NCBI RefSeq assembly: GCF_020165495.1
Contig: NZ_JAIUIE010000007.1
Coordinates: forward strand, 124,001-188,000
From: Mesorhizobium sp. BR1-1-16
GTDB lineage: Bacteria > Pseudomonadota > Alphaproteobacteria > Rhizobiales > Kaistiaceae
Length of the DNA: 64,000 nucleotides
Direction of reading: 5' to 3'
The notes below the pieces were generated by a model. It did not search any database. It saw only the letters and a program-made list of their open reading frames with translations, and was not told the origin of the DNA. The position numbers and the translations under genes were made by a program. Positions 1-64,000 of the stretch are shown here, piece after piece. Position 1 is the first letter of the stretch; each line of letters opens with the position of its first letter.

Positions 1-50
1 GCATCGGCGTGGCGGGCATAGTGGCCGTTGACATAGGCAAAACGAGACAT
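1..50 (-). CDS. D-amino-acid aminotransferase, N-terminal fragment (cut by window edge)
   Basis: Read on the minus strand, the ATG at 48-50 opens a frame running off the left edge, MSRFAYVNGHYARHAD. This resembles the start of the PLP fold-type IV D-alanine aminotransferases, which open with a similar FAYVNG segment before the first strand. In related Hyphomicrobiales such a gene follows ntrX directly (family knowledge). The gap from the ntrX stop is 35 bp and a GGAAG stretch lies just upstream, so it may be co-transcribed with ntrYX. Only 16 codons are visible, so the assignment rests on this short match and on position. Confidence 0.6.
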   Translation of the reverse strand, partial: MSRFAYVNGHYARHAD

Positions 51-85
51 GGAAGGCTTCCGACGAAAGGGATGAAGGCGGCAGA

Positions 86-1447
86 TCAGCCGACGCCGAG
101 CGATTTCAACTTACGATGAAGCGCGGAGCGTTCCATCCCGACAAATTCGGCGGTGCGGGAGATATTGCCGCCGAAGCGGTTGACCTGCGCCGTCAGATAC
201 TCGCGCTCGAAAATCTCGCGCGCGTCACGAAGCGGCAGCGACATCAGATGCTCTCCGCCACGATTGGGCGTCGTCGGCAGCATTTCGCCGACTTCGGGGG
301 GAAGCATGTCGGCGCTGATCATCTGGGTCTCGTCGCCGCGCGCGAGGATCAGCAGCCGCTCGATATTGTTGCGAAGCTGGCGGATATTGCCCGGCCAATC
401 ATGAGCTTGCAGCACAGCGAGGGCGTCCTCGCCGACCTTGCGCACCGGCAGGCCGGTCGTGTGCGAGATCAGCTCGATGAAATGCTGCACCAGCGCCGGT
501 ACGTCGTCGCGGCGCTCGGCGAGCGCCGGCACGCGCAGCGGCACTACCGAAAGCCGGTGGAATAGATCCTCGCGGAAGCTGCCCTCCTGGATCTCGCGCT
601 CCAGATCGCGCGCCGTCGACGAGATGATGCGCACATCGACATTGACCCGCGTCGTGCCACCGACGCGCAGGAAATTCTGGTCGATCAGCACGCGCAGGAT
701 CTTGCCCTGGGTCTCCCGTGGCATGTCGGCGACTTCGTCGAGATAAAGCGTACCGCCATGCGCCTCTTCCAGCGCGCCGACCTGGCGCGGTCCGTTGGCG
801 TTTTCGGTTCCGAACAGCTCGTGCTCCATCCGCTCGGGCGTGATCGTGGCCGCATTCACCACGACGAACGGGCCCGACGCGCGATGCGAAAGATCGTGGA
901 TGGTCCGCGCTACGGTTTCCTTGCCGGCTCCCGAAGGGCCGGAGATCATGATGCGGCTATTGGTCGGTGCGACGCGGTCGATCGTCTGGCGCAGGTGGTT
1001 CATCGCGATCGACGTGCCGATCAGCATGTTGGTCGAGCCGGCGCGCTCGCGCAGTTCGCGCACCTCTCGCCGGAGCTTGGACGCTTCGAGCGCACGCTCG
1101 GCGATCAGCAACAGGCGATCGGCCTTGAACGGTTTCTCGATATAATCATAGGCGCCGCGCTTGATGGCCGACACCGCGGTCTCGATATTGCCGTGGCCGG
1201 AGATCATCACCACCGGCAGGTCGGGATGCTGCGCCTTGATCATGTCGAGCAGCGTCAACCCGTCGATCCGGCTGCCGGTCAGCCAGATATCGAGGAAGAT
1301 GAGGTTCGGCCGCCGCATGGCGATCTCGGCCAGGGCCTTGTCGGTGTCGCCGGCGGTTCGCGTGCCGTGCCCCTCGTCGTCGAGGATGCCCGAAACGAGA
1401 CCGCGGATATCGGCTTCGTCATCAATGATCAGAATGTCGGAAGGCAT
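86..1447 (-). CDS. ntrX: NtrX response regulator (AAA+ type, lacks GAFTGA)
   Basis: Response regulator of the NtrY/NtrX nitrogen and redox two-component system, cytoplasmic DNA-binding protein. An N-terminal receiver domain (about 1-120) has the acidic pocket D9/D10, phospho-acceptor D53 and K105. The AAA+ domain (about 140-365) has a Walker A GPSGAGKE at 170-177 and Walker B LYLDE at 234-238. A Fis-type helix-turn-helix closes the protein (about 425-453). The sigma-54 contact loop GAFTGA found in NtrC is absent: ELFG is followed by TENANG (214-219). Such a protein is unlikely to activate sigma-54 in the usual way and more likely binds DNA as a conventional regulator. It starts 15 bp after the ntrY stop, so it is co-transcribed with its kinase gene. 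Confidence 0.93.
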   Translation of the reverse strand: MPSDILIIDDEADIRGLVSGILDDEGHGTRTAGDTDKALAEIAMRRPNLIFLDIWLTGSRIDGLTLLDMIKAQHPDLPVVMISGHGNIETAVSAIKRGAYDYIEKPFKADRLLLIAERALEASKLRREVRELRERAGSTNMLIGTSIAMNHLRQTIDRVAPTNSRIMISGPSGAGKETVARTIHDLSHRASGPFVVVNAATITPERMEHELFGTENANGPRQVGALEEAHGGTLYLDEVADMPRETQGKILRVLIDQNFLRVGGTTRVNVDVRIISSTARDLEREIQEGSFREDLFHRLSVVPLRVPALAERRDDVPALVQHFIELISHTTGLPVRKVGEDALAVLQAHDWPGNIRQLRNNIERLLILARGDETQMISADMLPPEVGEMLPTTPNRGGEHLMSLPLRDAREIFEREYLTAQVNRFGGNISRTAEFVGMERSALHRKLKSLGVG

Positions 1448-1462
1448 GGGTTTCCGTCTTCG

Positions 1463-3745
1463 TCAGGCTTCGGGTGAAACGGGTGCCGGCAAGGCGGGCG
1501 CCGCGGGAGCGGTCGCCGTAGCGGCGGAGAGGGAGCGCGGCAGTGTGATGCGGATCATCGCGCCACGCCCGCCATGCTCGACCTCAGGCGAATCGAGCAG
1601 TTCAAGGCGGCCGTGATGTTCCTCGATCACCTTGCCGACAATGGCGAGGCCGAGGCCTGTGCCCTTTTCCCGCGTCGTCATATAGGGCTCCAGCAGGCGA
1701 TGGCGATTTTCCACCGGCAGCCCGATGCCGGTATCGATAACCTCGATGACGTTCGTGTCGTCTTCGACGCGGCCGCGAACGGTGATCTTCGGCGCAACAT
1801 TCTCCTCGGGCGGCACCGCGGAAATCGCCTCGGTCGCATTCTTCACGATGTTGGTCAGCGCCTGTGACATCAGGCGCGGATCGAAGCGACCCATCATCGG
1901 CTGATCGGGCAGATCGACCTCAAATGTGATGTCGGGATGGGCGACCTCCATCAGGAACACGGCCTCGCGGGCCGACTCGCCGATATTGCGCTCCTCGAAG
2001 GTGGGCTTCGGCATACGCGCGAAGGACGAGAATTCATCGACCATGCGGCCGATATCGCCCACCTGGCGGATGATCGTATCCGTGCATTGGTCGAAGACGT
2101 CGCGCCCCTGCCCTTCGTCGATCAGCTTGCCGAAGCGGCGCTTAAGCCGTTCGGCGGAAAGCTGGATCGGCGTCAGCGGGTTCTTGATCTCGTGCGCGAT
2201 GCGGCGCGCGATATCGGCCCAGGCGGAACTGCGCTGGGCCGCGACAAGATCGGTGATGTCGTCCAGCGTGATGACATAGCCGCGCTGTTCGGGACCCGCC
2301 TCCTCCGTGGTCACGCGCACATTGATCGTGCGATCGCGGCCCTCCCGCATCAGCGAAATCTGGTCGCGATGCTCGAGCCGATAATGATCGCCGAAGGCGG
2401 CCTCCATCGCATTCATGAGTTCGGGCGCGACTTCGACAATCGGCCGACCCACGATCGAGCCAGCATTGGCACCGAGGAACCGCATCGCGCCGCGATTGGC
2501 GATCGTGACGCTGCCGCGTGCATCCGTGCCGATGACACCGGCGCTGACACCAGCAAGCACCGCTTCGGAAAAGCGGCGCCGGGAATCGATCTGTTCGCTC
2601 GCCGCGACCAGTTCGGACCTCTGGCTGCGCAGTTCCGCGGTCATGGTGTTGAACGTCGCGCCGAGCGCGCCGAGATCACCGTCCGAGGAACGGAAAGGCA
2701 CGGTGACGTCGAGATTGCCCTGCCCGATCTCGTCGGCCGCGTCGATCAGGGTGCGGATTGGCGCGACGAGACGATTGGCGAAACCGATGCCGAGCCAGAT
2801 CGCCGAGAGCAGCAGCACGAGCGCCAAGCCAAGGTAAAGCACGGCGAAGGCGATCTGCACGCCGAGGCGCGTCGCGGCCAGATTCTTGTATTCATCGACG
2901 CTGGCGCTCGTCTGCGCGATATAGCGGATGACCTTCGGATCGATGTCGCGGGCGATATAGAGAAACACATCCTTGTAGTTCTCGAGCTTCACCACGGCGC
3001 CGACGACATTGGTCGCGCCCGGCGAGATCAGCACGGGTTCGGCCCCGCTCTGCTTCGCGCGATTGACCGCGTCGAGCGGCGGCGGCGGAAAATTGCTCGA
3101 GAACTGGAATTCAGCCTGCGCGATCATCGAGCCATCGGGCTTGACGAGATACACGCCTGGGATGCCGCGCAGCGCCGCGATCGAATTCATGAAGTTCTGG
3201 AACTGATCGGGATCGCGGGTCAAAAGCGTCTGCGCCCGCTCGAAATCACCCTTGAGGCCGAGAATATCGACCTTGAGCGTCCGCGCATGCTCTTCGGCAT
3301 AGGCCTGCGCGATCGACAGCGAGGTGTCGACGATGGCGCGCGTCCGCTCCGAGAACCAGTGATCAAGCCCACGATTGAGCGTGATGCTGGCAATGATCGC
3401 CATCAGGATCGCCGGAACGACCGCAACGATGCTGAACAGCGCCACAATGCGTATATGGAGGCGCGCCGCCGCCCTGCCCCGACGGCGGGCCCGGATCAGC
3501 ATCGCCACCTCGACGGCGGTCTCCGCCACCAGCAGGAAGGTCAGGAAGCCGTTGATGGCGAGCGCCCAGAACACCACCGAGTCGGTCGGCTGAATCGGCG
3601 TCAGCCCCATCAGCACGAAGAAGGTGGTGCAGGCGCTGGTGAGTGCCAGGACGACCGTGACATAGCCGGCGCCACGCATCGTCATGCGGCGACGGCTCGG
3701 CCGCTCCACGCGTGACGTCATCGGGATTTCTGCGGTCGCGCTCAC
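1463..3745 (-). CDS. ntrY: NtrY sensor histidine kinase
   Basis: Membrane sensor kinase that phosphorylates NtrX. Three hydrophobic segments lie near the N-terminus (about 25-48, 57-84 and 97-122), followed by an extracytoplasmic sensor region (about 123-295), a further membrane helix (about 297-323), a HAMP domain (about 325-380), a PAS domain (about 390-500), a HisKA domain with the H-box [12 protein letters not shown] (H518), and a HATPase domain with NIVKNATEAI and GTGLGLAI. The length (760) is typical for NtrY. The listed start is a GTG with no clear ribosome site. An ATG eight codons later (start base 3721) is an equal alternative. It is separated from ntrC by 121 bp, room for its own promoter. 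Confidence 0.93.
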   Translation of the reverse strand: MSATAEIPMTSRVERPSRRRMTMRGAGYVTVVLALTSACTTFFVLMGLTPIQPTDSVVFWALAINGFLTFLLVAETAVEVAMLIRARRRGRAAARLHIRIVALFSIVAVVPAILMAIIASITLNRGLDHWFSERTRAIVDTSLSIAQAYAEEHARTLKVDILGLKGDFERAQTLLTRDPDQFQNFMNSIAALRGIPGVYLVKPDGSMIAQAEFQFSSNFPPPPLDAVNRAKQSGAEPVLISPGATNVVGAVVKLENYKDVFLYIARDIDPKVIRYIAQTSASVDEYKNLAATRLGVQIAFAVLYLGLALVLLLSAIWLGIGFANRLVAPIRTLIDAADEIGQGNLDVTVPFRSSDGDLGALGATFNTMTAELRSQRSELVAASEQIDSRRRFSEAVLAGVSAGVIGTDARGSVTIANRGAMRFLGANAGSIVGRPIVEVAPELMNAMEAAFGDHYRLEHRDQISLMREGRDRTINVRVTTEEAGPEQRGYVITLDDITDLVAAQRSSAWADIARRIAHEIKNPLTPIQLSAERLKRRFGKLIDEGQGRDVFDQCTDTIIRQVGDIGRMVDEFSSFARMPKPTFEERNIGESAREAVFLMEVAHPDITFEVDLPDQPMMGRFDPRLMSQALTNIVKNATEAISAVPPEENVAPKITVRGRVEDDTNVIEVIDTGIGLPVENRHRLLEPYMTTREKGTGLGLAIVGKVIEEHHGRLELLDSPEVEHGGRGAMIRITLPRSLSAATATAPAAPALPAPVSPEA

Positions 3746-3866
3746 GAAGGTGACCGCGCTGCAAAGGGAATCCGGCTAAGGATGTTGTGTCCGATTCGTG
3801 ACATGCACCGGACACTGAGACCGAATTGCAACAGCATTGTGGCGAAGCGGCAACAGCCGCTTCTGC

Positions 3867-5318
3867 CTAGCGGGACGAGCGAATTACCTGGACGTCCAGA
3901 TCGCGGATCTTCTTCCGCAGCGTGTTGCGATTGACGCCCAGCAGCTCGGCCGCCTTGATCTGGTTGCCGCGCGTCGCGGCCAGCGCCGTCGAGATGAGCG
4001 GATATTCCACTTCGCGCAGGATGCGGTGATAAAGGCCGGGGGGCGGGAGATTGTCGCCAAAGCCCTGGAAATAGGCCGAGAGGTGGCGCTCCATCGAACC
4101 CGACAGCGTGTCCTCCATCGCCGTTTCGGGCGCCTGCAGGCTGATGACCGGCTGGTCGAGCTCGGTCTCGATGATGTTCTCGGTGATCGTGTCCTGCGGA
4201 TAAAGCGCAGCGAGACGGCGGATCAGGTTCTCGAGTTCGCGCACATTGCCGGGCCAGCGATAGCGCTTCAGTCGCTCGACGGCCGCCGGCTCGATCTGCT
4301 TATGCGGCAATCCTTCCTTTTCGACGAGCGCGAAGAAGTGGCGCACGAGATCGGGAATGTCCTCGGATCGCTCGCGGAGACCCGGCAGGCGAATCGGCAC
4401 GACGTTGAGGCGGAAGAACAGGTCCTCGCGGAACATCCCCTGATTGATCAGGATGCGGAGATCCTTGTTGGTGGCGGCGATGATGCGGACGTCGGTCTTG
4501 ATCGGGGTGCGCCCGCCAACCGTCGTGTATTCGCCTTGCTGCAACACGCGCAGGAGCCGCGTCTGCGCCTCCATCGGCATGTCGCCGATTTCGTCCAGGA
4601 AGAGCGTGCCACCCTCCGCCTGTTCGAAGCGACCGGCCGAACGCGCCTGCGCGCCGGTAAACGCGCCCTTCTCATGACCGAACAGCTCGCTTTCGATCAG
4701 ATCGCGCGGGATAGCGGCCATGTTGATGGCGACGAAAGGCCCCGTGCGTCGCTTGCCATAGTCATGCAGCGCCCGCGCAACGAGTTCCTTGCCAGTGCCG
4801 GATTCGCCTGAAATCATCACCGTCAGGTCGGTCTGCATCAGGCGCGCCAGGACGCGATAGATGTCCTGCATGGCCGGCGAGCGGCCGACCAGCGGGATGT
4901 TCTCGCTGCCCTCGTCGACCCTTTGGTCCTGGCGCCGCTGCTTGGGCTCGGAAAGGGCCCGGCCGACGATCGAGATCAGTTCCTTGAGATCGAACGGCTT
5001 CGGCAGATATTCATAGGCGCCCTTTTCCGAGGCGCGGATGGCCGTCATGAACGTGTTCTGTGCGCTCATGACGATGACCGGTAGCTCCGGCCGCGCGCGC
5101 TTGATGCGCGGCAAAAGGTCGAAGGCGTTTTCGTCCGGCATGATGACGTCGGTGATGACGAGGTCGCCCTCGCCCTGGCTGACCCAGCGCCAAAGCGTTG
5201 CCGCGTTCGATGTCAGGCGCACCTCATAGCCGGCGCGCGAAAGCGCCTGATTGAGGACCGTACGAATCGCCGCATCGTCGTCGGCTACGAGAATGTTGCC
5301 GATCGGCATCTCAGTCAT
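3867..5318 (-). CDS. ntrC: NtrC nitrogen regulator, sigma-54 activator
   Basis: Nitrogen regulation response regulator (NRI/GlnG), partner of NtrB. It has a receiver domain with D57 as the phosphorylation site, an AAA+ domain with Walker A GESGTGKE (171-178), an intact GAFTGA loop (218-223) and Walker B TLFLDE, then a C-terminal Fis-type helix-turn-helix (about 445-475). All features needed to drive sigma-54 RNA polymerase are present, in contrast to NtrX next door. The start overlaps the end of ntrB by 8 bp, indicating translational coupling. An ATG three codons downstream (M4) is a possible alternative start. It acts on glutamine synthetase and ammonium-uptake type promoters in the family. 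Confidence 0.95.
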
Positions 5319-6441
5319 CCTTGTCTGGAGGCATGGCGCCGGGGAAGGCCGGCATCAGCACACGGAAAATGGTCCGGCTCTGCTGCGATTCGCATTCGAT
5401 CACGCCGCCATGGTCGCCGATGATCTTGGCAACGAGCGCAAGGCCAAGCCCCGTACCATTGGTCTTGGTGGTCACGAACGGATCGAACAGATGCGGCAGG
5501 ATCTCGGCCGGCACGCCGCCGCCATTGTCGCGGACGGCGAATTCGAGCGGCAACGTGACACGGTTGGCGGAACCGGGAACGGAAAGGCGGATGCCCGGCC
5601 GGAAAGCGGTCGTCAGCATGATCTCCCCGTCGGCATCGTCGCCGATCGCCTCCGCGGCGTTCTTGACGAGGTTCAGGAAAACCTGGATGAGCTGGTCGCG
5701 ATTGGCATAGACGGGCGGAAGCGACGGATCATATTCCTCGACGATGCGGATGTGGCGCGCAAAGCCCGACTGCGCCAGCCGCTTCACATGTTCGAGCACG
5801 ACGTGAATGTTGACCGGATCACGCTCGATCGGCCGCTCGTCGGAGAACACCTCCATCCGGTCGACCAGCTTGACGATGCGGTCGGCCTCATCGGTGATGA
5901 GCCGCGTCAGCGCCCGGTCATTATCGTCGACGGACGATTCGAGCAGCTGTGCCGCGCCGCGAATGCCCGAAAGCGGGTTCTTGATCTCATGCGCCAGCAT
6001 GGCGGCAAGCCCGGTCACCGAGCGCGCTGCGCCGCGATGCGTCAGCTGGCGGTCGATCTTCTCCGCCATGGTTCGCTCCTGCAGCATCACCACGACATGC
6101 TGCGGCTGCTCGAAGATCGGCGAGGCATAGATGTCGACGATGCGCTCGCTGCCATTTCGCGGCGTGCCGACATCGACGCGATATTCGTTCACCGCGGCCC
6201 CGCGCATGCGCACCTGATCGATGAGGGCCAGCAGCGGACTGCCGAAGGGCACGAAATTGGCCATCGGCTGGCGTCGCAGCATCGCGACGGACACCTGGAA
6301 GAAGTCCTGCGCGGCGCCATTGGCTTCGGTGACATGGCCTTCCGGGTCGATCAGCAAGACAGGATGCGGCAGTGCGTCGAGCAGCAGCGCGGCGGCATTG
6401 TCCACCTGCTTGCGGAGGCGTGTCTCTGGGGGCGGGGTCAT
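5311..6441 (-). CDS. ntrB: NtrB nitrogen sensor kinase/phosphatase
   Basis: Cytoplasmic histidine kinase that phosphorylates or dephosphorylates NtrC in response to PII (GlnB). There are no membrane segments. A PAS domain (about 15-125) is followed by HisKA with the H-box [14 protein letters not shown] (H151) and a HATPase domain with [10 protein letters not shown] (N-box) and GTGLGLAL (G2-box). Length 376 matches the family. The start overlaps the dusB stop by 4 bp (ATGA) and its end overlaps ntrC, so dusB-ntrB-ntrC form one coupled operon, the classic nifR3-ntrB-ntrC arrangement of alphaproteobacteria. Confidence 0.95.
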
Positions 6442-7466
6442 GCGGCTCTCCGCGCGGGAGCGCCCGAAAGATGCGAGCGGATGAGCGCGACGACATGCGC
6501 GGGATGGTTTTCCGTCATGATGGCTTGGCGGATCGCCGGATCGACCGCGTTGGCGCCCAGCGCCTCGATGGTCCAGCCAAGATGCTTGCGCGCGTTACGG
6601 ACACCCATGATCGGGCCGTAGACCATCAGCATTTCCTCATATTGCGCCACCAGGAGATCGACCAGGGCGTCGCCCGCAGGCGCAGCCGGCATCACGCCAT
6701 CGCGGCAATAGGCGGCAATCGCGCCGGGCAGCCACGGCTGGCCATAAGCGCCGCGGCCGATCATGATGCCATCGGCGCCAGAAAGCCGAAGCGCCGTCTC
6801 GGCTTCGGCGATGGTGCGGATGTCGCCATTAGCGATGAGCGGGATCGACACCGCTTGCTTGACCGCGGCAATGGCCGCCCAGTCCGCCGCCCCCTTGTAG
6901 AACTGGCAGCGCGTACGACCGTGGACGGTCACCATGGCGATGCCGGCCGCCTCGGCGCGACGGGCGAGCTCCGGCGCGTTGATCGTCCGCTCATCCCAGC
7001 CGAGCCGCATCTTCAGCGTCACAGGGACCTGGCTCGCCGCAACGGTCGCCTCAATCAGCGTCAGCGCGTGATCGAGATCGCGCATCAGCGCCGAGCCGGA
7101 ATAGCCCGTGGTTACGCGCTTCGCCGGGCAACCCATATTGATGTCGATGATATCGGCGCCGGCATCGGCGGCCGCCCGAGCGCCCTCCGCCATCCAGTGT
7201 GGCTCGCGGCCGGCAAGCTGGACGACATGCAAGGCATTGCCAGTCGCTTCAGCGCGCAGCACCGATTCGGGGTTGCCGCCGGCAAGCTCCTCGCTGGCCA
7301 CCATTTCCGATACGACGAGACCGGCGCCATGCGCCGCAACGACGCGCCGGAACGGCCGATCTGATACGCCCGACATCGGCGCGAGCAGCACGCGATTGGC
7401 GATTTGGACGCCGCCAATCGCCATCGGATCGGCCAGCCGCCGCAAACAGGTTGAGATATCAATCAA
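6438..7466 (-). CDS. dusB: tRNA-dihydrouridine synthase DusB (NifR3)
   Basis: Flavin-dependent enzyme reducing uridine to dihydrouridine in the D-loop of tRNA. The TIM-barrel FMN-binding segment [14 protein letters not shown] lies at 27-40, the catalytic cysteine is C113 in INMGCPAK, and the phosphate-binding end of the barrel is [15 protein letters not shown]. Length 342 is normal. It is the first gene of the dusB-ntrB-ntrC operon; historically called nifR3 because of this linkage. A 170-bp divergent intergenic region separates it from ispDF and should hold both promoters. Confidence 0.95.
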
Positions 7467-7636
7467 TTGACTACCGAATAGGCACCACGCCCGTTGCCCA
7501 CATATTAGTCAGGGATTGAGCCGCGGCAAGAGACTTGTTGCGTGGCACGAGGAAATCTCCGATCCATGCCGCAAAGCCCCCAAAAAGAGCCGGCGGAAAA
7601 CCGTTCCATCGGCTCGCTGTGTCCGGACTATGTGCC

Positions 7637-8845
7637 ATGCCGCCTGCCCCCAACCAACCGCAGATCGTCGCGCTGATCGTCGCGGCCGGGCGCGGTGTTC
7701 GCGCTGGCGGCGGTCTGCCGAAGCAATACCGGTCAATCGGCGGCAAGGCGATCCTCGCGCGCACAGCCCGCCTGTTTCTCGATCATCCCCGCGTCAGCGC
7801 CGTCGCTGTAGTCATCCATCCTGATGATGCGTCTTTGTATGAACAGGCCATGCAGACCGAAGCCGGGCTGCTTTCGCCGGTCATGGGGGGCATAACGCGA
7901 CAGGCTTCCGTGCTGAACGGCCTCGCGGCGCTGGCGAAGCTCGAGCCCGAAGCCATTCTCATCCACGACGCGGTCCGGCCCTTTGCCTCGTCCGCCCTCA
8001 TCGCTCGCGTGATCGATGCACTCGAAACCCATGACGCGGTGCTGGCTGCCTCGCCAGTCACCGATACGCTGAAACGGGCTGATGCCGAGGGATTCGTTGG
8101 CGACACCGTGCGGCGCGACGGCCTCTTCGCAGCCGAAACGCCGCAAGGCTTCCGCTTCGCGTCAATTCTGGACGCCCACCGCCGGGCCGCCGCAGCAGGC
8201 GTCGAGGCGACCGACGATGCGGCCCTGGCGGAATGGGCGGACATCCCGGTGAAGCTCGTGACGGGCGCACGCACCAACATCAAGCTGACCAGCCCGGAGG
8301 ATATCGAGATGGCCGATGCGCGGCTGACGGCCGAGGCGTTGTTGCTGCATGGCGAAACCCGGGTCGGCACCGGCTATGACGTGCACCCGTTCACGGACGG
8401 CGATGGTGTCTGGCTCGGCGGCATCAAGATCCCGTATCATCAGACCCTTGCCGGTCATTCCGATGCCGATGTCGCGTTGCATGCACTGACCGACGCTCTG
8501 CTTGGCGCCCTCGCCGATGGCGATATCGGCTCGCATTTTCCGCCCTCCGATCCGCAATGGCGTGGCGCCTCCTCTGATCGTTTCCTGGCCCATGCCGTCG
8601 AGCGCGTCCGCCAGCGTGGCGGCACCGTCGTGCATCTCGATCTCGCCATCGTCGCCGAGGCTCCGAAGATCGGCCCGCACCGCGACGCCATGCGCGCCCG
8701 CATCGCCGAAATTGCCGTCGTCTCGATCGACCGCGTCGGAGTCAAGGCAACGACCAACGAGAAGCTCGGCTTTGTCGGCCGCGGCGAGGGTATCGCTGCG
8801 ATCGCCACCGCCACGATCCGCCTGCCCTTCGAGGCCCCGCGATGA
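7637..8845 (+). CDS. ispDF: Bifunctional MEP-pathway enzyme IspDF
   Basis: Fusion of 2-C-methyl-D-erythritol 4-phosphate cytidylyltransferase (IspD) and MECDP synthase (IspF), steps 3 and 5 of non-mevalonate isoprenoid synthesis. The IspD half (about 1-235) opens with the nucleotide-binding ALIVAAGRG and has LPKQY and HDAVRP. The IspF half (about 244-402) starts RVGTGYDVH with the zinc ligands D and H, followed by LAGHSDADV and the FVGRGEGI end. I chose the ATG at 7637 because it places the first IspD strand at residue 10; the same frame stays open further upstream but encodes no recognisable sequence. The stop overlaps the next gene by 4 bp. Confidence 0.94.
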   Translation: MPPAPNQPQIVALIVAAGRGVRAGGGLPKQYRSIGGKAILARTARLFLDHPRVSAVAVVIHPDDASLYEQAMQTEAGLLSPVMGGITRQASVLNGLAALAKLEPEAILIHDAVRPFASSALIARVIDALETHDAVLAASPVTDTLKRADAEGFVGDTVRRDGLFAAETPQGFRFASILDAHRRAAAAGVEATDDAALAEWADIPVKLVTGARTNIKLTSPEDIEMADARLTAEALLLHGETRVGTGYDVHPFTDGDGVWLGGIKIPYHQTLAGHSDADVALHALTDALLGALADGDIGSHFPPSDPQWRGASSDRFLAHAVERVRQRGGTVVHLDLAIVAEAPKIGPHRDAMRARIAEIAVVSIDRVGVKATTNEKLGFVGRGEGIAAIATATIRLPFEAPR

Positions 8846-9339
8846 CCGATCTCATCCCGCTCCTGCCCGCCGCAAGCGAGTTGATCCGTCTCTGCACGGA
8901 AAAAGGCCTCAAGATCGCCACCGCAGAATCCTGTACCGGCGGACTGATCGCTGGCACGCTCACCGAGATAGCCGGCTCATCCGCCGTCGTCGATCGAGGC
9001 TTCGTCACCTATTCGAATGCCGCCAAGTCCGCGATGATCGGTGTTCCCTCGGCCCTGATCGAGCGCGTCGGCGCAGTCAGCCGCGAAGTGGCGCTGGCTA
9101 TGGTTGTCGGCGCTTTGGCGAAATCCGACGCTGACCTGGCCGTCGCGGTCACCGGCATCGCCGGTCCCGGCGGCGGCTCGGCGGAAAAGCCAGTCGGCCT
9201 CGTTCATTTCGCTGCCATGCGCCGCGGCGGCCAGGCCGTCCATGAGGCGCATGTCTTCGAAGGCCGCGACCGCTCCGGCGTTCGCCTCGATACCGTCGCC
9301 AAGGCGCTGACCATGCTGCGGGAATTGGCCGAGGGCTGA
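8842..9339 (+). CDS. pncC: Nicotinamide-nucleotide amidohydrolase (CinA C-terminal domain, PncC-like)
   Basis: Stand-alone CinA C-terminal domain protein of 165 residues, in the family that deamidates nicotinamide mononucleotide in pyridine nucleotide salvage. Family signatures are AESCTGGLIAGTLTEI near 30-45, carrying the nucleophilic serine, and VTGIAGPGGGSAEKPVG near 105-121. The N-terminal MoeA-like CinA domain is absent, as in the short PncC forms. The ATG overlaps the ispDF stop (ATGA), so the two are translationally coupled. The gene converges on the RatA-like gene with only 7 bp between the stops. Confidence 0.9.
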   Translation: MTDLIPLLPAASELIRLCTEKGLKIATAESCTGGLIAGTLTEIAGSSAVVDRGFVTYSNAAKSAMIGVPSALIERVGAVSREVALAMVVGALAKSDADLAVAVTGIAGPGGGSAEKPVGLVHFAAMRRGGQAVHEAHVFEGRDRSGVRLDTVAKALTMLRELAEG

Positions 9340-9346
9340 CCGCCCA

Positions 9347-9805
9347 TCAGGCTCCCGCCTTGCCATAGACGGCGTCGGCGCGCTTCTCGAACGCGTCGGC
9401 GAATTTGCGGAAGGCCTTGTCAAACACCGTTCCCATCAGCATCGACAGCGTCCGCGAGCGGAATTCGTAATCGATCGAGAAGCGGATCTTGCAATGCCCG
9501 TCATCGATCGGCGTGAAGGTCCAGATATTTTCCAGATGCTTGAACGGGCCATCAAGATAATCGGCCCGGATCGTCTGGGCTGCCTCGTCGAGCACGACCT
9601 TGGTGGTGAAGGTCTCACGGACGATCTTGTAGGCGACCGTCATGTCGGCGATCAGCACGTCGCGCGTCCCGGAGGATTGCCGCCCGCGCACGGTCAGCTT
9701 TTCGCATAGCGGGACGAACTCGGGATATTTGTCGACATCGGAGACGAGCGCAAACATCGCCTCGGCTGAATGGGCGACGGTCCGCTCGGTGTCGAAATGG
9801 GGCAT
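9347..9805 (-). CDS. RatA / Coq10-type START-domain protein
   Basis: A 152-residue polyketide-cyclase/START-fold protein of the RatA (Coq10, SRPBCC) family. The opening MPHFDTERTVAHSAEAMFAL, the segment VSDVDKYPEFVPLCEKL and the central strand pattern through FKHLENIWTF are characteristic. Family members are annotated either as ribosome-association toxin RatA or as ubiquinone-binding Coq10 homologues. In alphaproteobacteria the Coq10-like quinone chaperone role seems at least as likely (inference). The ATG at 9805 fits the family N-terminus; the frame upstream of it overlaps lipA and lacks homology. It lies 7 bp after lipA in the same direction, so it is probably co-transcribed. Confidence 0.88.
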   Translation of the reverse strand: MPHFDTERTVAHSAEAMFALVSDVDKYPEFVPLCEKLTVRGRQSSGTRDVLIADMTVAYKIVRETFTTKVVLDEAAQTIRADYLDGPFKHLENIWTFTPIDDGHCKIRFSIDYEFRSRTLSMLMGTVFDKAFRKFADAFEKRADAVYGKAGA

Positions 9806-9812
9806 CCTCGTC

Positions 9813-10790
9813 TCAGCCGCCCGGCAGGGCCTGCCGCGCCGCGCGGAGGCGAGCGAAATCCTCGCCGGCATGATGCGACGAGCGGGTCAGCGGGCTCGAC
9901 GAGACCATCAGGAAGCCCTTGGCATAGCCGATCGTCTCGAACGACTTGAACTCGTCCGGCGTCACGAAGCGGATCACCGGATGGTGCTTGCGGCTCGGCT
10001 GCAGATATTGCCCGACGGTGAGAAAATCCACATCGGCGACGCGAAGATCGTCCATCAACTGCAGGATTTCGTTCCGCTCCTCGCCGAGCCCGACCATGAT
10101 GCCGGACTTCGTGAACATGCCTGGATCAAGCTCCTTCACGCGCTGCAGCAGACGCAGCGAATGGAAATAGCGGGCGCCGGGACGGACCTTCAGATATTTC
10201 GACGGCACGGTTTCGAGATTGTGGTTGAAGACGTCGGGCTTCGCCGCGACCACCACTTCGAGCGCACCGGGCTTGCGGAGGAAATCGGGCGTCAGGATTT
10301 CGATCGTCGTGCCGGGTGCCGCCGCGCGGATGGCGAGGATGACCTCGGCGAAATGTTGCGCGCCGCCATCGTCGAGGTCGTCGCGATCAACCGAGGTGAT
10401 CACCACATGCTCGAGACCGAGCTTCGCGACCGCCTCGGCGACCTTCTGCGGTTCGGCGCGATCGAGCGCCTCCGGCATGCCGGTGCGCACGTTGCAGAAG
10501 GCGCAGGCCCGCGTGCAGGTATCGCCCATGATCATGAAGGTGGCGTGCTTCTTCGACCAGCACTCGCCAATATTGGGGCAGCCGGCCTCCTCGCACACCG
10601 TGACGAGGCCGTTCTTCTTCACGATATCCTGCGTCTCGCGATAAACCGGCGAGCCCGGCGCCTTGACGCGGATCCAGTCCGGCTTGCGCAGCAGCGGCGT
10701 CTCCGGCCGGTTCACCTTTTCGGGGTGACGCGGGCGGCGGTCCTTGGCCTCGGGGAGCCGGGTATTGACCGTATCGAGAACGACGACCAT
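9813..10790 (-). CDS. lipA: Lipoyl synthase
   Basis: Radical SAM enzyme inserting two sulfurs into octanoylated lipoyl domains. Both iron-sulfur motifs are visible: [12 protein letters not shown] (auxiliary cluster, C-x4-C-x5-C) and CTRACAFC (radical SAM CxxxCxxC). The C-terminal region carries the family end around [13 protein letters not shown], including the R-S-S-Y/H type motif. The ATG at 10790 has a GGAGA ribosome site 8 bases upstream and gives 325 residues, the usual length; the open frame upstream lacks family sequence. Its likely substrates, the lipoyl domains of PdhB and PdhC, and E3 are encoded within the next 6 kb. Confidence 0.96.
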
Positions 10791-10804
10791 GAGGTCTCCG
10801 GAAT

Positions 10805-11056
10805 TCAGCGGCCGCGGAAGAGGCCGAGCAGGAAGAGAAGCACGATCGCGCCGACCGTCGAGACAACAAGGCTCGAAATGAAGCCCGGCTGCGGATCGAG
10901 ATTGAAGGTCGTTACCAGGATCGCGCCGATCCACGAGCCTATGAGGCCGACGATCAGGTTGATGATCAAGCCGTGACTGCGGCCAAGCGTGCGCGAGGCG
11001 ATCCAGCCGGCGAGGATGCCGATGATGATCGTCGCGAAGATGCCAACACCCGTCAT
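10805..11056 (-). CDS. GlsB/YeaQ/YmgE-family small membrane protein
   Basis: An 83-residue, very hydrophobic protein with three predicted membrane helices (about 5-22, 30-50 and 60-79) and the family glycine pattern in [12 protein letters not shown] and [15 protein letters not shown]. The family is described as transglycosylase-associated or stress-response membrane proteins, with no settled biochemical function. The start at 11056 is supported by a strong GGAGGAGAG ribosome site on the minus strand. It precedes lipA with only 14 bp between them and may be co-transcribed, without an evident functional link. Confidence 0.88.
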
Positions 11057-11169
11057 ATCCGACCTCTCTCCTCCCGTTGCGCCCCCAATATGGAGGCTTT
11101 GCACGGCCCGCGCCAGATCACCGCGCGCATGGCGATCATGCACGCATCGCGGCGATGAACCGCCCCAGT

Positions 11170-12609
11170 CTAGATATGGATCGCTCGCCCATAAGCGCCC
11201 ATGACGCTCTCATGCATCGTTTCGGAGAGTGTCGGATGCGGGAAGACAGAGTTGATCAGGTCCTCTTCCGTCGTCTCGAGATTCATGGCGATGACGAAGC
11301 CCTGGATCAGCTCGGTCACCTCCGCGCCAACCATATGGGCACCGAGCAGTTGGCCGGTCTTCTTGTCGAAGATCGTCTTGACGAGGCCCTCGGGCTCGCC
11401 GAGCGCGATCGCTTTGCCATTGCCGATGAATGGGAACTTTCCGACGCGGATATCGTAGCCCGCCTCCCGCGCCTTCTTCTCGGTGAGGCCCACGGACGCG
11501 ATCTGCGGGTTGCAGTAGGTGCAGCCCGGGATCTTGGCCTTGTCCATCGCATGCGGATGCTGGCCGGCGATGCCCTCGACGCAGATCACGCCCTCATGCT
11601 CGGCCTTGTGCGCCAGCATCGGCGGCCCGGCAACATCACCGATCGCGTAGATGCCGGGAACATTGGTCCGGCCAAGCCCATCCGTGACGACGCAGCCGCG
11701 ATCCGTCTTCACGCCAAGCTTCTCGAGGCCGAGGCCCTCGATATTGCCGACGACGCCAACCGCCGAGATCATCTTGTCGGCGGTGATCTCCTCGGTCTTG
11801 CCATCGGCGGTCTCGACCGTCGCGGTAACCGAGGCAGCGCCCTTGACGACCTTTGTCACCTTGGCACTGGTCAGGATACGGAAACCCTGCTTTTCCAGAC
11901 GCTTGCGGGCATGAGCTGCGATTTCCTCGTCCTCGACGGGGAGGATCTGCGGCAACACCTCGACGACCGTGACTTCGGAGCCGAGCGTCCGGTAGAACGA
12001 CGCGAACTCGATGCCGATCGCGCCCGAGCCCATGACGAGCAGCTTTTTCGGCAGCGTCTCCGGCACCATCGCCTCGAAATAGGTCAGGATCAGCTTGCCG
12101 TCCGGCTCGATGCCGGGCAGAGCGCGCGGCCTTGCGCCGGTCGCGACAATGATCGACTTCGCCTCATAATCGCCGGCGCCGAGCGCACCCTTCGGCGGCG
12201 TGTTGGGCTTGCCATAGGCCTCAGCCGGCGCCGGCTTGACCGTCACCTTGCCGGGCGTCGCGATCTCGGCAACGCCCCAGATGACGTCGACCTTGTTCTT
12301 CTTCAAAAGCCCGGTGACGCCCTGATTCAACTGGCTGGCGACGCCGCGCGAGCGCTTGGTGATCGCGCCGACATCGGCAGCGACCTTGTCGGCGGAAAGG
12401 CCGTAATCGCCGGCATGCTCCATGTAGTGGAAGACCTCGGCCGAACGCAGCAGCGCCTTGGTCGGGATGCAGCCCCAGTTGAGGCAGATGCCGCCGAGAT
12501 GCTTCGCCTCGACCACGGCGGTCTTCAGCCCGAGCTGCGCCGCCCGGATCGCGGCGACATAGCCGCCGGGACCCGAGCCGATGATGATCACGTCGTAGCT
12601 GTTGGCCAT
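11170..12609 (-). CDS. lpdA: Dihydrolipoamide dehydrogenase (E3)
   Basis: FAD-dependent oxidoreductase that reoxidises dihydrolipoyl groups of the pyruvate dehydrogenase complex and passes electrons to NAD. The FAD-binding GSGPGGYVAAI is at about 11-21, the redox disulfide lies in GGICLNWGCIPTKALL, an NAD-binding GSGAIGIEFA occurs mid-protein, and the C-terminal dimer domain carries the His-Glu catalytic segment FPHPTLSETMHE. Length 479 is typical. It lies downstream of pdhABC in the same orientation, separated by a small DUF465 gene, so this is probably the PDH-specific E3 copy. Confidence 0.95.
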   Translation of the reverse strand: MANSYDVIIIGSGPGGYVAAIRAAQLGLKTAVVEAKHLGGICLNWGCIPTKALLRSAEVFHYMEHAGDYGLSADKVAADVGAITKRSRGVASQLNQGVTGLLKKNKVDVIWGVAEIATPGKVTVKPAPAEAYGKPNTPPKGALGAGDYEAKSIIVATGARPRALPGIEPDGKLILTYFEAMVPETLPKKLLVMGSGAIGIEFASFYRTLGSEVTVVEVLPQILPVEDEEIAAHARKRLEKQGFRILTSAKVTKVVKGAASVTATVETADGKTEEITADKMISAVGVVGNIEGLGLEKLGVKTDRGCVVTDGLGRTNVPGIYAIGDVAGPPMLAHKAEHEGVICVEGIAGQHPHAMDKAKIPGCTYCNPQIASVGLTEKKAREAGYDIRVGKFPFIGNGKAIALGEPEGLVKTIFDKKTGQLLGAHMVGAEVTELIQGFVIAMNLETTEEDLINSVFPHPTLSETMHESVMGAYGRAIHI

Positions 12610-12720
12610 CGGCCCATCCCCTTCGCCGCTTCCACCGGACCGTCTTGCGAGGCCGGCGTCATGGTTGTGGTCCGGACCGTTCCGGGCACATGGCCGGCGG
12701 GCATTCCCCGCCGTCGCCGC

Positions 12721-12957
12721 CTATGCCCTGAGCCGTCCGGCAATTTCGTCTTTTAACTGCATCCGCTGCTTGCGCAGCGCGGTCATGTGAGCGTCGTCGG
12801 TCGGCTCCACATCGGTCTCGGCCCGATGCACGGCGCGATTGACCTCGTGATAGGCCTCGACGAGCTTCGCAAAATGCGCGTCCTCGGCCTTGAGCCGGGC
12901 AATCTTGTCCTGATCGTCAGGAAAATCCTCGGCAAGCTCGTGCGGTGTATGGGCCAT
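12721..12957 (-). CDS. DUF465 (YdcH-family) small protein
   Basis: A 78-residue, highly charged and probably helical protein matching the DUF465/YdcH pattern: an N-terminal HELAEDFPDDQDKIARLK, a central HFAKLVEAYHEVNRAVHRAE and a closing LRKQRMQLKDEIAGRL. The predicted structure is a helical hairpin or coiled coil. The function of the family is not known. It lies between pdhC and lpdA on the same strand, but a strong hairpin at 13021-13056 separates it from pdhC. Confidence 0.85.
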   Translation of the reverse strand: MAHTPHELAEDFPDDQDKIARLKAEDAHFAKLVEAYHEVNRAVHRAETDVEPTDDAHMTALRKQRMQLKDEIAGRLRA

Positions 12958-13020
12958 GGCGTCTCTCCTTGGGTGTCACTACCTTGGGTGATCAGACGCG
13001 CTCTCACTTGCTGATCGGGC

Positions 13021-13056
13021 GGCCGGCGTCCTTGATCGGGATCAAGGCAGCCGGCC
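13021..13056 (-). terminator. Strong hairpin downstream of pdhC
   Basis: A long imperfect inverted repeat just after the pdhC stop. GGCCGGC (13021-13027) pairs with GCCGGCC (13050-13056), and CCTTGATC (13030-13037) pairs with GATCAAGG (13040-13047). There is a 2-base mismatch on each side and a 2-base loop. There is no T-run on the minus strand after it, so it is not a textbook intrinsic terminator. It may protect the pdhABC message end, attenuate readthrough into DUF465 and lpdA, or assist Rho-dependent termination. Confidence 0.6.
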
Positions 13057-13063
13057 GATCCGG

Positions 13064-14431
13064 TCAGACCAGCATCCCCATCGGCTTCTCGATATAGCCG
13101 CGGAAGGCTTGCATCAGCTCGGCGCCGAGCGCGCCGTCGACCACGCGGTGATCGGTCGAGAGCGTCACCGACATCACGGTCGCGATCTTGATCTCGCCAT
13201 TCTTGACCACCGGCTTCTGGATGCCGGCGCCGACGGCGAGGATCGTCGCATGCGGCGGGCTGATGATGGCGGCGAAGTCCTTGACGCCGAACATGCCGAG
13301 ATTGGAAACGGCCGTCGTGCCGCCCTGATATTCCTCGGGCTTCAGCTTGCGCTCGCGCGCCCGCTTGGCGAGGTCCTTCATCTCGCCGGAGATGGCCGAC
13401 AGCGTCTTCTGGTCAGCGTTGCGAACAATCGGCGTGATCAACCCGCCGGGGATCGAAACGGCGACGCCGACATCGACCACTTTGTGCAGGATCATGTTGT
13501 CGCCCGTCCACGAGGCGTTCGCCGCCGGCACCTTCTTCAGCGACAGCGCCATCGCCTTGATGATCATGTCGTTGACGGAGATCTTGTAGGCCGGGTTGCC
13601 ATCCTTGTCCTTTGGCGCGGCGCCGTTGATCTGCTCGCGCAGTGCCAGCAGCGCGTCGAGATCCGTGTCGATCGTCAGGTAGAAATGCGGGACGGTCTGC
13701 TTCGATTCCGAGAGGCGCCGCGCGATCGTCTTGCGCATGTTGTCATGCGGCACGAGCTCGTACGACCCTTCCGGGAACAGCTTCAGCACCTGAGCATCGG
13801 AAGCACCGGCCGGAGTCGCCGCAGAGGCAGGTGCAGCAGCCGCCGGGGCAGCCTGCGCAGCAGCGGGAGCCGCCTTGGCCGGCGCACCGGACTTGGCAGC
13901 CTCGACGTCCGCCTGGATGACGCGGCCATGCGGGCCGGTTCCAGCGATCTTGCCGATATCGAGCCCGGCTTCCTTGGCGATGCGGCGGGCAAGCGGCGAG
14001 GCAAAGACGCGCTCGCCTGAAGCGGCCGGTGCCGGCGCGGCAGCGGGAGCGGCAGCCGGTGCTGCCGTAGCCGGGGCGGCCGCCGGAGCAGCAGGCGCTG
14101 GCTCAGCAGCCGGCTGGGGCGCAGCGGCCGACTTGGCCTCAGCCTTTTCCTCAGGCGCCGGAGCGCTTCCAATCGCCGAAGCGTCTTCGCCATCAGCGAG
14201 CAGCACGGCAATCAGCGCATTGACCTTCACGCCTTGCGCGCCTTCCGGTACCACGATCTTGCCGACCGTGCCCTCATCGATGGATTCGACTTCCATCGTC
14301 GCCTTGTCGGTCTCGATCTCGGCGATCACGTCACCGGACTTGACCTTGTCGCCCTCCTTCACGTTCCACTTCGAGAGGTTGCCCTCCTCCATGGTCGGCG
14401 AAAGGGCGGGCATCAGGATATTGATCGGCAT
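13064..14431 (-). CDS. pdhC: Pyruvate dehydrogenase E2, dihydrolipoamide acetyltransferase
   Basis: Core acetyltransferase of the pyruvate dehydrogenase complex. Domain order: lipoyl domain (about 1-76) with lipoylated lysine in [10 protein letters not shown]; an Ala/Pro-rich flexible linker (about 80-135); peripheral subunit-binding domain (about 139-177) with FASPLARRIAKEAG and GPHGRVIQADV; a second linker; and the catalytic domain (about 225-455) ending with DHRVVDGALGAEL, which holds the active-site His. Length 455 is typical of alphaproteobacteria. It starts 12 bp after the pdhB stop as the last gene of pdhA-pdhB-pdhC. Confidence 0.96.
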   Translation of the reverse strand: MPINILMPALSPTMEEGNLSKWNVKEGDKVKSGDVIAEIETDKATMEVESIDEGTVGKIVVPEGAQGVKVNALIAVLLADGEDASAIGSAPAPEEKAEAKSAAAPQPAAEPAPAAPAAAPATAAPAAAPAAAPAPAASGERVFASPLARRIAKEAGLDIGKIAGTGPHGRVIQADVEAAKSGAPAKAAPAAAQAAPAAAAPASAATPAGASDAQVLKLFPEGSYELVPHDNMRKTIARRLSESKQTVPHFYLTIDTDLDALLALREQINGAAPKDKDGNPAYKISVNDMIIKAMALSLKKVPAANASWTGDNMILHKVVDVGVAVSIPGGLITPIVRNADQKTLSAISGEMKDLAKRARERKLKPEEYQGGTTAVSNLGMFGVKDFAAIISPPHATILAVGAGIQKPVVKNGEIKIATVMSVTLSTDHRVVDGALGAELMQAFRGYIEKPMGMLV

Positions 14432-14443
14432 GGCCGCTTCCCC

Positions 14444-15850
14444 CTAGCGATACGTGACGGCTTTGACCGCCGCGATCACTTCCCCGACAGTCGGCAGCGC
14501 GAGCTTCTCGAGATTGGCGGCGTAGGGCATCGGGACGTCCTTGCCCGTTACCTTGAGCACCGGCGCGTCGAGATAATCGAACGCCTTCTCCATCAGCTGC
14601 GAGGCGATCTCGGAGCCAACGGAGTTCTGCGGCCAACCTTCCTCGACCGTGACGCAGCGGCCGGTCTTCTTGACCGAGGCGATCACCGTGTCGATGTCCA
14701 TCGGACGCAGCGTGCGCAGGTCGATGAGTTCGGCGTCGATGCCCTCGGCCGCGAGTTGCTCGGCCGCCTTGATGGCATAGCTCATGCCGATGCCGAACGA
14801 GACGATGGTGACGTCCTTGCCGGCCTTGTGAATGCGTGCCTTGCCGATCGGCAGCACGAAATCATCGAGCTTCGGCACTTCGAAGGAGTGGCCGTAAATG
14901 ATCTCGTTTTCGAGGAAGACGACCGGGTTGGGATCGCGAATCGCCGCCTTGAGCAGGCCCTTCGCATCGGCCGCCGTATAGGGCACGACAACCTTGAGGC
15001 CTGGGATCTGGCTGTACCAGGCCGAATAGTCCTGGCTGTGCTGCGCGCCGACCCGCGAGGCCGCGCCATTCGGACCGCGGAACACGATCGAGGCACCGAG
15101 CTGGCCGCCCGACATATAAAGCGTCTTGGCGGCCGAATTGATGATCTGGTCCATCGCCTGCATGGCGAAGTTGAACGTCATGAACTCGACGATCGGCTTC
15201 AGTCCGGCAAGCGCGGCACCCGTGGCGAGACCGGCAAAGCCATGCTCGGTGATCGGCGTATCGATCACGCGATCGGCGCCGAACTCCTGCAGCAAGCCCT
15301 GCGTGATCTTGTAGGCACCCTGATATTCGGCGACTTCCTCGCCGATGACGAACACGTCCGCATCGCGGCGCATTTCCTCGGCCATCGCGTCGCGGAGCGC
15401 CTCGCGCACCGTCATCGTGACGAATTCGGTGCCGGCTGGAATGTCCGGATCGCTGGCGATCTCGGCCTTGATCGCCGCCGGAGCAGCAGGCACGGCCGCG
15501 CCGTTCATGGCCGGAGCAGAGCCCGATTCGCCGCTGCCGTTCTTCGCCGCCTCAAGCACGCTGTGCTCGTCCTTGGCCGGAGGCGCGGAAGCGGCGGAAG
15601 CGTCTTCACCATCGGCGAGCAGCACCGCGATCGGCGTGTTCACCTTGATGTTTTCCGAGCCCTCGGGGATCAGCAACTTGCCGATCGTCCCCTCGTCGAC
15701 GGCCTCGACTTCCATCGTGGCCTTGTCGGTCTCGATCTCGGCGATGACATCGCCGGACTTGACGCTGTCACCTTCCTTCTTGAGCCATTTGGAGAGCGTG
15801 CCCTCCTCCATGGTCGGCGACAGCGCCGGCATCAGAATCTCGATCGGCAT
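14444..15850 (-). CDS. pdhB: Pyruvate dehydrogenase E1 beta with N-terminal lipoyl domain
   Basis: Beta subunit of the TPP-dependent pyruvate decarboxylase component. It carries an N-terminal lipoyl domain (about 1-76, with [10 protein letters not shown]), the extra domain known for alphaproteobacterial PdhB. After a short linker comes the transketolase pyrimidine-binding domain (from about 145, [15 protein letters not shown]) and the transketolase C-terminal domain. The DNA of this lipoyl region closely resembles the one in pdhC. The ATG at 15850 gives the standard [12 protein letters not shown] start; upstream in-frame sequence overlaps pdhA and is not family-like. It is 14 bp after pdhA. 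Confidence 0.96.
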
Positions 15851-15864
15851 AACTGTCCCTCGCC

Positions 15865-16947
15865 CTACTTGAGAATGTCCGTCCAAAGCTCGGACGCATC
15901 CGGCTCGGGACTGTTCTGGGCGAAATCCGCCGCTTCATTGACGATATCGCGCACCTCGGCATCGACCTTCTTCAGGTCGTCCTCGCTCGCCCAACCCTTG
16001 TCGATCAGACGCAGGCGCACCTGCTCGATCGGGTCATGCTCGGTGCGCATCTTCTGCACTTCGTCCTTCGACCGGTACTTGGCCGGATCGGACATCGAGT
16101 GGCCGCGATAGCGATAGGTCTGCATCTCCAGGATATACGGACCCTTGCCCGTGCGGCACCATTCGACCGCCCGCTCGCCGGCGGCGCGCACCGCGCGCAC
16201 ATCCATGCCGTCGACCTGCTCGCCGGGAATGTTGAAGGAAAGGCCGCGCTTCGAGAAATCGGTCTGGGCCGAGGATCGGCTCACAGAGGTGCCCATCGCA
16301 TAGCGATTGTTCTCGATGATATAGATGACCGGCAGCTTCCACAGCTCGGCCATATTGAAGCTCTCGTAGACCTGACCCTGGTTGGCGGCGCCGTCACCGA
16401 AATAGGTCAGCGTCACCCGGTCATTCTTGCGATAGCGGTTGGCGAAGGCGAGGCCTGTGCCGAGCGAGACCTGCGCGCCGACGATGCCATGACCGCCGAA
16501 GAACTGCTTCTCGATCGAGAACATGTGCATCGAGCCGCCCTTGCCGCGCGAATAGCCGTCGCGCCGCCCGGTCAGCTCCGCCATCACTCCCTTCGGGTCC
16601 ATGCCGGTCGCCAGCATATGACCGTGATCACGATAGCCGGTGATCACCTGGTCCTCGCCGTTGCGGATCGCCAGCTGCATGCCGACAACGACCGCTTCCT
16701 GGCCGATATAAAGATGACAGAAGCCGTGGATCAGGCCCATGCCATACATCTGGCCGGCCTTTTCCTCGAACCTGCGGATCAACAGCATCTCGCGATAGGC
16801 AGCGAACTCCTCGTCACGCGAGAACTCGGCGATCGACGACTTGGCGCCTGCCGTGCGCGCGCTGGAGGCTTTTGCCGCCCTCGCCGCTGGCTTGCGTCCG
16901 TCGGTCGACGCGGCTTTGCTGCCGACCTGCGATTTGGCTACGGCCAT
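15865..16947 (-). CDS. pdhA: Pyruvate dehydrogenase E1 alpha
   Basis: TPP-binding alpha subunit of pyruvate dehydrogenase. The thiamine-diphosphate motif [15 protein letters not shown] continues to [11 protein letters not shown], and the E1-alpha phosphoregion-like [15 protein letters not shown] is present. An Ala/Lys/Arg-rich, low-complexity N-terminal tail of about 45 residues precedes the conserved domain. First gene of pdhA-pdhB-pdhC, with a 168-bp upstream spacer from ftsB that may hold the operon promoter. Confidence 0.96.
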
Positions 16948-17115
16948 ACCTTACGTCTCCGGAGCGTTTCCCAAACTTATAGGCCAGACGTTATCCGAAG
17001 GGCGAACGCAATCCAAGATGCATGGCGAGCATCGGAGCCATGCGTCAACTACATGACTTCGTTGCGCAATTCTCGTATGAACTGGATTTCAGTTAATTGT
17101 CTCGCAATGCGGCAT

Positions 17116-17454
17116 TCACTGCGGCCTGGCCTGTCGCGCCGCAGCAAGATCGATCACGAGTTCATCCGATTTGAGCACGTTGAGATTGCGTCGAGCGCGC
17201 TCGTCGATCATGTCGGGATCGAGGCTTTCCGGGCGAAGGAGCTTGGCGCGCTCCAGCAAGGCGAGCCGCTCGGCCTTGAGGCTCGCGAGTTCCGCTTCCA
17301 GCCCGATCGCTTCCCGGCGCATGCGATCGCGGGACCAGATTCCATAGTCGCCATTGAAGGAATGATAGCCGAAATAGGCCATCACCGCGATCGCACCGAG
17401 CGGCAGCAGCACTTTGCTATAGTGGGAATTACGGCGTTGGCGCGTGGTCATCAT
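17116..17454 (-). CDS. ftsB: FtsB/DivIC-type septum formation initiator
   Basis: A 112-residue single-pass membrane protein. There is a short basic cytoplasmic start, one membrane helix (about 14-33, VLLPLGAIAVMAYFGYHSFN), then a coiled coil (about 40-85) rich in Glu, Leu and Arg, matching the septum formation initiator family. It would act with FtsL and FtsQ in divisome assembly. Two consecutive ATGs (17454 and 17451) are possible starts. Its place next to pdhA is common in alphaproteobacteria, where it usually sits between eno and pdhA; here eno is not in the neighbourhood. Confidence 0.88.
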   Translation of the reverse strand: MMTTRQRRNSHYSKVLLPLGAIAVMAYFGYHSFNGDYGIWSRDRMRREAIGLEAELASLKAERLALLERAKLLRPESLDPDMIDERARRNLNVLKSDELVIDLAAARQARPQ

Positions 17455-17652
17455 GGGGTGCCGATGCGATGCAACATGGTAAGCGGAGCATGGACGAAGA
17501 CGATTAACGCGGCGTTTCCGAACCGTGGCAACGTTCACGGCGATGGACTGCGCTGCCGCATCGCACTATGACGGACCCACCGGACGTCGTCCGGGCGCGG
17601 GCGCAGGGGCGTCCGGCACCGGTTGCTCGATCCGAAAGCCTGAATATCCGCC

Positions 17653-19452
17653 ATGACTTCTGAAGCCGCATCTGCCGCCACCGCTCCGATCATCCGCCAT
17701 CCCGCGCTCGCCGCGGCGCTTGCCGAGCGCGGCTATACGAGCCTGACCGCCGTCCAGTCGGCGGTGGTCGGTGCGGAAGTCGGCGAGAGCGACCTGCTCG
17801 TCTCGGCACAGACCGGTTCGGGCAAGACGGTTGCCTACGGCCTGACGATGGCAACCACGATTCTCGGCGAGGCGACCCGCTTCGATAGGGCGGAACTGCC
17901 GCTCGCCCTCATCATCGCGCCGACCCGTGAACTCGCCCAGCAGGTTCAGGCCGAACTCGCCTGGCTTTATGCCGCGACCGGCGCGCGCATCGCGACCTGC
18001 GTCGGCGGCATGGATATCCGCCGCGAGCAGCGGGCCCTGGCGGATGGCGCCCATATCGTCGTCGGCACGCCGGGCCGCCTTCGCGACCATCTCGAGCGCG
18101 GCCGCCTCGATATATCCGCGCTCAAGGTCGTCGTTCTGGATGAAGCCGATGAGATGCTCGATCTCGGCTTCCGCGAGGATCTCGAACTGATCCTCGACGC
18201 CGCCCCCAAGGAGCGCCGCACGCTGCTGTTCTCGGCGACGCTGCCGCGCGAGATCGTTCGCCTCGCCAAGCAGTACCAGCGCGACGCGCTGCGCATCGAC
18301 ACGATCGTTCAGAACCAGCCGCATGGCGATATCGAATATCGCGCCCTACGCGTGGCGCCGAACGAGATCGAAATGGCCGTGGTCAACACGCTTCGCTATT
18401 TCGACGTCGGCGCAACCCTCGTCTTCTGCGCAACGCGCGAGGCCGTCCGCCATCTCCATGCAGCGCTCGTCGAGCGCGGCTTTGCCGCCGTGGCGCTTTC
18501 GGGCGAACTCAGCCAGGGCGAACGCATGCAGGCGCTTCAGGCGCTGCGCGACGGGCGCGCCCGCGTCTGCGTCGCCACCGACGTCGCTGCGCGCGGCCTC
18601 GACTTGCCGGATCTCGGCCTTGTCGTCCATGCCGACCTGCCGACCGGCCCCGCCGTCATGCTGCATCGCAGTGGCCGTACGGGTCGCGCGGGCCGCAAGG
18701 GCATCAGCGCCCTGCTGGTTCCCTACACCGCCCGCAGCAAGGCGATCCGCCTGATCAAGGGCGCTGGCGTCGATGCCTATTGGACGTCCGCGCCTTCGGC
18801 CGATGAAATCCGCGCCAAGGATCGCGAGCGGCTGATCGAGAGCTTCGTTTCGACGGAAGCGCCGACGGCCGACGAATTGCCGCTGGTCCAGACCCTCATT
18901 GAGCGCATTGGTGCCGAAGCTGTTGGCGCAGCGCTGATCCGCCTGCATCGCACTCGCCTGCCAGAACCCGAGGAACTGTTCGATCCCGGCCCGTCGTCGG
19001 AGGAGCGTCAGGCCCGGCCTGGCCGCGGCGATAGAGGCGAGCGGCCAGATCGGCGCCAGCGCGACGACGGCAACATGCCCGATCGTGCGCCGCGCGGCGC
19101 CCCGCGCGAAGACCGCCCCGGCAACAGCGACAAGCCGATGGTGTGGTTCCGTCTCTCGGTCGGCAAGACGAAGAATGCCGACCCGAAATGGCTGCTGCCG
19201 CTCATTTGCCGGCGCGGCCACGTCACCAAGAACGAAATCGGCGCCATCAAGATCTTCGAACGCGACAGTCGCTTCGAGATCCTCGCCGAGGCCGCCGAGC
19301 GCTTTGCCGCCGCCGTTCGCCGAGGCGGCGACGAGGAAATTCGCATCGAACCATCCGAACCAGACGTCGGAGCCCCGAGCCGCTCCAATCGCCCGGGTGG
19401 CGGGAAGCCGTTTGTCCGCAAGCCGCGCCGCGTGGGCGAAAAACGGAAATAA
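17653..19452 (+). CDS. DEAD-box RNA helicase with DbpA-type RNA-binding domain
   Basis: ATP-dependent RNA helicase of 599 residues. Visible motifs are motif I AQTGSGKT (52-59), Ia APTRELAQQ, II DEAD (163-166), III SAT, V ATDVAARGLDLP and VI HRSGRTGRAG. The region about 435-490 is a charged linker rich in Arg, Asp and Pro. The C-terminal part (about 490-560), starting MVWFRLSVGKTKNADPKWLL, is a DbpA-like RNA-binding domain, which in E. coli targets 23S rRNA hairpin 92. A role in 50S ribosome assembly is therefore likely by homology. It diverges from ftsB across 198 bp. Confidence 0.92.
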   Translation: MTSEAASAATAPIIRHPALAAALAERGYTSLTAVQSAVVGAEVGESDLLVSAQTGSGKTVAYGLTMATTILGEATRFDRAELPLALIIAPTRELAQQVQAELAWLYAATGARIATCVGGMDIRREQRALADGAHIVVGTPGRLRDHLERGRLDISALKVVVLDEADEMLDLGFREDLELILDAAPKERRTLLFSATLPREIVRLAKQYQRDALRIDTIVQNQPHGDIEYRALRVAPNEIEMAVVNTLRYFDVGATLVFCATREAVRHLHAALVERGFAAVALSGELSQGERMQALQALRDGRARVCVATDVAARGLDLPDLGLVVHADLPTGPAVMLHRSGRTGRAGRKGISALLVPYTARSKAIRLIKGAGVDAYWTSAPSADEIRAKDRERLIESFVSTEAPTADELPLVQTLIERIGAEAVGAALIRLHRTRLPEPEELFDPGPSSEERQARPGRGDRGERPDRRQRDDGNMPDRAPRGAPREDRPGNSDKPMVWFRLSVGKTKNADPKWLLPLICRRGHVTKNEIGAIKIFERDSRFEILAEAAERFAAAVRRGGDEEIRIEPSEPDVGAPSRSNRPGGGKPFVRKPRRVGEKRK

Positions 19453-19626
19453 GTCGTCAAAATCGTCCTTGCTCGGCATCCTGACCGGCAATTCGTCTCG
19501 CCGCGTTGTGAGGCCGAAGCACGCCAAACAGGACCGGGAGTCTGCCGCTGCCGCGCTGCAAAACAGCTCGCTTCGCGGGCGATTGACAGCCACTGAAGTC
19601 ACCGCTAGCGGTTGGTTGCTGCCCAT

Positions 19627-19638
19627 GTTGCGCCGCAC
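19627..19638. promoter_or_regulatory. Weak copy of the exopolysaccharide-region element
   Basis: GTTGCGCCGCAC, differing at two of twelve positions from the GTTGCACCGCAA element seen upstream of two glycosyltransferase genes at 28882 and 37248. It lies 27-38 bp before the start of the first exopolysaccharide gene. Taken alone this match could be chance. Confidence 0.25.
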
Positions 19639-19664
19639 CAGACCCATGGACGTGAGGACGAAAA

Positions 19665-20705
19665 GTGCCGAATGCAATGCCATCGAGCGAGACGAGGCGA
19701 CAGAGGCGCTGCCTGATTACCGGCACTGCGGGGTTCATCGGGTTTCATGTCGCGCGTCGCCTCTTGGCCAACGGTCACCTGATCGATGGCATCGACGGCA
19801 TGACGCCTTATTACGACGTGAAGCTGAAGCATCAACGGCACGCGATCCTCGCTCGGTCCAACGCCTTTCGCGCCCATGAAGTCATGCTGGAGGATAGCGA
19901 GGCGATCGATCGGATTGCGGGCGAGGCCAAGCCCGACGTGATCATCCATCTCGCCGCTCAAGCCGGCGTCCGCTACAGCCTCGAGCAGCCGCGCGCCTAT
20001 GTCGATGCCAATCTGGTTGGCACCTTCAACGTCATGGAGATTGCCAGGCGCTATGCGCCTGACCATTTCCTGCTGGCCTCGACGAGTTCGGTCTATGGAG
20101 CCAACACATCGATGCCGTTCCGCGAGATCGATCGCACGGACCATCCGATCACGCTCTACGCCGCCACCAAGAAGGCGACGGAAGACATGGCGCATTCCTA
20201 TGCCCATCTCTGGCAAATTCCGACGACGGCGTTCCGCTTCTTCACTGTCTATGGTCCCTGGGGTCGACCGGACATGGCGCTGTTCAAATTCGTCAAGGCA
20301 GGCCTCGCAGGGGAACCGCTCGACGTCTATGGCCATGGCGAAATGCGGCGCGACTTCACCTATATCGATGATCTCGTCGAAGCGATCGTCCGCCTCATCG
20401 ACTGCGCGCCCGTCGCAGGACAGCCGATCGCCGAGTTCGACTCGCTTTCGCCGGCCGCGCCCTATCGCGTCGTCAACATTGCCGGCGGCCAGCCGGTCGG
20501 GCTGATGCCCTTCATCGACGCCATCGAGGCCTCTCTTGATCGCCCGCTTTTGCGCAACATGCTGCCGATGCAGAAGGGGGATGTGCAGGCCACGTTCGCG
20601 GCCCCCGATCTCCTGGAGCGGCTCACGGGCTATCTGCCAGCGACGCCGGTGGCAACCGGCATCGAACGGTTCGTCGAATGGTATCTGGCCACATATGCGA
20701 AATGA
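19665..20705 (+). CDS. lpsL: UDP-glucuronate 4-epimerase (extended SDR)
   Basis: NAD-dependent epimerase of 346 residues converting UDP-glucuronate to UDP-galacturonate. Evidence is the Rossmann glycine motif [14 protein letters not shown] near 19-32, the active-site pair in [10 protein letters not shown] (Tyr-x3-Lys), the SSSVYG strand and the segment [16 protein letters not shown], typical of the uronate epimerase group. The GTG at 19665 has a GAGG ribosome site 8 bases upstream; ATG at 19677 is an alternative. It is the first plus-strand gene of the exopolysaccharide region. With UDP-glucose dehydrogenase at 34127 it would supply UDP-GlcA and UDP-GalA. Other 4-epimerases of this family remain possible. 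Confidence 0.85.
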
Positions 20706-21078
20706 TCGGCGTTGCCCGAGTCGCTACGCGTGCTCCGGGCCCGGCCCGGCACCACTAGCAGGCCCGCTGTCCTGAGATCAGACCGAGCTGCTCGCCGACA
20801 TACCGCAATGCAGTTGTCATATTGCGTTGCGGTATGGGCTGTTATAGCGTCAACCGATAGAGAACCATTGCCATAAATGGAGTCGGCTGGGCATGGCTAA
20901 CCTGAGGCAATGGCTCGTCCCCGATAAGTTGCACCACCGCTGCTGCGATGGGGCACGGGTCGCTTTTCTTTATGTCGGGCAAGTCCCATGATCCTCGGTC
21001 ACTACCGTTCGTGACCCTGATCGGCCCGCTCCGCTGCTCATCGTATCCGCGCCTGGCGCGCCCTACAGGAATACTGTG
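20706..21078 (+). other. Intergenic region upstream of the murA-like operon
   Basis: 373 bp without a credible gene. It holds the inverted repeat at 20799-20836 (listed separately), a second shorter inverted repeat GGTCAC-N8-GTGACC at 20997-21016, and an AGGA ribosome site at 21067-21070 for the next gene. A promoter for the long plus-strand exopolysaccharide operon is expected here, but I cannot fix its -35 and -10 boxes. Confidence 0.6.
20799..20836. promoter_or_regulatory. 38-bp inverted repeat, candidate operator
   Basis: CATACCGCAATGC (20799-20811) faces GCGTTGCGGTATG (20824-20836), matching in 12 of 13 positions around a 12-bp spacer. Each arm reads ATACCGCAAYGCA on its strand. Close copies occur as ATACCGCGATGCA at 28850 and ATACCGCATCGCA at 35601, both in other intergenic regions of the exopolysaccharide cluster. 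The arrangement suits a dimeric regulator. It lies 243 bp before the murA-like gene. Confidence 0.5.
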
Positions 21079-22371
21079 ATGTCGACATTGAAGGTTTCCC
21101 GCTCTGTTCTTGAGGGCAAGGTCAGCATCTCCGGCGCCAAAAACAGCGCGCTTCGTCTGCTTGCAGCGACGCTGTTGACCAAGGACCCGGTCACTTTGAC
21201 CAACTATCCTTCGGCGCTGCTCGACGCCCAGATCCATGTCGGCATGCTCGAGGCGCTCGGCAAGAAATGCACCTTGCTTGATGCAGAGACGATCCTCATC
21301 GAAGAAGTAGCCCCGATCAAATCGCACCTGATCTGGCACGACCGCTCGATCCGCAACACCCTGCTGATTCTCGGCGCGCTGACCGCTCGGACCGGTTCCG
21401 GGCGGGTCCCGCTTCCTGGCGGCTGCAAGCTCGGCGATCGCTCTTATGACATCCACGAATTCCTGCTTGGCGAACTCGGCGCGGAAGTTGGCGGTGAAGG
21501 CACCGAACTCTTCGCGAGCGTCGATGGCGGTCGCCTCAAGGGGACGGACATCAAGCTTCGCATCCGCTCGACCGGCGCGACCGAAAATGCGATCCTTTCC
21601 GCCACACTCGCAAAGGGCGTGACGCGGATCTGGAATCCCCATATCCGCCCGGAGATCCTTGATCTTATTGCGCTGCTCCGAAAAATGGGTGCGGTGATCA
21701 CGGTCTATGGCCAGGAGCATATCGAGGTCATTGGCAGCGATGCCCTCGGCGGGGCCACCCATGCCGTGATGCCCGACAACATGGAGGCCATCACCTGGCT
21801 GATCGCCTCGGTCGTCACCGGTGGCGACATCGAGATCTTCAATTTCCCGATGCGCGACCTCGAGGTCGCCATGATCCACCTGAGGGAGAGCGGTGCGCGC
21901 TTCTTCGTCGGCGAGGATAGTCTCATCGTGCGGGGCGGCCGCTGCTATCCGATCGAAATCAGCACCGGTCCCCACCCCGGCATCAATTCTGACGTGCAGC
22001 CTGTGATGGCAGCCTATGCCGCTTGCGCACGCGGCGAGTCGGTCATCGTCGATCTCCGTTTCCCCGGCCGCTATGCCTACGCCGAAGAGATGGCCAAGAT
22101 GGGCGTCAGCTTCGCCGTCGAAGGCAACCTGCTCAAGATATTCGGGGCCGACCGCAAGCTGGTGGGCGCCGAGGTGCGGGCGCTCGACCTCCGGGCTGGC
22201 GCGGCCTTGACGTTGTGCGGCCTGGTTGCCGATGGCGAGACGACCATCACCGAGGCCTGGCAGATCGAGCGGGGCTACAACAACTTCGTCGAGAAGCTCA
22301 ATGCGCTCGGCGGCAATGCGACTATCGAACGCGAACGCAAGAACGCACCCGCCGCTCTGGTCGGCGCTTGA
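21079..22371 (+). CDS. MurA-like UDP-GlcNAc enolpyruvyltransferase paralogue in the exopolysaccharide operon
   Basis: EPSP-synthase-fold protein of 430 residues, the size of MurA. The catalytic positions are kept: K21 and N22 in ISGAKNSAL, C116 in LPGGCKLGD (equivalent to E. coli Cys115), and the general-base Asp in GINSDVQPVM (MurA Asp305 region). The surrounding sequence differs from what I expect of a housekeeping alphaproteobacterial MurA. The neighbours are a flippase, acyltransferase, MurB-like enzyme and glycosyltransferases. I infer a dedicated copy making UDP-GlcNAc-enolpyruvate for polysaccharide rather than peptidoglycan. ATG 21079 lies 8 bases after AGGA; a GTG one codon earlier is possible. 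Confidence 0.85.
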   Translation: MSTLKVSRSVLEGKVSISGAKNSALRLLAATLLTKDPVTLTNYPSALLDAQIHVGMLEALGKKCTLLDAETILIEEVAPIKSHLIWHDRSIRNTLLILGALTARTGSGRVPLPGGCKLGDRSYDIHEFLLGELGAEVGGEGTELFASVDGGRLKGTDIKLRIRSTGATENAILSATLAKGVTRIWNPHIRPEILDLIALLRKMGAVITVYGQEHIEVIGSDALGGATHAVMPDNMEAITWLIASVVTGGDIEIFNFPMRDLEVAMIHLRESGARFFVGEDSLIVRGGRCYPIEISTGPHPGINSDVQPVMAAYAACARGESVIVDLRFPGRYAYAEEMAKMGVSFAVEGNLLKIFGADRKLVGAEVRALDLRAGAALTLCGLVADGETTITEAWQIERGYNNFVEKLNALGGNATIERERKNAPAALVGA

Positions 22372-22408
22372 CACTCGAGGACTATGGGCCGGACGCCGGA
22401 GCGCCCCT

Positions 22409-23728
22409 ATGAGCCTCATCGCCTCGCTGCGCCGCCCGGCAACGAGCACCTCGGAACGCATGTTCCGGGGCATGATGATGCTTGCCTTCGGTGGCATCCT
22501 GGCGCGGGCGATCGGCGTCATCACGGTCCCGATCCTCGCCCGGATCTATACGCCCGCCGACTACGGCATGCTCTCGGTCTACACGTCGATCGTGCAGATG
22601 ATCCTTCCGGTGCTGACGCTCCGCTATGTCGTCGCCATTCCCCTGCCCCGGCGCGATGCGATGGCGTTCAATGTGTTCGTGCTGTCAACACTGCTGATGC
22701 TCGGCTTTTCGATCGTCGTCGGTATCGGCTTGGCCCTGTTCGGTCCCGACCTGCTGCGCCTCGCTTCCGCCGAGAAACTGGCGTCCTGGTGGTGGCTGAT
22801 TCTCGTCGGTGTGCTGACGGCGGGTTTTGCCGAGATCATCGGCAGCTGGGCGACCCGTCACCGTGAATACAAGCTGATGGCGCGCAACAGCGTCACAGTG
22901 ACCGTGCTGGGGGAGAGCATCAAGATCATCTTCGGCCTGCTCGGCTGGCGCCCTTTCGGCCTTCTGGTCGGCCAGATGGCGGTGCAAAGTGGCGGCGCGA
23001 TGAGCTTCACGCGCCATTTCTGGCCGCAGTTCAAGGCCAATTTCCGCAAGGTTTCGCGCAAGCGCCTGGCCTTTGTCGCCCGCTATTATTCGTCCTATCC
23101 GCTGTTCCGCCTGCCCTCGCAGTTCCTGCTGGTCTATTCGATGCAGGCCCCGCTGCTGTTCACAGCAGGGCTCTATGGCGTGGACATTTCGGGACAGCTC
23201 GGCCTCGCATTGATGACGCTGGCCCTGCCGATCAATCTGATCGGACAGGCGATGGGCAAGGCCTACTACGCAGAAGTCGCCAAGATTGGCCGCAAGAACC
23301 CGGCCGAGATCATGCGCCTCACCAAGCACAGTCAGCTGCGGCTGTTGCTGGGCGGCCTCGTTCCGACGCTGGTGCTGATGTTCCTCGGTCCACAACTCTT
23401 CGCCTTTGCGTTTGGCGAAAAATGGCGCGTGGCGGGAGAATTCGCAGCGACGCTCTCAAGCTATACGCTGCTGCAGTTCACGTCAGCGCCGCTGATCCAA
23501 TTGCTCAATATCTTCAATCGCCAGTCCGTATTCCTGATCCTCAACATCATCCGAACGATCGCGGTTTCACTGCTCTTCCATTTCTGCGTCTCGCTGAAGT
23601 TGACCGCGCCGGAATATGTATTCGCCTATAGCATGATCATGACCGTCTTCTATGTCGGCGTGACCGGCTACATCTTCTGGCTGACAATCAATGCAAGCCG
23701 CACGCCCGTTGCCACGAGGTCTCCGTGA
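22409..23728 (+). CDS. Wzx-type oligosaccharide flippase
   Basis: Integral membrane protein of 439 residues with about 12-14 predicted helices in the MOP/polysaccharide-biosynthesis (RfbX) pattern. The N-terminal segment GMMMLAFGGILARAIGVITVPILAR leads into IYTPADYGMLSVY (the first phrase spans about 21-45). It should translocate lipid-linked repeat units across the inner membrane. The ATG at 22409 has GGAG 8 bases upstream; in-frame sequence before it overlaps the murA-like gene and is not membrane-like. Its stop overlaps the next start (GTGA), so translation is coupled. Confidence 0.88.
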   Translation: MSLIASLRRPATSTSERMFRGMMMLAFGGILARAIGVITVPILARIYTPADYGMLSVYTSIVQMILPVLTLRYVVAIPLPRRDAMAFNVFVLSTLLMLGFSIVVGIGLALFGPDLLRLASAEKLASWWWLILVGVLTAGFAEIIGSWATRHREYKLMARNSVTVTVLGESIKIIFGLLGWRPFGLLVGQMAVQSGGAMSFTRHFWPQFKANFRKVSRKRLAFVARYYSSYPLFRLPSQFLLVYSMQAPLLFTAGLYGVDISGQLGLALMTLALPINLIGQAMGKAYYAEVAKIGRKNPAEIMRLTKHSQLRLLLGGLVPTLVLMFLGPQLFAFAFGEKWRVAGEFAATLSSYTLLQFTSAPLIQLLNIFNRQSVFLILNIIRTIAVSLLFHFCVSLKLTAPEYVFAYSMIMTVFYVGVTGYIFWLTINASRTPVATRSP

Positions 23729-24237
23729 ACCCGCTCCGAATGATCGGGAAGCTTCTCCTCGCCGATAACACGACGCGGCTGCGCTGGTATATTCGGCTGA
23801 TGCTCAAGCTCCGTGGGTCGGGCCATCCTCAATTGGCGAGGGTCGTGGCCTTCCGCATCCAGAATCGTTTCGGCGTCTACATCTCTCCAATGGCCGTGAT
23901 TGCGCCCTCTGTCAGCTTTCCTCATCCGACGGGTATCGTCATCGGCGATGGCGTTATCATCGGCGAGCGGGCGAAGATCTATCAAAATGTGACGCTCGGC
24001 GGAGCGAGGGTTGGCGATCAGAAGGCCAACAATTACCCGACCATCGGACAAGACACCGTCCTGTTTGCCGGCGTCGTCGTGGTCGGCAAGGTCACTGTCG
24101 GCGCCAACTGCATCGTTGGCGCCAACGCCGTCGTTCTCTCGGATGTCCCCGATGGCGCCGTAGCGGTGGGGTCGCCCGCCCGCATCGTGCGCCGCCGCGA
24201 AATCGAAACCGTTGCGCAGGCGAGCAGTGCGCTGTGA
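23725..24237 (+). CDS. CysE/LbH-type hexapeptide acyltransferase
   Basis: A 170-residue protein with left-handed beta-helix hexapeptide repeats through about 52-155, for example IVIGDGVIIGERAKIYQNVTLGG, resembling serine O-acetyltransferases. The segment FPHPTGIVIGDG and the closing GSPARIVRRRE are typical. Full CysE proteins have an N-terminal helical domain of about 140 residues that is missing here, so an acetyl transfer to a polysaccharide sugar is more likely than cysteine synthesis. GTG start, 4-bp overlap with the flippase stop. Confidence 0.82.
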   Translation: MNPLRMIGKLLLADNTTRLRWYIRLMLKLRGSGHPQLARVVAFRIQNRFGVYISPMAVIAPSVSFPHPTGIVIGDGVIIGERAKIYQNVTLGGARVGDQKANNYPTIGQDTVLFAGVVVVGKVTVGANCIVGANAVVLSDVPDGAVAVGSPARIVRRREIETVAQASSAL

Positions 24238-24295
24238 GCCCGATGACAGCAACCCCTCAAGTTCCTGCGGCGATGATCGGGAGAGTGCCACGGCC

Positions 24296-25270
24296 GTGAC
24301 TCTGACGAAGGACAAAACGGTCAATTGGATCGACGCGCTGGAAGAGACCTTCCCCGGCGTGATTTCGCGCGACGTTTCGCTCGCCACGATCAGCCGTTGG
24401 CGTATCGGCGGGAACGCCGATGCGGTCGCGCGTCCACACGATCTCGATGAACTCGCGCGCATGCGGCGGTATCTCCATGAGAACGGCGTTCCGCATGTCG
24501 TGATCGGGGCGACCACCAATCTCCTCTTCGCCGATGAGGGACTTCGTGTCCTGGCCTTGCAGATCGGCAGGGAATTCGCCCGTATCGACCTGCGGGACAA
24601 TGAAATGGTGTGCGGAGCAGGCGCCTGGGTGCCCGGGGTGGCTCGCCAGGCCATGCTCGCGGGCCTGACGGGCATAGAGCACACCTGCGGCATTCCCGGC
24701 ACGGTCGGCGGGCTCGTCTGCATGAATGGCGGCAGCCAACGGCGCGGGATTGGCGAGGCCATCGTCGAGGTCGTCTCGGTCGACGAGCGGGGCCGCCTGA
24801 TCCGCCGCAGCCGGGAGGAATGCGGCTTCGCCTATCGTCGGTCTATCTTCCAGACCAATGGCGAGATCGTAGCTGAAACGACGTTGACGCTCGATCGATC
24901 CCGCCCAAAGGGCGACATCCGGCGCGCGATGATCGGGATCCTGTCGGACCGACGCCGCAAGTTTCCTCAGAAACTCCCAAACTGTGGGTCGGTATTTGTG
25001 AGCAACCCGGCAATGTACGCCGAGGTCGGCCCGCCTGGCGCGGTCATCGAACGCCTCGGCTTCAAGGGCCGGAAAATCGGCGGCGCCCAGGTATCACCGC
25101 AGCACGCGAACTTCATCGTCAACAACGGTTCGGCCAGGGCGCAGGACGTCCAGACGCTGATCGGCGAGATCAAGGCCGCCGTGTTGGCGGCAACGGGCTA
25201 TGACATGGAGGTCGAGGCCAGGTTTGTCCGTCCGGACGGGATCTTGTTGCCAGCCGACCGTATACAGTGA
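24296..25270 (+). CDS. MurB-like UDP-N-acetylenolpyruvoylglucosamine reductase paralogue
   Basis: FAD-binding MurB family protein of 324 residues. Visible are the FAD-binding WRIGGNADAVARP and GATTNLLFADEG, the diphosphate loop GIPGTVGGLVCMNGG, the YRRSIF motif, the catalytic serine in CGSVF (S232, E. coli Ser229) and a C-terminal acidic VEARF. All active-site features appear intact. Normal murB lies in the division and cell-wall cluster, whereas this one sits with a MurA-like gene in a polysaccharide operon. The pair would convert UDP-GlcNAc to a UDP-muramic-acid-type sugar. The only good in-frame start is GTG 24296, with GGGAGA 11 bases upstream, so the start is uncertain. Confidence 0.85.
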   Translation: MTLTKDKTVNWIDALEETFPGVISRDVSLATISRWRIGGNADAVARPHDLDELARMRRYLHENGVPHVVIGATTNLLFADEGLRVLALQIGREFARIDLRDNEMVCGAGAWVPGVARQAMLAGLTGIEHTCGIPGTVGGLVCMNGGSQRRGIGEAIVEVVSVDERGRLIRRSREECGFAYRRSIFQTNGEIVAETTLTLDRSRPKGDIRRAMIGILSDRRRKFPQKLPNCGSVFVSNPAMYAEVGPPGAVIERLGFKGRKIGGAQVSPQHANFIVNNGSARAQDVQTLIGEIKAAVLAATGYDMEVEARFVRPDGILLPADRIQ

Positions 25271-25286
25271 TGATCGAGAAAGTCCG

Positions 25287-26354
25287 ATGAGCCCCCTCGC
25301 CCAACAAGCGCCTGCCGCGCCGAAGGTATCCGTCGCCTGCGCTTGGTATAACCGCGCAGATTATATTCAAGATACTATCGACAGCCTCCTCGCCCAGAAT
25401 TTTGACAGCTTCGAAGTCGTCGTCGTCAACGATGGCAGCTCGGACGTGCGGGTTGCAGAAATCCTGGATGGGTATGACGATCCGCGTCTCCGCGTCATCC
25501 ACCAGGGTAACCAAGGCTTCACAAGAGCCATAGCCCGGGCTGTCAGCGAGGCGCGTGGTGCGTTCATCGCCGTGCAGGGCTCAGGCGATCTTTCGCTTCC
25601 CGGCCGCCTCGCCAAGCAGGCAGCCCATCTCGATGCGCATCCGGACCAGATCGGCGTCGCCAGCTTCCGCGAGAATGTCGTCATTGGCGGCGATCGTGAC
25701 GGTCAGCGCACAATCGGACGACCGGAAAAGTCTGTGATCGACCGGAATACGCTGCTCGATCATATCGGCAGTCCGCTGAACCATGGTGAAGTTATGTTTC
25801 GGCGCGACGTCTATCAGGTTGCCGGTGGCTATCGTCCCGTATTTCATCTGGCCCAGGACATGGATCTTTGGCTGCGGATGACGCGATTTGGTGTATTTGG
25901 AGTTGTCGAAGAGGTTCTGTACCAGCGGCGCGTGTTCGACGATGGCGTCAAGGGCCGCGTCGACAAGACCCTCGCTCAGACCAAGTATTCGCAGATGGCC
26001 AAGTCGTGTGCGCGGGAGTTTGACCGGAACGGGGCGGATATCGTCGATCTTTTCGGTCTCGAAGCCCCGCTCTTTCGTGGCGCGGATGCCCTCGCCGCAA
26101 AAGCGACAGCCAAAGCGGCGCTCAAATATCTGCGCAATGGCCTGCCAGACGAGGCGCGTGTTCTGGCCGCACTCGCTTGGCGAGAGAGACCGGGCCCGCT
26201 CCCGGCTCTAGCCATGCTGCTGTCGGCGACGCACGGGATGCCCGGATCGGCTTGGCTGGTCGGCTTGCTGCCGATCCAGGACGACAGCGAGACACGTCCA
26301 CTGCTTCCCAAAGCCAGCAAACCAGCACAACGCCAATCGGCTGACATCGCATGA
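25287..26354 (+). CDS. Family 2 glycosyltransferase
   Basis: GT-A fold glycosyltransferase of 355 residues. The N-terminal domain has VSVACAWYNRADYIQDTIDS and VVVVNDGSSD (nucleotide-sugar binding). The usual DXD position is QGSGDLSLPGRL, a noncanonical GSGD. A later HLAQDMDLWLRM matches the ED/QD general-base helix of GT2 enzymes. The C-terminal 100 residues are Ala-rich and not assigned. ATG 25287 has GAGAA upstream, 16 bp after the murB-like stop; the next gene overlaps by 4 bp. The donor and acceptor cannot be read from sequence. Confidence 0.87.
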   Translation: MSPLAQQAPAAPKVSVACAWYNRADYIQDTIDSLLAQNFDSFEVVVVNDGSSDVRVAEILDGYDDPRLRVIHQGNQGFTRAIARAVSEARGAFIAVQGSGDLSLPGRLAKQAAHLDAHPDQIGVASFRENVVIGGDRDGQRTIGRPEKSVIDRNTLLDHIGSPLNHGEVMFRRDVYQVAGGYRPVFHLAQDMDLWLRMTRFGVFGVVEEVLYQRRVFDDGVKGRVDKTLAQTKYSQMAKSCAREFDRNGADIVDLFGLEAPLFRGADALAAKATAKAALKYLRNGLPDEARVLAALAWRERPGPLPALAMLLSATHGMPGSAWLVGLLPIQDDSETRPLLPKASKPAQRQSADIA

Positions 26355-27541
26355 GGCCGGAAGTCCCGGCTGATCGCCGGCGCATCCTGATGCTCATGTC
26401 GGGTACCGAGGGCTATGGTGTTCGCCGCGTCTGGGAAGGCCTGATCCGCGGTTTCGCCGAGCGGGGCTGCACCATCACCATAGCGCTCCTCGACCAAACC
26501 GTTGCCGAGACCTGGCGCAGGGAGGCGCCGGCGGCTGCGATCTTTGCAGCGCCCAAGCAATTCCGGGCGGAGTTCAAGAGCGGAGGTCTGGCCAAGCTGG
26601 GGGGGCTCGTGCGGCGCAGCGTCCAGCAGGTAAAGCTGTCGAGCTGGCTGAGGGGGATCATACGACGCCAGAATATCGGGAGCGTCATCGTCCAGAGCCC
26701 GCTCGATGTCACTCTCGCAGGACTCGGCGCGCTTAATACCGGCGCGCGTGTATTCTGGATGATGCCAAATGCGATCAGCGACGGATATCCCCTCGATTTG
26801 AACCGCAGGATCTACCGCCTGGCCTTTCATCGGCTGGGCGTCATGCCGCTCGCGAACTCCGCCTATACGGACGCGACGCTCGGCGATGGCGACTTTCCCC
26901 GTCGTGTCGTTCACCTCGGCACCAATCTCGATCAGTTCCGGCCGGATGCCCAGACTTCGATCAGGAGAGCGGATCTGGGGATTCCGGAGCAGGCGCCGCT
27001 TCTCGGCCTCTTTGCGCGGCTACTGCCCGAGAAGGGCCAGAGCATCTTGATAGAGGCCTTGGCAGAAGCCGATCCCACTATTCATGTCATGATCTGCGGT
27101 GGGCCGCTCGAAAGCGAATATGCGCGCGCTATGATCGCCCGCGCTGGAGAACTCAGCCTGACTGGCCGGATCCACTGGCTCGGACCGAAGGCCGACATCG
27201 TGCCTTACTATGCGTTGGCTGATGTCGTGCTCAATACGCGGGTGGACCCTGAGCCCTTCGGAATGTCGATCATCGAGAGCATGGCTATGCAGCGACCCGT
27301 GCTTGCACATCGCGCTGGGGGTCCTCAGGAAACGATTATAGATGGCACGACCGGATGGCTGGTCGACGCTCCGACGAAACAGGCGTTCGCAGCAGGCTTG
27401 GCCCGCATGATGGCGGATCGTTATCGTTGGCCGGAAATGGGTCGGGCTGCCAGAGCCCATGTGGAGACCCACTTCTCGGAGGGGGCTATGCTCGACCGGC
27501 TCGAAAACGCGATGGGCCTATCTGCCTCGACCAAGCCGTAG
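26351..27541 (+). CDS. Family 4 glycosyltransferase
   Basis: GT-B fold glycosyltransferase of 396 residues. The N-terminal Rossmann domain begins RILMLMSGTEGYGVRRVWEG. The C-terminal domain has LGLFARLLPEKGQSILIEAL and the GT4 E-x7-E element in RVDPEPFGMSIIESMAMQRP. It overlaps the preceding GT2 gene by 4 bp (ATGA) and ends the plus-strand run that starts at 21079. The stop lies 11 bp from the stop of the convergent glycosyltransferase. Confidence 0.88.
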   Translation: MRPEVPADRRRILMLMSGTEGYGVRRVWEGLIRGFAERGCTITIALLDQTVAETWRREAPAAAIFAAPKQFRAEFKSGGLAKLGGLVRRSVQQVKLSSWLRGIIRRQNIGSVIVQSPLDVTLAGLGALNTGARVFWMMPNAISDGYPLDLNRRIYRLAFHRLGVMPLANSAYTDATLGDGDFPRRVVHLGTNLDQFRPDAQTSIRRADLGIPEQAPLLGLFARLLPEKGQSILIEALAEADPTIHVMICGGPLESEYARAMIARAGELSLTGRIHWLGPKADIVPYYALADVVLNTRVDPEPFGMSIIESMAMQRPVLAHRAGGPQETIIDGTTGWLVDAPTKQAFAAGLARMMADRYRWPEMGRAARAHVETHFSEGAMLDRLENAMGLSASTKP

Positions 27542-27552
27542 ACTGACATTTA

Positions 27553-28716
27553 TCAAGCGACGACCTCGCGGGGCATGTCGCGCTTCGTGATGACGTCAAC
27601 CCCATCGAGAATTCCCGTTGCGGCGACCGCAGGGGTAAAGCCCGCCATATGGCCGATGCAGGCGCGTGCGGTGGCCTCTGGATCGGCGAAGGTACTCACC
27701 GCCAGCAACATCCGGTCCGCGAGCGCGGCGGTGTCGCCCCATGGATGGGCGAAGCCCGTCACGCCGTCGACAACCAATTCGGGCACACAGCCGCAGCGTT
27801 CAGACACGACAACCGGGCACCCAAAGGAAAGAGCCTCGTTGACGACCAGCCCCCAAGGCTCGCTCAGGCTCGGCAGCACCAGTGCGGTTGCCTTTTGATA
27901 TTCCTCGGTGAGGTCTTGATCAAACTTGGAGCCGGCAAATTCGACCATTTCGGCGATGCCGAGCCGCTCCGCCTCCGCGCGGAGCGCGCTCTCTTCAGGG
28001 CCCTTCCCCACGATTGCCAGCCTGGCTTTCGGGAGCGTCTTGCACGAGATGGCGAACGCCTTGAGCAAGGTGTCTAGGCTCTTTTCAGCCGCGAGACGGC
28101 CGACATAGAGAAACCGCGGCACCTCGGCCTTCGCCATTGCGGCGACGCGGGCGTTGAGCGCCCCTTCAGGCGTGTAGTCGCGCGGCAGCGCGGCGGCCTG
28201 GCGGCGCTGGAAGATCCGCTCCTTCGGAACGCCGTGATAGATCAGATATTCCCGGCTGCGCTCGCCATAGCAGAACACCCCACTGCACATCGAAAAGAAC
28301 AGCCGTTTTGCGGCACTCTTCAGGCCGGACTGAGGGTTATCGTTCAAGGTCGAATCGCAGAAGACAGCGAACCTTTTGCCGCGCAGCTTCAGCGTCAGGG
28401 CCTGCAGCCAATATTCCGGCCGCTCGAACCCGGCAAGGATCACCAGGTCCGCATGCGACTTGAAGGTCATGCTGATCAGCTTGCGGAAGAGCTCGACGCG
28501 CGGCACGGCCGCATAGTTGCCTTGGAAAAGCACGTCGTAGTCGTAATCGTGCCAAGCCCTGTCTACGGGCGACAGCACCGCCCGATCGGCCGCCGTCTCG
28601 GCGATCTGATGGACGAACACGTCGATGTCACGGGCGGCGGACAGGCGATGAAGCGCTGAAAACACGCCGGCCTTGTAGCGGGACCACAAGAGATTGTGCC
28701 AGATGACGAGCTTCAT
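27553..28716 (-). CDS. Family 4 glycosyltransferase (convergent)
   Basis: GT-B fold enzyme of 387 residues. The C-terminal half contains PRFLYVGRLAAEKSLDTLL, a nucleotide-sugar-binding segment, and the E-x7-E motif in LPSLSEPWGLVVNEALSFG. The N-terminal half, MKLVIWHNLLWSRYKAGVFS, resembles Wzx/Wzy-pathway sugar transferases acting on lipid-linked oligosaccharide. It is transcribed alone, against the preceding operon, from the 426-bp region that also serves the WcaF-like gene. Confidence 0.87.
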   Translation of the reverse strand: MKLVIWHNLLWSRYKAGVFSALHRLSAARDIDVFVHQIAETAADRAVLSPVDRAWHDYDYDVLFQGNYAAVPRVELFRKLISMTFKSHADLVILAGFERPEYWLQALTLKLRGKRFAVFCDSTLNDNPQSGLKSAAKRLFFSMCSGVFCYGERSREYLIYHGVPKERIFQRRQAAALPRDYTPEGALNARVAAMAKAEVPRFLYVGRLAAEKSLDTLLKAFAISCKTLPKARLAIVGKGPEESALRAEAERLGIAEMVEFAGSKFDQDLTEEYQKATALVLPSLSEPWGLVVNEALSFGCPVVVSERCGCVPELVVDGVTGFAHPWGDTAALADRMLLAVSTFADPEATARACIGHMAGFTPAVAATGILDGVDVITKRDMPREVVA

Positions 28717-29142
28717 AGCGTCCTGTTCTGCATTGAGATATCGGGCCTGGGCTAAGCCTTTCGGTGCACTGGCACGATTCTGAACAACTCATCGGCCAAG
28801 CCGGCAGCCGAAGTCACCCCATGCTTTGCAGAATGCCCGGCTGAAGGCAATACCGCGATGCAATAAGTTGCGTCACCAAATGTTGCACCGCAAGCAAGGC
28901 TCGACCGCGATGGCCCCAGCATGGCATAAAGCGTTGGAAAGCACGCCCTCGATGGCATGATCTGGAGTCGGGACATACCGAATCCAGGCATAAAATGACC
29001 CTCGTATGGACGACCTTTTGAGCCCCCTTGGCGCGATGCCGGGGGCTTGCCGAGGGCGCGCCTCTGCCGAAACGGCATCGTATTTGCTGCGCTGCGGGAT
29101 CGGTCTTAACATCCGATACAGACGCATGAAGAGAGTAGGCCG
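28717..29142. other. Divergent intergenic region with shared elements
   Basis: 426 bp between two divergent polysaccharide genes with no credible gene. It holds ATACCGCGATGCA at 28850-28862 and GTTGCACCGCAA at 28882-28893, both matched elsewhere in this cluster. Promoters for both genes are expected here. No intrinsic terminator is visible. Confidence 0.6.
28850..28893. promoter_or_regulatory. Candidate shared exopolysaccharide operator
   Basis: Two short elements, ATACCGCGATGCA (28850-28862) and GTTGCACCGCAA (28882-28893), lie 134-177 bp upstream of the glycosyltransferase start at 28716. The first differs at one base from a palindrome arm at 20800. The second is identical over 12 bases to 37248-37259. 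The regulator is unknown. Confidence 0.45.
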
Positions 29143-29757
29143 ATGACCGAGAAGATTATGGCGGAGACCTCCCCCGACGCCGCCGCCATCGACCCGCTGA
29201 CACATCGTTATCAGGACCTCTCCCGCTTTCGCCTTGAAGCAGGCTTCCGCGGGCGCTCCGCCTTGGTCACCCAGCTCTGGTGGCTGGTCCAGGCGCTGCT
29301 CTTCAACCCTTCTCCGCAATTTCTTTACGGCTGGCGCCGCCTCCTTCTTCGCGTCTTCGGCGCAAAAATCGGTGATCGGGTTCTGATCCGCCCCTCGGTC
29401 CGCGTCACCTATCCATGGCGACTTGAGATCGGCGATAGCTCTTGGATCGGCGACAATGTTGAGCTCTATACCCTCGGCCGCATTACGATCGGAGCCGATG
29501 CCGTCGTTTCGCAACGGAGCTATCTGTGCACAGGCTGGCACGACCGAGCCGACCCGAGCTTCGCCATGCGCACTGCGCCGGTCGTCGTTCAGGATCAGGC
29601 GTGGGTGGCGGCAGACGTCTTTGTCGCTCCCGGCGTCACCATCGGCCGCGGCGCGGTGGTGGGGGTCCGATCATTGGTTCTGAAGGACATCCCGCCCGGA
29701 ATGGAAGCCAACGGCAATCCGGCGAAAATCCGAGGACCGCGACCGACGACCGCCTGA
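29143..29757 (+). CDS. WcaF-type hexapeptide O-acetyltransferase
   Basis: A 204-residue acetyltransferase of the colanic-acid WcaF family. Left-handed beta-helix repeats occupy about 85-190 (for example WRLEIGDSSWIGDNVELYTL, ITIGADAVVSQRSYLCTG). The catalytic histidine is probably in TGWHDRADPSF, and the family ending PPGMEANGNPAKIRGPRP is present. It probably adds acetyl groups to the polysaccharide using acetyl-CoA. Single gene, transcribed away from the glycosyltransferase at 27553. Confidence 0.85.
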   Translation: MTEKIMAETSPDAAAIDPLTHRYQDLSRFRLEAGFRGRSALVTQLWWLVQALLFNPSPQFLYGWRRLLLRVFGAKIGDRVLIRPSVRVTYPWRLEIGDSSWIGDNVELYTLGRITIGADAVVSQRSYLCTGWHDRADPSFAMRTAPVVVQDQAWVAADVFVAPGVTIGRGAVVGVRSLVLKDIPPGMEANGNPAKIRGPRPTTA

Positions 29758-30053
29758 GTCAGCAGGCCGATAGGCAAAGACAAGTTGCTCACAGCGGCTC
29801 GATGGACAGGATGGACCTGTATGGCTCCGCTCCGCGGCAATCGGGCAACCAGCCCCGCGTGGTGATCGGAGCCTCGCACTTACGACTTTCCACCGTGAAG
29901 CTCGCCCGCGCCTTGAACATGCGACAGGCTGACTTGTCCTGACCACGGATTGGGGCTCCGATGCCCAATCAGGTCACGCATGTTGAATTAGAGCCCAACT
30001 CCGAAGCAACCTCGCCGCTCCGGGCTTCACTCCCCTGCTGCAGCTGAATCTCT
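29758..30053. other. Intergenic region between convergent genes
   Basis: 296 bp between the WcaF-like gene and the end of the polymerase gene. Short open frames exist on both strands but none has a ribosome site plus a recognisable sequence. I see no terminator, repeat or RNA gene. Confidence 0.5.
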
Positions 30054-31469
30054 TCAGATACGACGGCGTGGTAACGATGCGCCGCGGTGAGCCGCCGACA
30101 GAGGCCCAGCGGGCAGAGGCCTGGTCGGCAAGGGAACATCGCGCCGCACAAGCGCGCGCTGAAGCCCTGGATCGAGCGTTGCCTGTTGTGGCTCGGCGGT
30201 CTTGCGCCCTCGATAGTACAAAAGCGCCCCTACTCCGACGATATCGGCAATCCACAACGGCTTGAGGCCATTGCGCAGCGGATAGGCAAAGAGCTGAATC
30301 AGACCGAGGAGGATTAGAAATCCGCAAGCGAGCCCTATATATTGATTTCTCTTGAGTACATTCTTGTAAATTCTGATGGATATCCAAAAGAACAGAACGA
30401 ATGCCAACAGAAAGACAATTCCAAAATTATAGAGTTCCACATAGCCAGAATACGGCACATAACGGGTTATGCGCACCTGGCTGACCCGGCTGATGCTCTG
30501 GAAATTATCAATGACGGAGGGCAGAGGAGAAAAACTGAGAATCTTGTAAAGCAGCGGGTAGACGGGTTCGCCGACCAGGCTCTCGGCCACGACGAAGATG
30601 CCCTCAGTCAAGTTGAGCATCAGCGACGACGCCGTATCGAGCAGGTCACTCCCGACCGCCCTCACAAAAGCATCAAAGATCGTACTGATCCCATGGGTGC
30701 CGGAACCGCGGCCGGCTAGCGCAGACGTCAATGAAAAGACCGCCAGCACCGCGCTCAGTGAACGCAGAAAGAGATGTGTCCTCCGTCCGACGACCGAAAG
30801 CACGACGAAGAACGCAACGGGCGGCAGCAGCGCAACTCTTTGGTGGGCACCAATATAATAAAACGTCCCCATTAAAGCGACTACGCCGAAGAATATCCCC
30901 CACGCCGTTCTTGACAGCGAGATATTGATAGCCGCGAGGACTGCCGCAAGGATAGCGGCGAACGGCATCAGACTGAGGAGAAAACCTACCCCCGAGACCG
31001 TTACCACATCGTTCGGCCGGGTCATCAGGAGATAAACCGAATTTGACCAGACGATCGACCAGTCGAGAATTAATACCATGATGAATACATAGATCACCAT
31101 GAAAACGCCGAAACCAAAATTCACCGCAGGAAGCAGCCGATCGATCTGTCGAACGTCGATTTGCTGCGCCGCGAATTTGGTCGATTGATGTGTCCGCATG
31201 TCCTTGGCGAATATGGCCATTACTGCAGACGAGATCGCAAAATATACAGAAATAACAGGCATAAAGTAAGTTATATATCCACCGCGCGTATAATATTGCA
31301 GAAATGGATATTCAAGGATCTCCCACTTCACAGCGATCAAAGAGATCTGCGCAACGAACAGATAGACTACCGCGAGCGTCGGGAAGGGTGCGAATCCAAA
31401 GCGAGACACAGAGAGCGAGATGTACGCGATCTGGATCGCGAGCAGCACCATGACGACGGCTGTTTCCAA
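30054..31469 (-). CDS. Wzy-type polysaccharide polymerase (O-antigen polymerase-like)
   Basis: Integral membrane protein of about 471 residues with roughly 10-12 helices and a longer hydrophilic loop in the second half (about 310-370), the usual plan of repeat-unit polymerases. Family-level identity is weak, as is normal for Wzy proteins. I chose the TTG at 31469 because AGGA lies 7 bases upstream and the protein then begins directly with a membrane helix. An ATG at 31583 would overlap the upstream gene by 26 bp. The coding DNA (about 30300-31450) is clearly richer in A+T than its neighbours, suggesting horizontal acquisition. Confidence 0.65.
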   Translation of the reverse strand: METAVVMVLLAIQIAYISLSVSRFGFAPFPTLAVVYLFVAQISLIAVKWEILEYPFLQYYTRGGYITYFMPVISVYFAISSAVMAIFAKDMRTHQSTKFAAQQIDVRQIDRLLPAVNFGFGVFMVIYVFIMVLILDWSIVWSNSVYLLMTRPNDVVTVSGVGFLLSLMPFAAILAAVLAAINISLSRTAWGIFFGVVALMGTFYYIGAHQRVALLPPVAFFVVLSVVGRRTHLFLRSLSAVLAVFSLTSALAGRGSGTHGISTIFDAFVRAVGSDLLDTASSLMLNLTEGIFVVAESLVGEPVYPLLYKILSFSPLPSVIDNFQSISRVSQVRITRYVPYSGYVELYNFGIVFLLAFVLFFWISIRIYKNVLKRNQYIGLACGFLILLGLIQLFAYPLRNGLKPLWIADIVGVGALLYYRGRKTAEPQQATLDPGLQRALVRRDVPLPTRPLPAGPLSAAHRGASLPRRRI

Positions 31470-31557
31470 GACATCTTCCTGTCGCGTTGGGCGTCCAGCT
31501 GGCTGCCGGACTTGGCGCTTATTTTCGCATGGGCGGCTAGCCGTTGAAACCCTTCGA

Positions 31558-33591
31558 TCAACGTGAACCGACTTGATATCCATCCCGATCGGACGTCGGC
31601 ACGCCGGTCTTGATCCGCAATGCGCCCTGCCCATCCACCCATAAATGGTGATCGCCAAGCACCAGGTGGCCTCCGTCCCAACCCCCGGAGCCAAGCGTGC
31701 GGACATTGTCGGAGGCCACTGGCGCGTTACCGTGATAGATGCGGGCAAGCGATATAGCGCAAGCGGGAGACAGGCCATTAGGCCGGACGACCACGCGCCA
31801 GCCTGCCGCGCTACCCGACTCCGGAAAGACAAAAGGAATTCGCATCCGGCGCCATTCCGTGTCGACGCGGATCCTTCGGCGCAGCGCCAGGACGCGGGTG
31901 TCGCGATGAACGATCGAGACGGTAAAGATCGAGGGTGCGCTGTTGTCCATCGATCTGACGTCGAGATCGAGCCAACTGGCGCGGCCACTCATGACCGAAT
32001 CAAGTTCTTCGTCGAGCACGGGTTTGGGTCTGCCCCCGACTGGAACGGAGTCGCCAGCAGTGCCTTCGCTTGCCGCGCTACCCGTCGCGGCTGACAATTC
32101 GACGAAGTGATCTCGTCCGCGATCGATGCTCAGCAAAGGTATGAAACCGAAATCATCACTGCTTGATGGATGCAAAAGAGCCGACCTCGCACCGGGCATC
32201 ATCGACATCGGATCGAGCGTAACGCCAACGGCGCGGTTCGAAATATCACGCGAGAACGGGATCGAGAACGAACCGAGGTCGACAGTCCACTTCGGGTCGG
32301 AGGGACCGGTCAGCCCGCTGTACCCCGGTGGCGAGACGAACTCGCAAAGATAGGTGTGAATGCCGCCGCCGAAATAATTGCGCGTGCACTCAAGCGCGTT
32401 CACCAAGGGTGTGAAGCTCTTGATGACCGGCGACGTCATCTTGGACACACCGTCGAAGCGGTTCTCTCGAAGGACGATACCGCGGGCAAACGCTTTCTTG
32501 TCGATCCAAGCCTCGGCCGGTTTGCGAGCGGGACGATCCGCGTTGCCGTCGATGTCAGGGGCGATAAGGATCCTGGGCTGGTCGGGCGAGAGATTCTCGT
32601 TTCCGAATTTGTTCTGCGCGATCACGATGCCCGCGCCCGAGTTCACATCCATGACACTCGGCACGATCCAGATATCGGCGGCCCGGATGTGCTTCCTGAA
32701 CGCCAGGAAATCGTTCTTCATGATGTTGACCGAGCCACCCAGCCGAGGGCCGAGCTTCAGGTGGTAGGCATTGAGCAGGAAGGAGCAATCCTCGATCGTG
32801 ACTGAATCGAGATACCCGCCCCAGGCGATTCCAATCGTGCCGCCGGCGACCGATCCAAAGAAGAAGCAGGTTCGAACCTTGAGATAAGGATGGTCGGTCG
32901 CGTTGTTCCCGATTGCACAGACCGAGTAGTCGGCGAAATTGCAATCCTCGAAAACGTGCGAGCCGGTAACGTTCTGGCCGCTGTTGGTATACGTGACGGC
33001 GCCCCGTCCGCCGACGAAATTGAGATTGGAGACGCGGGAATTCAGGATGACGCCGCTCGCCGTCAGGAAGTAGATATCGCCGTCGATCTGGATCGTTGAG
33101 GATCCAGGGCTGCCTGACAGAACAACATTGCCGCCGTTCTGGACCAGGCCTGCCCCCGAATAGCGGTAGCGGCCTGGCGGGAAGAACAGGGGCATCCCCG
33201 TCTCGATGAGATTGATGATGCCCTTGGCCGCCGGATACCGCGTTTGGGTACAGTAGGCATGGGCCGCCTCGATCGCTCCAGTATCATCCGCAACGCCGTC
33301 GCCCACAGCTCCGAACATACGGACATTCGGCTCGAGTTCGGAAACCCGCCAGCGGGCGCCATCAGCGGAGACCAGGTGGCCTTCGGTCTCCGCTCGGACA
33401 TAACGGGCCGCTCCGCCATCCGCCGGACGATGATAGCCGGCGGTCTGGAACCAGGCGAGGTCGGGAGGCAGATTGATAGACTTCAGCGAGGCTGCCGTAT
33501 CGATGACGGGCATGCTGCGGACATTCCCGCCCTCATCCAGCCCGACTAGAGCGGCCAGCGTGGCAGTCGGCTTGTCGGACAGCTTTGCCAT
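31558..33591 (-). CDS. Tailspike-like right-handed beta-helix protein (pectate lyase 3 superfamily)
   Basis: A 677-residue protein. The signature VRMFGAVGDGVADDTGAIEA (about 90-109) marks the pectate-lyase-3 domain of phage tailspikes and polysaccharide depolymerases. A beta-helix rich in Asn, Gly and Val rungs follows (about 130-420), then a beta-sandwich-like C-terminal half. The final residues, HHLWVDGQGALRIKTG and on, resemble ends of phage tail proteins. No signal peptide is visible. No phage genes are nearby; it sits between a polymerase and a small Tat-signal protein inside the polysaccharide cluster. It may bind, trim or modify the polymer. The catalytic residues cannot be assigned. 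Confidence 0.75.
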   Translation of the reverse strand: MAKLSDKPTATLAALVGLDEGGNVRSMPVIDTAASLKSINLPPDLAWFQTAGYHRPADGGAARYVRAETEGHLVSADGARWRVSELEPNVRMFGAVGDGVADDTGAIEAAHAYCTQTRYPAAKGIINLIETGMPLFFPPGRYRYSGAGLVQNGGNVVLSGSPGSSTIQIDGDIYFLTASGVILNSRVSNLNFVGGRGAVTYTNSGQNVTGSHVFEDCNFADYSVCAIGNNATDHPYLKVRTCFFFGSVAGGTIGIAWGGYLDSVTIEDCSFLLNAYHLKLGPRLGGSVNIMKNDFLAFRKHIRAADIWIVPSVMDVNSGAGIVIAQNKFGNENLSPDQPRILIAPDIDGNADRPARKPAEAWIDKKAFARGIVLRENRFDGVSKMTSPVIKSFTPLVNALECTRNYFGGGIHTYLCEFVSPPGYSGLTGPSDPKWTVDLGSFSIPFSRDISNRAVGVTLDPMSMMPGARSALLHPSSSDDFGFIPLLSIDRGRDHFVELSAATGSAASEGTAGDSVPVGGRPKPVLDEELDSVMSGRASWLDLDVRSMDNSAPSIFTVSIVHRDTRVLALRRRIRVDTEWRRMRIPFVFPESGSAAGWRVVVRPNGLSPACAISLARIYHGNAPVASDNVRTLGSGGWDGGHLVLGDHHLWVDGQGALRIKTGVPTSDRDGYQVGSR

Positions 33592-33656
33592 ATCAGGTGT
33601 TGCCTTTCGGGATTGTGAAGGCTCGCCAGCGGAGCCGGATGTCCAGCGCTAGCAGA

Positions 33657-33890
33657 TCAACCATCGATATCGTCAAAGGGCACGCCGTGCTCGTCCGTGA
33701 GGACCATGCCATGTTCATCGACGAGAAAGTCTGATCCCAACATGGCGGCCGAGACGGGCCCCGGCGTTAATCCAGAGAGGACCGAAAGAGCAGCTATGCC
33801 GATGCCGGCCAAGGCTGCGCGGCGGGTCGGACCGAGGCTCTCGACTTCATGGCCTGCTGGACCGATCACGCGTGGGTCCTTTCCAGTCAT
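33657..33890 (-). CDS. Very small Tat-signal protein of unknown function
   Basis: A 77-residue open frame with AAGGAG just before its ATG. The N-terminal half has a twin-arginine signal, TRRAALAGIGIAALSVLSG, ending in VSAA. Cleavage would leave a mature peptide of only about 28 residues. That peptide contains a tandem acidic repeat, VDEHGMVLTDEHGVPFDD. I know no family for it. It lies 65 bp before the beta-helix gene on the same strand, so the two are probably co-expressed. Two alternatives are a lipid-free membrane anchor or a leader peptide. Confidence 0.6.
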   Translation of the reverse strand: MTGKDPRVIGPAGHEVESLGPTRRAALAGIGIAALSVLSGLTPGPVSAAMLGSDFLVDEHGMVLTDEHGVPFDDIDG

Positions 33891-34030
33891 GTCGCTCCTT
33901 CGGAACCGTCGCCCGCCCGCTTGGGCCAGAAACCCGCCCGGGCATTCTCTCCTGAGATCCCCAGAAAGGCGGCAATTCTGAGACTTTGCCCGCTCCAAGG
34001 CGCGGCATATTCGTGGTCAGTCCGTATTGC

Positions 34031-34043
34031 ATACCGCGGGAAG
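34031..34043. promoter_or_regulatory. Partial copy of the exopolysaccharide-region element
   Basis: ATACCGCGGGAAG shares the first eight bases, ATACCGCR, with the ATACCGCRWYGCA element found at 20800, 28850 and 35601, then departs. It lies 141 bp upstream of the small Tat-signal gene, a distance similar to the copies before the other minus-strand genes. Confidence 0.25.
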
Positions 34044-34126
34044 CCGTCTCGCCAACAAGACAGATTTCTCGGCGGCGGGGCGCCCGAAGACCCATCCGCT
34101 CGCCGAGTCTTTGCCCGCCTGCCCGG

Positions 34127-35473
34127 CTACTCCGCAGCGGCCTCGAGAACTTCACCGTGATCATCGGCGCCGCGGCCGACAGAAGTGTAGCTGAAGCCGT
34201 GCCGCGCCATGTCCTCGCGACTATAGACATTGCGTAGGTCGACCATCACCGGAGCGGTCATCGCCTCCTTCAGGCGTCCGAAATCCAGAGCCCGGAATTG
34301 ATCCCACTCGGTGATCAGCACGAGTGCATCCGCACCCGCCGCCGCCTCGTAGGGGCTTGCCGCATAGGAAACTCGCTCGTCGAGCAGCGGCTTCGCCGCC
34401 TCCATTCCAACCGGGTCATGCGCAACGATCCTTGCGCCCGCATCCTGCAGGGCCTGGATGATCGACAGCGACGGCGCCTCGCGCATGTCGTCCGTACGCG
34501 GCTTGAAGGTCAGCCCGAGAACCGCGATCACCTTGCCACGGACGTCACCGCCGCAGGCCTGGACAACCTTGCGCGCCATCGCCCGCTTGCGCTGGTCGTT
34601 GATCGCGACCGTCGTCTCGATTAGCCGGATGGCACTTCCGTGGTCCTGCGCCGTCTTGACCAGCGCCAGCGTATCCTTCGGGAAGCAGGAGCCGCCATAG
34701 CCGGGCCCCGCATGCAGGAATTTCGAGCCGATCCGGTTGTCCAGCCCGATGCCACGCGACACGGCCTGCACATCCGCCCCTACCTGCTCGCAGAGATCCG
34801 CGATCTCGTTGATGAAGGTAATCTTCATCGCCAGGAACGCGTTCGCCGCATATTTGATCAGTTCCGAGGAACGGCGCGAGGTGAAGACGATCGGCGAGTA
34901 GTTGAGATAGAGCGGACGGTAAACCTCGACCATCGGCTCGCGCGCCCGCTCGTCCTCGATCCCGACCACGATCCGATCCGGCTTCTTGAAGTCGGCGATC
35001 GCCGCGCCCTCGCGGAGGAATTCAGGATTTGAAACAACCGCGACATCCGCCTCGGGATTGGTCTCGCGAATGATCCGCTCGACCTCGTCGCCTGTCCCGA
35101 CTGGAACTGTCGACTTCGTCACGACAACGGTGAAACCCTTCATCGCCAGCGCGATCTCGCGCGCCGCCGCGTATACATACGACAGGTCCGCATGTCCGTC
35201 GCCGCGACGCGACGGCGTGCCGACAGCAATGAAGACCATGTCCGCATCTGCAACCGGCTCGACGAGATCCGTCGTGAACGAAAGGCGTCCAGCCGCGACG
35301 TTCTCCGCTACAATCCCGTCGAGACCCGGCTCGTAAATCGGAATTTCGCCCCGCTTCAAAGCCTCGATCTTGCCGGCAGCCTTGTCGATGCAAACGACGC
35401 TATGCCCGAAATCGGCAAAGCAAGCCCCCGAAACCAGCCCGACATATCCGGACCCGATCATCGCTATCTTCAC
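34127..35473 (-). CDS. ugd: UDP-glucose 6-dehydrogenase
   Basis: NAD-dependent enzyme of 448 residues oxidising UDP-glucose to UDP-glucuronate. The N-terminal Rossmann motif GSGYVGLVSGACFADFG is followed by the substrate loop YEPGLDG. The catalytic cysteine is in GPGYGGSCFPKDT (near residue 260), and the C-terminal UDP-binding domain has LGLTFKPRTDDMREAPS. The product feeds the epimerase at 19665. A 527-bp upstream region separates it from the next gene in the same direction, so it has its own promoter. Confidence 0.96.
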   Translation of the reverse strand: MKIAMIGSGYVGLVSGACFADFGHSVVCIDKAAGKIEALKRGEIPIYEPGLDGIVAENVAAGRLSFTTDLVEPVADADMVFIAVGTPSRRGDGHADLSYVYAAAREIALAMKGFTVVVTKSTVPVGTGDEVERIIRETNPEADVAVVSNPEFLREGAAIADFKKPDRIVVGIEDERAREPMVEVYRPLYLNYSPIVFTSRRSSELIKYAANAFLAMKITFINEIADLCEQVGADVQAVSRGIGLDNRIGSKFLHAGPGYGGSCFPKDTLALVKTAQDHGSAIRLIETTVAINDQRKRAMARKVVQACGGDVRGKVIAVLGLTFKPRTDDMREAPSLSIIQALQDAGARIVAHDPVGMEAAKPLLDERVSYAASPYEAAAGADALVLITEWDQFRALDFGRLKEAMTAPVMVDLRNVYSREDMARHGFSYTSVGRGADDHGEVLEAAAE

Positions 35474-36000
35474 GACCGTTCAACCTCTCTTCACATCCGG
35501 GATCGCCGTGAGCCCGACTGCGCGGCTCGACGGCATGCCGTATTTGGCCCCGATCGCATTCAGCCTAATTTTGATCGGAAACAGTGCAATGCACAAGAGC
35601 ATACCGCATCGCAAAAATAAACGCCCGTTCGTCTGCTCATCGATTGAGGCGCCGACGCTAGAGTAAAGGGTAGGCGATCTCAAGTCCGCCAAACCGCTAG
35701 GTCCGCCTCGTCAAAATAGCGAAAGCGCAAGCCCAGGCGGCAAGAGCCGAGAGCAAACAGCCCGCCGAAACGCACAGGATCGTCAGCCGCTGCGTCTGGT
35801 TCGGACAACCAGCGCATGATGCGGATAAGCCAGACCGAACAATCGGACGAAATAGTTTGCTCAGCGCGCATTTTGGCGATCAGGATCGATTTGATTGCAG
35901 AATTTTCAAAGAGACCGCTAACGCTCCGACGGGTTTCGCTCGAAAGACAAGAACAGGTTCGCGCAACCTATCATCATGATCTAAAGCCAATTATACGGCA
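35474..36000. other. Intergenic region upstream of ugd
   Basis: 527 bp without a convincing gene; short frames of 60-70 codons on either strand show no homology and no ribosome site. It holds ATACCGCATCGCA at 35601-35613 and the perfect palindrome GTGCAATGCAC at 35584-35594, 111-140 bp before the ugd start. The part beyond 35800 is relatively A+T rich. The ugd promoter should be here. Confidence 0.55.
35584..35613. promoter_or_regulatory. Candidate operator upstream of ugd
   Basis: An 11-bp palindrome GTGCAATGCAC is followed after 6 bases by ATACCGCATCGCA. The latter matches the arms of the inverted repeat at 20799-20836 in 11 of 13 positions. It lies upstream of ugd on the minus strand. Confidence 0.4.
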
Positions 36001-37122
36001 TTAAATCAACGAGCGATAAGTCTTGAGCCATTCTTCAGCGATCGCCCTCGGCGAGTAGCTTTCATCAGCAAGATGTTTGGCATTCGAGGACATTTTTCGC
36101 CAAGCTGGTTCATCAAGGGCGATCGCCTTGCGCAGGGCAGATGCGATCTCGTCGGGCGACCAACCGCTGGGTATTGCGCTGCCAGTGGCAAATCCAATCG
36201 GCAGATTGCATTCGTTGGACATGATGGTGGGCACGGATGCCGCCCACGCCTCGATGATTGCCATGGGCAGGCCTTCGCTGAAGGATGGCAGGACCAGAAA
36301 ACGGGCGCTCTGCAGGAATTCTTCCTTCGCCTCTCCGAAGAGCGGCCCCACGAAATCGATCGAAGGGTCAGCGGCATCAGCAATATCGGCTCGGAGACTC
36401 GCCACGTGGTCGTCGTCGCCCCAGCCCGCGATTTTGAGGACGAAGTTCTCGATACCAGGCTCCCCGCGCAGGGCGGACCAGGCCTTTACGAGCCCGCCGA
36501 CATTCTTCTTGGGATGAATGCGGCCGAGATAGATGAACGCCTTCCGCGCTGCTGTCGGCTGGGCGTCACCCTCGGGCGACTTGACGCTGTTGGCGATCAC
36601 CTTGATGTCGGCGCGAGGCGCGGCTTTGGCAATGTCGAGACGCTCGGCCTCGGTCAGCGCATGGAAGAGACGAGCTCGTTTCCAGCTCTTGTTTTCATAG
36701 ACCGCCTTCGCCACCGCCTTCTTTGCTCGACCGCGCGACAGGATCCAGGGATCCAGCATGCCATGAGGCGAAATCACATAGGGTCGGCCCGAAGCGGAAG
36801 CCCAGCGCTCGCCAGCCATCGAAGGATACATCCAGATGCCATGGAGATGCAGGAGGTCGAGACGCTCACGGCGAAGAGCGCCCAGCATCGCGGGGGCATA
36901 GCCAAATATCGTCGGCCCTTTTATCGGCGAGGTGACAACCTTGATCCCTTGCAGACGCCACGCATCCTCGGCTGTGAACTCGTCCTCAAGGCCAAAGACG
37001 ACAGGTTCGATTTCGCCTGTCGCCAGCATCGCCTTTGCGTGGTGCAGCACGGCCTCATAGACACCACCGCCGGCCCGCGATACCCGCGCGGTCAGAAGTC
37101 CGAGGCGTATTTTCGAAGTCAT
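36001..37122 (-). CDS. Family 4 glycosyltransferase
   Basis: GT-B fold glycosyltransferase of 373 residues. The acceptor domain begins KIRLGLLTARVSRAGGGVYE, followed by LLHLHGIWMYPS and SPHGMLDPW, a pattern found in exopolysaccharide WcaI/EpsF-like transferases. The donor domain has AFIYLGRIHPKKNVGGLVKA and the E-x7-E element in LPSFSEGLPMAIIEAWA. It is the rightmost polysaccharide gene and is flanked by long noncoding stretches, so it is probably transcribed alone. Confidence 0.88.
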   Translation of the reverse strand: MTSKIRLGLLTARVSRAGGGVYEAVLHHAKAMLATGEIEPVVFGLEDEFTAEDAWRLQGIKVVTSPIKGPTIFGYAPAMLGALRRERLDLLHLHGIWMYPSMAGERWASASGRPYVISPHGMLDPWILSRGRAKKAVAKAVYENKSWKRARLFHALTEAERLDIAKAAPRADIKVIANSVKSPEGDAQPTAARKAFIYLGRIHPKKNVGGLVKAWSALRGEPGIENFVLKIAGWGDDDHVASLRADIADAADPSIDFVGPLFGEAKEEFLQSARFLVLPSFSEGLPMAIIEAWAASVPTIMSNECNLPIGFATGSAIPSGWSPDEIASALRKAIALDEPAWRKMSSNAKHLADESYSPRAIAEEWLKTYRSLI

Positions 37123-37247
37123 GCCTTAGTCTCTGTGATCAGCGCCGGCGCACGTCTCGTGTGGCGCGAAACGGCCAGTCGCTCTGCATTTCTAACCGGC
37201 CTTCGAGACGATCGCCTCGCACCGACGGCTTGCTCCGCACCATCGAC

Positions 37248-37260
37248 GTTGCACCGCAAC
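37248..37260. promoter_or_regulatory. Candidate shared exopolysaccharide operator
   Basis: GTTGCACCGCAAC, identical over 12 bases to 28882-28893. It lies 126-138 bp upstream of the glycosyltransferase start at 37122. The core TTGC-ACC-GCAA is a short inverted repeat, suiting a dimeric DNA-binding protein. The rest of this 249-bp intergenic stretch shows nothing else I can name. Confidence 0.4.
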
Positions 37261-37371
37261 ATACTAGCATTGACCAGGCCCTGGAACGCAAGCGCCCGGC
37301 ACTGAACAATGCGACGTGGAGGAGAGAACGCGCGACTGACGCTCGGCGCTGCCCGCCTGGACCGCTCGGTG

Positions 37372-37656
37372 TCAGATGGCGGTCCGGAGCGTCGCCGCAT
37401 AGTCGGCACGCAGCCGATCCTGCTTCGCCCGGACCATGCCGGGGATCAGGAAGATATCGACGAGGATCCAGACAAGGCCGACGAGAATGAAATAGCTGAG
37501 GATCTGCAGGACGGCACTGGCCGGCCGGCCGAGATAGAACCGATGCGCCGACACGAACCACAGAAAGAACCAGAAGAGATATGCGACGACGATATTGGGC
37601 CCGTTATTCGCGACGCGCGCCTCGATCAGCAGCTGCTGCTCGGTCGAGGGGCTCAT
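37372..37656 (-). CDS. TM2-domain small membrane protein
   Basis: A 94-residue protein with two membrane helices (about 23-40 and 48-70) around the TM2 signature [16 protein letters not shown], and an acidic-to-hydrophobic [13 protein letters not shown]. The family function is unknown. Its ATG overlaps the lolD stop by 4 bp, so its translation is coupled to the lipoprotein-export ATPase; a linked envelope role is possible but unproven. Confidence 0.85.
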
Positions 37657-38381
37657 AGCTCCACGACCTTGCCAGCCTGAAGCGTGATGCGGCGGTCCAT
37701 GCGCTCGGCGAGTTCCATGTTGTGCGTGACGATCAGCGCCGCGAGACCCGAGGCCCGCACAAGCGCGGAGAGCGCGTCGAACACATAATGGGCGGTCGTC
37801 GGGTCGAGATTGCCGGTCGGCTCGTCGGCCAGCAGAAGCCGCGGCGCATTGGCGACGGCGCGCGCGATGGCGACGCGCTGCTGCTCGCCGCCCGAAAGCT
37901 CCGACGGCCGATGCTGCATGCGCTCGCCGAGCCGCATATAGGATAGCAACTCCTTCGCCCGCTTGGCGGCCTCGGCTTTGGAGAGGCCGCGGATGAGCTG
38001 CGGCATCATCACATTCTCGAGCGCTGTGAATTCGGGCAGGAGATGATGGAACTGATAGACGAAGCCAATCTTCATGCGACGGATCGAGGTCCGCTCGGCG
38101 TCGCTGGCAACGCTCACCGGTACCTCGTCGATCAGCACCTCGCCCTTGTCGGGCTTCTCGAGCAGCCCCGCGATATGCAGCAGCGTCGACTTGCCGGCTC
38201 CCGACGGGGCGGCCAGCGCGACCAGTTCTCCCGGCGCGACAGTGAGTTCGGCGCCGTCGAGAATGCTGAGCCGGCCGGTACCCTCGCGATAATGCCGCTC
38301 AATGCCTTTGAGGCGCAGGACCGGCGGCGGGGCCGAGCGACGCTCGATGCGCCGATCCGTGGTGGTCGTTGGCTGGCTCAT
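37653..38381 (-). CDS. lolD: LolD lipoprotein-release ABC ATPase
   Basis: ATP-binding subunit of the LolCDE machine that releases outer-membrane lipoproteins from the inner membrane. It has 242 residues with Walker [10 protein letters not shown], the Q-loop [12 protein letters not shown], the ABC signature [15 protein letters not shown] and Walker [13 protein letters not shown], plus the H-loop VTHN. The [15 protein letters not shown] region is typical of LolD. Its start overlaps the permease gene stop by 4 bp. Confidence 0.95.
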
Positions 38382-39646
38382 TCGTATCGCAATGCCTCAA
38401 CGGGATCGAGCCGGGCGGCGCGCCAGGCGGGATAGATGGTGGCGAGATAGGAGAGGATGAGCGCCATCAGCACGATACTGGTGACCTCGGTGCCGTCCAT
38501 CTTCGCCGGCAAGCGCGAGAGGAAATAGAGTTCTGGCGAGAAGATTTCGGTCCGCGTCAGCCAGGACACGAATTGCCGGATCGATTCGACATTCCAGCAG
38601 ACGATTGTACCGAGAATGACCCCGAACAACGTGCCGAAGGTGCCGATTGCCGCGCCGGTTATGAAGAAGACGCGCAGGATCGCGCCGCGCGTCGCGCCCA
38701 TCGTTCGGAGAATCGCGATGTCATGCCCCTTGTCCTTCACCAGCATGGTGAGGCCGGAGATGATGTTGAGCGCAGCGACGAGGACAATCAGGGTCAGGAT
38801 CATGAACATCATGTTCCGCTCGACCTCGAGGGCCGAGAAGAACGTCATGTTGCGCTCTCGCCAGTCCGTCACCAGAACTGGGCGACCCGCGGCCGTCTCG
38901 ATCGCCGATCTGAGCGCGCCGGATTGCTCGGGATCATCGAGATAGATCTCGATCGCCGTCGCCTTGTCGTCCTGGTTGAAATAGAGCTGCGCCTCGGAAA
39001 AGGGCATGAACACGAAGGACGAGTCGTATTCCGACATGCCGATCTCGAAAATGGCATTGATCGGATAGGCCTTCACCCGCGGCGTCACGCCCATCGGCGT
39101 CACCGCGCCGCGCGGCGAGACCAGCGTGATCTTGTCGCCGATCGTAAGGCCAAGCGCGGTCGCGAGCCGCGTACCGATCGCGACCCCTCCGGCGGTATCG
39201 AAATTGTCGAGCGTTCCCTGCCGGATATTGGACGACATGCCCGGCAAGCTGGGTAGATCCTGAGCGCGCACGCCGCGTACCAGCGCGCCGCTCGAATTGC
39301 TAGCGCCAGAAGCGAGCACCTGCCCTTCGACGAAGGGAATCGCGGCTTTCACGCCCTTGACCATCGCGATGCGACTGGCGACATCGGCGAAATCCGTGAA
39401 CGGCGTATCCGTCGGCTGCACGATCATGTGACCGTTGACGCCGAGAATCTTGCCGATCAGCTCGCCGCGAAAGCCGTTCATCACGGCCATCACGATAATC
39501 AATGTCGCGACACCGAGCATGATGCCGATGAACGAAAAGCCGGCAATGATCGAGATGAACGTTTCGCGTCGGCGGGCGCGCAAATAACGCCCCGCGAGCA
39601 TCCATTCAAACGGTGAAAACGGCCTCGTGCCTGTCGGCTCCGCCAT
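38378..39646 (-). CDS. lolC: LolC/LolE lipoprotein-release permease
   Basis: Inner-membrane permease of 422 residues with the MacB/FtsX topology. One membrane helix is near the N-terminus (about 31-56), a large periplasmic domain follows (about 57-275), then three helices (about 280-310, 325-355 and 385-405). The FtsX domain appears as [19 protein letters not shown]. Alphaproteobacteria commonly have a single LolC/E type gene working as a homodimer with LolD. The end overlaps lolD by 4 bp; proS lies 61 bp upstream on the same strand. Confidence 0.94.
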
Positions 39647-39707
39647 CTAAGTCCTGTCCCGAGAGGCGCGGGGATCGCGCCTTGCAGCCGACTACGGCAG
39701 GTCGCGG

Positions 39708-41027
39708 TCAGCCCGCGACAAGCCGATTCACCGCAGCGTCGAGTGTAAGCGTTTCACGCTCGCCCGTCGCGCGCCGTTTCAGCTCGACCTCGCCATTCGC
39801 AAGCCCCTTCGGACCGACGATCAGCTGCCAGGGCAGTCCGATCAGGTCCATGGTCGCGAACTTGACTCCGGCCCTGCCATCGACATCATCGTAAAGGACT
39901 TCGATTCCGGCATTCATGAGGCGCTGGTAGAGGCCATCGCATGCGGCGTCCGTATTGGCGTCGCCGACCTTGAGATTGATGAGGCCGACCTGGTAGGGCG
40001 CGATGCTCGAAGGCCAGATGATGCCGGCGTCGTCGTGGCTCGCCTCGATAACGGCGGCCACGAGCCGCGATACGCCGATGCCATAGGAGCCCATATGGAC
40101 GTCATGGTCGGCGCCATCCGGCCCGGTCACCTTGGCGCCGAGCGGCGTCGAGTATTTGGTGCCGAAATAGAAGACCTGGCCGACCTCGATACCGCGCGCC
40201 TCAAGCCGACGCTCTTCCGGAATCGCCTCGAACGCCGCCTTGTCGTGCATCTCCTCGGTCGCCGCATATTTGGTCGTCCATGCGGACACGATCGGCGTCA
40301 GGTCGCCCGAAAAATCCGTATCGGCGCCGGGAATGGGCGAATCGAGCGCTTCCTTGTCGAGAAACACCGCGCTTTCGCCCGTGGCGGCCAGCACGATGAA
40401 CTCGTGGGTCGCGTCGCCGCCAATCGGCCCCGAATCGGCGCGCATGGGGATCGCCTTGACGCCGAGCCGGTCGAAGGTACGCAGATAGGCGACGAACATG
40501 CGGTTATAGGCGCGCCGCGCCGACGGCTCGTCGATGTCGAAGGAATAGGCATCCTTCATCAGGAATTCGCGGCCGCGCATCACGCCGAAGCGGGGGCGGA
40601 CCTCGTCGCGAAACTTCCACTGGATGTGGTAGAGATTGAGCGGCAATTCCTTGTAGGAGCGCACATAGCTGCGGAAGATGTCGGTGATCATCTCCTCATT
40701 GGTCGGCCCATAGAGCATCTCGCGCTCGTGCCGGTCCTTGATGCGCAGCATCTCCTTGCCATAGTCGTCGTAGCGTCCGCTTTCCCGCCAAAGGTCCGCC
40801 GACTGCAGCGTCGGCATCAACACCTCGATCGCGCCGGCTCGGTTCTGCTCTTCCCGCACGATGCGCTCGATATTGGCGAGCACGCGTTTTCCGAGCGGCA
40901 GCCAGGAATAGATGCCTGCCGCCTGCTGGCGAATGAGACCGGCGCGCAGCATCAGCCGGTGGGAGACGATGTCCGCCTCCTTGGGGGTGTCGCGCAGCGT
41001 AGGCAGGAAGGACCGGGAAAGGCGCAT
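39708..41027 (-). CDS. proS: Proline-tRNA ligase (short alphaproteobacterial type)
   Basis: Class II aminoacyl-tRNA synthetase charging tRNA-Pro. Motif 2 is [23 protein letters not shown] (about 133-155). Motif 3 is [17 protein letters not shown], and the anticodon-binding domain ends the protein. Length 439 shows the bacterial type lacking the large editing insertion, the form typical of this order. The ATG at 41027 gives the usual [18 protein letters not shown] start; the frame continues 13 codons upstream without family sequence. Confidence 0.96.
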
Positions 41028-41329
41028 CAGGAAAAGGCTCCGGGCGAGTCGAACGGGCGACATCAAGCCATAAACGGTGGCGATTACAAGGAGAACCGGC
41101 TCTGCCCGTCAGCAAAATGACCAGGAATGCAGCAGGCTCCGAGGCTTCCCGCGTTGCACTGGAATGAAGGCGCCGCACCATCCTTGAGAACCGATTGCTA
41201 AGGTCAGCCATGTTGTCGCAAAAAAAGTGGGCGACGGCTGCACAAATTGATGACAAGCCCCTCGGCATTGGATAACGTCCCGGACCATAAGAAAGGGATC
41301 GGCAAATATAAGCACGGTCCCACCAACAG

Positions 41330-41496
41330 GCATCGCGGTCTAAGTCTTGGGAGGAAGCTCCCCTTCTGGCGCGCCGTAAGGCTGCAGCCGCCGGGTTCGA
41401 ATAATCAATTCGAATGCCCTCGGGCACAATGCCCGGCACGGAAGGGGTAGAACGCGAACTATACAAAGCAAGGCTCGCAAGAGCCTTGCTTTTTTT
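41330..41496 (+). ncRNA. Candidate small RNA ending in an intrinsic terminator
   Basis: The 3' end is defined by the terminator at 41466-41496. Upstream there is sequence capable of folding (a GTTCGAAT / ATTCGAAT pair near 41396-41415 and TGCCC/GGGCA pairs near 41420-41443). The 5' end is a guess. It matches no RNA family I recognise, and the GTTCGAAT is not part of a tRNA T-arm because the flanking stem is missing. A short unrecognised ORF at 41247-41450 is an alternative origin of the terminator. Confidence 0.3.
41466..41496 (+). terminator. Intrinsic (Rho-independent) terminator
   Basis: A perfect 11-bp stem AAGCAAGGCTC (41466-41476) / GAGCCTTGCTT (41481-41491) with a GCAA tetraloop is followed by an uninterrupted T-run to 41496. 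This is the best intrinsic terminator in the window. It acts on the plus strand, although the nearest plus-strand gene upstream is more than 12 kb away. Confidence 0.85.
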
Positions 41497-41757
41497 ATTG
41501 TCCGGAGCTTGACCGATCAACTTGCACTATCCTTAAGACTTGCTTGCAAGAGTTCGCATGCGCACCGGATCGACGAGGTAACTTCTGGTTGCATCGAGCC
41601 TTTCCGTCGGCCGGCCTTGCGCCCGCGCGCCCTGACGGAGGGCGATCCGCACGCCGGTTCCATTCGAGGCAATGGTTGCTGAATATCTAGTCTTTGCAGC
41701 CTCTTCCCGCCATTCCATCCTGTTGCACGAGACCGTGCAGCTGGGAACTTCCGACAC

Positions 41758-43065
41758 ATGACGGGCAATCGCTTCCATCTCGGATGGTTCACGACCTTCG
41801 GCGTCGATGAATGGAACGATCCGTTCGCGTCCGGCGGCGAGCCCTGGGATGGCAAATTTTACGTTGAGATGGCCAAGGCCCTCGAGCGCGCCTGCTTCGA
41901 CTACATCATGTTCGAAGACACGCTGATGCTGCCCGAGGCCTGGGGCGGCACGACGGAAGCCTATCTGAAGAACGCGATCATGGTGCCGAAACACGATCCG
42001 TTGCCACTGGCGGCGCTGATCTCGGCCGCCACGCAGCATCTCGGCGTCGTCACGACCATGTCGACACTCGCTTATCCGCCCTTCCTGCTGGCCCGCCTCG
42101 CCGCCACGATGGACCACATATCCGGCGGCCGGTTCGGCTGGAACATCGTGACATCAGGCGAAGATACGGCGGCCCAGAATTTCGGCCTGGAGAAGCTGCC
42201 GCCGCGCGAGCTTCGCTATGACATGGCCGACGAATACATGCAGCTCGTTGGCCAGCTCTTCGGCTCATGGGACCCCGACGCCATCGTCATGGACCGCGAG
42301 ACCGACACCTATGCCGATTTCAGCAAGGTGCGGCCAATCCATTTCAAGGGGCAGTATTTTTCCTCGCGCGGACCGCTGAACACAGCGCCGATGCCGCAGG
42401 GACGCCCCGCCTATGTCCAGGCCGGCGGCTCGCCAAAGGGCCGGGCCTTCGCGGCGAAATACGCCGATTCGATCATTGCCACCGCGAACGGCATCGAGGG
42501 CATGAAGGCCTATCGTGATGACGTTCGCGCCCGCGCGGCGGCAATCGGGCGCAATCCCGACGAAATCAAGATCCTGTTCCTCGCCGCGCCGATCCTTGCG
42601 GACACGGTCGAGGAAGCGCGCGCCCGGACGGACCGGGCGGTGAACTCGCCCGAGTTCGTCGAGCGCGCCTTGGCGCTGTTCGGCTCCTTCACCGATATCG
42701 ATTTCTCGATCTATGACCTCGACAAGCCATTGCCCGAGAAACTGGTCACCAATGGCGAGCAGGGTTCGCTCGACAAGTTCCAGCAATTGGGCTCCGGCAA
42801 GACGCTGCGCCAGCTCGCCATCGATGGCGGCATGTCCGGTTCGATCGAACTGATCGGCACGTCCAACACGGTGGCCGAACGGATGGGCGAGGTGATGGAC
42901 GCCGTCGGCGGCGACGGCTTCCTGATCACGGCCCCGTTCCACCGCATCAACCGCCGCTACATCAATGAAGTCACGGAGGGTCTCGTCCCCGCCTTGCAGC
43001 GGCGAGGACTGGTGCGGACCGCCTATACGCAGCCGACGCTGCGCACGACGCTCAAGGAATTCTGA
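41758..43065 (+). CDS. NtaA/DmoA-family FMN-dependent monooxygenase
   Basis: Luciferase-like (LLM class) flavin monooxygenase of 435 residues, in the NtaA/SnaA/DmoA subgroup that uses reduced FMN supplied by a separate reductase. Family features are the N-terminal LGWFTTFGVDEWNDPF, the FMN-site GGRFGWNIVTS (about 122-132) and PAYVQAGGSPKGRAFAAKYA. Substrates in this group include nitrilotriacetate, dimethyl sulfide and sulfur compounds; the one here cannot be told. No flavin reductase is adjacent. The start has only a weak ribosome site. Confidence 0.87.
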   Translation: MTGNRFHLGWFTTFGVDEWNDPFASGGEPWDGKFYVEMAKALERACFDYIMFEDTLMLPEAWGGTTEAYLKNAIMVPKHDPLPLAALISAATQHLGVVTTMSTLAYPPFLLARLAATMDHISGGRFGWNIVTSGEDTAAQNFGLEKLPPRELRYDMADEYMQLVGQLFGSWDPDAIVMDRETDTYADFSKVRPIHFKGQYFSSRGPLNTAPMPQGRPAYVQAGGSPKGRAFAAKYADSIIATANGIEGMKAYRDDVRARAAAIGRNPDEIKILFLAAPILADTVEEARARTDRAVNSPEFVERALALFGSFTDIDFSIYDLDKPLPEKLVTNGEQGSLDKFQQLGSGKTLRQLAIDGGMSGSIELIGTSNTVAERMGEVMDAVGGDGFLITAPFHRINRRYINEVTEGLVPALQRRGLVRTAYTQPTLRTTLKEF

Positions 43066-43070
43066 AAGCC

Positions 43071-43090
43071 GCCGCTTGCAGAGAAGCGGC
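43071..43090. terminator. Hairpin between convergent genes
   Basis: GCCGCTT (43071-43077) pairs with AAGCGGC (43084-43090) across a 6-base loop in the 33-bp gap between the monooxygenase and SMP-30 stops. No T-run follows on either strand, so termination is only a suggestion. Confidence 0.4.
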
Positions 43091-43098
43091 CGCCTTCC

Positions 43099-43980
43099 CT
43101 AGACGTCACGGAAACGGAAGGTGGGCACGCCCGCAACGAACGCACGCCCCTGAAACACGGTTCCGGACAGCGGATAACGGGCCAACTGCTCGTCCGAACG
43201 GCCATCGCGCAGGCTGGTGACGAATAGCGTCTTGCCGTCAGCGCCGCCGAAGCAAGGCATGGTCGGCGACGCCGGAACATCAAAGCTCTCGATCAGCCTG
43301 CCATCCGGGGCGTAGCGGTTGAGCTTCTGCGCCGAGATGCCGGAGCTCCAGTAATTACCCTCCATATCGGTCGCGCCGCCGTCAGGCCGACCCATGGCGT
43401 CGTTCGGCTCCGCGATCCGCGTCCGCTCCGAAATCGCGCCTGTCGCCGGATCGAAACGCCAGCGATCGATCCACGGTCCGCGCGTATCGGTATGGAACAT
43501 CGTCGTGCCGTCGGCGGTCCAGGCGAGCCCGTTGGAGGCCTTGATACCTTCGACCTTAGTCTCAGCGTTTCCTGAGAAATCGATCCGGTAGAGCACGGCG
43601 GCCGCAGCGCGATCGGCCGCTTCGTTGATGCCGCCCACCCAGAAGGCGCCGTCCGGACCGACCTTGCCATCGTTGAGCCGCACCGAAGGCGTGTCGGCAC
43701 CGACGGAGACCAATGGCTCGCTCTTCCCCGTCGCAGGATCGAACAGCACCACACTATGCTTCAGCGCCACGACGAAACGACCGCTCTCGCAAAGCCCATA
43801 GGAAGCCACGAGCTCCGGAAAGCGCCAGATATGCTCCTCTCCGGTCTTGAGGTCGACACCGTGGATCTCGCCCTCCGGAATGTTGCAGAAGAGAATCCGG
43901 TCGTTGCGGTCATCGTAAACAGGCGTTTCAGCCAGACGGTGAAGCGTCGGGATGAGCGGGCTGAGGCTGAGTTCGTGCAT
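43099..43980 (-). CDS. SMP-30/gluconolactonase-family sugar lactonase
   Basis: Six-bladed beta-propeller of 293 residues in the SMP-30/gluconolaconase/LRE family, which hydrolyses sugar lactones with a divalent metal. Metal-site features are the N-terminal glutamate in LAETPVYDD, RLNDGKVGPDGAFWVG, the asparagine in IKASNGLAW and the aspartate in GRPDGGATDMEGNYW. The ATG at 43980 starts the conserved sequence. It follows the acyltransferase gene by 42 bp on the same strand. The substrate may be an aldono-lactone; the sugar uptake operon at 46104 is close but divergent. Confidence 0.87.
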   Translation of the reverse strand: MHELSLSPLIPTLHRLAETPVYDDRNDRILFCNIPEGEIHGVDLKTGEEHIWRFPELVASYGLCESGRFVVALKHSVVLFDPATGKSEPLVSVGADTPSVRLNDGKVGPDGAFWVGGINEAADRAAAAVLYRIDFSGNAETKVEGIKASNGLAWTADGTTMFHTDTRGPWIDRWRFDPATGAISERTRIAEPNDAMGRPDGGATDMEGNYWSSGISAQKLNRYAPDGRLIESFDVPASPTMPCFGGADGKTLFVTSLRDGRSDEQLARYPLSGTVFQGRAFVAGVPTFRFRDV

Positions 43981-44022
43981 GGGGGAAGCCTTTTCTGCTG
44001 TTCGGACGGGCAACTGGACGCG

Positions 44023-45855
44023 TCAGTCCGATGCCCTCGCGGCGAGGAGAGCGGGCTGTATCTGCGGCATCATCCATCGCGCAAGTTGTCGTGCCGCGCT
44101 GAGACTCATGTGGTGATCATCGAACAGAATGACGGACCCGTCATGCACCAGCGAACACTGGGTTTCGTTTTTGCAGAAGAGGTCTTGCGGGAATACAATC
44201 TCTTGCCCCGGCGCGAAGGCCCTGCGGAACGCATCTTCCTCGATCCCGGAATAGATGAAGTCAGGCTGGCGTCCCGAAGCCAGGGTGCTCGGCGCATCCA
44301 CGCGCGCATTCGGCATCGGGCCGATAACGATTACAGTCTTCTGCAACGCGCGCAGCTTGGCCACCACATCCGCCACCCCGGCTACGATCTCAGGCGACAT
44401 GTAGCGCGCGCTGACGATGACAGTGTCGATCGTCGGCGTCTTGCCGAGATAGTCGAGCAGCATGGCATTTTGCGTCGCGCATTGTGGGCGCTCGGCGCGC
44501 ATCAATCCGAGCATCGGTGGGCAACTGGAATAGGTAGCTTCGATCAGGGGCAGGCCGGCCTCGGCCAGAGCATAAGCGATCTCCACGCCATGGCTGTCGC
44601 TCCAGAGCATGACATGCGGCGTCCCGTTGCCAAGCCGGCACAGCTTATCGGCCGGTCGCAGGCCACCGGATACGTGGCAGCGCCCACGATCCGGGCTGAT
44701 ATCGCCGCGAGAATTGTCATAGGCGACGATCTGGGGCGAGAAACGGCTCGGCCATCCATTGGTCGTGTGAATGCCATAGGCCATGACGGCCAACGCCGCA
44801 GCAACAACGCCGCTGCCGATAACGAGCGGCCTCGATCCGACCCGTCCGCGGTCGCGAAAGGGTGTCTCGATGAAGCGCCACGACACGATCGCGATCACCA
44901 CAGACACGACGACGATAGCCACCCGGCCGGCGAGCGTGTCGAGAAGGAGGCTGTCGCGGGCAAATACGATCAGCGGCCAGTGCCACAGATATAGCGAAAA
45001 TGAGATGAGGCCGATGAAGACCATCGGCCGAAGCGACAGCAGTCTGCCGACCAGCGTGCCGTCGCCGAACTGAAGGATGAGCATGGAACCGAGCACCGGC
45101 AGGATCGCCCGCCAGCCCGGGAACGGCATGGAATCGGTGAAAAGGAAAATAGCGACAAGGATGAGCAGCAGGCCCAATGCCGCCAACAGGTCGGAAAGCA
45201 GTCTATTGCGCAGGGAATTGAAGATACCCGTCGCCAGCAACGCGCCGCCGAGCAGCTCCCAGGCACGGGTCGGGAGCAGGTAAAAGGCCGCAGCCGGCTT
45301 CGACGGCGTCAGATAGATGCACAGCGCCAGCGATATCAGGACACCAGCGCCAAAGATCGCCGGCGCTTGGCGACGGCAAAATCGATACACCAGGAAGATT
45401 ACTACCGGCGCGAAGATGTAGAACTGTTCCTCGACGCCGAGAGACCAGGTGTGCAGCAGCGGCTTCGCGTCGGCTGCAGCCGAGAAATAGCCCGAACTCA
45501 GATAGAAGACGATATTGGCATAGAAGAAGAGTGCGCCGATGGCTTCTCTCGGCAGGGTCTTCAGTTCGCTCGGCAGCAGATACAGTGGCGCCGCGCAGAG
45601 AACGAACAGCAGCATGGCCAAAAAAGCCGGCGCGATGCGCCTGATACGACGCTCATAGAAGCCGGCAATGCTGAAACGGTGGCTTTCGACATCACGGATA
45701 AGGATGGCGCTGATCAGATAACCACTGATCACGAAGAAGACGTCGACACCGACGAAACCACCCGAAAACCCGGCGATTCCGGCATGGAATAGAACGACTG
45801 GAACAATCGCGACCGCTCTGAGGCCATCAATATCAGAACGGTACTTGATGGCCAT
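44023..45855 (-). CDS. OafA-type acyltransferase with fused SGNH domain
   Basis: Membrane acyltransferase-3 protein of 610 residues. About ten helices in residues 1-360 include the family motifs IDGLRAVAIVPVVLFH and FFVISGYLI, RRIRRIAPA and HTWSLGVEEQFY. A periplasmic SGNH-hydrolase-like domain (about 390-610) follows, with the nucleophile in MLWSDSHGVE and the catalytic D/H in DDHHMS. Such proteins O-acetylate surface polysaccharides or peptidoglycan. It lies outside the main polysaccharide cluster. ATG at 45855 gives the standard MAIKYRSDIDGLRA start. Confidence 0.9.
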   Translation of the reverse strand: MAIKYRSDIDGLRAVAIVPVVLFHAGIAGFSGGFVGVDVFFVISGYLISAILIRDVESHRFSIAGFYERRIRRIAPAFLAMLLFVLCAAPLYLLPSELKTLPREAIGALFFYANIVFYLSSGYFSAAADAKPLLHTWSLGVEEQFYIFAPVVIFLVYRFCRRQAPAIFGAGVLISLALCIYLTPSKPAAAFYLLPTRAWELLGGALLATGIFNSLRNRLLSDLLAALGLLLILVAIFLFTDSMPFPGWRAILPVLGSMLILQFGDGTLVGRLLSLRPMVFIGLISFSLYLWHWPLIVFARDSLLLDTLAGRVAIVVVSVVIAIVSWRFIETPFRDRGRVGSRPLVIGSGVVAAALAVMAYGIHTTNGWPSRFSPQIVAYDNSRGDISPDRGRCHVSGGLRPADKLCRLGNGTPHVMLWSDSHGVEIAYALAEAGLPLIEATYSSCPPMLGLMRAERPQCATQNAMLLDYLGKTPTIDTVIVSARYMSPEIVAGVADVVAKLRALQKTVIVIGPMPNARVDAPSTLASGRQPDFIYSGIEEDAFRRAFAPGQEIVFPQDLFCKNETQCSLVHDGSVILFDDHHMSLSAARQLARWMMPQIQPALLAARASD

Positions 45856-46103
45856 CGGCACAATTCCCAAAAACAATGATTGCAAACAGCCAATACTAAA
45901 CCGAACTGAACCAATAGTTTAGCAGACAGTATTGTCGGGATGTTCGCACATGCAGCATAGGCCGGTCAAGCTGACGCCTCCGACCTTACCCGTTCCGACA
46001 CCGTCAGCAACCGCGCATGCGGAGCAGTTCCGGCCTCAGGCGCACGAGCGATTGACCCGCGATAACCGCGTGGCACACTATCGCCAGATGTTGAGGGTGC
46101 CCC

Positions 46104-47036
46104 ATGAAAACCGATCCGGTTGAGCCGGGTGATCTCGCGCGATCTGTCATCAGTGTTCCGCCACTGCCGCGCTCGGCCGGCGGATCATTGTCCGTAACAG
46201 AGACTGCCCGCCTCATCGACTGGCTGATGGCTGGCGGCGTTTCGACATTCCTGTTCGGCGGCAATGCCAATCTTTACAATATGGGCGTGCGTGAGTTCAG
46301 CGCGCTGCTCGATCTCTTGGAACAGGTCACCCCTGACGAAGGCTGGACGATCCCCTCGATCGGCGCCGATTACGGCAAGGCGAGCGACCAGATCGATGTC
46401 TTGCGCGAGCGCGACTTTCCGACCGCGATGCTGCTTCCGGCCAGCACCGCGACGACGCCAACCGGTGTCGCGACAGGGCTGCGCCGTCTCGCCGACCGCT
46501 ATGGGCGGCCGCTCATCGCCTATGTCCGGGCCGAGTGCTATCTCGCACCGCGCGATCTCGCCGCACTCATCGAGGATGGCGCCGTCTGGGCGTTGAAATA
46601 CGCGGTCGTCCACGCCGATCCGGCCGTCGATGCGACGCTCGCCGCCATGCTCGACGCTGTCGGCTCGGCCGAACGGATCGTCAGCGGCATCGGCGAACGG
46701 CCGGTGATCGCCCATCTCGAGGGATTCGGCCTTGCCGGCTTCACCTCTGGATCGGTGTGCATCGCCCCTCACCTCTCAACGGCGATCCTGCATGCCCTGA
46801 AAGGCGGCGACAGCCGCGCCGCGGCCGAGCTTCGGGCGCATTTCCTGCCGCTCGAGGATCTGCGCGATGCCTATTCGCCGATCCGCGTGCTGCACGAGGC
46901 CGTGCGCCTCGCCGACATCGCAGAAACCGGACCGCTGGCGCCGTTTCTCGCCAATATCGACGACGCCTCGACCCTCGCCGAGATCGAAACGGCTGCAAGA
47001 CACCTCCGCGCCACCAGCCGGCGAGAAAACGGCTGA
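46104..47036 (+). CDS. Dihydrodipicolinate synthase-family aldolase
   Basis: TIM-barrel protein of 310 residues related to the DHDPS/N-acetylneuraminate lyase family. The Schiff-base lysine is probably in VWALKYAVVH and the tyrosine in PLIAYVRAECY. The usual GTTGE loop is replaced by FGGNANLYNMG, so this is not DapA itself. It starts the operon that continues with a sugar-binding protein and ABC transporter, so a catabolic keto-acid-sugar lyase role is likely. The ATG at 46104 has GAGG about 8 bases upstream. The substrate is unknown. Confidence 0.82.
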   Translation: MKTDPVEPGDLARSVISVPPLPRSAGGSLSVTETARLIDWLMAGGVSTFLFGGNANLYNMGVREFSALLDLLEQVTPDEGWTIPSIGADYGKASDQIDVLRERDFPTAMLLPASTATTPTGVATGLRRLADRYGRPLIAYVRAECYLAPRDLAALIEDGAVWALKYAVVHADPAVDATLAAMLDAVGSAERIVSGIGERPVIAHLEGFGLAGFTSGSVCIAPHLSTAILHALKGGDSRAAAELRAHFLPLEDLRDAYSPIRVLHEAVRLADIAETGPLAPFLANIDDASTLAEIETAARHLRATSRRENG

Positions 47037-47272
47037 TAGACGCGGCCATCCATTGCAGCGCACAAAGTTTATCCAAGCTCATCTTGCAGATGCACAGAGA
47101 AAAAACGGCGCCGCAATAGAAACGGCCGCCGGACGCCGAGTTGATCATACGAATAACGCTTTCGAATACCCGGCTGAACCGGGAACGACCGTTGCGACAT
47201 TTCAAACCCTTGAATATGCTGCGCCGTCTTGGACGGGGAGGAAACGTCCGGGAATCTTTCGGGAGGGAAAGA

Positions 47273-48355
47273 ATGACCAAGCTCATGAAGACGCTCGCGC
47301 TCGGCGCGGCCGTCTCGCTCGTTGGCACCTATGCCTATGCCCAGTCCGGCTCGTTGGACAAGGCCGTGGGCGGCTACAGCTTCCAGGACGCCGCCAAGGA
47401 AGCTCCAACCACCAAGAACTTTCATTCGAAGGACGGCAAGCTGACCTTCGCGATCATCACCCATACCGCCGGCAACGGCTTCTTTGACCCGACCTATGTC
47501 GGCGCTCAGGTGGCCGCCGATGCCTTCGGCATCAATCTCATCAAGCTCGGATCGGAAGCGCCGGTCGACGATATCCCGCGCGAGATCGAGATCCTCAATC
47601 AGGTGATCAATGATCCGACGATCGACGGCCTGATCATGACGACGCCGCAGTCGGGTGCCTATGACGACATCGTCAAGAAGGCCTTCGCCAACGGCATCCC
47701 CGTCGCGACCACCAATTCGTTCGATCCGAAGATCCTGAACCGCTCGCAGATCAGCCATACCGGCCAGCTCTCGTCGGCGGCATCGATCGGCGGCGAAGCG
47801 CTCGCCAAATGCGTGCTCGACAGCGGCGCCAAGGGCGGCTCGATCATCTTCCCGTCGACGACGACGCTCGGCAATGAGGAAGTCAACCGCCGCGTCACCG
47901 CAGCCTTCGAAGCGGCCGTGAAAGTCCTGAACGATGCCGGCCGCCTCAACGACTTCAAGGTTGATGCGGGCCCGGAGAATATCGGCATCGACGTCAACAA
48001 GGATGACATCACCAATTCCGTCGTCTCGCTCATTGAATCCCGCGGCGATGTTGTCGGCGGCTTCGCGGCCAACGGCTTCGTGACGCCGGCGCTCGGCGAC
48101 GCGGTCGCGCAGCTGAAGCTCAATGGCAAGATCTGCGCCTTCGGATTCGACCTCGGACCGAAGCAGCAGGAGCAGATCCGCACCGGCGCGCTGACCGGCT
48201 CGCTCGGCCAGCAGCCGTTCCTGCAGGGCTTCTGGCCCGTCGCCCAGCTCTATCTGCAGATCGACCGCGGCGTCTCGGCCGCCAATCTCGACACGAGCGC
48301 GCAGCTCGTGACGAAGGACACGGTCGATCTCGTCGGCAAGCGCTTCGAGAACTGA
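47273..48355 (+). CDS. Sugar ABC transporter substrate-binding protein
   Basis: Periplasmic binding protein of 360 residues (Peripla_BP_4/ribose-binding group). An N-terminal signal peptide (about 1-22, ending YAYA before QSGS) is followed by two lobes, with LTFAIITHTAGNGFFDPTYVGAQVAA style opening (about 50-75) and DGLIMTTPQSGAYDDIVKKA. The ATG at 47273 is supported by GGGAGG 7 bases upstream, and it yields a proper signal sequence. It lies 236 bp after the aldolase gene and is separated from the permease by a REP-like repeat. Confidence 0.92.
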   Translation: MTKLMKTLALGAAVSLVGTYAYAQSGSLDKAVGGYSFQDAAKEAPTTKNFHSKDGKLTFAIITHTAGNGFFDPTYVGAQVAADAFGINLIKLGSEAPVDDIPREIEILNQVINDPTIDGLIMTTPQSGAYDDIVKKAFANGIPVATTNSFDPKILNRSQISHTGQLSSAASIGGEALAKCVLDSGAKGGSIIFPSTTTLGNEEVNRRVTAAFEAAVKVLNDAGRLNDFKVDAGPENIGIDVNKDDITNSVVSLIESRGDVVGGFAANGFVTPALGDAVAQLKLNGKICAFGFDLGPKQQEQIRTGALTGSLGQQPFLQGFWPVAQLYLQIDRGVSAANLDTSAQLVTKDTVDLVGKRFEN

Positions 48356-48412
48356 GCATCACCCTGGCGGCCCGTGCTTCGCGCGGGTCGCCTTGGACCG
48401 CCATCAGTCTTG

Positions 48413-48501
48413 TCATTGCCGGGCTTGACCCGGCAATCCAGCCAATTCGTCCCGGCTCCTGGGCGAGCACCGGATTGCGGGTGAAGCCCAGGGACGGCTG
48501 G
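48413..48501. repeat. REP-like palindromic element between binding protein and permease genes
   Basis: Two consecutive hairpins. The first is a perfect 9-bp stem ATTGCCGGG (48415-48423) / CCCGGCAAT (48429-48437). The second pairs CCAGCC...CGTCCC...CCTGGGC (from 48438) with GCCCAGGGACGGCTGG (ending 48501). The CATTGCCGGGCTTGACCCGG core is a sequence I know as a recurrent intergenic repeat in this order. Its place suggests it separates high expression of the binding protein from low expression of the permease. Confidence 0.7.
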
Positions 48502-48544
48502 AACCTTGCCAGCAGCGTCAAGTGAATTCGAGACCGACAGACCC

Positions 48545-50830
48545 ATGACTGCGATCAGCACCGCCCCACCCCTTCGCCGCCGGCTGCCGCTCGAACTGAT
48601 CGGTGGCTGGGAGGTCGGTCTCATCGCCTTCATGGTTCTGCTCTACGCGGCGGGCGTGTTCATCAACCCGAAATTCTTCGGTCAGGCCGATGCCTTTTCG
48701 GCAATCCTGCGTGATGCGGCCCGCTACGGCGTGATGGCGGCGGGGATGACCTTCGTCATCGTCAACAAGGACCTCGACCTTTCGGTCGGCTCGACCTTCG
48801 GCCTCGTGGCCACTGTCTTTTCACTCGCCTTCTCGCAATCCTATTACGATCTCGGCGTCTGGCCGTCGCTGATCGCGGCCGTTCTCGCTGGTCTCGCGGT
48901 CGGGCTCGTCAACGGATTCTTCGTCACGGTCCTGCGCGTCCCGTCCTTCATCACGACGCTGACCATGCTTTTCATCGGCCGCGGACTCGTGCTCGGGCTT
49001 ACCGGCGGCAAGACCGTCTCCTACAGCGAGAAGGCGGCCCGTGACGCGGCATGGTTCGTCCAGATCGGCGAGACCAACGCTTTCGGCTTCAACAACCAGA
49101 TCCTGATCTTCATCCTGGTGACCATCGTCGGCATGATCGTGCTCGCCAAGACGCGCTGGGGCTATGAAACCTATGCCACCGGCGGCAACGAACTCGCGGC
49201 GACCTATGCCGGCATCACGACACGGCGCGTCCACATGCGCGGCTACGTCCTCTCGGCGCTGGCGGCAACGCTCGCCGGCTTGATGAGCGTCGCGCAGGAC
49301 AAGGGCATCACCTCGCAATATGGCCAGGGCGCCGAACTCATCGTCATCGCGGCGGTCATCGTCGGTGGCGCCTCGATCCTTGGTGGCCGCGGCCGGCTGC
49401 TCGGAGGCGCCCTCGGCGCGGTGCTGGTCACGCTGATCGACAAGGTGCTGCGCGAGGGCATTCCGATGACGCGCACCGTCAAGGTCGGCAATGTCGAGAT
49501 GCAGGTGCAGGGCATGGCCCAGCTGCCGCCCGGCGCCGTGCCGGCCTTTCTCGGTCTGATCCTGCTGCTCTCTGTGCTGATCGAGCCCTGGATCATCCGC
49601 CGCAACGTCTTTCCGCGCCTCTTGGCCCGCCTGACAGGCCGTCCCCTGCCCCCGATCATCGAGATCGGCGGCGTCGCCATCGAGGGCGCGCAGACCAAGG
49701 GTTCGTCGGCCTCCGATCGGTCGATGCGTGCCCGTGGGCCGATCGGTCGCTTCTTCGCGCGCCGTGATGCCGCCGCCATCATCCTCGCGGTGGCGCTCTG
49801 GTGCATCGGACTCTATTTGCGACCCGACTTCTGGGGCTCGATCGACAACTCGTTCAATCTGATGCTGTCCTTCACGGAGGTCGGACTGCTCTCGATCGGC
49901 ATGACCTATGTCATCGCCAATGGCGATATCGACCTTTCGGTCGGCTCGGTGCTGGCGCTCTCGGCCGCGACCTGCGCCTTCCTGATGAAGCAGCTCGGCT
50001 TCGATCCGGCCACGGCCGTGTTCATCGCACTGATCGCTGGCGCCGCGGCCGGCCTCGTCAACGCCCTGCTGACGGTCGGCTTCGGCCTGCCAGCCTTCGT
50101 CGCGACGCTTGGCATGTTCTACATGGCGCGCGGCATCGGCGCCTGGCTGACGGCGGGGCGGCAGCTCTCCTCCTTCCCGGAGGCCTTCAACCTGCTCGGG
50201 CGCAAGCTGATCGATGCGCTGAGCTATCTCGGGATTGCGCCGGCCAAGGGAACGCTCATCTACGATGTCGCCGCCGCGCTGAGCGTGCAGACGATCTTCA
50301 TGGTCCTCATCGCTGTTATCGCCGGCATCGTGCTCGGCAAGACGCCATTCGGGCAGATGATCTACGCCACCGGCGGCAATCGCCGCGCCGCCGAATATGC
50401 CGGCATCAATACCGGCCGGGTCCGCGCCATCAGCCTCGTCTTCTCGGCGCTCTGCGCCGCCTCGGCCGGCGTCATCTATGTCGCCTTCCTCCGAAGCTTC
50501 AATCCCTCGGCTGGCCAGCTTCGCGAACTCGACGCCATCGCAGCCGTCATCATCGGAGGTGGCTCGATCTTCGGCGGCTATGGCACGGTGATCGGCGCGC
50601 TGGCCGGCGCCGCCGTGATCGCCCTGATCCGCGCCCTGCTCTCGCTCCAGCTGATCCTCGGCAACGGCCAGTCCTTCGTGATGCCGCAGCACTGGGTCAA
50701 CGTCTTCATCGGCCTGATCCTGATGGTCGCCGTCGTCGGCGATGTCTGGATCCGCCAGGGCGACCTCATCGGCTCGATCAGGCGGCGCTTCGCGCCACGC
50801 CGAGCCATCCATCCTCACGCCGCGACCTGA
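48545..50830 (+). CDS. Double-length sugar ABC permease (two fused RbsC-type domains)
   Basis: A 761-residue integral membrane protein made of two BPD_transp_2/RbsC-family permease domains in tandem. The first covers about 30-345, the second about 405-745, joined by a charged hydrophilic linker (about 350-400). Both halves repeat the same signature: DLDLSVGSTFGLVAT and DIDLSVGSVLALSAA, and TGGNELAATYAGI and TGGNRRAAEYAGI. Normal family members are 320-350 residues and dimerise, so this protein would be a covalent heterodimer. No frameshift or stop separates the halves. The ATPase gene follows after 16 bp. Confidence 0.9.
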   Translation: MTAISTAPPLRRRLPLELIGGWEVGLIAFMVLLYAAGVFINPKFFGQADAFSAILRDAARYGVMAAGMTFVIVNKDLDLSVGSTFGLVATVFSLAFSQSYYDLGVWPSLIAAVLAGLAVGLVNGFFVTVLRVPSFITTLTMLFIGRGLVLGLTGGKTVSYSEKAARDAAWFVQIGETNAFGFNNQILIFILVTIVGMIVLAKTRWGYETYATGGNELAATYAGITTRRVHMRGYVLSALAATLAGLMSVAQDKGITSQYGQGAELIVIAAVIVGGASILGGRGRLLGGALGAVLVTLIDKVLREGIPMTRTVKVGNVEMQVQGMAQLPPGAVPAFLGLILLLSVLIEPWIIRRNVFPRLLARLTGRPLPPIIEIGGVAIEGAQTKGSSASDRSMRARGPIGRFFARRDAAAIILAVALWCIGLYLRPDFWGSIDNSFNLMLSFTEVGLLSIGMTYVIANGDIDLSVGSVLALSAATCAFLMKQLGFDPATAVFIALIAGAAAGLVNALLTVGFGLPAFVATLGMFYMARGIGAWLTAGRQLSSFPEAFNLLGRKLIDALSYLGIAPAKGTLIYDVAAALSVQTIFMVLIAVIAGIVLGKTPFGQMIYATGGNRRAAEYAGINTGRVRAISLVFSALCAASAGVIYVAFLRSFNPSAGQLRELDAIAAVIIGGGSIFGGYGTVIGALAGAAVIALIRALLSLQLILGNGQSFVMPQHWVNVFIGLILMVAVVGDVWIRQGDLIGSIRRRFAPRRAIHPHAAT

Positions 50831-50846
50831 CCGCCGGGAGCCTTTC

Positions 50847-51638
50847 ATGCCCAATCGAAACGCCACGCCGCTCCTCATCGAAATGCGCAACATCTCCAAG
50901 GCCTTCGGACCGGTGCAGGCACTGCGCAACATCAACCTGACGCTGGCCCCCGGCGAAATCCTCGGTCTGGTCGGCGACAATTCCGCCGGCAAGTCGACGT
51001 TGATGAAGGTGATGACCGGCGCCTATCAGCGCGATTCCGGCCAGGTGCTCGTCGACGGACGCGAGACGCATTTCAAGAGCCCACATGAGAGCCGCGTCGA
51101 TGGGATCGAGATGATCTACCAGGACTTTGCGCTCTGCGGGAACATGGACATCGCGCAGAACATCTTCCTCGGCCGCTGGCCACGCAAGGGCCTCTTCGTT
51201 GATCGCAAGCGCATGTATGCCGAGGCTGACGAGGTGTTGAAACGCCTCAAGGTCGACGTCAACTCAGTGTTCCAGAAAGTCGAGAGCCTCTCGGGCGGCC
51301 GTCAGCAGTCCGTGGCGATCGCGCGTGCCATTTCGTTCAACCCGCGCGTCGTGGTCCTCGACGAGCCAACCGCGAACCTTTCCGTCATGGCGACGGAGCG
51401 TCTTCTGGAAACGATGGCTGAACTGAAACGTCACGGCGTGGCGCAGATCATCATCTCGCATCGCCTGACCGACATCTTCGAGGTCGGCGACCGCATCATG
51501 GTGATGAAGCGCGGCCAGAATGTTGGCGATCGCTACATCGCCCATACCGACGAGGCCGAGGTGCTGGAACTGATCGTTTCCGGCACGCCTGAGACGGCTC
51601 TCACCGCCGACGAGGCGCTGGCGGCCCGCGCCGCCTGA
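50847..51638 (+). CDS. Sugar ABC transporter ATP-binding protein (single NBD)
   Basis: A 263-residue ATPase with one nucleotide-binding domain, of the FrcA/short sugar type rather than the usual two-domain RbsA. Walker A is GDNSAGKST (Ser where most relatives have Gly), then the Q-loop MIYQDFAL, the signature SLSGGRQQSVAIARA, Walker B RVVVLDEPT and the H-loop IISHRL. It ends the operon. A homodimer serving the fused permease fits the gene content. The ATG at 50847 starts the conserved sequence; the frame before it overlaps the permease gene. Confidence 0.92.
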   Translation: MPNRNATPLLIEMRNISKAFGPVQALRNINLTLAPGEILGLVGDNSAGKSTLMKVMTGAYQRDSGQVLVDGRETHFKSPHESRVDGIEMIYQDFALCGNMDIAQNIFLGRWPRKGLFVDRKRMYAEADEVLKRLKVDVNSVFQKVESLSGGRQQSVAIARAISFNPRVVVLDEPTANLSVMATERLLETMAELKRHGVAQIIISHRLTDIFEVGDRIMVMKRGQNVGDRYIAHTDEAEVLELIVSGTPETALTADEALAARAA

Positions 51639-51729
51639 TTCATCCTCCCCGCGCTGCGGTCCGGCGGCTTGCCAAGCGAGCCCGGCCGGGCCATGGTCCC
51701 GGCTTCACCGCATCGCAGGAACTACCCCC

Positions 51730-52368
51730 ATGGCTCATCATGGCGCGCCGCCTCTGGCCGCGGCTCCGATCGAGGCCGGCTCGCTCGAACTGACGTCGTC
51801 GGATGTCATGCTGGAGAAGCTCGAAACGCGGCGGTCGGTGCCGCTGCGCAGCTTCGCAGATGACACGATCCCGGCCGATGATCTCGAGCGGATGCTGACC
51901 ATTGCCGCCCGCACGCCCGACCACGGCCGTCTTGTCCCTTGGCGCTTTATCATCGTCGCGGGCCCGGCGCGCCAGACGGCCGGCGAGCGGCTCGATGCGC
52001 TTTATGCCTCGCGCAACCCCGATCTTGCGCCAGCGAAGCAGGATATGTGGACGCTCTATATGCTTCGCGCGCCGGTGACGGTGATCCTCGTCAGCCGCGC
52101 CGATCCGGCCGCCAAGATCCCGGTCTGGGATCAGGAGCTCTCGGCGGGCGCTGCCGGCATGAACCTCCTCGCGGCGGCATCGGCGCTCGGCTATGCCGCT
52201 CAGTGGCTCCTCAAATGGCCGGGACGCGACAGCGAAGCAGCCGCGATTTTCGGTGTCGGCATGTCGGAGCGGGTCGCCGGATTCATCCATCTCGGCCGGC
52301 AGATCGAGAAGCCTCAGGACCGACCGCGTCCGAATCTCGCCGAGGTGGTCACGCGCTGGACGGGCTGA
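51730..52368 (+). CDS. Nitroreductase-family FMN oxidoreductase
   Basis: A 212-residue protein of the YdjA/RutE-like nitroreductase group. The FMN-phosphate element LETRRSVPLRSFADD and ARTPDHGRLVPWRFIIV near the N-terminus, and GAAGMNLLAAASALGYAAQW in the middle, fit this fold. The YdjA form is single-domain and dimeric. The substrate is unknown. Its end overlaps the end of the convergent transporter gene by 20 bp. Confidence 0.87.
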   Translation: MAHHGAPPLAAAPIEAGSLELTSSDVMLEKLETRRSVPLRSFADDTIPADDLERMLTIAARTPDHGRLVPWRFIIVAGPARQTAGERLDALYASRNPDLAPAKQDMWTLYMLRAPVTVILVSRADPAAKIPVWDQELSAGAAGMNLLAAASALGYAAQWLLKWPGRDSEAAAIFGVGMSERVAGFIHLGRQIEKPQDRPRPNLAEVVTRWTG

Positions 52369-53236
52369 CGATCGCGACCCGGCGCTCGCGATGTATGCTG
52401 TAGAGGCCCGTCGCGACGACGACCAGCGTTCCGATGATCGTGTAGCTGTCAGGGATATCGCCCCAGACGAGATAGCCGATCGTGATCGCGTAGAGGATCA
52501 CGACATAGCGGAACGGCGCGATCACCGCCAACGAGCCGCCGCGCATGGCGAGAATCATCGTGCCGTAGCCGACGAGGAGCAGCAAGGCCGCGCCCGAGAG
52601 GATAACCCATTCATGGGTCGAGGGCGTGAGCCATGTCTCCCCGAGCGAAATGACGCCGCCGGTCAGGGTGACAGCAGCGGCTGTTACCGCCGTCACCAGC
52701 AGCGTCGGCATGCCCACGGGAAAGGCGCGCGTGACGAGATCGCGCAGCGTGATGAAGGCCATCGAGCCAAGCGCGGCAAGCGCATAGGCATCGAAGCCGG
52801 CAACGCCCGGTCGCATGACGATCATGACGCCGACGAAACCGACGGCGATCGCCGACCAGCGCCGCCAACCGACCGCCTCGCCAAGAAAGATTGCTGCGGC
52901 CGCCGTCGTCATCAGTGGCACGATCTGGTTGACGGCCGAGATGTTGGCGATCGGCATATGGAACAGCGCGTAGAGATAGAGCACCGTCGCGACAACCTCG
53001 CCAACCGTGCGCCAGAACACCAGCGGATGCAGCGCGTGGCGCCAGTACCGATGGGTGCCCGTCGCAAAGAGCACGGCAAGGATCAGCACCAGCCCGACGC
53101 CGCCGCGCATGACGAGGATCTGCCCGGTCGGCAGCCGGTCACTCGCAAGCTTGATCAGCGTGTCGTTGAGGATGAAGACGAGGCTCGACAGCAATATCAT
53201 GCTGATGCCCCGGAAATTGGCCTGGAAGGAGGTCAT
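52349..53236 (-). CDS. EamA/DMT-family transporter
   Basis: Ten-helix inner-membrane protein of 295 residues with two EamA repeats (about 8-140 and 150-285). The first begins RGISMILLSSLVFILNDTLI; the second repeat contains LGSMAFITLRDLVTR. The family exports amino acids, nucleotides or other metabolites; nothing here fixes the substrate. Convergent with the nitroreductase, with the stops overlapping by 20 bp. Confidence 0.9.
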   Translation of the reverse strand: MTSFQANFRGISMILLSSLVFILNDTLIKLASDRLPTGQILVMRGGVGLVLILAVLFATGTHRYWRHALHPLVFWRTVGEVVATVLYLYALFHMPIANISAVNQIVPLMTTAAAAIFLGEAVGWRRWSAIAVGFVGVMIVMRPGVAGFDAYALAALGSMAFITLRDLVTRAFPVGMPTLLVTAVTAAAVTLTGGVISLGETWLTPSTHEWVILSGAALLLLVGYGTMILAMRGGSLAVIAPFRYVVILYAITIGYLVWGDIPDSYTIIGTLVVVATGLYSIHRERRVAIVSPSSA

Positions 53237-53369
53237 GTCGGGTGGGCGCGTGGCGGCGTGCGGCGCCGCGAAGAATCCGGGCCGGACGGAATGGTCGCGG
53301 CAAAGGCAGCATGACTAATAACCGGGCAGCGCGCAATGACGCGGCGCGCTCCCCATTCAGTTCGCGGCC

Positions 53370-53891
53370 CTATGCCAGCAGCCAGAGCCGGCCAAGGCCG
53401 CCCGCCTCGCGCAACACAGGATCGGTATCCGGCCGCGGCACGGCGGCTATGCGTTTCCGTAGCGTCGGGCCGTCGCCTTCCCCGGCTCTGACGAGGTCAT
53501 AATCAGCGTCCGGTGGATAGGCGCCGACCACCAGAAGGTCGCCGCTCGCCTCGATCAGCTTGTGCCCGGTGCCGGCCGGCAGCAGGGCAGCATCTCCGGC
53601 GGCAACGGTGACGATGGGCCCGCTATCGCCACCGAACTGCACCTCCGCCCGACCCCGCGCGATGCCGAGCACTTCATGCGTCACCGAATGAAAATGCGTG
53701 AAGCTATAGATTCCATTGCGAAAACCGACCGGCCAGCCATTCGCTTCGAAAAGCCTGTCGAAGGCATGATCGTCTTGCGCCAGCGCCTCCGCCGTCAAGG
53801 CGCCGCGATAGGCTAGCAAAGGCCAACCCGGGTGATTGGGCGTCGCGCCGTCATCGGCAAGCATCAGAGGTTCGATCAGCATCTGTTCCAT
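53370..53891 (-). CDS. Cupin protein (YjlB-like)
   Basis: A 173-residue small cupin. The metal-site segments are FTHFHSVTHEVLGIARGRAE (HxH plus E) and AGDAALLPAGTGHKLIEAS (final His). The pattern and length resemble the YjlB group, whose function is unknown. It lies 21 bp after moaA on the same strand and could be co-transcribed; a functional link to molybdopterin synthesis is not evident. Confidence 0.82.
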   Translation of the reverse strand: MEQMLIEPLMLADDGATPNHPGWPLLAYRGALTAEALAQDDHAFDRLFEANGWPVGFRNGIYSFTHFHSVTHEVLGIARGRAEVQFGGDSGPIVTVAAGDAALLPAGTGHKLIEASGDLLVVGAYPPDADYDLVRAGEGDGPTLRKRIAAVPRPDTDPVLREAGGLGRLWLLA

Positions 53892-53912
53892 CCCGGCCAG
53901 ACCGGGACTGCA

Positions 53913-54941
53913 TCAGCCGCCGGTCATGCTCATATGTCGGCCGAGCGCTGGCCGATTATGGTCTCGATCGATAATGAAGTCGTGGCCCTTCGGTTTCCGG
54001 GCAATCGCCTCATCGATGGCGGCAGCGAGCAATTCATTGCCTTCCGAGGCGCGCAGCGGCGCCCTCAAGTCGCGCGCATCCTCCTGGCCGAGGCACATGA
54101 ACAGCGTGCCCGTGCAGGTGACCCGGACGCGGTTGCAGGTCTCGCAGAAATTATGTGTGAGCGGCGTGATGAAGCCGATGCGCCCGCCTGTTTCCGCGAC
54201 GGTCACGTAGCGGGCCGGTCCACCCGTGCGATAGCCGCTCTCGGTCAGTGTCCAGCGCTCCGAGAGATCGCGGCGCACCTGCGACAGCGGCAGATACTGG
54301 TCTGTCCGGTCGCCGTCGATCTCGCCGAGCGGCATCGTCTCGATCAGCGTCAGGTCCATGCCGCGTGCGTGCGACCAGCGGATCATCTCGTCATATTCGT
54401 GCTCGTTGACACCCTTGAGCGCCACGGCATTGATCTTGACCTTGATGCCGGCCGCGAGTGCCGCGTCGATTCCATCCTGGACCACGCGAAGGTCGCCGCG
54501 CCGCGTGATGGCACGGAAGCGTTCGGGATCGAGCGTATCGACCGAGACATTGATACGCCGGACGCCGCAGGCAGCGAGCTCCTCAGCGTAACGGGAGAGC
54601 TGCGAACCATTGGTGGTCAGCGTCAGCTCATCCAGCTGCCCCGCCTCGATATGGCGCGACAGGGAGCGGATCAGGCTCATGATATTGCGGCGAACGAGCG
54701 GCTCGCCGCCGGTGAGCCGCAGTCGGCGAACGCCCTTTTCGATGAAGACCGAGCAGAGGCGGTCAAGCTCTTCGAGAGTCAGCACATCCCGCTTCGGCAG
54801 GAAGGTCATGTCTTCCGCCATGCAATAGACGCAGCGGAAGTCGCAGCGGTCCGTCACGGAAACGCGCAGATAGCGGATCGAGCGGCCGAACGGATCGACC
54901 ATCGGGGCGGCCTCGCCCGTCGTGGACAGGATGGTGGGCAT
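53913..54941 (-). CDS. moaA: GTP 3',8-cyclase MoaA
   Basis: Radical SAM enzyme for the first step of molybdenum cofactor synthesis. The N-terminal cluster motif CDFRCVYC (CxxxCxxC) and the C-terminal cluster region [15 protein letters not shown] with a third Cys in LFMCLG are both present. The protein ends in Gly-Gly, which the enzyme needs for activity. Length 342 is normal. The start at 54941 diverges from DUF971 across 116 bp. Other moa genes are not in the window. Confidence 0.95.
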
Positions 54942-55057
54942 TGTCGTTTCCGATGCCGACTTGGCGGACGTGTCTCAAGACATGATGTAGAGGATGAATG
55001 GCGCGGATCAAAGCCCGAACGGCCGCGCTCGCAGTCCCGTGACCGGAACCCTCATTC

Positions 55058-55429
55058 ATGACCGACACCGCGCCAACGCCCTGGCCGACCGAGCTCCGCC
55101 TTTCGCCGGACAAGCGCCATCTTTCCGTCGCCTTCGACAATGGCAGCGCCTACACGTTCAGTGCCGAATTCCTGCGCGTCACCAGCCCTTCCGCGGAAGT
55201 ACAGGGCCATACGCCCTCGCAGCGCCAGACGGTGCCCGGCAAGATCGACGTTGCTATCCGCTCGATCGACCCGGTTGGCAACTATGCCGTTCGTCTCAAT
55301 TTCGACGACGGCCACCACACCGGTCTCTTCTCATGGAAATACCTGGCCGAAATCGGCCGTGACCATGATGAGCTTTGGGCGCGCTATCTGGACGAGGTCG
55401 CCGCGAAGGGCCTTAGCCGAAGCCGCTGA
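55058..55429 (+). CDS. DUF971 protein (gamma-butyrobetaine hydroxylase-like N-terminal domain)
   Basis: A 123-residue protein with PTELRLSPDKRHLSVAFDNG and the closing FDDGHHTGLFSWKYLAEIG, the pattern of the DUF971 family, which resembles the zinc-binding N-terminal domain of gamma-butyrobetaine hydroxylases. In many proteobacteria it is encoded next to moaA or mrp/apbC, hinting at iron-sulfur cluster work (inference). It converges on chrR with 4 bp between the stops. Confidence 0.85.
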   Translation: MTDTAPTPWPTELRLSPDKRHLSVAFDNGSAYTFSAEFLRVTSPSAEVQGHTPSQRQTVPGKIDVAIRSIDPVGNYAVRLNFDDGHHTGLFSWKYLAEIGRDHDELWARYLDEVAAKGLSRSR

Positions 55430-55433
55430 CGCG

Positions 55434-56075
55434 TCAAAGCCGTGCGAAGGGCTGGATCAGCTTGCCGATAAGGCCGCTCAGCCGAATCTGCCCGTCGAGC
55501 GCGACAACGCAGATGCAAGGCACATCCGAATCGACCATCGGACGATGGTCCGTCGCTTCATCCGCCTCTTCGAAATCGCCCGGACCGAACCGGCCGGCCT
55601 CGTCACGGTAGGATCCGCTGAGCACGCAGGTGAGTTCAACGCCCTCATGGCTGTGCTGGGGCATGCGCCGACCGGGATCGATCTTGAACAGCAGCACCCG
55701 GCAATCGCCATCCTTCGGGACGCCGACGCTGCGAACGCGCGTGCCTGGACCGAGCCAGCGCCATGGGCCGAGCGAAAACTGCCGCAGCGGCTCCGGCAGT
55801 TCGATCATGTCGTTGCGAGCGGGTTCGGCAACGGATTCGCCGCCATCCGCATCGATGCGCGCCATGAGGTTGCGAAACGCATTCTCGCCGAGCCGGGTCG
55901 GCGGCAGCCGCTCGATGAGTTGGCCGCCGACGCGCTGCAGCGTCTCGACGAGAGCGCCGGATTCGGGACAGAGAGCGATGTGCGCCGCCACGACTGCCGC
56001 CTCGGGCGAACGCAACGTCCCAGCGGCATAGGCGAGCAGCGTTTCTTCGCTCGGTTTGTGGGTGATGGTGCTCAT
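55434..56075 (-). CDS. chrR: ChrR-type anti-sigma factor (zinc site missing one Cys)
   Basis: A 213-residue two-domain anti-sigma factor that holds RpoE until singlet oxygen or organic peroxide appears. The C-terminal cupin-like domain keeps the metal residues H141, H143, E147 and H177 and the C187-x-C189 pair, the same numbering as I recall for the Rhodobacter sphaeroides protein. The N-terminal anti-sigma domain has H6, H32 and C36, but the second Cys of the HxxxCxxC motif is a serine (S39). Its start overlaps the sigma gene stop by 4 bp, so the two are made together. Confidence 0.9.
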   Translation of the reverse strand: MSTITHKPSEETLLAYAAGTLRSPEAAVVAAHIALCPESGALVETLQRVGGQLIERLPPTRLGENAFRNLMARIDADGGESVAEPARNDMIELPEPLRQFSLGPWRWLGPGTRVRSVGVPKDGDCRVLLFKIDPGRRMPQHSHEGVELTCVLSGSYRDEAGRFGPGDFEEADEATDHRPMVDSDVPCICVVALDGQIRLSGLIGKLIQPFARL

Positions 56076-56626
56076 TGCGTCTCGCTCAACAGGCCGCGCA
56101 GCCGGATGATCGCGAGCCGCAAACGCGACTTGACCGTTCCGAGCGGAATGCCGAGCTCGCGCGCAATCTCGGCATGGGCCTTCTCGTGGAAATAGGACAG
56201 TTTGACGATGCGAACCTGCTCAGCGGTCAAGGCCGAGAGCGCGGAATTCACCCGCGCGGCATCGTCGGCGCCGGCAAGGATCGTGTCGGGTTGCTCGGGA
56301 TCATCAGGCTGATCCGTCAGATCAGGTTCGCGCTGACCGAGCTTCTCGCGTCGGGCCGCATCGATACGCAGATTGCGGGCGATGGTGAAGATCCAGGTCG
56401 AGGCACCGGCGCGGGCGGGGTCGAAAAGCGCCGCCTTCCGCCAGACCGTGAGCATGGCCTCCTGCGCGAAGTCCTCAGCCGCACCCGGATTGGCGCCGGC
56501 GCGCATGAGATAGGTCTTCAATCGCGGCGCGAAGTGATCAAACAGCCGCGCAAAAGCCTCGCGGTCGCGGCGCTGCCCGACGGCCTCGATAAGGCGCCCG
56601 AGTTCGGACGGATCAGAGGGCTGCAT
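56072..56626 (-). CDS. rpoE: RpoE-type ECF sigma factor (ChrR partner, ECF11 group)
   Basis: A 184-residue ECF sigma factor. Region 2 runs through ARLFDHFAPRLKTYLMRAG and EDFAQEAMLTVWRKA, region 4 through LTAEQVRIVKLSYF and LGIPLGTVKSRLRLAI. I take the ATG at 56626. A sigma-E type promoter at 56687-56715 would start RNA near 56680, so the upstream in-frame ATG at 56680 would lie at the transcription start. The gene overlaps chrR by 4 bp and diverges from the oxidative-damage genes at 56805. It directs the response to singlet oxygen in relatives. Confidence 0.9.
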   Translation of the reverse strand: MQPSDPSELGRLIEAVGQRRDREAFARLFDHFAPRLKTYLMRAGANPGAAEDFAQEAMLTVWRKAALFDPARAGASTWIFTIARNLRIDAARREKLGQREPDLTDQPDDPEQPDTILAGADDAARVNSALSALTAEQVRIVKLSYFHEKAHAEIARELGIPLGTVKSRLRLAIIRLRGLLSETQ

Positions 56627-56686
56627 TAGCAGCGCCCCCGCTGTCCCGCCCGGCCGGCCATGGCTGACATTTGACTTCATGCTCCC

Positions 56687-56715
56687 TGATACGCGCGACA
56701 ATCCTATCCGGATCA
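56687..56715 (-). promoter_or_regulatory. Sigma-E (RpoE/ChrR) type promoter upstream of rpoE
   Basis: On the minus strand TGATCC (56715-56710) is followed after 18 bases by TATCA (56691-56687). The known consensus for this sigma group is TGATCC, 18-19 bases, then TAAGA. The -35 matches fully, the -10 in three of five bases. It supports autoregulation of rpoE-chrR. I did not find an equally good copy in front of the divergent plus-strand genes. Confidence 0.65.
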
Positions 56716-56804
56716 CGCATCCAATTCAGCCGCCGATCCGTATCCATCTCCAGTGACCCGCACAAACGACGTGTGGCACGGCTGATGGACGAAGGATCTG
56801 CGCA

Positions 56805-58133
56805 GTGGCAAATGGCGAACGCTTGAGAATCGCGGTGATCGGTTCCGGCATTTCGGGCCTGTCGGCAGCCTGGCTGCTGTCCGGTCGCCATGACGTCACC
56901 CTCTATGAACGGGCTGAGAGGCTAGGCGGTCATTCGAACACTGTGACGGCGCGGCTCCAGGACGCGTCCGTTGCCGTGGATACCGGCTTCATCGTCTATA
57001 ATGAGCCGGCCTACCCGAACCTCACGGCTCTCTTTGCCCATCTCGGCGTTGCCACCAAGCCGTCCGACATGTCATTCGCGGTTTCGTTGCGCGCCGGAGC
57101 CACCGAATATTCCGGCACCGGCCTCGGAGGCCTGTTCGCCCAGAAGCGCAACCTCGCCCGCCCACGTTTCTGGTCGATGCTCCGCGACATCACGCGCTTC
57201 TACCGCGAGGCGCCGCGCGACCTGGCCTTGATGAGCGAAGAAGGCCTGTCGCTCGGGGAATACCTCGCCGAGCGCGGCTATAGCGCCGCCTTTCGCGACG
57301 ATCATCTCATGCCGATGGCGGCCGCTGTGTGGTCGGCCCCTGCCACGGACATGCTCGATTACCCCGCCGCCAGCTTCATCCGATTCTGCGCCAATCACGG
57401 CCTGCTGAAGCTCACCGACCGCCCTGTCTGGCGGACGGTCGTGGGCGGCAGCCGGTCCTATGTCGAGGTCTTCGCCGCCGCTCTGGCCGGCTCGATCCGT
57501 CTGTCGCGCGGTGCCACAGCGGTCATCCGCAACGGCTCCGGCGTCAGCGTGCGTGACAGCACCGGAGCCGTGACGAATTTCGACCACGCCGTGATCGCCA
57601 CCCATGCCGACCAGGCGCTGGCGCTGATCGAGCGCCCGACACTGGACGAGAAGCGGCTGCTCGGCGCCTTCCGCTACAGCCGCAACCTGACCGTCCTCCA
57701 TAGCGACGAGGGGCTCATGCCGAGGCGCCGCTCCGTGTGGTCGAGCTGGAACTATCTCGACAGCGGCGACGGGCTCTGCGTCACCTATTGGATGAACCGC
57801 CTGCAAGGGCTTACCGGACGCAACCTGTTCGTGACGCTGAACCCGCCGCGGCCGCCACGCGCTGGCACGCTGCTGCACAGCGAGATCTACGAGCACCCGA
57901 TCTTCGATGGCCCGGCCGCAGCGGCGCAGGCCGCGCTCTGGTCGCTGCAGGGAAAGCAGCGCCTCTGGTTCTGCGGCGCGCATTTCGGCGCGGGTTTCCA
58001 CGAAGACGGCCTGCAATCCGGCCTCGCCGTTGCCGAGCAGCTCGGCGGCGTCCGGCGGCCATGGACCGTCGCCAACGAAAGCGGGCGCATACAGCTCGGC
58101 GGCCATGCGCGCGGCAGGGAGCCAGTGCGTTGA
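56805..58133 (+). CDS. FAD-dependent amine-oxidase-like oxidoreductase
   Basis: A 442-residue flavoprotein with the dinucleotide-binding AVIGSGISGLSAAWLL at the N-terminus followed by ERAERLGGH, and the C-terminal FAD segment FCGAHFGAGFHEDGLQSG. It belongs to the NAD(P)-binding amine oxidase/protoporphyrinogen-oxidase-like group linked with cyclopropane fatty acid synthase genes. The sigma-E/ChrR regulon of several proteobacteria includes this trio. GTG start with AAGGA 9 bases upstream. The DUF1365 gene overlaps its end by 4 bp. Confidence 0.88.
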   Translation: MANGERLRIAVIGSGISGLSAAWLLSGRHDVTLYERAERLGGHSNTVTARLQDASVAVDTGFIVYNEPAYPNLTALFAHLGVATKPSDMSFAVSLRAGATEYSGTGLGGLFAQKRNLARPRFWSMLRDITRFYREAPRDLALMSEEGLSLGEYLAERGYSAAFRDDHLMPMAAAVWSAPATDMLDYPAASFIRFCANHGLLKLTDRPVWRTVVGGSRSYVEVFAAALAGSIRLSRGATAVIRNGSGVSVRDSTGAVTNFDHAVIATHADQALALIERPTLDEKRLLGAFRYSRNLTVLHSDEGLMPRRRSVWSSWNYLDSGDGLCVTYWMNRLQGLTGRNLFVTLNPPRPPRAGTLLHSEIYEHPIFDGPAAAAQAALWSLQGKQRLWFCGAHFGAGFHEDGLQSGLAVAEQLGGVRRPWTVANESGRIQLGGHARGREPVR

Positions 58134-58939
58134 GCCTCGCATCCGGCCTTTTCTGCGGAACTGTCGGCCATCGGCGTTTCAAGCCGCGGCGCCACACCCT
58201 GAAATATCGCGCCTTCTGGCTGCTGCTGGATCTCGACGAAATCGACTTGATGGACAAGCGCCTGAAGCTCTTCTCGCGCAATCGCTTCAACCTGCTGTCC
58301 TTCCATGACGGCGATCATGGGGCCAGCGATGCGGTGACACTCCGCCAGCTTGTCATCGGCCAGCTCACGACGGCCGGCATCACACGGACGATCGGCGCGA
58401 TCCGCCTTTTGTCGCTGCCGCGTATGCTTGGCTACGCGTTCAATCCGATCAGCCTGTTCTTCTGCCATGCGCAGGACGGAACGCTCGTCGCAATCGTCTA
58501 TGAGGTGAACAACACCTTTGGACAGCGTCACAGCTATATCGCCGCCATCGATCAGGCCGTTAAGCCCGGTGCGCTGTTCCGCCATGCCTGTCGGAAACGG
58601 TTCTATGTCTCACCGTTCCTGGGGATGGACCTCGACTACGACTTTGCGGTGCGTCCACCCGGGGACACCGCCTTCCTTGCGGTCAATGGCTCCGATGCCA
58701 GCGGCATGGTCATCGCGACATCGATGTCCGCCAAGCGGCAGGAAATCACCGACCGAAGTCTCTTTGCCGCGGTCGTTTCCCATCCCCTGCTGACCCTCAA
58801 GGTCATCGCAGCGATCCACTGGGAAGCCTTGAAGCTTTGGCGCAAGGGCGTTCCGTTGACACGGCGCCCCGCGCCACCGCGCGTTGCTGTGACCCTGATA
58901 TCCAACAGACAGTGTGAGGAAGAGCATGTCGGTGCGTGA
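58130..58939 (+). CDS. DUF1365 protein
   Basis: A 269-residue member of DUF1365, with GTVGHRRFKPRRHTLKYRAF at the N-terminus, RMLGYAFNPISLFFCH centrally and a KRFYVSPFLGMDLDYDF segment. The function is unknown, but the family is nearly always encoded between an FAD amine-oxidase-like gene and cyclopropane fatty acid synthase, as here, pointing to lipid modification during oxidative stress. I chose the TTG at 58130: it overlaps the previous stop (TTGA) and places the conserved sequence at residue 7. A longer frame upstream is not family-like. Confidence 0.85.
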   Translation: MSLASGLFCGTVGHRRFKPRRHTLKYRAFWLLLDLDEIDLMDKRLKLFSRNRFNLLSFHDGDHGASDAVTLRQLVIGQLTTAGITRTIGAIRLLSLPRMLGYAFNPISLFFCHAQDGTLVAIVYEVNNTFGQRHSYIAAIDQAVKPGALFRHACRKRFYVSPFLGMDLDYDFAVRPPGDTAFLAVNGSDASGMVIATSMSAKRQEITDRSLFAAVVSHPLLTLKVIAAIHWEALKLWRKGVPLTRRPAPPRVAVTLISNRQCEEEHVGA

Positions 58940-60149
58940 TCCATCCATTTCGTCGGGAGCGGGCCGGACCTTCCGTCTTGTTCCGGATCTCGGTGCATCG
59001 CTGCTCCGCATGCTGCTGGCACGGATCAAACGCGGGCGCCTTGTCGTCGTGACTCCCTCCGGCCGCCATCTGGTGCAGAACGGCGCGGAGGCCGGCCCGG
59101 AGGCGATGCTCGTCCTCCACAACTGGCGGGCATTCCGCCGTGTGGCCATGAGAGGCGCGACCGGCTTTGCCGAGGGCTACATGGCCGGCGACTGGACGGC
59201 GCCCAACCTCCCGGCGCTCATCGAACTGCTGGCGTTGAACTCCCAGTATCTCGGCCAGCTCGATGACGGCACGCCGCTGAAACGCCTGCTGAGCCGGATC
59301 ACCCATCGCGGCAATGCCAACACGCGCGACGGAAGCCGCCGCAACATCGCCTTCCACTACGATCTCGGCAATGCGTTCTACGCGCGCTGGCTCGACCGTG
59401 GCATGCAATATTCATCCGCGATCCGGCGTGGCCGGGAGACGCTCGAGGACGCCCAACAATTCAAGCTCGACCGCATCGTCGAACTCCTCGACCTCGCGGG
59501 CGGCGAGGACGTGCTCGAGATCGGCTGCGGCTGGGGGGCGGTCGCCGAGCGTCTGGCTCGGACCGGCTGTGCGGTCACCGGCGTGACGCTGTCGGCCGAA
59601 CAACTCCGTTATGCACAGGAACGACTCGCTGCCGCCGGCCTTTCCGCCGACCTCCGGCTGGAGGACTATCGGGACGTCGCGGGCGCCTATGACCGGATCG
59701 TCTCGGTCGAGATGATCGAGGCCGTCGGCGAGGAATACTGGCCCACCTATTTCAGATCGCTGCATGACCGATTGGCCCCCGGCGGCCGCGCCGTGATCCA
59801 GGCGATCGTCATCGCCGAGAACCGCTTCGAGAACTATCGCCGCAATCCTGATTTCATCCAGACGCATATCTTCCCCGGCGGGATGCTGCCGACCCGAAGC
59901 GCCATCCGCGCGCAGGCGGCCGCAGCAGGGCTGGCGTTCCGCCACGAGGAACTGCATGGCGACAGCTATGCCTGGACGCTCAACGAATGGCGCAGCCGTT
60001 TCCATGCGGCCTGGACCGCGATCGAGGCCCAAGGCTTCGACGCCCGCTTCCGCCGCATGTGGGACTACTATCTCAGCTACTGCGAAGGCGGCTTCAGCGC
60101 CGGCACGATCGATGTCGGGCTCTATGTACTGGAGCGTCCTCGCGAGTAA
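58926..60149 (+). CDS. cfa: Cyclopropane-fatty-acyl-phospholipid synthase
   Basis: SAM-dependent methyltransferase of 407 residues that adds a methylene across double bonds of membrane phospholipids. The SAM site VLEIGCGWGAVAERLA is preceded by HYDLGNAFYARWLD and followed by VSVEMIEAVGEEYW and the active-site region QAIVIAENRFENYR. The ATG at 58926 has AGGA about 5 bases upstream and overlaps DUF1365 by 14 bp; a GTG four codons earlier is less likely. In relatives the sigma-E regulon uses Cfa to limit singlet-oxygen membrane damage. Confidence 0.94.
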   Translation: MSVRDPSISSGAGRTFRLVPDLGASLLRMLLARIKRGRLVVVTPSGRHLVQNGAEAGPEAMLVLHNWRAFRRVAMRGATGFAEGYMAGDWTAPNLPALIELLALNSQYLGQLDDGTPLKRLLSRITHRGNANTRDGSRRNIAFHYDLGNAFYARWLDRGMQYSSAIRRGRETLEDAQQFKLDRIVELLDLAGGEDVLEIGCGWGAVAERLARTGCAVTGVTLSAEQLRYAQERLAAAGLSADLRLEDYRDVAGAYDRIVSVEMIEAVGEEYWPTYFRSLHDRLAPGGRAVIQAIVIAENRFENYRRNPDFIQTHIFPGGMLPTRSAIRAQAAAAGLAFRHEELHGDSYAWTLNEWRSRFHAAWTAIEAQGFDARFRRMWDYYLSYCEGGFSAGTIDVGLYVLERPRE

Positions 60150-60393
60150 TGCGGTCGAGAGCCGTTGCCATCGTGCAACGGCGATTGGCCAGTTTGGGGG
60201 CCAGGCAAGCAACAGCTTGCTTACGCGACACGATCTGCTTTATCCATTTCCCGTCTGACAGGAGTGTGGATGTCACGTTCGTCGCAGTCCCGGTGATCCC
60301 CTGCCCTTGAGGCAGGGAACGAAGTCCGAGAGCGCCTTGCTCCCGGCCCGCTGAACCGCGGCTTCGATCACCCGATTTCAGACGATCCATTCC

Positions 60394-60651
60394 ATGAACA
60401 TCTCCAAACGCGAGCAACGCGTGCTGCACGCGCTCGCCCAGGGCGGACTGATCCGCCATCTCAAAGACGAAACCGGCCGCATCATCGCGGCCGACTGCCT
60501 GAACCGCGAAGGTTGGGCGCTCACGGACTGCACGATGGAGCTTTTCCAGCGGCTACGGCGGCGTCGTTTCGTCGCCTCGAGCGGCGGCGGGCCTTACCGC
60601 ATCACGAGGCTCGGCCTTGAAGCCGTGCGCGCCCAGCTCGACAACCGATGA
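60394..60651 (+). CDS. yjhX: YjhX-family protein (UPF0386)
   Basis: An 85-residue protein of the YjhX family, starting [18 protein letters not shown], then [14 protein letters not shown] and ending [18 protein letters not shown]. coli YjhX is described as a toxin paired with YjhQ, an acetyltransferase. No partner gene is adjacent here, and in this order the gene is often found alone, so toxin action is doubtful. A 244-bp spacer separates it from cfa; it has a small hairpin CCCTGCC/GGCAGGG at 60299-60317 without a T-run. Confidence 0.85.
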
Positions 60652-60657
60652 ACAAGG

Positions 60658-60685
60658 CCGGCGGCGACGGATCAGTTGCCGCCGG
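60658..60685. terminator. Hairpin between convergent genes
   Basis: CCGGCGGC (60658-60665) pairs with GCCGCCGG (60678-60685) across a 12-base loop, spanning the gap between the YjhX stop and the chorismate mutase stop. No T-run, so it may be a message-end structure rather than a true terminator. Confidence 0.4.
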
Positions 60686-60992
60686 TCCCCTCGCCGGTCC
60701 TTTTGGCGATCGCGTCACGCTCGAAGGCAATGTTCCAGTCGATCAGCTTCGACCAGAGGGCGCGGGCAAGATCAGGATCGAGCCCCGCCGCACCGGCCCG
60801 CGCGGCGACATGGGCGAGCACCTCGTCCACGCGCGCCGGAACCAGCGCCTCATCGGGCGATGCCTTCAGCTCGGCCATGCGGCGGACATAGCCGAAACGG
60901 CTCGCCAGCAGGCCGATCAACGCGCCATCGAGCCGGTCGATCTCGGCGCGGATATCTTCCTTGGTCTCGCAGTCCTCGGGAGCCTTCGACAT
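60672..60992 (-). CDS. Chorismate mutase (AroQ type)
   Basis: A 106-residue helical chorismate mutase converting chorismate to prephenate. The family pattern is IRAEIDRLDGALIGLLASRF, followed by RRMAELK and a C-terminal WSKLIDWNIAFE. The ATG at 60992 has GAGG six bases upstream and lies 8 bp after the gatA stop, so it is the third gene of the gatC-gatA-chorismate mutase run. Short AroQ proteins also include isochorismate-pyruvate lyases; the context favours the mutase. Confidence 0.87.
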   Translation of the reverse strand: MSKAPEDCETKEDIRAEIDRLDGALIGLLASRFGYVRRMAELKASPDEALVPARVDEVLAHVAARAGAAGLDPDLARALWSKLIDWNIAFERDAIAKRTGEGTGGN

Positions 60993-61000
60993 CACCGACC

Positions 61001-62485
61001 TCACCACCAGCGCACAGGCGTGAAGCTGCCCGCCGCATCTTCGACGACATGGGCGAGGCGGAACAGCGTTTCCTCCTCGAACGGCCGTCCGATGAGCTGT
61101 AGACCGAGCGGCAGCCCGGCGCTGTCGAGGCCGCCCGGCACGGCGATGCCCGGCAAGCCCGCCATGTTCACGGTCACCGTGAACACGTCGTTCAGGTACA
61201 TCTCGACAGGCGATGCCATCGCCATTTCCTGAAGCCCGAAGGCCGCGGAGGGCGTCGCCGGCGTCAGCACGGCATCGACGCCCGCCTCGAAGGCGATGTC
61301 GAAATCGCGCTTGATCAGTGTGCGGATCTTCTGCGCACGCACATAATAGGCGTCGTAATAGCCCGCCGAGAGCACATAAGTGCCGATCAGGATGCGGCGC
61401 TTCACCTCGCGGCCGAAGCCCGCGGCGCGGGTGTTCTCGTACATCGAGATAATGTCGTCGCCCGGAACGCGAAGCCCGTAGCGGACGCCGTCATAGCGGG
61501 CGAGGTTGGACGAGGCCTCGGCCGGCGCCACGATGTAATAGGCCGGCAGCGCGTATTTCGTATGGGGCAGCGAGATGTCGACGATCTCGGCGCCAGCCTC
61601 CTTCAGCCAGGCAATGCCCTGCTGCCACAGCGCCTCGATCTCGGCCGGCATGCCGTCGAGCCTGTATTCGCGCGGGATGCCGATGCGGAGCCCCTTGACC
61701 GACTGGCCGATCGCCGCCTCGTAATCACCGACCGGCAGATCGACGGAGGTCGTGTCCTTCGGATCGACGGAGGCCATAGACTTCAACAAAATGGCCGCAT
61801 CGCGCACCGTGCGGGCGATCGGGCCGGCCTGATCGAGCGACGAGGCGAAGGCGGCAATGCCCCAGCGCGAGCACCGGCCATAGGTCGGCTTGATGCCGAC
61901 CGTGCCGGTAAAGGCGGCCGGCTGGCGGATCGAGCCGCCGGTATCGGTGGCGGTGGCCCCCGCGCAGAGCCGCGCCGCGACGGCAGCAGCAGAGCCGCCC
62001 GACGAGCCGCCCGGCACCAGCGGCAGGTTCGAGCCCTCCTTGCGCCAGGGATTGGTCACCGGCCCGTAATAGGAGGTCTCGTTCGACGAGCCCATGGCGA
62101 ATTCGTCCATGTTCAGCTTGCCGAGCATCACCGCACCGTCGGCCCACAGATTGGACGTGACGGTCGATTCGTAGGTCGGCTTGAAGCCGAAAAGGACATT
62201 GGACGCCGCCTGCGTATGGACGCCCTCCGTCGCGAAGAGGTCCTTGACGCCGATCGGCACGCCTTCAAGCGGCCGCTGCTCACCACTGGCAAGGCGCGCA
62301 TCCGAGGCTTCGGCCATGGCAAGCGCCTGTTCAGGTGTCTCGACGATATAGGCGTTGAGCGCGCGCGCCGCCTCCATCGCCGCCAGATAGGCCTTGGTCA
62401 GCTCAACTGCGGAAAACGCCTTGGTGGCGAGACCGTCGCGGATCTCGGCGATGGAAAGGCTGGTCAGGTCGGCGGCACGGGTCAT
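61001..62485 (-). CDS. gatA: Asp-tRNA(Asn)/Glu-tRNA(Gln) amidotransferase subunit A
   Basis: Amidase subunit of GatCAB, releasing ammonia from glutamine to amidate mischarged Glu-tRNA(Gln) or Asp-tRNA(Asn). The Ser-cisSer-Lys triad is visible: K in [10 protein letters not shown], the cis-Ser in [11 protein letters not shown] and the nucleophile in [10 protein letters not shown]. Length 494 is typical. It follows gatC by 71 bp on the minus strand. gatB is not in the window. Confidence 0.96.
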
Positions 62486-62556
62486 CGGATTCTCGCGTCA
62501 GAAGGCGTCGGATGCTGGGATCGAAACGGCGCGCGAACGTCGCGCTGCGGGCGTTG

Positions 62557-62844
62557 TCACTCGATGACCTTGGGCACCATGAAGAAATCATCGTCGGACG
62601 CCGGCGCATTGGCGACGACCTTCTCGGCATAAAAGCCGTCGGTGACCACGTCTTCGCGCATCTTCATCACCTGCGCCACCACGGAGGTGAGCGGCTCGAC
62701 GTCGCTGACATCGACTTCGTTCAATTGTTCCGCGAAGCCGAGGATCGCATTGATCTCGGACTGGAAGGCGACGGCCTCCTCCTCCGATATGGCAATGCGG
62801 GCGAGACGCGCGACGCGCTTCACGGTGGCGATGTCGACGGACAT
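62557..62844 (-). CDS. gatC: Amidotransferase subunit C
   Basis: A 95-residue GatC protein that stabilises the GatA-GatB complex. The usual start [20 protein letters not shown] and the [16 protein letters not shown] centre are present, and the C-terminal MVPKVIE is the canonical end. It is the first gene of the gatC-gatA-chorismate mutase operon and diverges from dinB across 146 bp. Confidence 0.94.
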
Positions 62845-62990
62845 GGCGGAATCCTTCGGAACAGCAGGCGGATCGGCCGGCGGGCGGCCGCTGCTCGCTA
62901 TATCATCGCGCCTCGCCGCGCCGCAACCAAGCGCGGCAAAAGCCGTCGATTGTCCTGCGATTGCCGTTTGGATAGGCTGGCCTCAATCCG

Positions 62991-64000
62991 ATGAACACCC
63001 TCGCCGCCCCGAGCCCAGGTTTCTGCCGCGACTGCATGGCGCCTGCCGGCAGCGGCCGGCGCTGCCCGGCCTGCGGCAGTCCACGCATCGCCGCGCATCC
63101 GGAACTTTACGAACTCGCCATCGCCCATGTCGATTGCGACGCCTTCTATGCCTCGATCGAGAAGCGCGATAATCCCGATCTCCGCGACGTCCCCGTGATC
63201 ATTGGCGGCGCCCGGCGCGGCGTCGTTTCCACCGCCTGCTATATCGCCCGGATCCGCGGCGTGCGCTCGGCGATGCCGATGTTCCAGGCGCTGAAGCTCT
63301 GCCCGGATGCCGTCGTCATCAGGCCAAACATGGAGAAATATGTCGCTGTCGGACGCGAGATTCGCGAACGCATGCTGGCGATGACGCCTCTGGTCGAGCC
63401 GATCTCGATCGACGAAGCCTTCCTCGATCTCTCGGGCACCGCGCGACTGCATGGCGCCGCGCCGGCCGTGCAACTCGCCCGCTTCGCGCGCAGCATCCAG
63501 AATGAGGTCGGCATCACGATTTCAGTCGGACTCTCCTTCAACAAGTTTCTCGCCAAGATCGCCTCCGACCAGGACAAGCCGCGCGGCTATTCGATCATCG
63601 GCCGCGCCGAGGCGATCTCCTTCCTGGCACCGCAGAAAGTCGGCCTGATCTGGGGCGTCGGCAAGGCATTCGAGCAGAAGCTCGCCGCCGACGGCATTCG
63701 TACGATCGGCCAGATCCAGGCGATGGAGGAAACCGAACTCGCCCGCCGCTATGGCTCGATGGGTCTGCGGCTGGCGCGGCTATCGCATGCCGATGACCGC
63801 CGCGCCGTCGATCCGCGTCATGACGCCAAATCGATCGGTGCCGAGACGACGTTCAACACCGACATGGCGAGCCTTGCCGAACTTCGGCCCGTGCTCCGCC
63901 ATCTGTGCGAAAAGGCCGCCGGCAGGCTGAAGCGCGCCAACCTGGCGGCCCACACGGTCACGCTCAAGCTGAAGACGGCGGATTTCAAGCTGCGGACGCG
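62991..64000 (+). CDS. dinB: DNA polymerase IV (DinB), 3' end cut by window edge
   Basis: Y-family translesion polymerase, running off the right edge after about 336 codons. Ahead of the catalytic domain there is an extension of about 37 residues with two CxxC pairs (CRDC and CPAC), a zinc-ribbon-like element. The polymerase domain has [14 protein letters not shown] with the first metal aspartates, [16 protein letters not shown], and [10 protein letters not shown] with the Asp-Glu active-site pair, then [14 protein letters not shown]. The ATG at 62991 is the only start that includes both CxxC pairs. It would make error-prone copies past DNA lesions. Confidence 0.92.

Follow-up and report, generated by a model that had tools for sequence, protein, structure and literature searches.

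The question raised by this locus is why intact genes of the MurA type (21079-22371) and the MurB type (24296-25270) lie inside a cluster of flippase, acetyltransferase and glycosyltransferase genes. Coordinates refer to the window, which is the whole stretch of 64,000 nucleotides of Mesorhizobium sp. BR1-1-16 that was analysed. The best reading of the evidence presented here is that the two genes, MurA2 and MurB2, belong to a module that moves horizontally and supplies a surface polysaccharide with a lactyl-ether sugar in UDP-activated form.

The polysaccharide gene cluster

The following features were assigned between 19665 and 37122:

19665-20705, + strand: SDR of the NDP-sugar epimerase/dehydratase type, probably a UDP-glucuronate 4-epimerase (Pfam Epimerase, 1.1e-53)
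21079-22371, + strand: MurA2, polysaccharide-clade enolpyruvyl transferase (starts with ATG; Pfam EPSP_synthase, 1.1e-67)
22409-23728, + strand: Wzx2, Wzx-type flippase (predicted ATG start; 42% identity to L009:6921-8252, which matches Pfam Polysacc_synt_3)
23725-24237, + strand: EpsC/CysE-like hexapeptide acetyltransferase (NCBIfam EPS_EpsC, 124 bits, under the cut-off of 150; PDB relatives are serine acetyltransferases)
24296-25270, + strand: MurB2, polysaccharide-clade enolpyruvyl-sugar reductase, FAD-dependent (GTG start; MurB_C, 2e-26)
25287-26354, + strand: GT2 glycosyltransferase, candidate lactyl-sugar transferase (Pfam Glycos_transf_2, 1.3e-22)
26351-27541, + strand: GT4 glycosyltransferase (Pfam Glycos_transf_1, 2.1e-28)
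27553-28716, - strand: GT4 glycosyltransferase (Pfam Glycos_transf_1, 1.7e-35)
29143-29757, + strand: second hexapeptide acyltransferase (Pfam Hexapep, 7.1e-11)
30054-31473, - strand: polytopic membrane protein, possible Wzy polymerase (ten hydrophobic segments from ORF residue 172 onward; 5' end uncertain)
31558-33591, - strand: pectate-lyase-like protein, possible polysaccharide-processing enzyme (Pfam Pect-lyase_RHGA_epim, 4.1e-07)
34127-35473, - strand: UDP-glucose 6-dehydrogenase, Ugd (NDP-sugDHase, 453 bits, over the cut-off; TuaD, 515 bits, under the cut-off of 700)
36001-37122, - strand: GT4 glycosyltransferase at the island's edge (Pfam Glyco_trans_1_4, 1.3e-19)

MurA2 and MurB2 are not contiguous in the window, the flippase and the acetyltransferase lying between them. 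The neighbours given in the preliminary description (a flippase, an acyltransferase and two glycosyltransferases) were recognized by Pfam, NCBIfam and homology as a flippase, a hexapeptide acetyltransferase, a GT2 and a GT4, and the Pfam scan gave no match to the Wzx2 ORF itself or to that of the possible Wzy. The SDR scored below the NCBIfam cut-off of each of the 25 families listed; its best solved relative is 5u4q (367 bits), the record of which is named dTDP-glucose 4,6-dehydratase, and the second is 6zl6, named 'Epimerase domain-containing protein', both of which we take to act on UDP-uronates. The presence of flippase and glycosyltransferase genes together in one cluster is a feature of Wzx/Wzy-dependent systems. 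No initiating sugar-phosphate transferase and no Wza/Wzc-type gene was found among the 13 ORFs scanned (19665-37122), where a possible Wzy is all of the export/polymerase set; Bac_transf, Wzy_C, Poly_export or Wzz/kinase genes are present in some relatives' clusters.

The flanks of the segment 19352-34127 match two genomes of the same genus at 83-88%, and the segment itself has no DNA match longer than 150 bases in the compared stretches of those genomes, from which the core of the cluster is absent. Ugd and the epimerase, named in the preliminary description as the source of uronic acids, are both encoded (the latter as the SDR), but Ugd is about 9 kb away on the opposite strand; it also occurs beside the same flanks in the two relatives, which have no MurA2, and thus is not specific to the MurA2/MurB2 pair.

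Retention of catalytic residues by MurA2 and MurB2

MurA2 scores 349 bits against the murA equivalog model TIGR01072, under the cut-off of 392.7, and the complete additional MurAs of relatives score 322-382 bits. In E. coli numbering, MurA2 keeps the catalytic residues K22, N23, R91, C115, R120, D123, H125, D231, D305, R331, D369, L370, R371 and R397; the set of Lys22-Asn23, Cys115, Asp305, Arg120 and Arg397 is kept in 17/17 sequences of the clade. The AlphaFold model of MurA2 (pLDDT 90) matches MurA structures with TM values of 0.87-0.92, MurA chains taking the first 43 ranks, and the identity of MurA2 to 12 housekeeping MurAs is 34-38%. A part in an antibiotic or nucleoside pathway, like that of NikO, or a function as a drug-insensitive copy of MurA was rejected as very unlikely: NikO is a distant solved relative of MurA2 (114 bits), but the best MurA chain among solved structures scores 250 bits, more than twice as much, the neighbours are polysaccharide genes, and Cys115, the target of fosfomycin, is present in all 17 sequences.

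The start of MurB2 is best read as the GTG at 24296, which follows a GGGAGAG box and reproduces the Ser232 numbering of the preliminary description. MurB2 scores 181 bits against TIGR00179, over the cut-off of 144.5, and keeps the FAD-binding and MurB_C domains, the Ser general acid, the Tyr-Arg pair, and the carboxylate-site Arg and Glu. Its model has a pLDDT of 93, its closest solved chain is 1hsk, and its identity to eight housekeeping MurBs is 29-37%. The claim that both proteins are intact enzymes with the Lys-Asn, Cys and Asp of MurA and the Ser232, Tyr-Arg and Glu of MurB is therefore borne out by the alignments.

Housekeeping copies and separate clades

Elsewhere in the genome, a different contig carries a canonical murA, which scores 546.8 bits and thus above the TIGR01072 cut-off, and the division cluster contains a murB that is flanked by genes for a Mur ligase and a D-Ala ligase. 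Because both are present, a housekeeping role was rejected for the copies in the polysaccharide cluster. Likewise, a complete additional MurA was found in 11 of 13 host genomes, and a complete additional MurB in 11 of 13. In the MurA tree, 17 polysaccharide-cluster sequences are separated from 23 others with split support of 100/100, with a warning from the tree program that the EPS3 branch and the housekeeping branch are both long and could join falsely; in the MurB tree, 17 polysaccharide-cluster sequences are separated from 14 others with support of 99/98. A Selenomonad locus (L018, 36%) was removed from the module, since a single MurB was all that its genome gave, and the gene was retained in the MurB tree as a housekeeping sequence (L063); a copy in Halomonas sulfidaeris (L016) that is broken over several frames was excluded from trees and counts. 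The refuting condition of the preliminary description, the absence of any other murA or murB from the genome, thus does not hold, and a non-housekeeping pair is supported by the canonical copies and by separate clades whose members co-occurred in the class sample.

Distribution and recurrent neighbours

Among 385 genomes of the class, MurA2 was found in two, the seed included (942 and 571 bits, the next score being 273), and MurB2 was found in the same two. Their clades extend over alpha- and gammaproteobacteria and include plasmids. The aligned parts of MurA2 and MurB2 are at most 0.4 kb apart in 14 of the 17 loci compared, and also within 0.4 kb in four further Rhizobium plasmid records; they are about 15 kb apart in Albimonas and on different contigs in Mangrovicoccus. 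The 17 loci (19 stretches) were selected for carrying the MurA or MurB clade, so the presence of MurA and MurB in 17/17 is by choice. Over these loci, window included, with the window proteins as queries, Wzx2 was counted in ten, GT2 in eight, the SDR in eight, Ugd in seven and EpsC in six, and the same counts were obtained when homologues from L009, L014 and L029 were added. A Qingshengfaniella plasmid carries a bare acetyltransferase-MurA2-MurB2-GT2 unit amid genes unrelated to polysaccharides, and neither the pair of HdN1 nor the third pair of Bin51 had any of the five further module genes beside it in the searches with window proteins. MurB2 is not always present, since a genome outside the 17 loci (G653; completeness 100, 90 contigs) carries Wzx2-MurA2-GT2 and gave no dedicated MurB2, its sole MurB match being 32% identical to MurB2.

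A back-up or stress-specific peptidoglycan pair, comparable to the two MurAs of Gram-positive bacteria, would have the fold and catalytic residues of MurA and MurB, as these proteins do, but is improbable for genes that are sparsely distributed in polysaccharide clusters and plasmids, that form a separate MurA clade accompanied by an equally separate MurB, and that often adjoin a specific GT2 and flippase.

Acceptor-side residues and the identity of the sugar

The product of the pair may be ordinary UDP-MurNAc, with N-acetylmuramic acid entering the polysaccharide and the second copies serving to uncouple its supply and regulation from peptidoglycan. This was the reading of the preliminary description and falls within the best explanation as one particular form of it; we judge its chances to be a little under even. 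Alternatively, the pair may have switched substrates within the mobile module and make, from UDP-sugars made by the cluster, a UDP-lactyl sugar other than UDP-MurNAc, the likeliest being that of a uronic acid (such as a 3-O-lactyl uronic acid) or of a neutral hexose; this is a tentative proposal that we hold to be possible but somewhat doubtful. The retention of the catalytic residues of both enzymes and the established occurrence of MurNAc in surface polysaccharides favour UDP-MurNAc, as does the genome with MurA2 and no MurB2, which would be workable if the housekeeping MurB reduces normal enolpyruvyl-UDP-GlcNAc; a housekeeping pool of UDP-MurNAc, however, would exist already.

The residues on the acceptor side were compared with those of 23 MurAs that are, or are presumed to be, housekeeping enzymes, two of them from Bacillota. 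Several residues identical in all 23 are replaced in 14/14 EPS2 sequences (E188R, E329P, N330G, F332Y and H334Y among others), and at position 327, where the 23 have Val or Ile, 17/17 clade sequences have Arg. The EPS2 sequences have lost the acidic E188 and E329 clade-wide and gained Arg at 161, 188 and 327. The motifs of MurB2 are altered too (NCGSVF-SNP and MNGGSQR, compared with GGSTF-NP and MNAGA or similar in eight housekeeping sequences). These replacements speak against UDP-MurNAc, and those in MurA2 for a switch of substrate; positions 161, 163, 188, 232, 233, 303 and 327 are ligand contacts in the docking tables of PMC11628175. Among conserved positions, however, the changes are not enriched at ligand contacts (5/17 versus 28/110; Fisher p 0.77), positions 161 and 327 falling outside this comparison because the housekeeping sequences vary there. 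Enrichment in the pocket thus was tried as proof of a substrate switch with a negative result that accords with UDP-MurNAc, and in its light the changes on the acceptor side may be ordinary long-branch divergence. The switch is further weakened by the loss of R187 and R232 and by the EPS3 sequences, which have no Arg at 161 and 188. The occurrence of the SDR and Ugd in the loci as counted above counts in favour of the switch, as do known exopolysaccharides that contain both lactate and uronate, but the link from the pair to uronic acids is conjectural, and Ugd in this genus is not specific to the pair.

Proposed pathway

We consider it probable (about 0.7), judging from gene content and sequence, that MurA2 and MurB2 are the dedicated pair of a mobile surface-polysaccharide module that makes a UDP-lactyl sugar for an acidic exopolysaccharide. 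MurA2 would transfer enolpyruvate from PEP to a hydroxyl of a UDP-sugar (O-3 by homology) with the Cys115/Asp305 chemistry of MurA, and MurB2 would reduce the enol ether to a lactyl ether with NADPH/FAD. The acceptor may be UDP-GlcNAc, which would yield UDP-MurNAc, or another UDP-sugar, and muramic acid itself is a possible product. The UDP-lactyl sugar would exit the peptidoglycan route because a glycosyltransferase of the cluster, most likely the GT2, would use it, loading it onto a lipid-linked repeat; Wzx would then flip the repeat, and a Wzy-type polymerase would join the repeats, yielding an acidic exopolysaccharide with uronic acids among its further constituents. In short, a second, separately evolved MurA/MurB copy in surface-sugar clusters probably adds a lactic-acid ether to a sugar of the coat and not of the cell wall.

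If the acceptor is other than UDP-GlcNAc, the first two committed steps of peptidoglycan synthesis, with the essential chemistry of MurA and MurB, would have been redirected, and if the product is other than UDP-MurNAc, this would be the first description, within the literature searched, of a genetic route by which bacteria make the lactyl-ether sugars of their exopolysaccharides. O-antigens, capsules and marine exopolysaccharides are known to contain lactyl-ether sugars, among them muramic acid; MurA2, MurB2 and GT2 are testable candidate genes for the synthesis of these sugars, and such polysaccharides might be predictable from genomes with the module as a sequence signature. The presence of a muramic-type sugar outside the wall would also be relevant where muramic acid serves to indicate bacterial biomass.

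Comparison with known systems

NikO, of nikkomycin biosynthesis, is an enzyme with the fold of MurA that has been recruited to a different acceptor. It differs from MurA2 in belonging to an antibiotic pathway and has 25% identity to it, and we know of no MurB partner of NikO. Of the open PMC texts searched, none was found to describe a polysaccharide cluster with a murA/murB pair or to name genes dedicated to the lactyl-ether sugars of surface polysaccharides; in PMC11340318, which came up in connection with the Agrobacterium unipolar polysaccharide, 'mura' occurs only as part of an author's name. The earlier statement that no well-described pathway of this kind exists accordingly holds for a dedicated gene pair, within those texts, but not for the chemistry, in which there is no novelty: according to excerpts of PMC4515632 and PMC7247339, there are reports of muramic acid from O-antigens, from the core of a LOS and from a capsule. 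The MurNAc polysaccharides of Yersinia ruckeri and Proteus penneri (O-antigens), Vibrio vulnificus ATCC 27562 (capsule) and Psychrobacter arcticus (LOS) resemble the one proposed here in having a lactyl-ether sugar outside peptidoglycan; they are known as chemistry, the excerpts naming no dedicated murA/murB genes. Deepsane of Alteromonas macleodii, an exopolysaccharide that contains uronic acids and carries lactate substituents (excerpt of PMC5852497), and others of its type likewise combine lactate with uronic acids as in the proposed polymer, and their biosynthetic genes are not named in that excerpt. With the housekeeping MurA and MurB, MurA2 and MurB2 have in common the fold and the catalytic residues; they are unlike them in their separate clades, in their changed residues on the acceptor side and in their polysaccharide context.

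Gene cluster and its genomic site

The MurA-type and MurB-type proteins of the window (MurA2 and MurB2) are, on sequence evidence, a real, dedicated and mobile pair for a surface polysaccharide, and they likely carry out lactyl-ether chemistry on a predicted UDP-sugar. The window (G000:C27:124001-188000, genome of 5.2 Mb in 29 contigs) holds a polysaccharide cluster, placed between two flanks by Pfam and NCBIfam profiles.

Features of the cluster and its flanks
11-19.5 kb: left flank, pyruvate-dehydrogenase genes and a DEAD-box helicase
19665-20705, plus: SDR, beginning the first part of the cluster
21079-22371, plus: MurA2
22409-23728, plus: flippase (Wzx2)
23725-24237, plus: EpsC-like acetyltransferase (EpsC)
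24296-25270, plus: MurB2
25287-26354, plus: GT2, followed by a GT4 on the plus strand
Second part, mostly minus: more GT4s, a second hexapeptide acyltransferase, a polytopic protein, a pectate-lyase-like protein and Ugd (34127-35473, minus)
37.6-41 kb: right flank, lol-type ABC transporter and class II tRNA synthetase

MurA2 starts at ATG 21079, and the start of MurB2 is most likely GTG 24296, with a GGGAGAG box upstream. The top solved relative of the SDR is 5u4q (367 bits), recorded as dTDP-glucose 4,6-dehydratase, and the second is 6zl6, recorded as "Epimerase domain-containing protein"; we take both to be UDP-uronate 4-epimerases, and we infer that the SDR is a UDP-glucuronate 4-epimerase. 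The pectate-lyase-like protein (31558-33591) could cut or epimerize a uronate-containing polymer. Neither an initiating sugar-phosphate transferase nor a Wza/Wzc-type export gene was found among the 13 ORFs scanned in 19665-37122; such genes may lie elsewhere in the genome.

Compared with a 50-kb stretch of a genome of the same genus (G001), the window matches at 86-88% in 1608-19352, 37606-43982 and 46099-49565, and at 83% in the Ugd DNA; in a 19.5-kb stretch of G006 the matching parts are Ugd (84%) and 37433-40002 (83%). In neither stretch was there a DNA match of more than 150 bases to 19352-34127, and thus the cluster core is missing from the compared stretches and Ugd is older at the site. 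The GC content differs little, being 62.0% in 19500-27541, 60.0% in 27553-37122 and 64% in the outer flanks. Adjoining the lol genes of G001 are 20 kb (L101, G001:C12:1-20000) without a DNA match to the window of more than 150 bases, and the content of this site may therefore vary within the genus.

Housekeeping copies

The preliminary description had assigned the pair to the polysaccharide, a reading that depended on other murA and murB genes in the genome, and these were found. The murA profile has four matches: a canonical murA on contig C12 (546.8 bits, over the cut-off), MurA2 (348.9 bits, under it) and two weak matches of 34 and 30 bits. The murB profile has two, MurB2 (180.9 bits) and a gene on contig C26 (167.8 bits), around which Pfam profiles of ten ORFs give Glycos_transf_4 (MraY type), Mur ligase, FtsW/RodA, GT28 (MurG type), Mur ligase, MurB, D-Ala ligase, FtsQ, FtsA and FtsZ. 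By these neighbors it is in the division cluster, for which we assume gene names from the ORF order. Thus, MurA2 and MurB2 are not the housekeeping genes.

Thirteen host genomes of related pairs were searched (12 through loci L007-L018, plus G266). In 12 of them a murA is over the cut-off, and in the thirteenth (Albimonas) murA is split across two contigs. Complete additional copies of MurA (322-382 bits) and of MurB are each present in 11 of the 13; Halomonas sulfidaeris has pieces and the Selenomonad none. The H. sulfidaeris pair (L016 8658-10871) is of polysaccharide type, broken into several frames. Besides housekeeping copies, the Rhodospirillales MAG Bin51 has two polysaccharide-type pairs (L096, G487:C31 8024-10330; L011) with MurAs from different sub-clades.

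Neighbors, clades and distribution

Window proteins were used as queries (E 1e-15, 45% of query) against 17 loci in 19 stretches picked for holding the pair. Because stretch lengths differ and some end at contig ends, the counts are lower bounds: with the window included, Wzx2 is present in at least 10 loci, GT2 and SDR in at least 8 each, Ugd in at least 7 and EpsC in at least 6, and none of the five was found at HdN1 or the third Bin51 pair. At 14 of the 17 loci, 2-368 bases separate the aligned parts of MurA and MurB; in the window the gap is 1927 bases, filled by the flippase and acetyltransferase, in Albimonas the genes are about 15 kb apart, and in Mangrovicoccus they are on two contigs. 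On a Qingshengfaniella plasmid the acetyltransferase, MurA2, MurB2 and GT2 form a set amid proline and sugar-acid genes, a position that suggests that the four work together. Some relatives' clusters have Wzy_C, bacterial sugar transferase, Poly_export or Wzz/kinase genes. A Vreelandella cluster (L009 17602-19412) encodes an HpcH/HpaI aldolase-like protein and a 2-hydroxyacid dehydrogenase, with homologs in L010, which perhaps contribute another acidic constituent to the polymer.

That these copies form clades of their own was borne out by trees from which the broken L016 was excluded. The 17 cluster MurAs (14 of sub-clade EPS2, window included, and 3 of EPS3) separate from 23 others at 100/100, with a program warning that the long branches of EPS3 and of the 23 may meet, and EPS2 alone has 99/95. 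These 23 comprise 12 housekeeping copies from the hosts or from the window's own genome, three further murA genes (E. coli, Ruegeria, Priestia) and the 8 top class matches, which are presumed housekeeping. The 17 cluster MurBs separate from 14 housekeeping MurBs at 99/98, with no separation of EPS2 from EPS3 rows.

A scan of named genomes with MurB2 found 12 loci, 11 at 52-64% identity (Ancylobacter, Albimonas, Vreelandella/Halomonas, Rhodospirillales MAGs, HdN1, Ectothiorhodospira, Mangrovicoccus) and one at 36%, the sole MurB match in its genome. Among plasmids, 95 records match MurA (7 at 61-69%) and 20 match MurB (8 at 46-56%); all 7 fall within the 8, the remaining one being Haematobacter, where a MurA from a different sub-clade lies immediately upstream. 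The mixing of alpha- and gammaproteobacteria in EPS2 (e.g., Ectothiorhodospira with Rhodospirillales, 96/95), together with the plasmid copies, speaks for horizontal transfer.

At sub-family level, in overlapping draws with at most 4-5 candidates scored per genome, MurA2 occurs in 2 of 385 class genomes, which score 942 and 571 bits against 273 for the next match, in 2 of 397 genomes of the order and in a single one of 398 from the phylum, namely the genome of the window (limit 1e-110 for order and phylum). It was absent from ten other same-genus genomes of the order listing. MurB2 has weak matches in all 13 other same-genus genomes, six whole-length at 31-34% and seven short pieces at 26-40%. 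The expected co-occurrence was observed, as MurB2 (limit 1e-55) is in the identical 2 of 385 class genomes; leaving out the seed, a single MurA2 genome coincides with a single MurB2 genome among 384, which makes the class sample small, and the neighborhood evidence for pairing is stronger.

Active sites and acceptor

The catalytic residues described earlier as intact are kept throughout the family: the MurA set in 17/17 rows, and of MurB the Ser, Arg and Glu in 17/17 and the Tyr in 16/17. The MurA2 model (pLDDT 90, under 50 at residues 116-120) resembles MurA structures with TM 0.87-0.92 at 32-37% identity, NikO and AroA ranking next. All 14 EPS2 rows carry A92N, S93T, V163T, A186H, E188R, R232N, P303N, E329P, N330G, F332Y, H334Y and H394Q (E. 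coli numbering) at positions invariant or nearly so among the 23 comparison MurAs, and all 17 cluster MurAs have Arg at position 327, where the 23 have Val or Ile. EPS3 has only part of the EPS2 replacements. Presumably N23, D305 and V327 contact the sugar in crystal structures. The docking tables of PMC11628175 list several of the replaced positions as contacting the ligand; among conserved positions, changes are not enriched in the contact set taken from those tables (5/17 versus 28/110, p 0.77). Since the contact set is not enriched and EPS3 shares only part of the changes, we make no strong claim for an acceptor switch: from these sequences, UDP-GlcNAc may be the acceptor, at somewhat under even odds, and a different UDP-sugar is a possibility of about one in three.

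One genome of the window's order (G653; completeness 100, 90 contigs) counts against a dedicated pair. It has Wzx2, MurA2 (63%) and GT2 (48%) consecutively (L105, G653:C12:26000-45900, at 8404-12010) without MurB2, its MurA2 carries every listed EPS2 replacement and the change at 327, and its single MurB match lies elsewhere, 32% identical to MurB2. Either this housekeeping MurB reduces the MurA2 product, which would favor UDP-GlcNAc as acceptor, or the polymer retains an enolpyruvyl group, or the assembly lacks a gene.

Comparison with known polysaccharides

A MurA/MurB pair in a polysaccharide cluster was not found described in a search of open PMC texts. The chemistry of MurA plus MurB is summarized in PMC12844806 and PMC6801904, and lactate is reported in deepsane (PMC5852497). 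PMC4515632 reports muramic acid for two O-antigens, those of Yersinia ruckeri and Proteus penneri, as well as for the Psychrobacter arcticus LOS; PMC7247339 adds the Vibrio vulnificus ATCC 27562 capsule. For these muramic-acid polysaccharides, the excerpts of the two papers name no dedicated mur genes.
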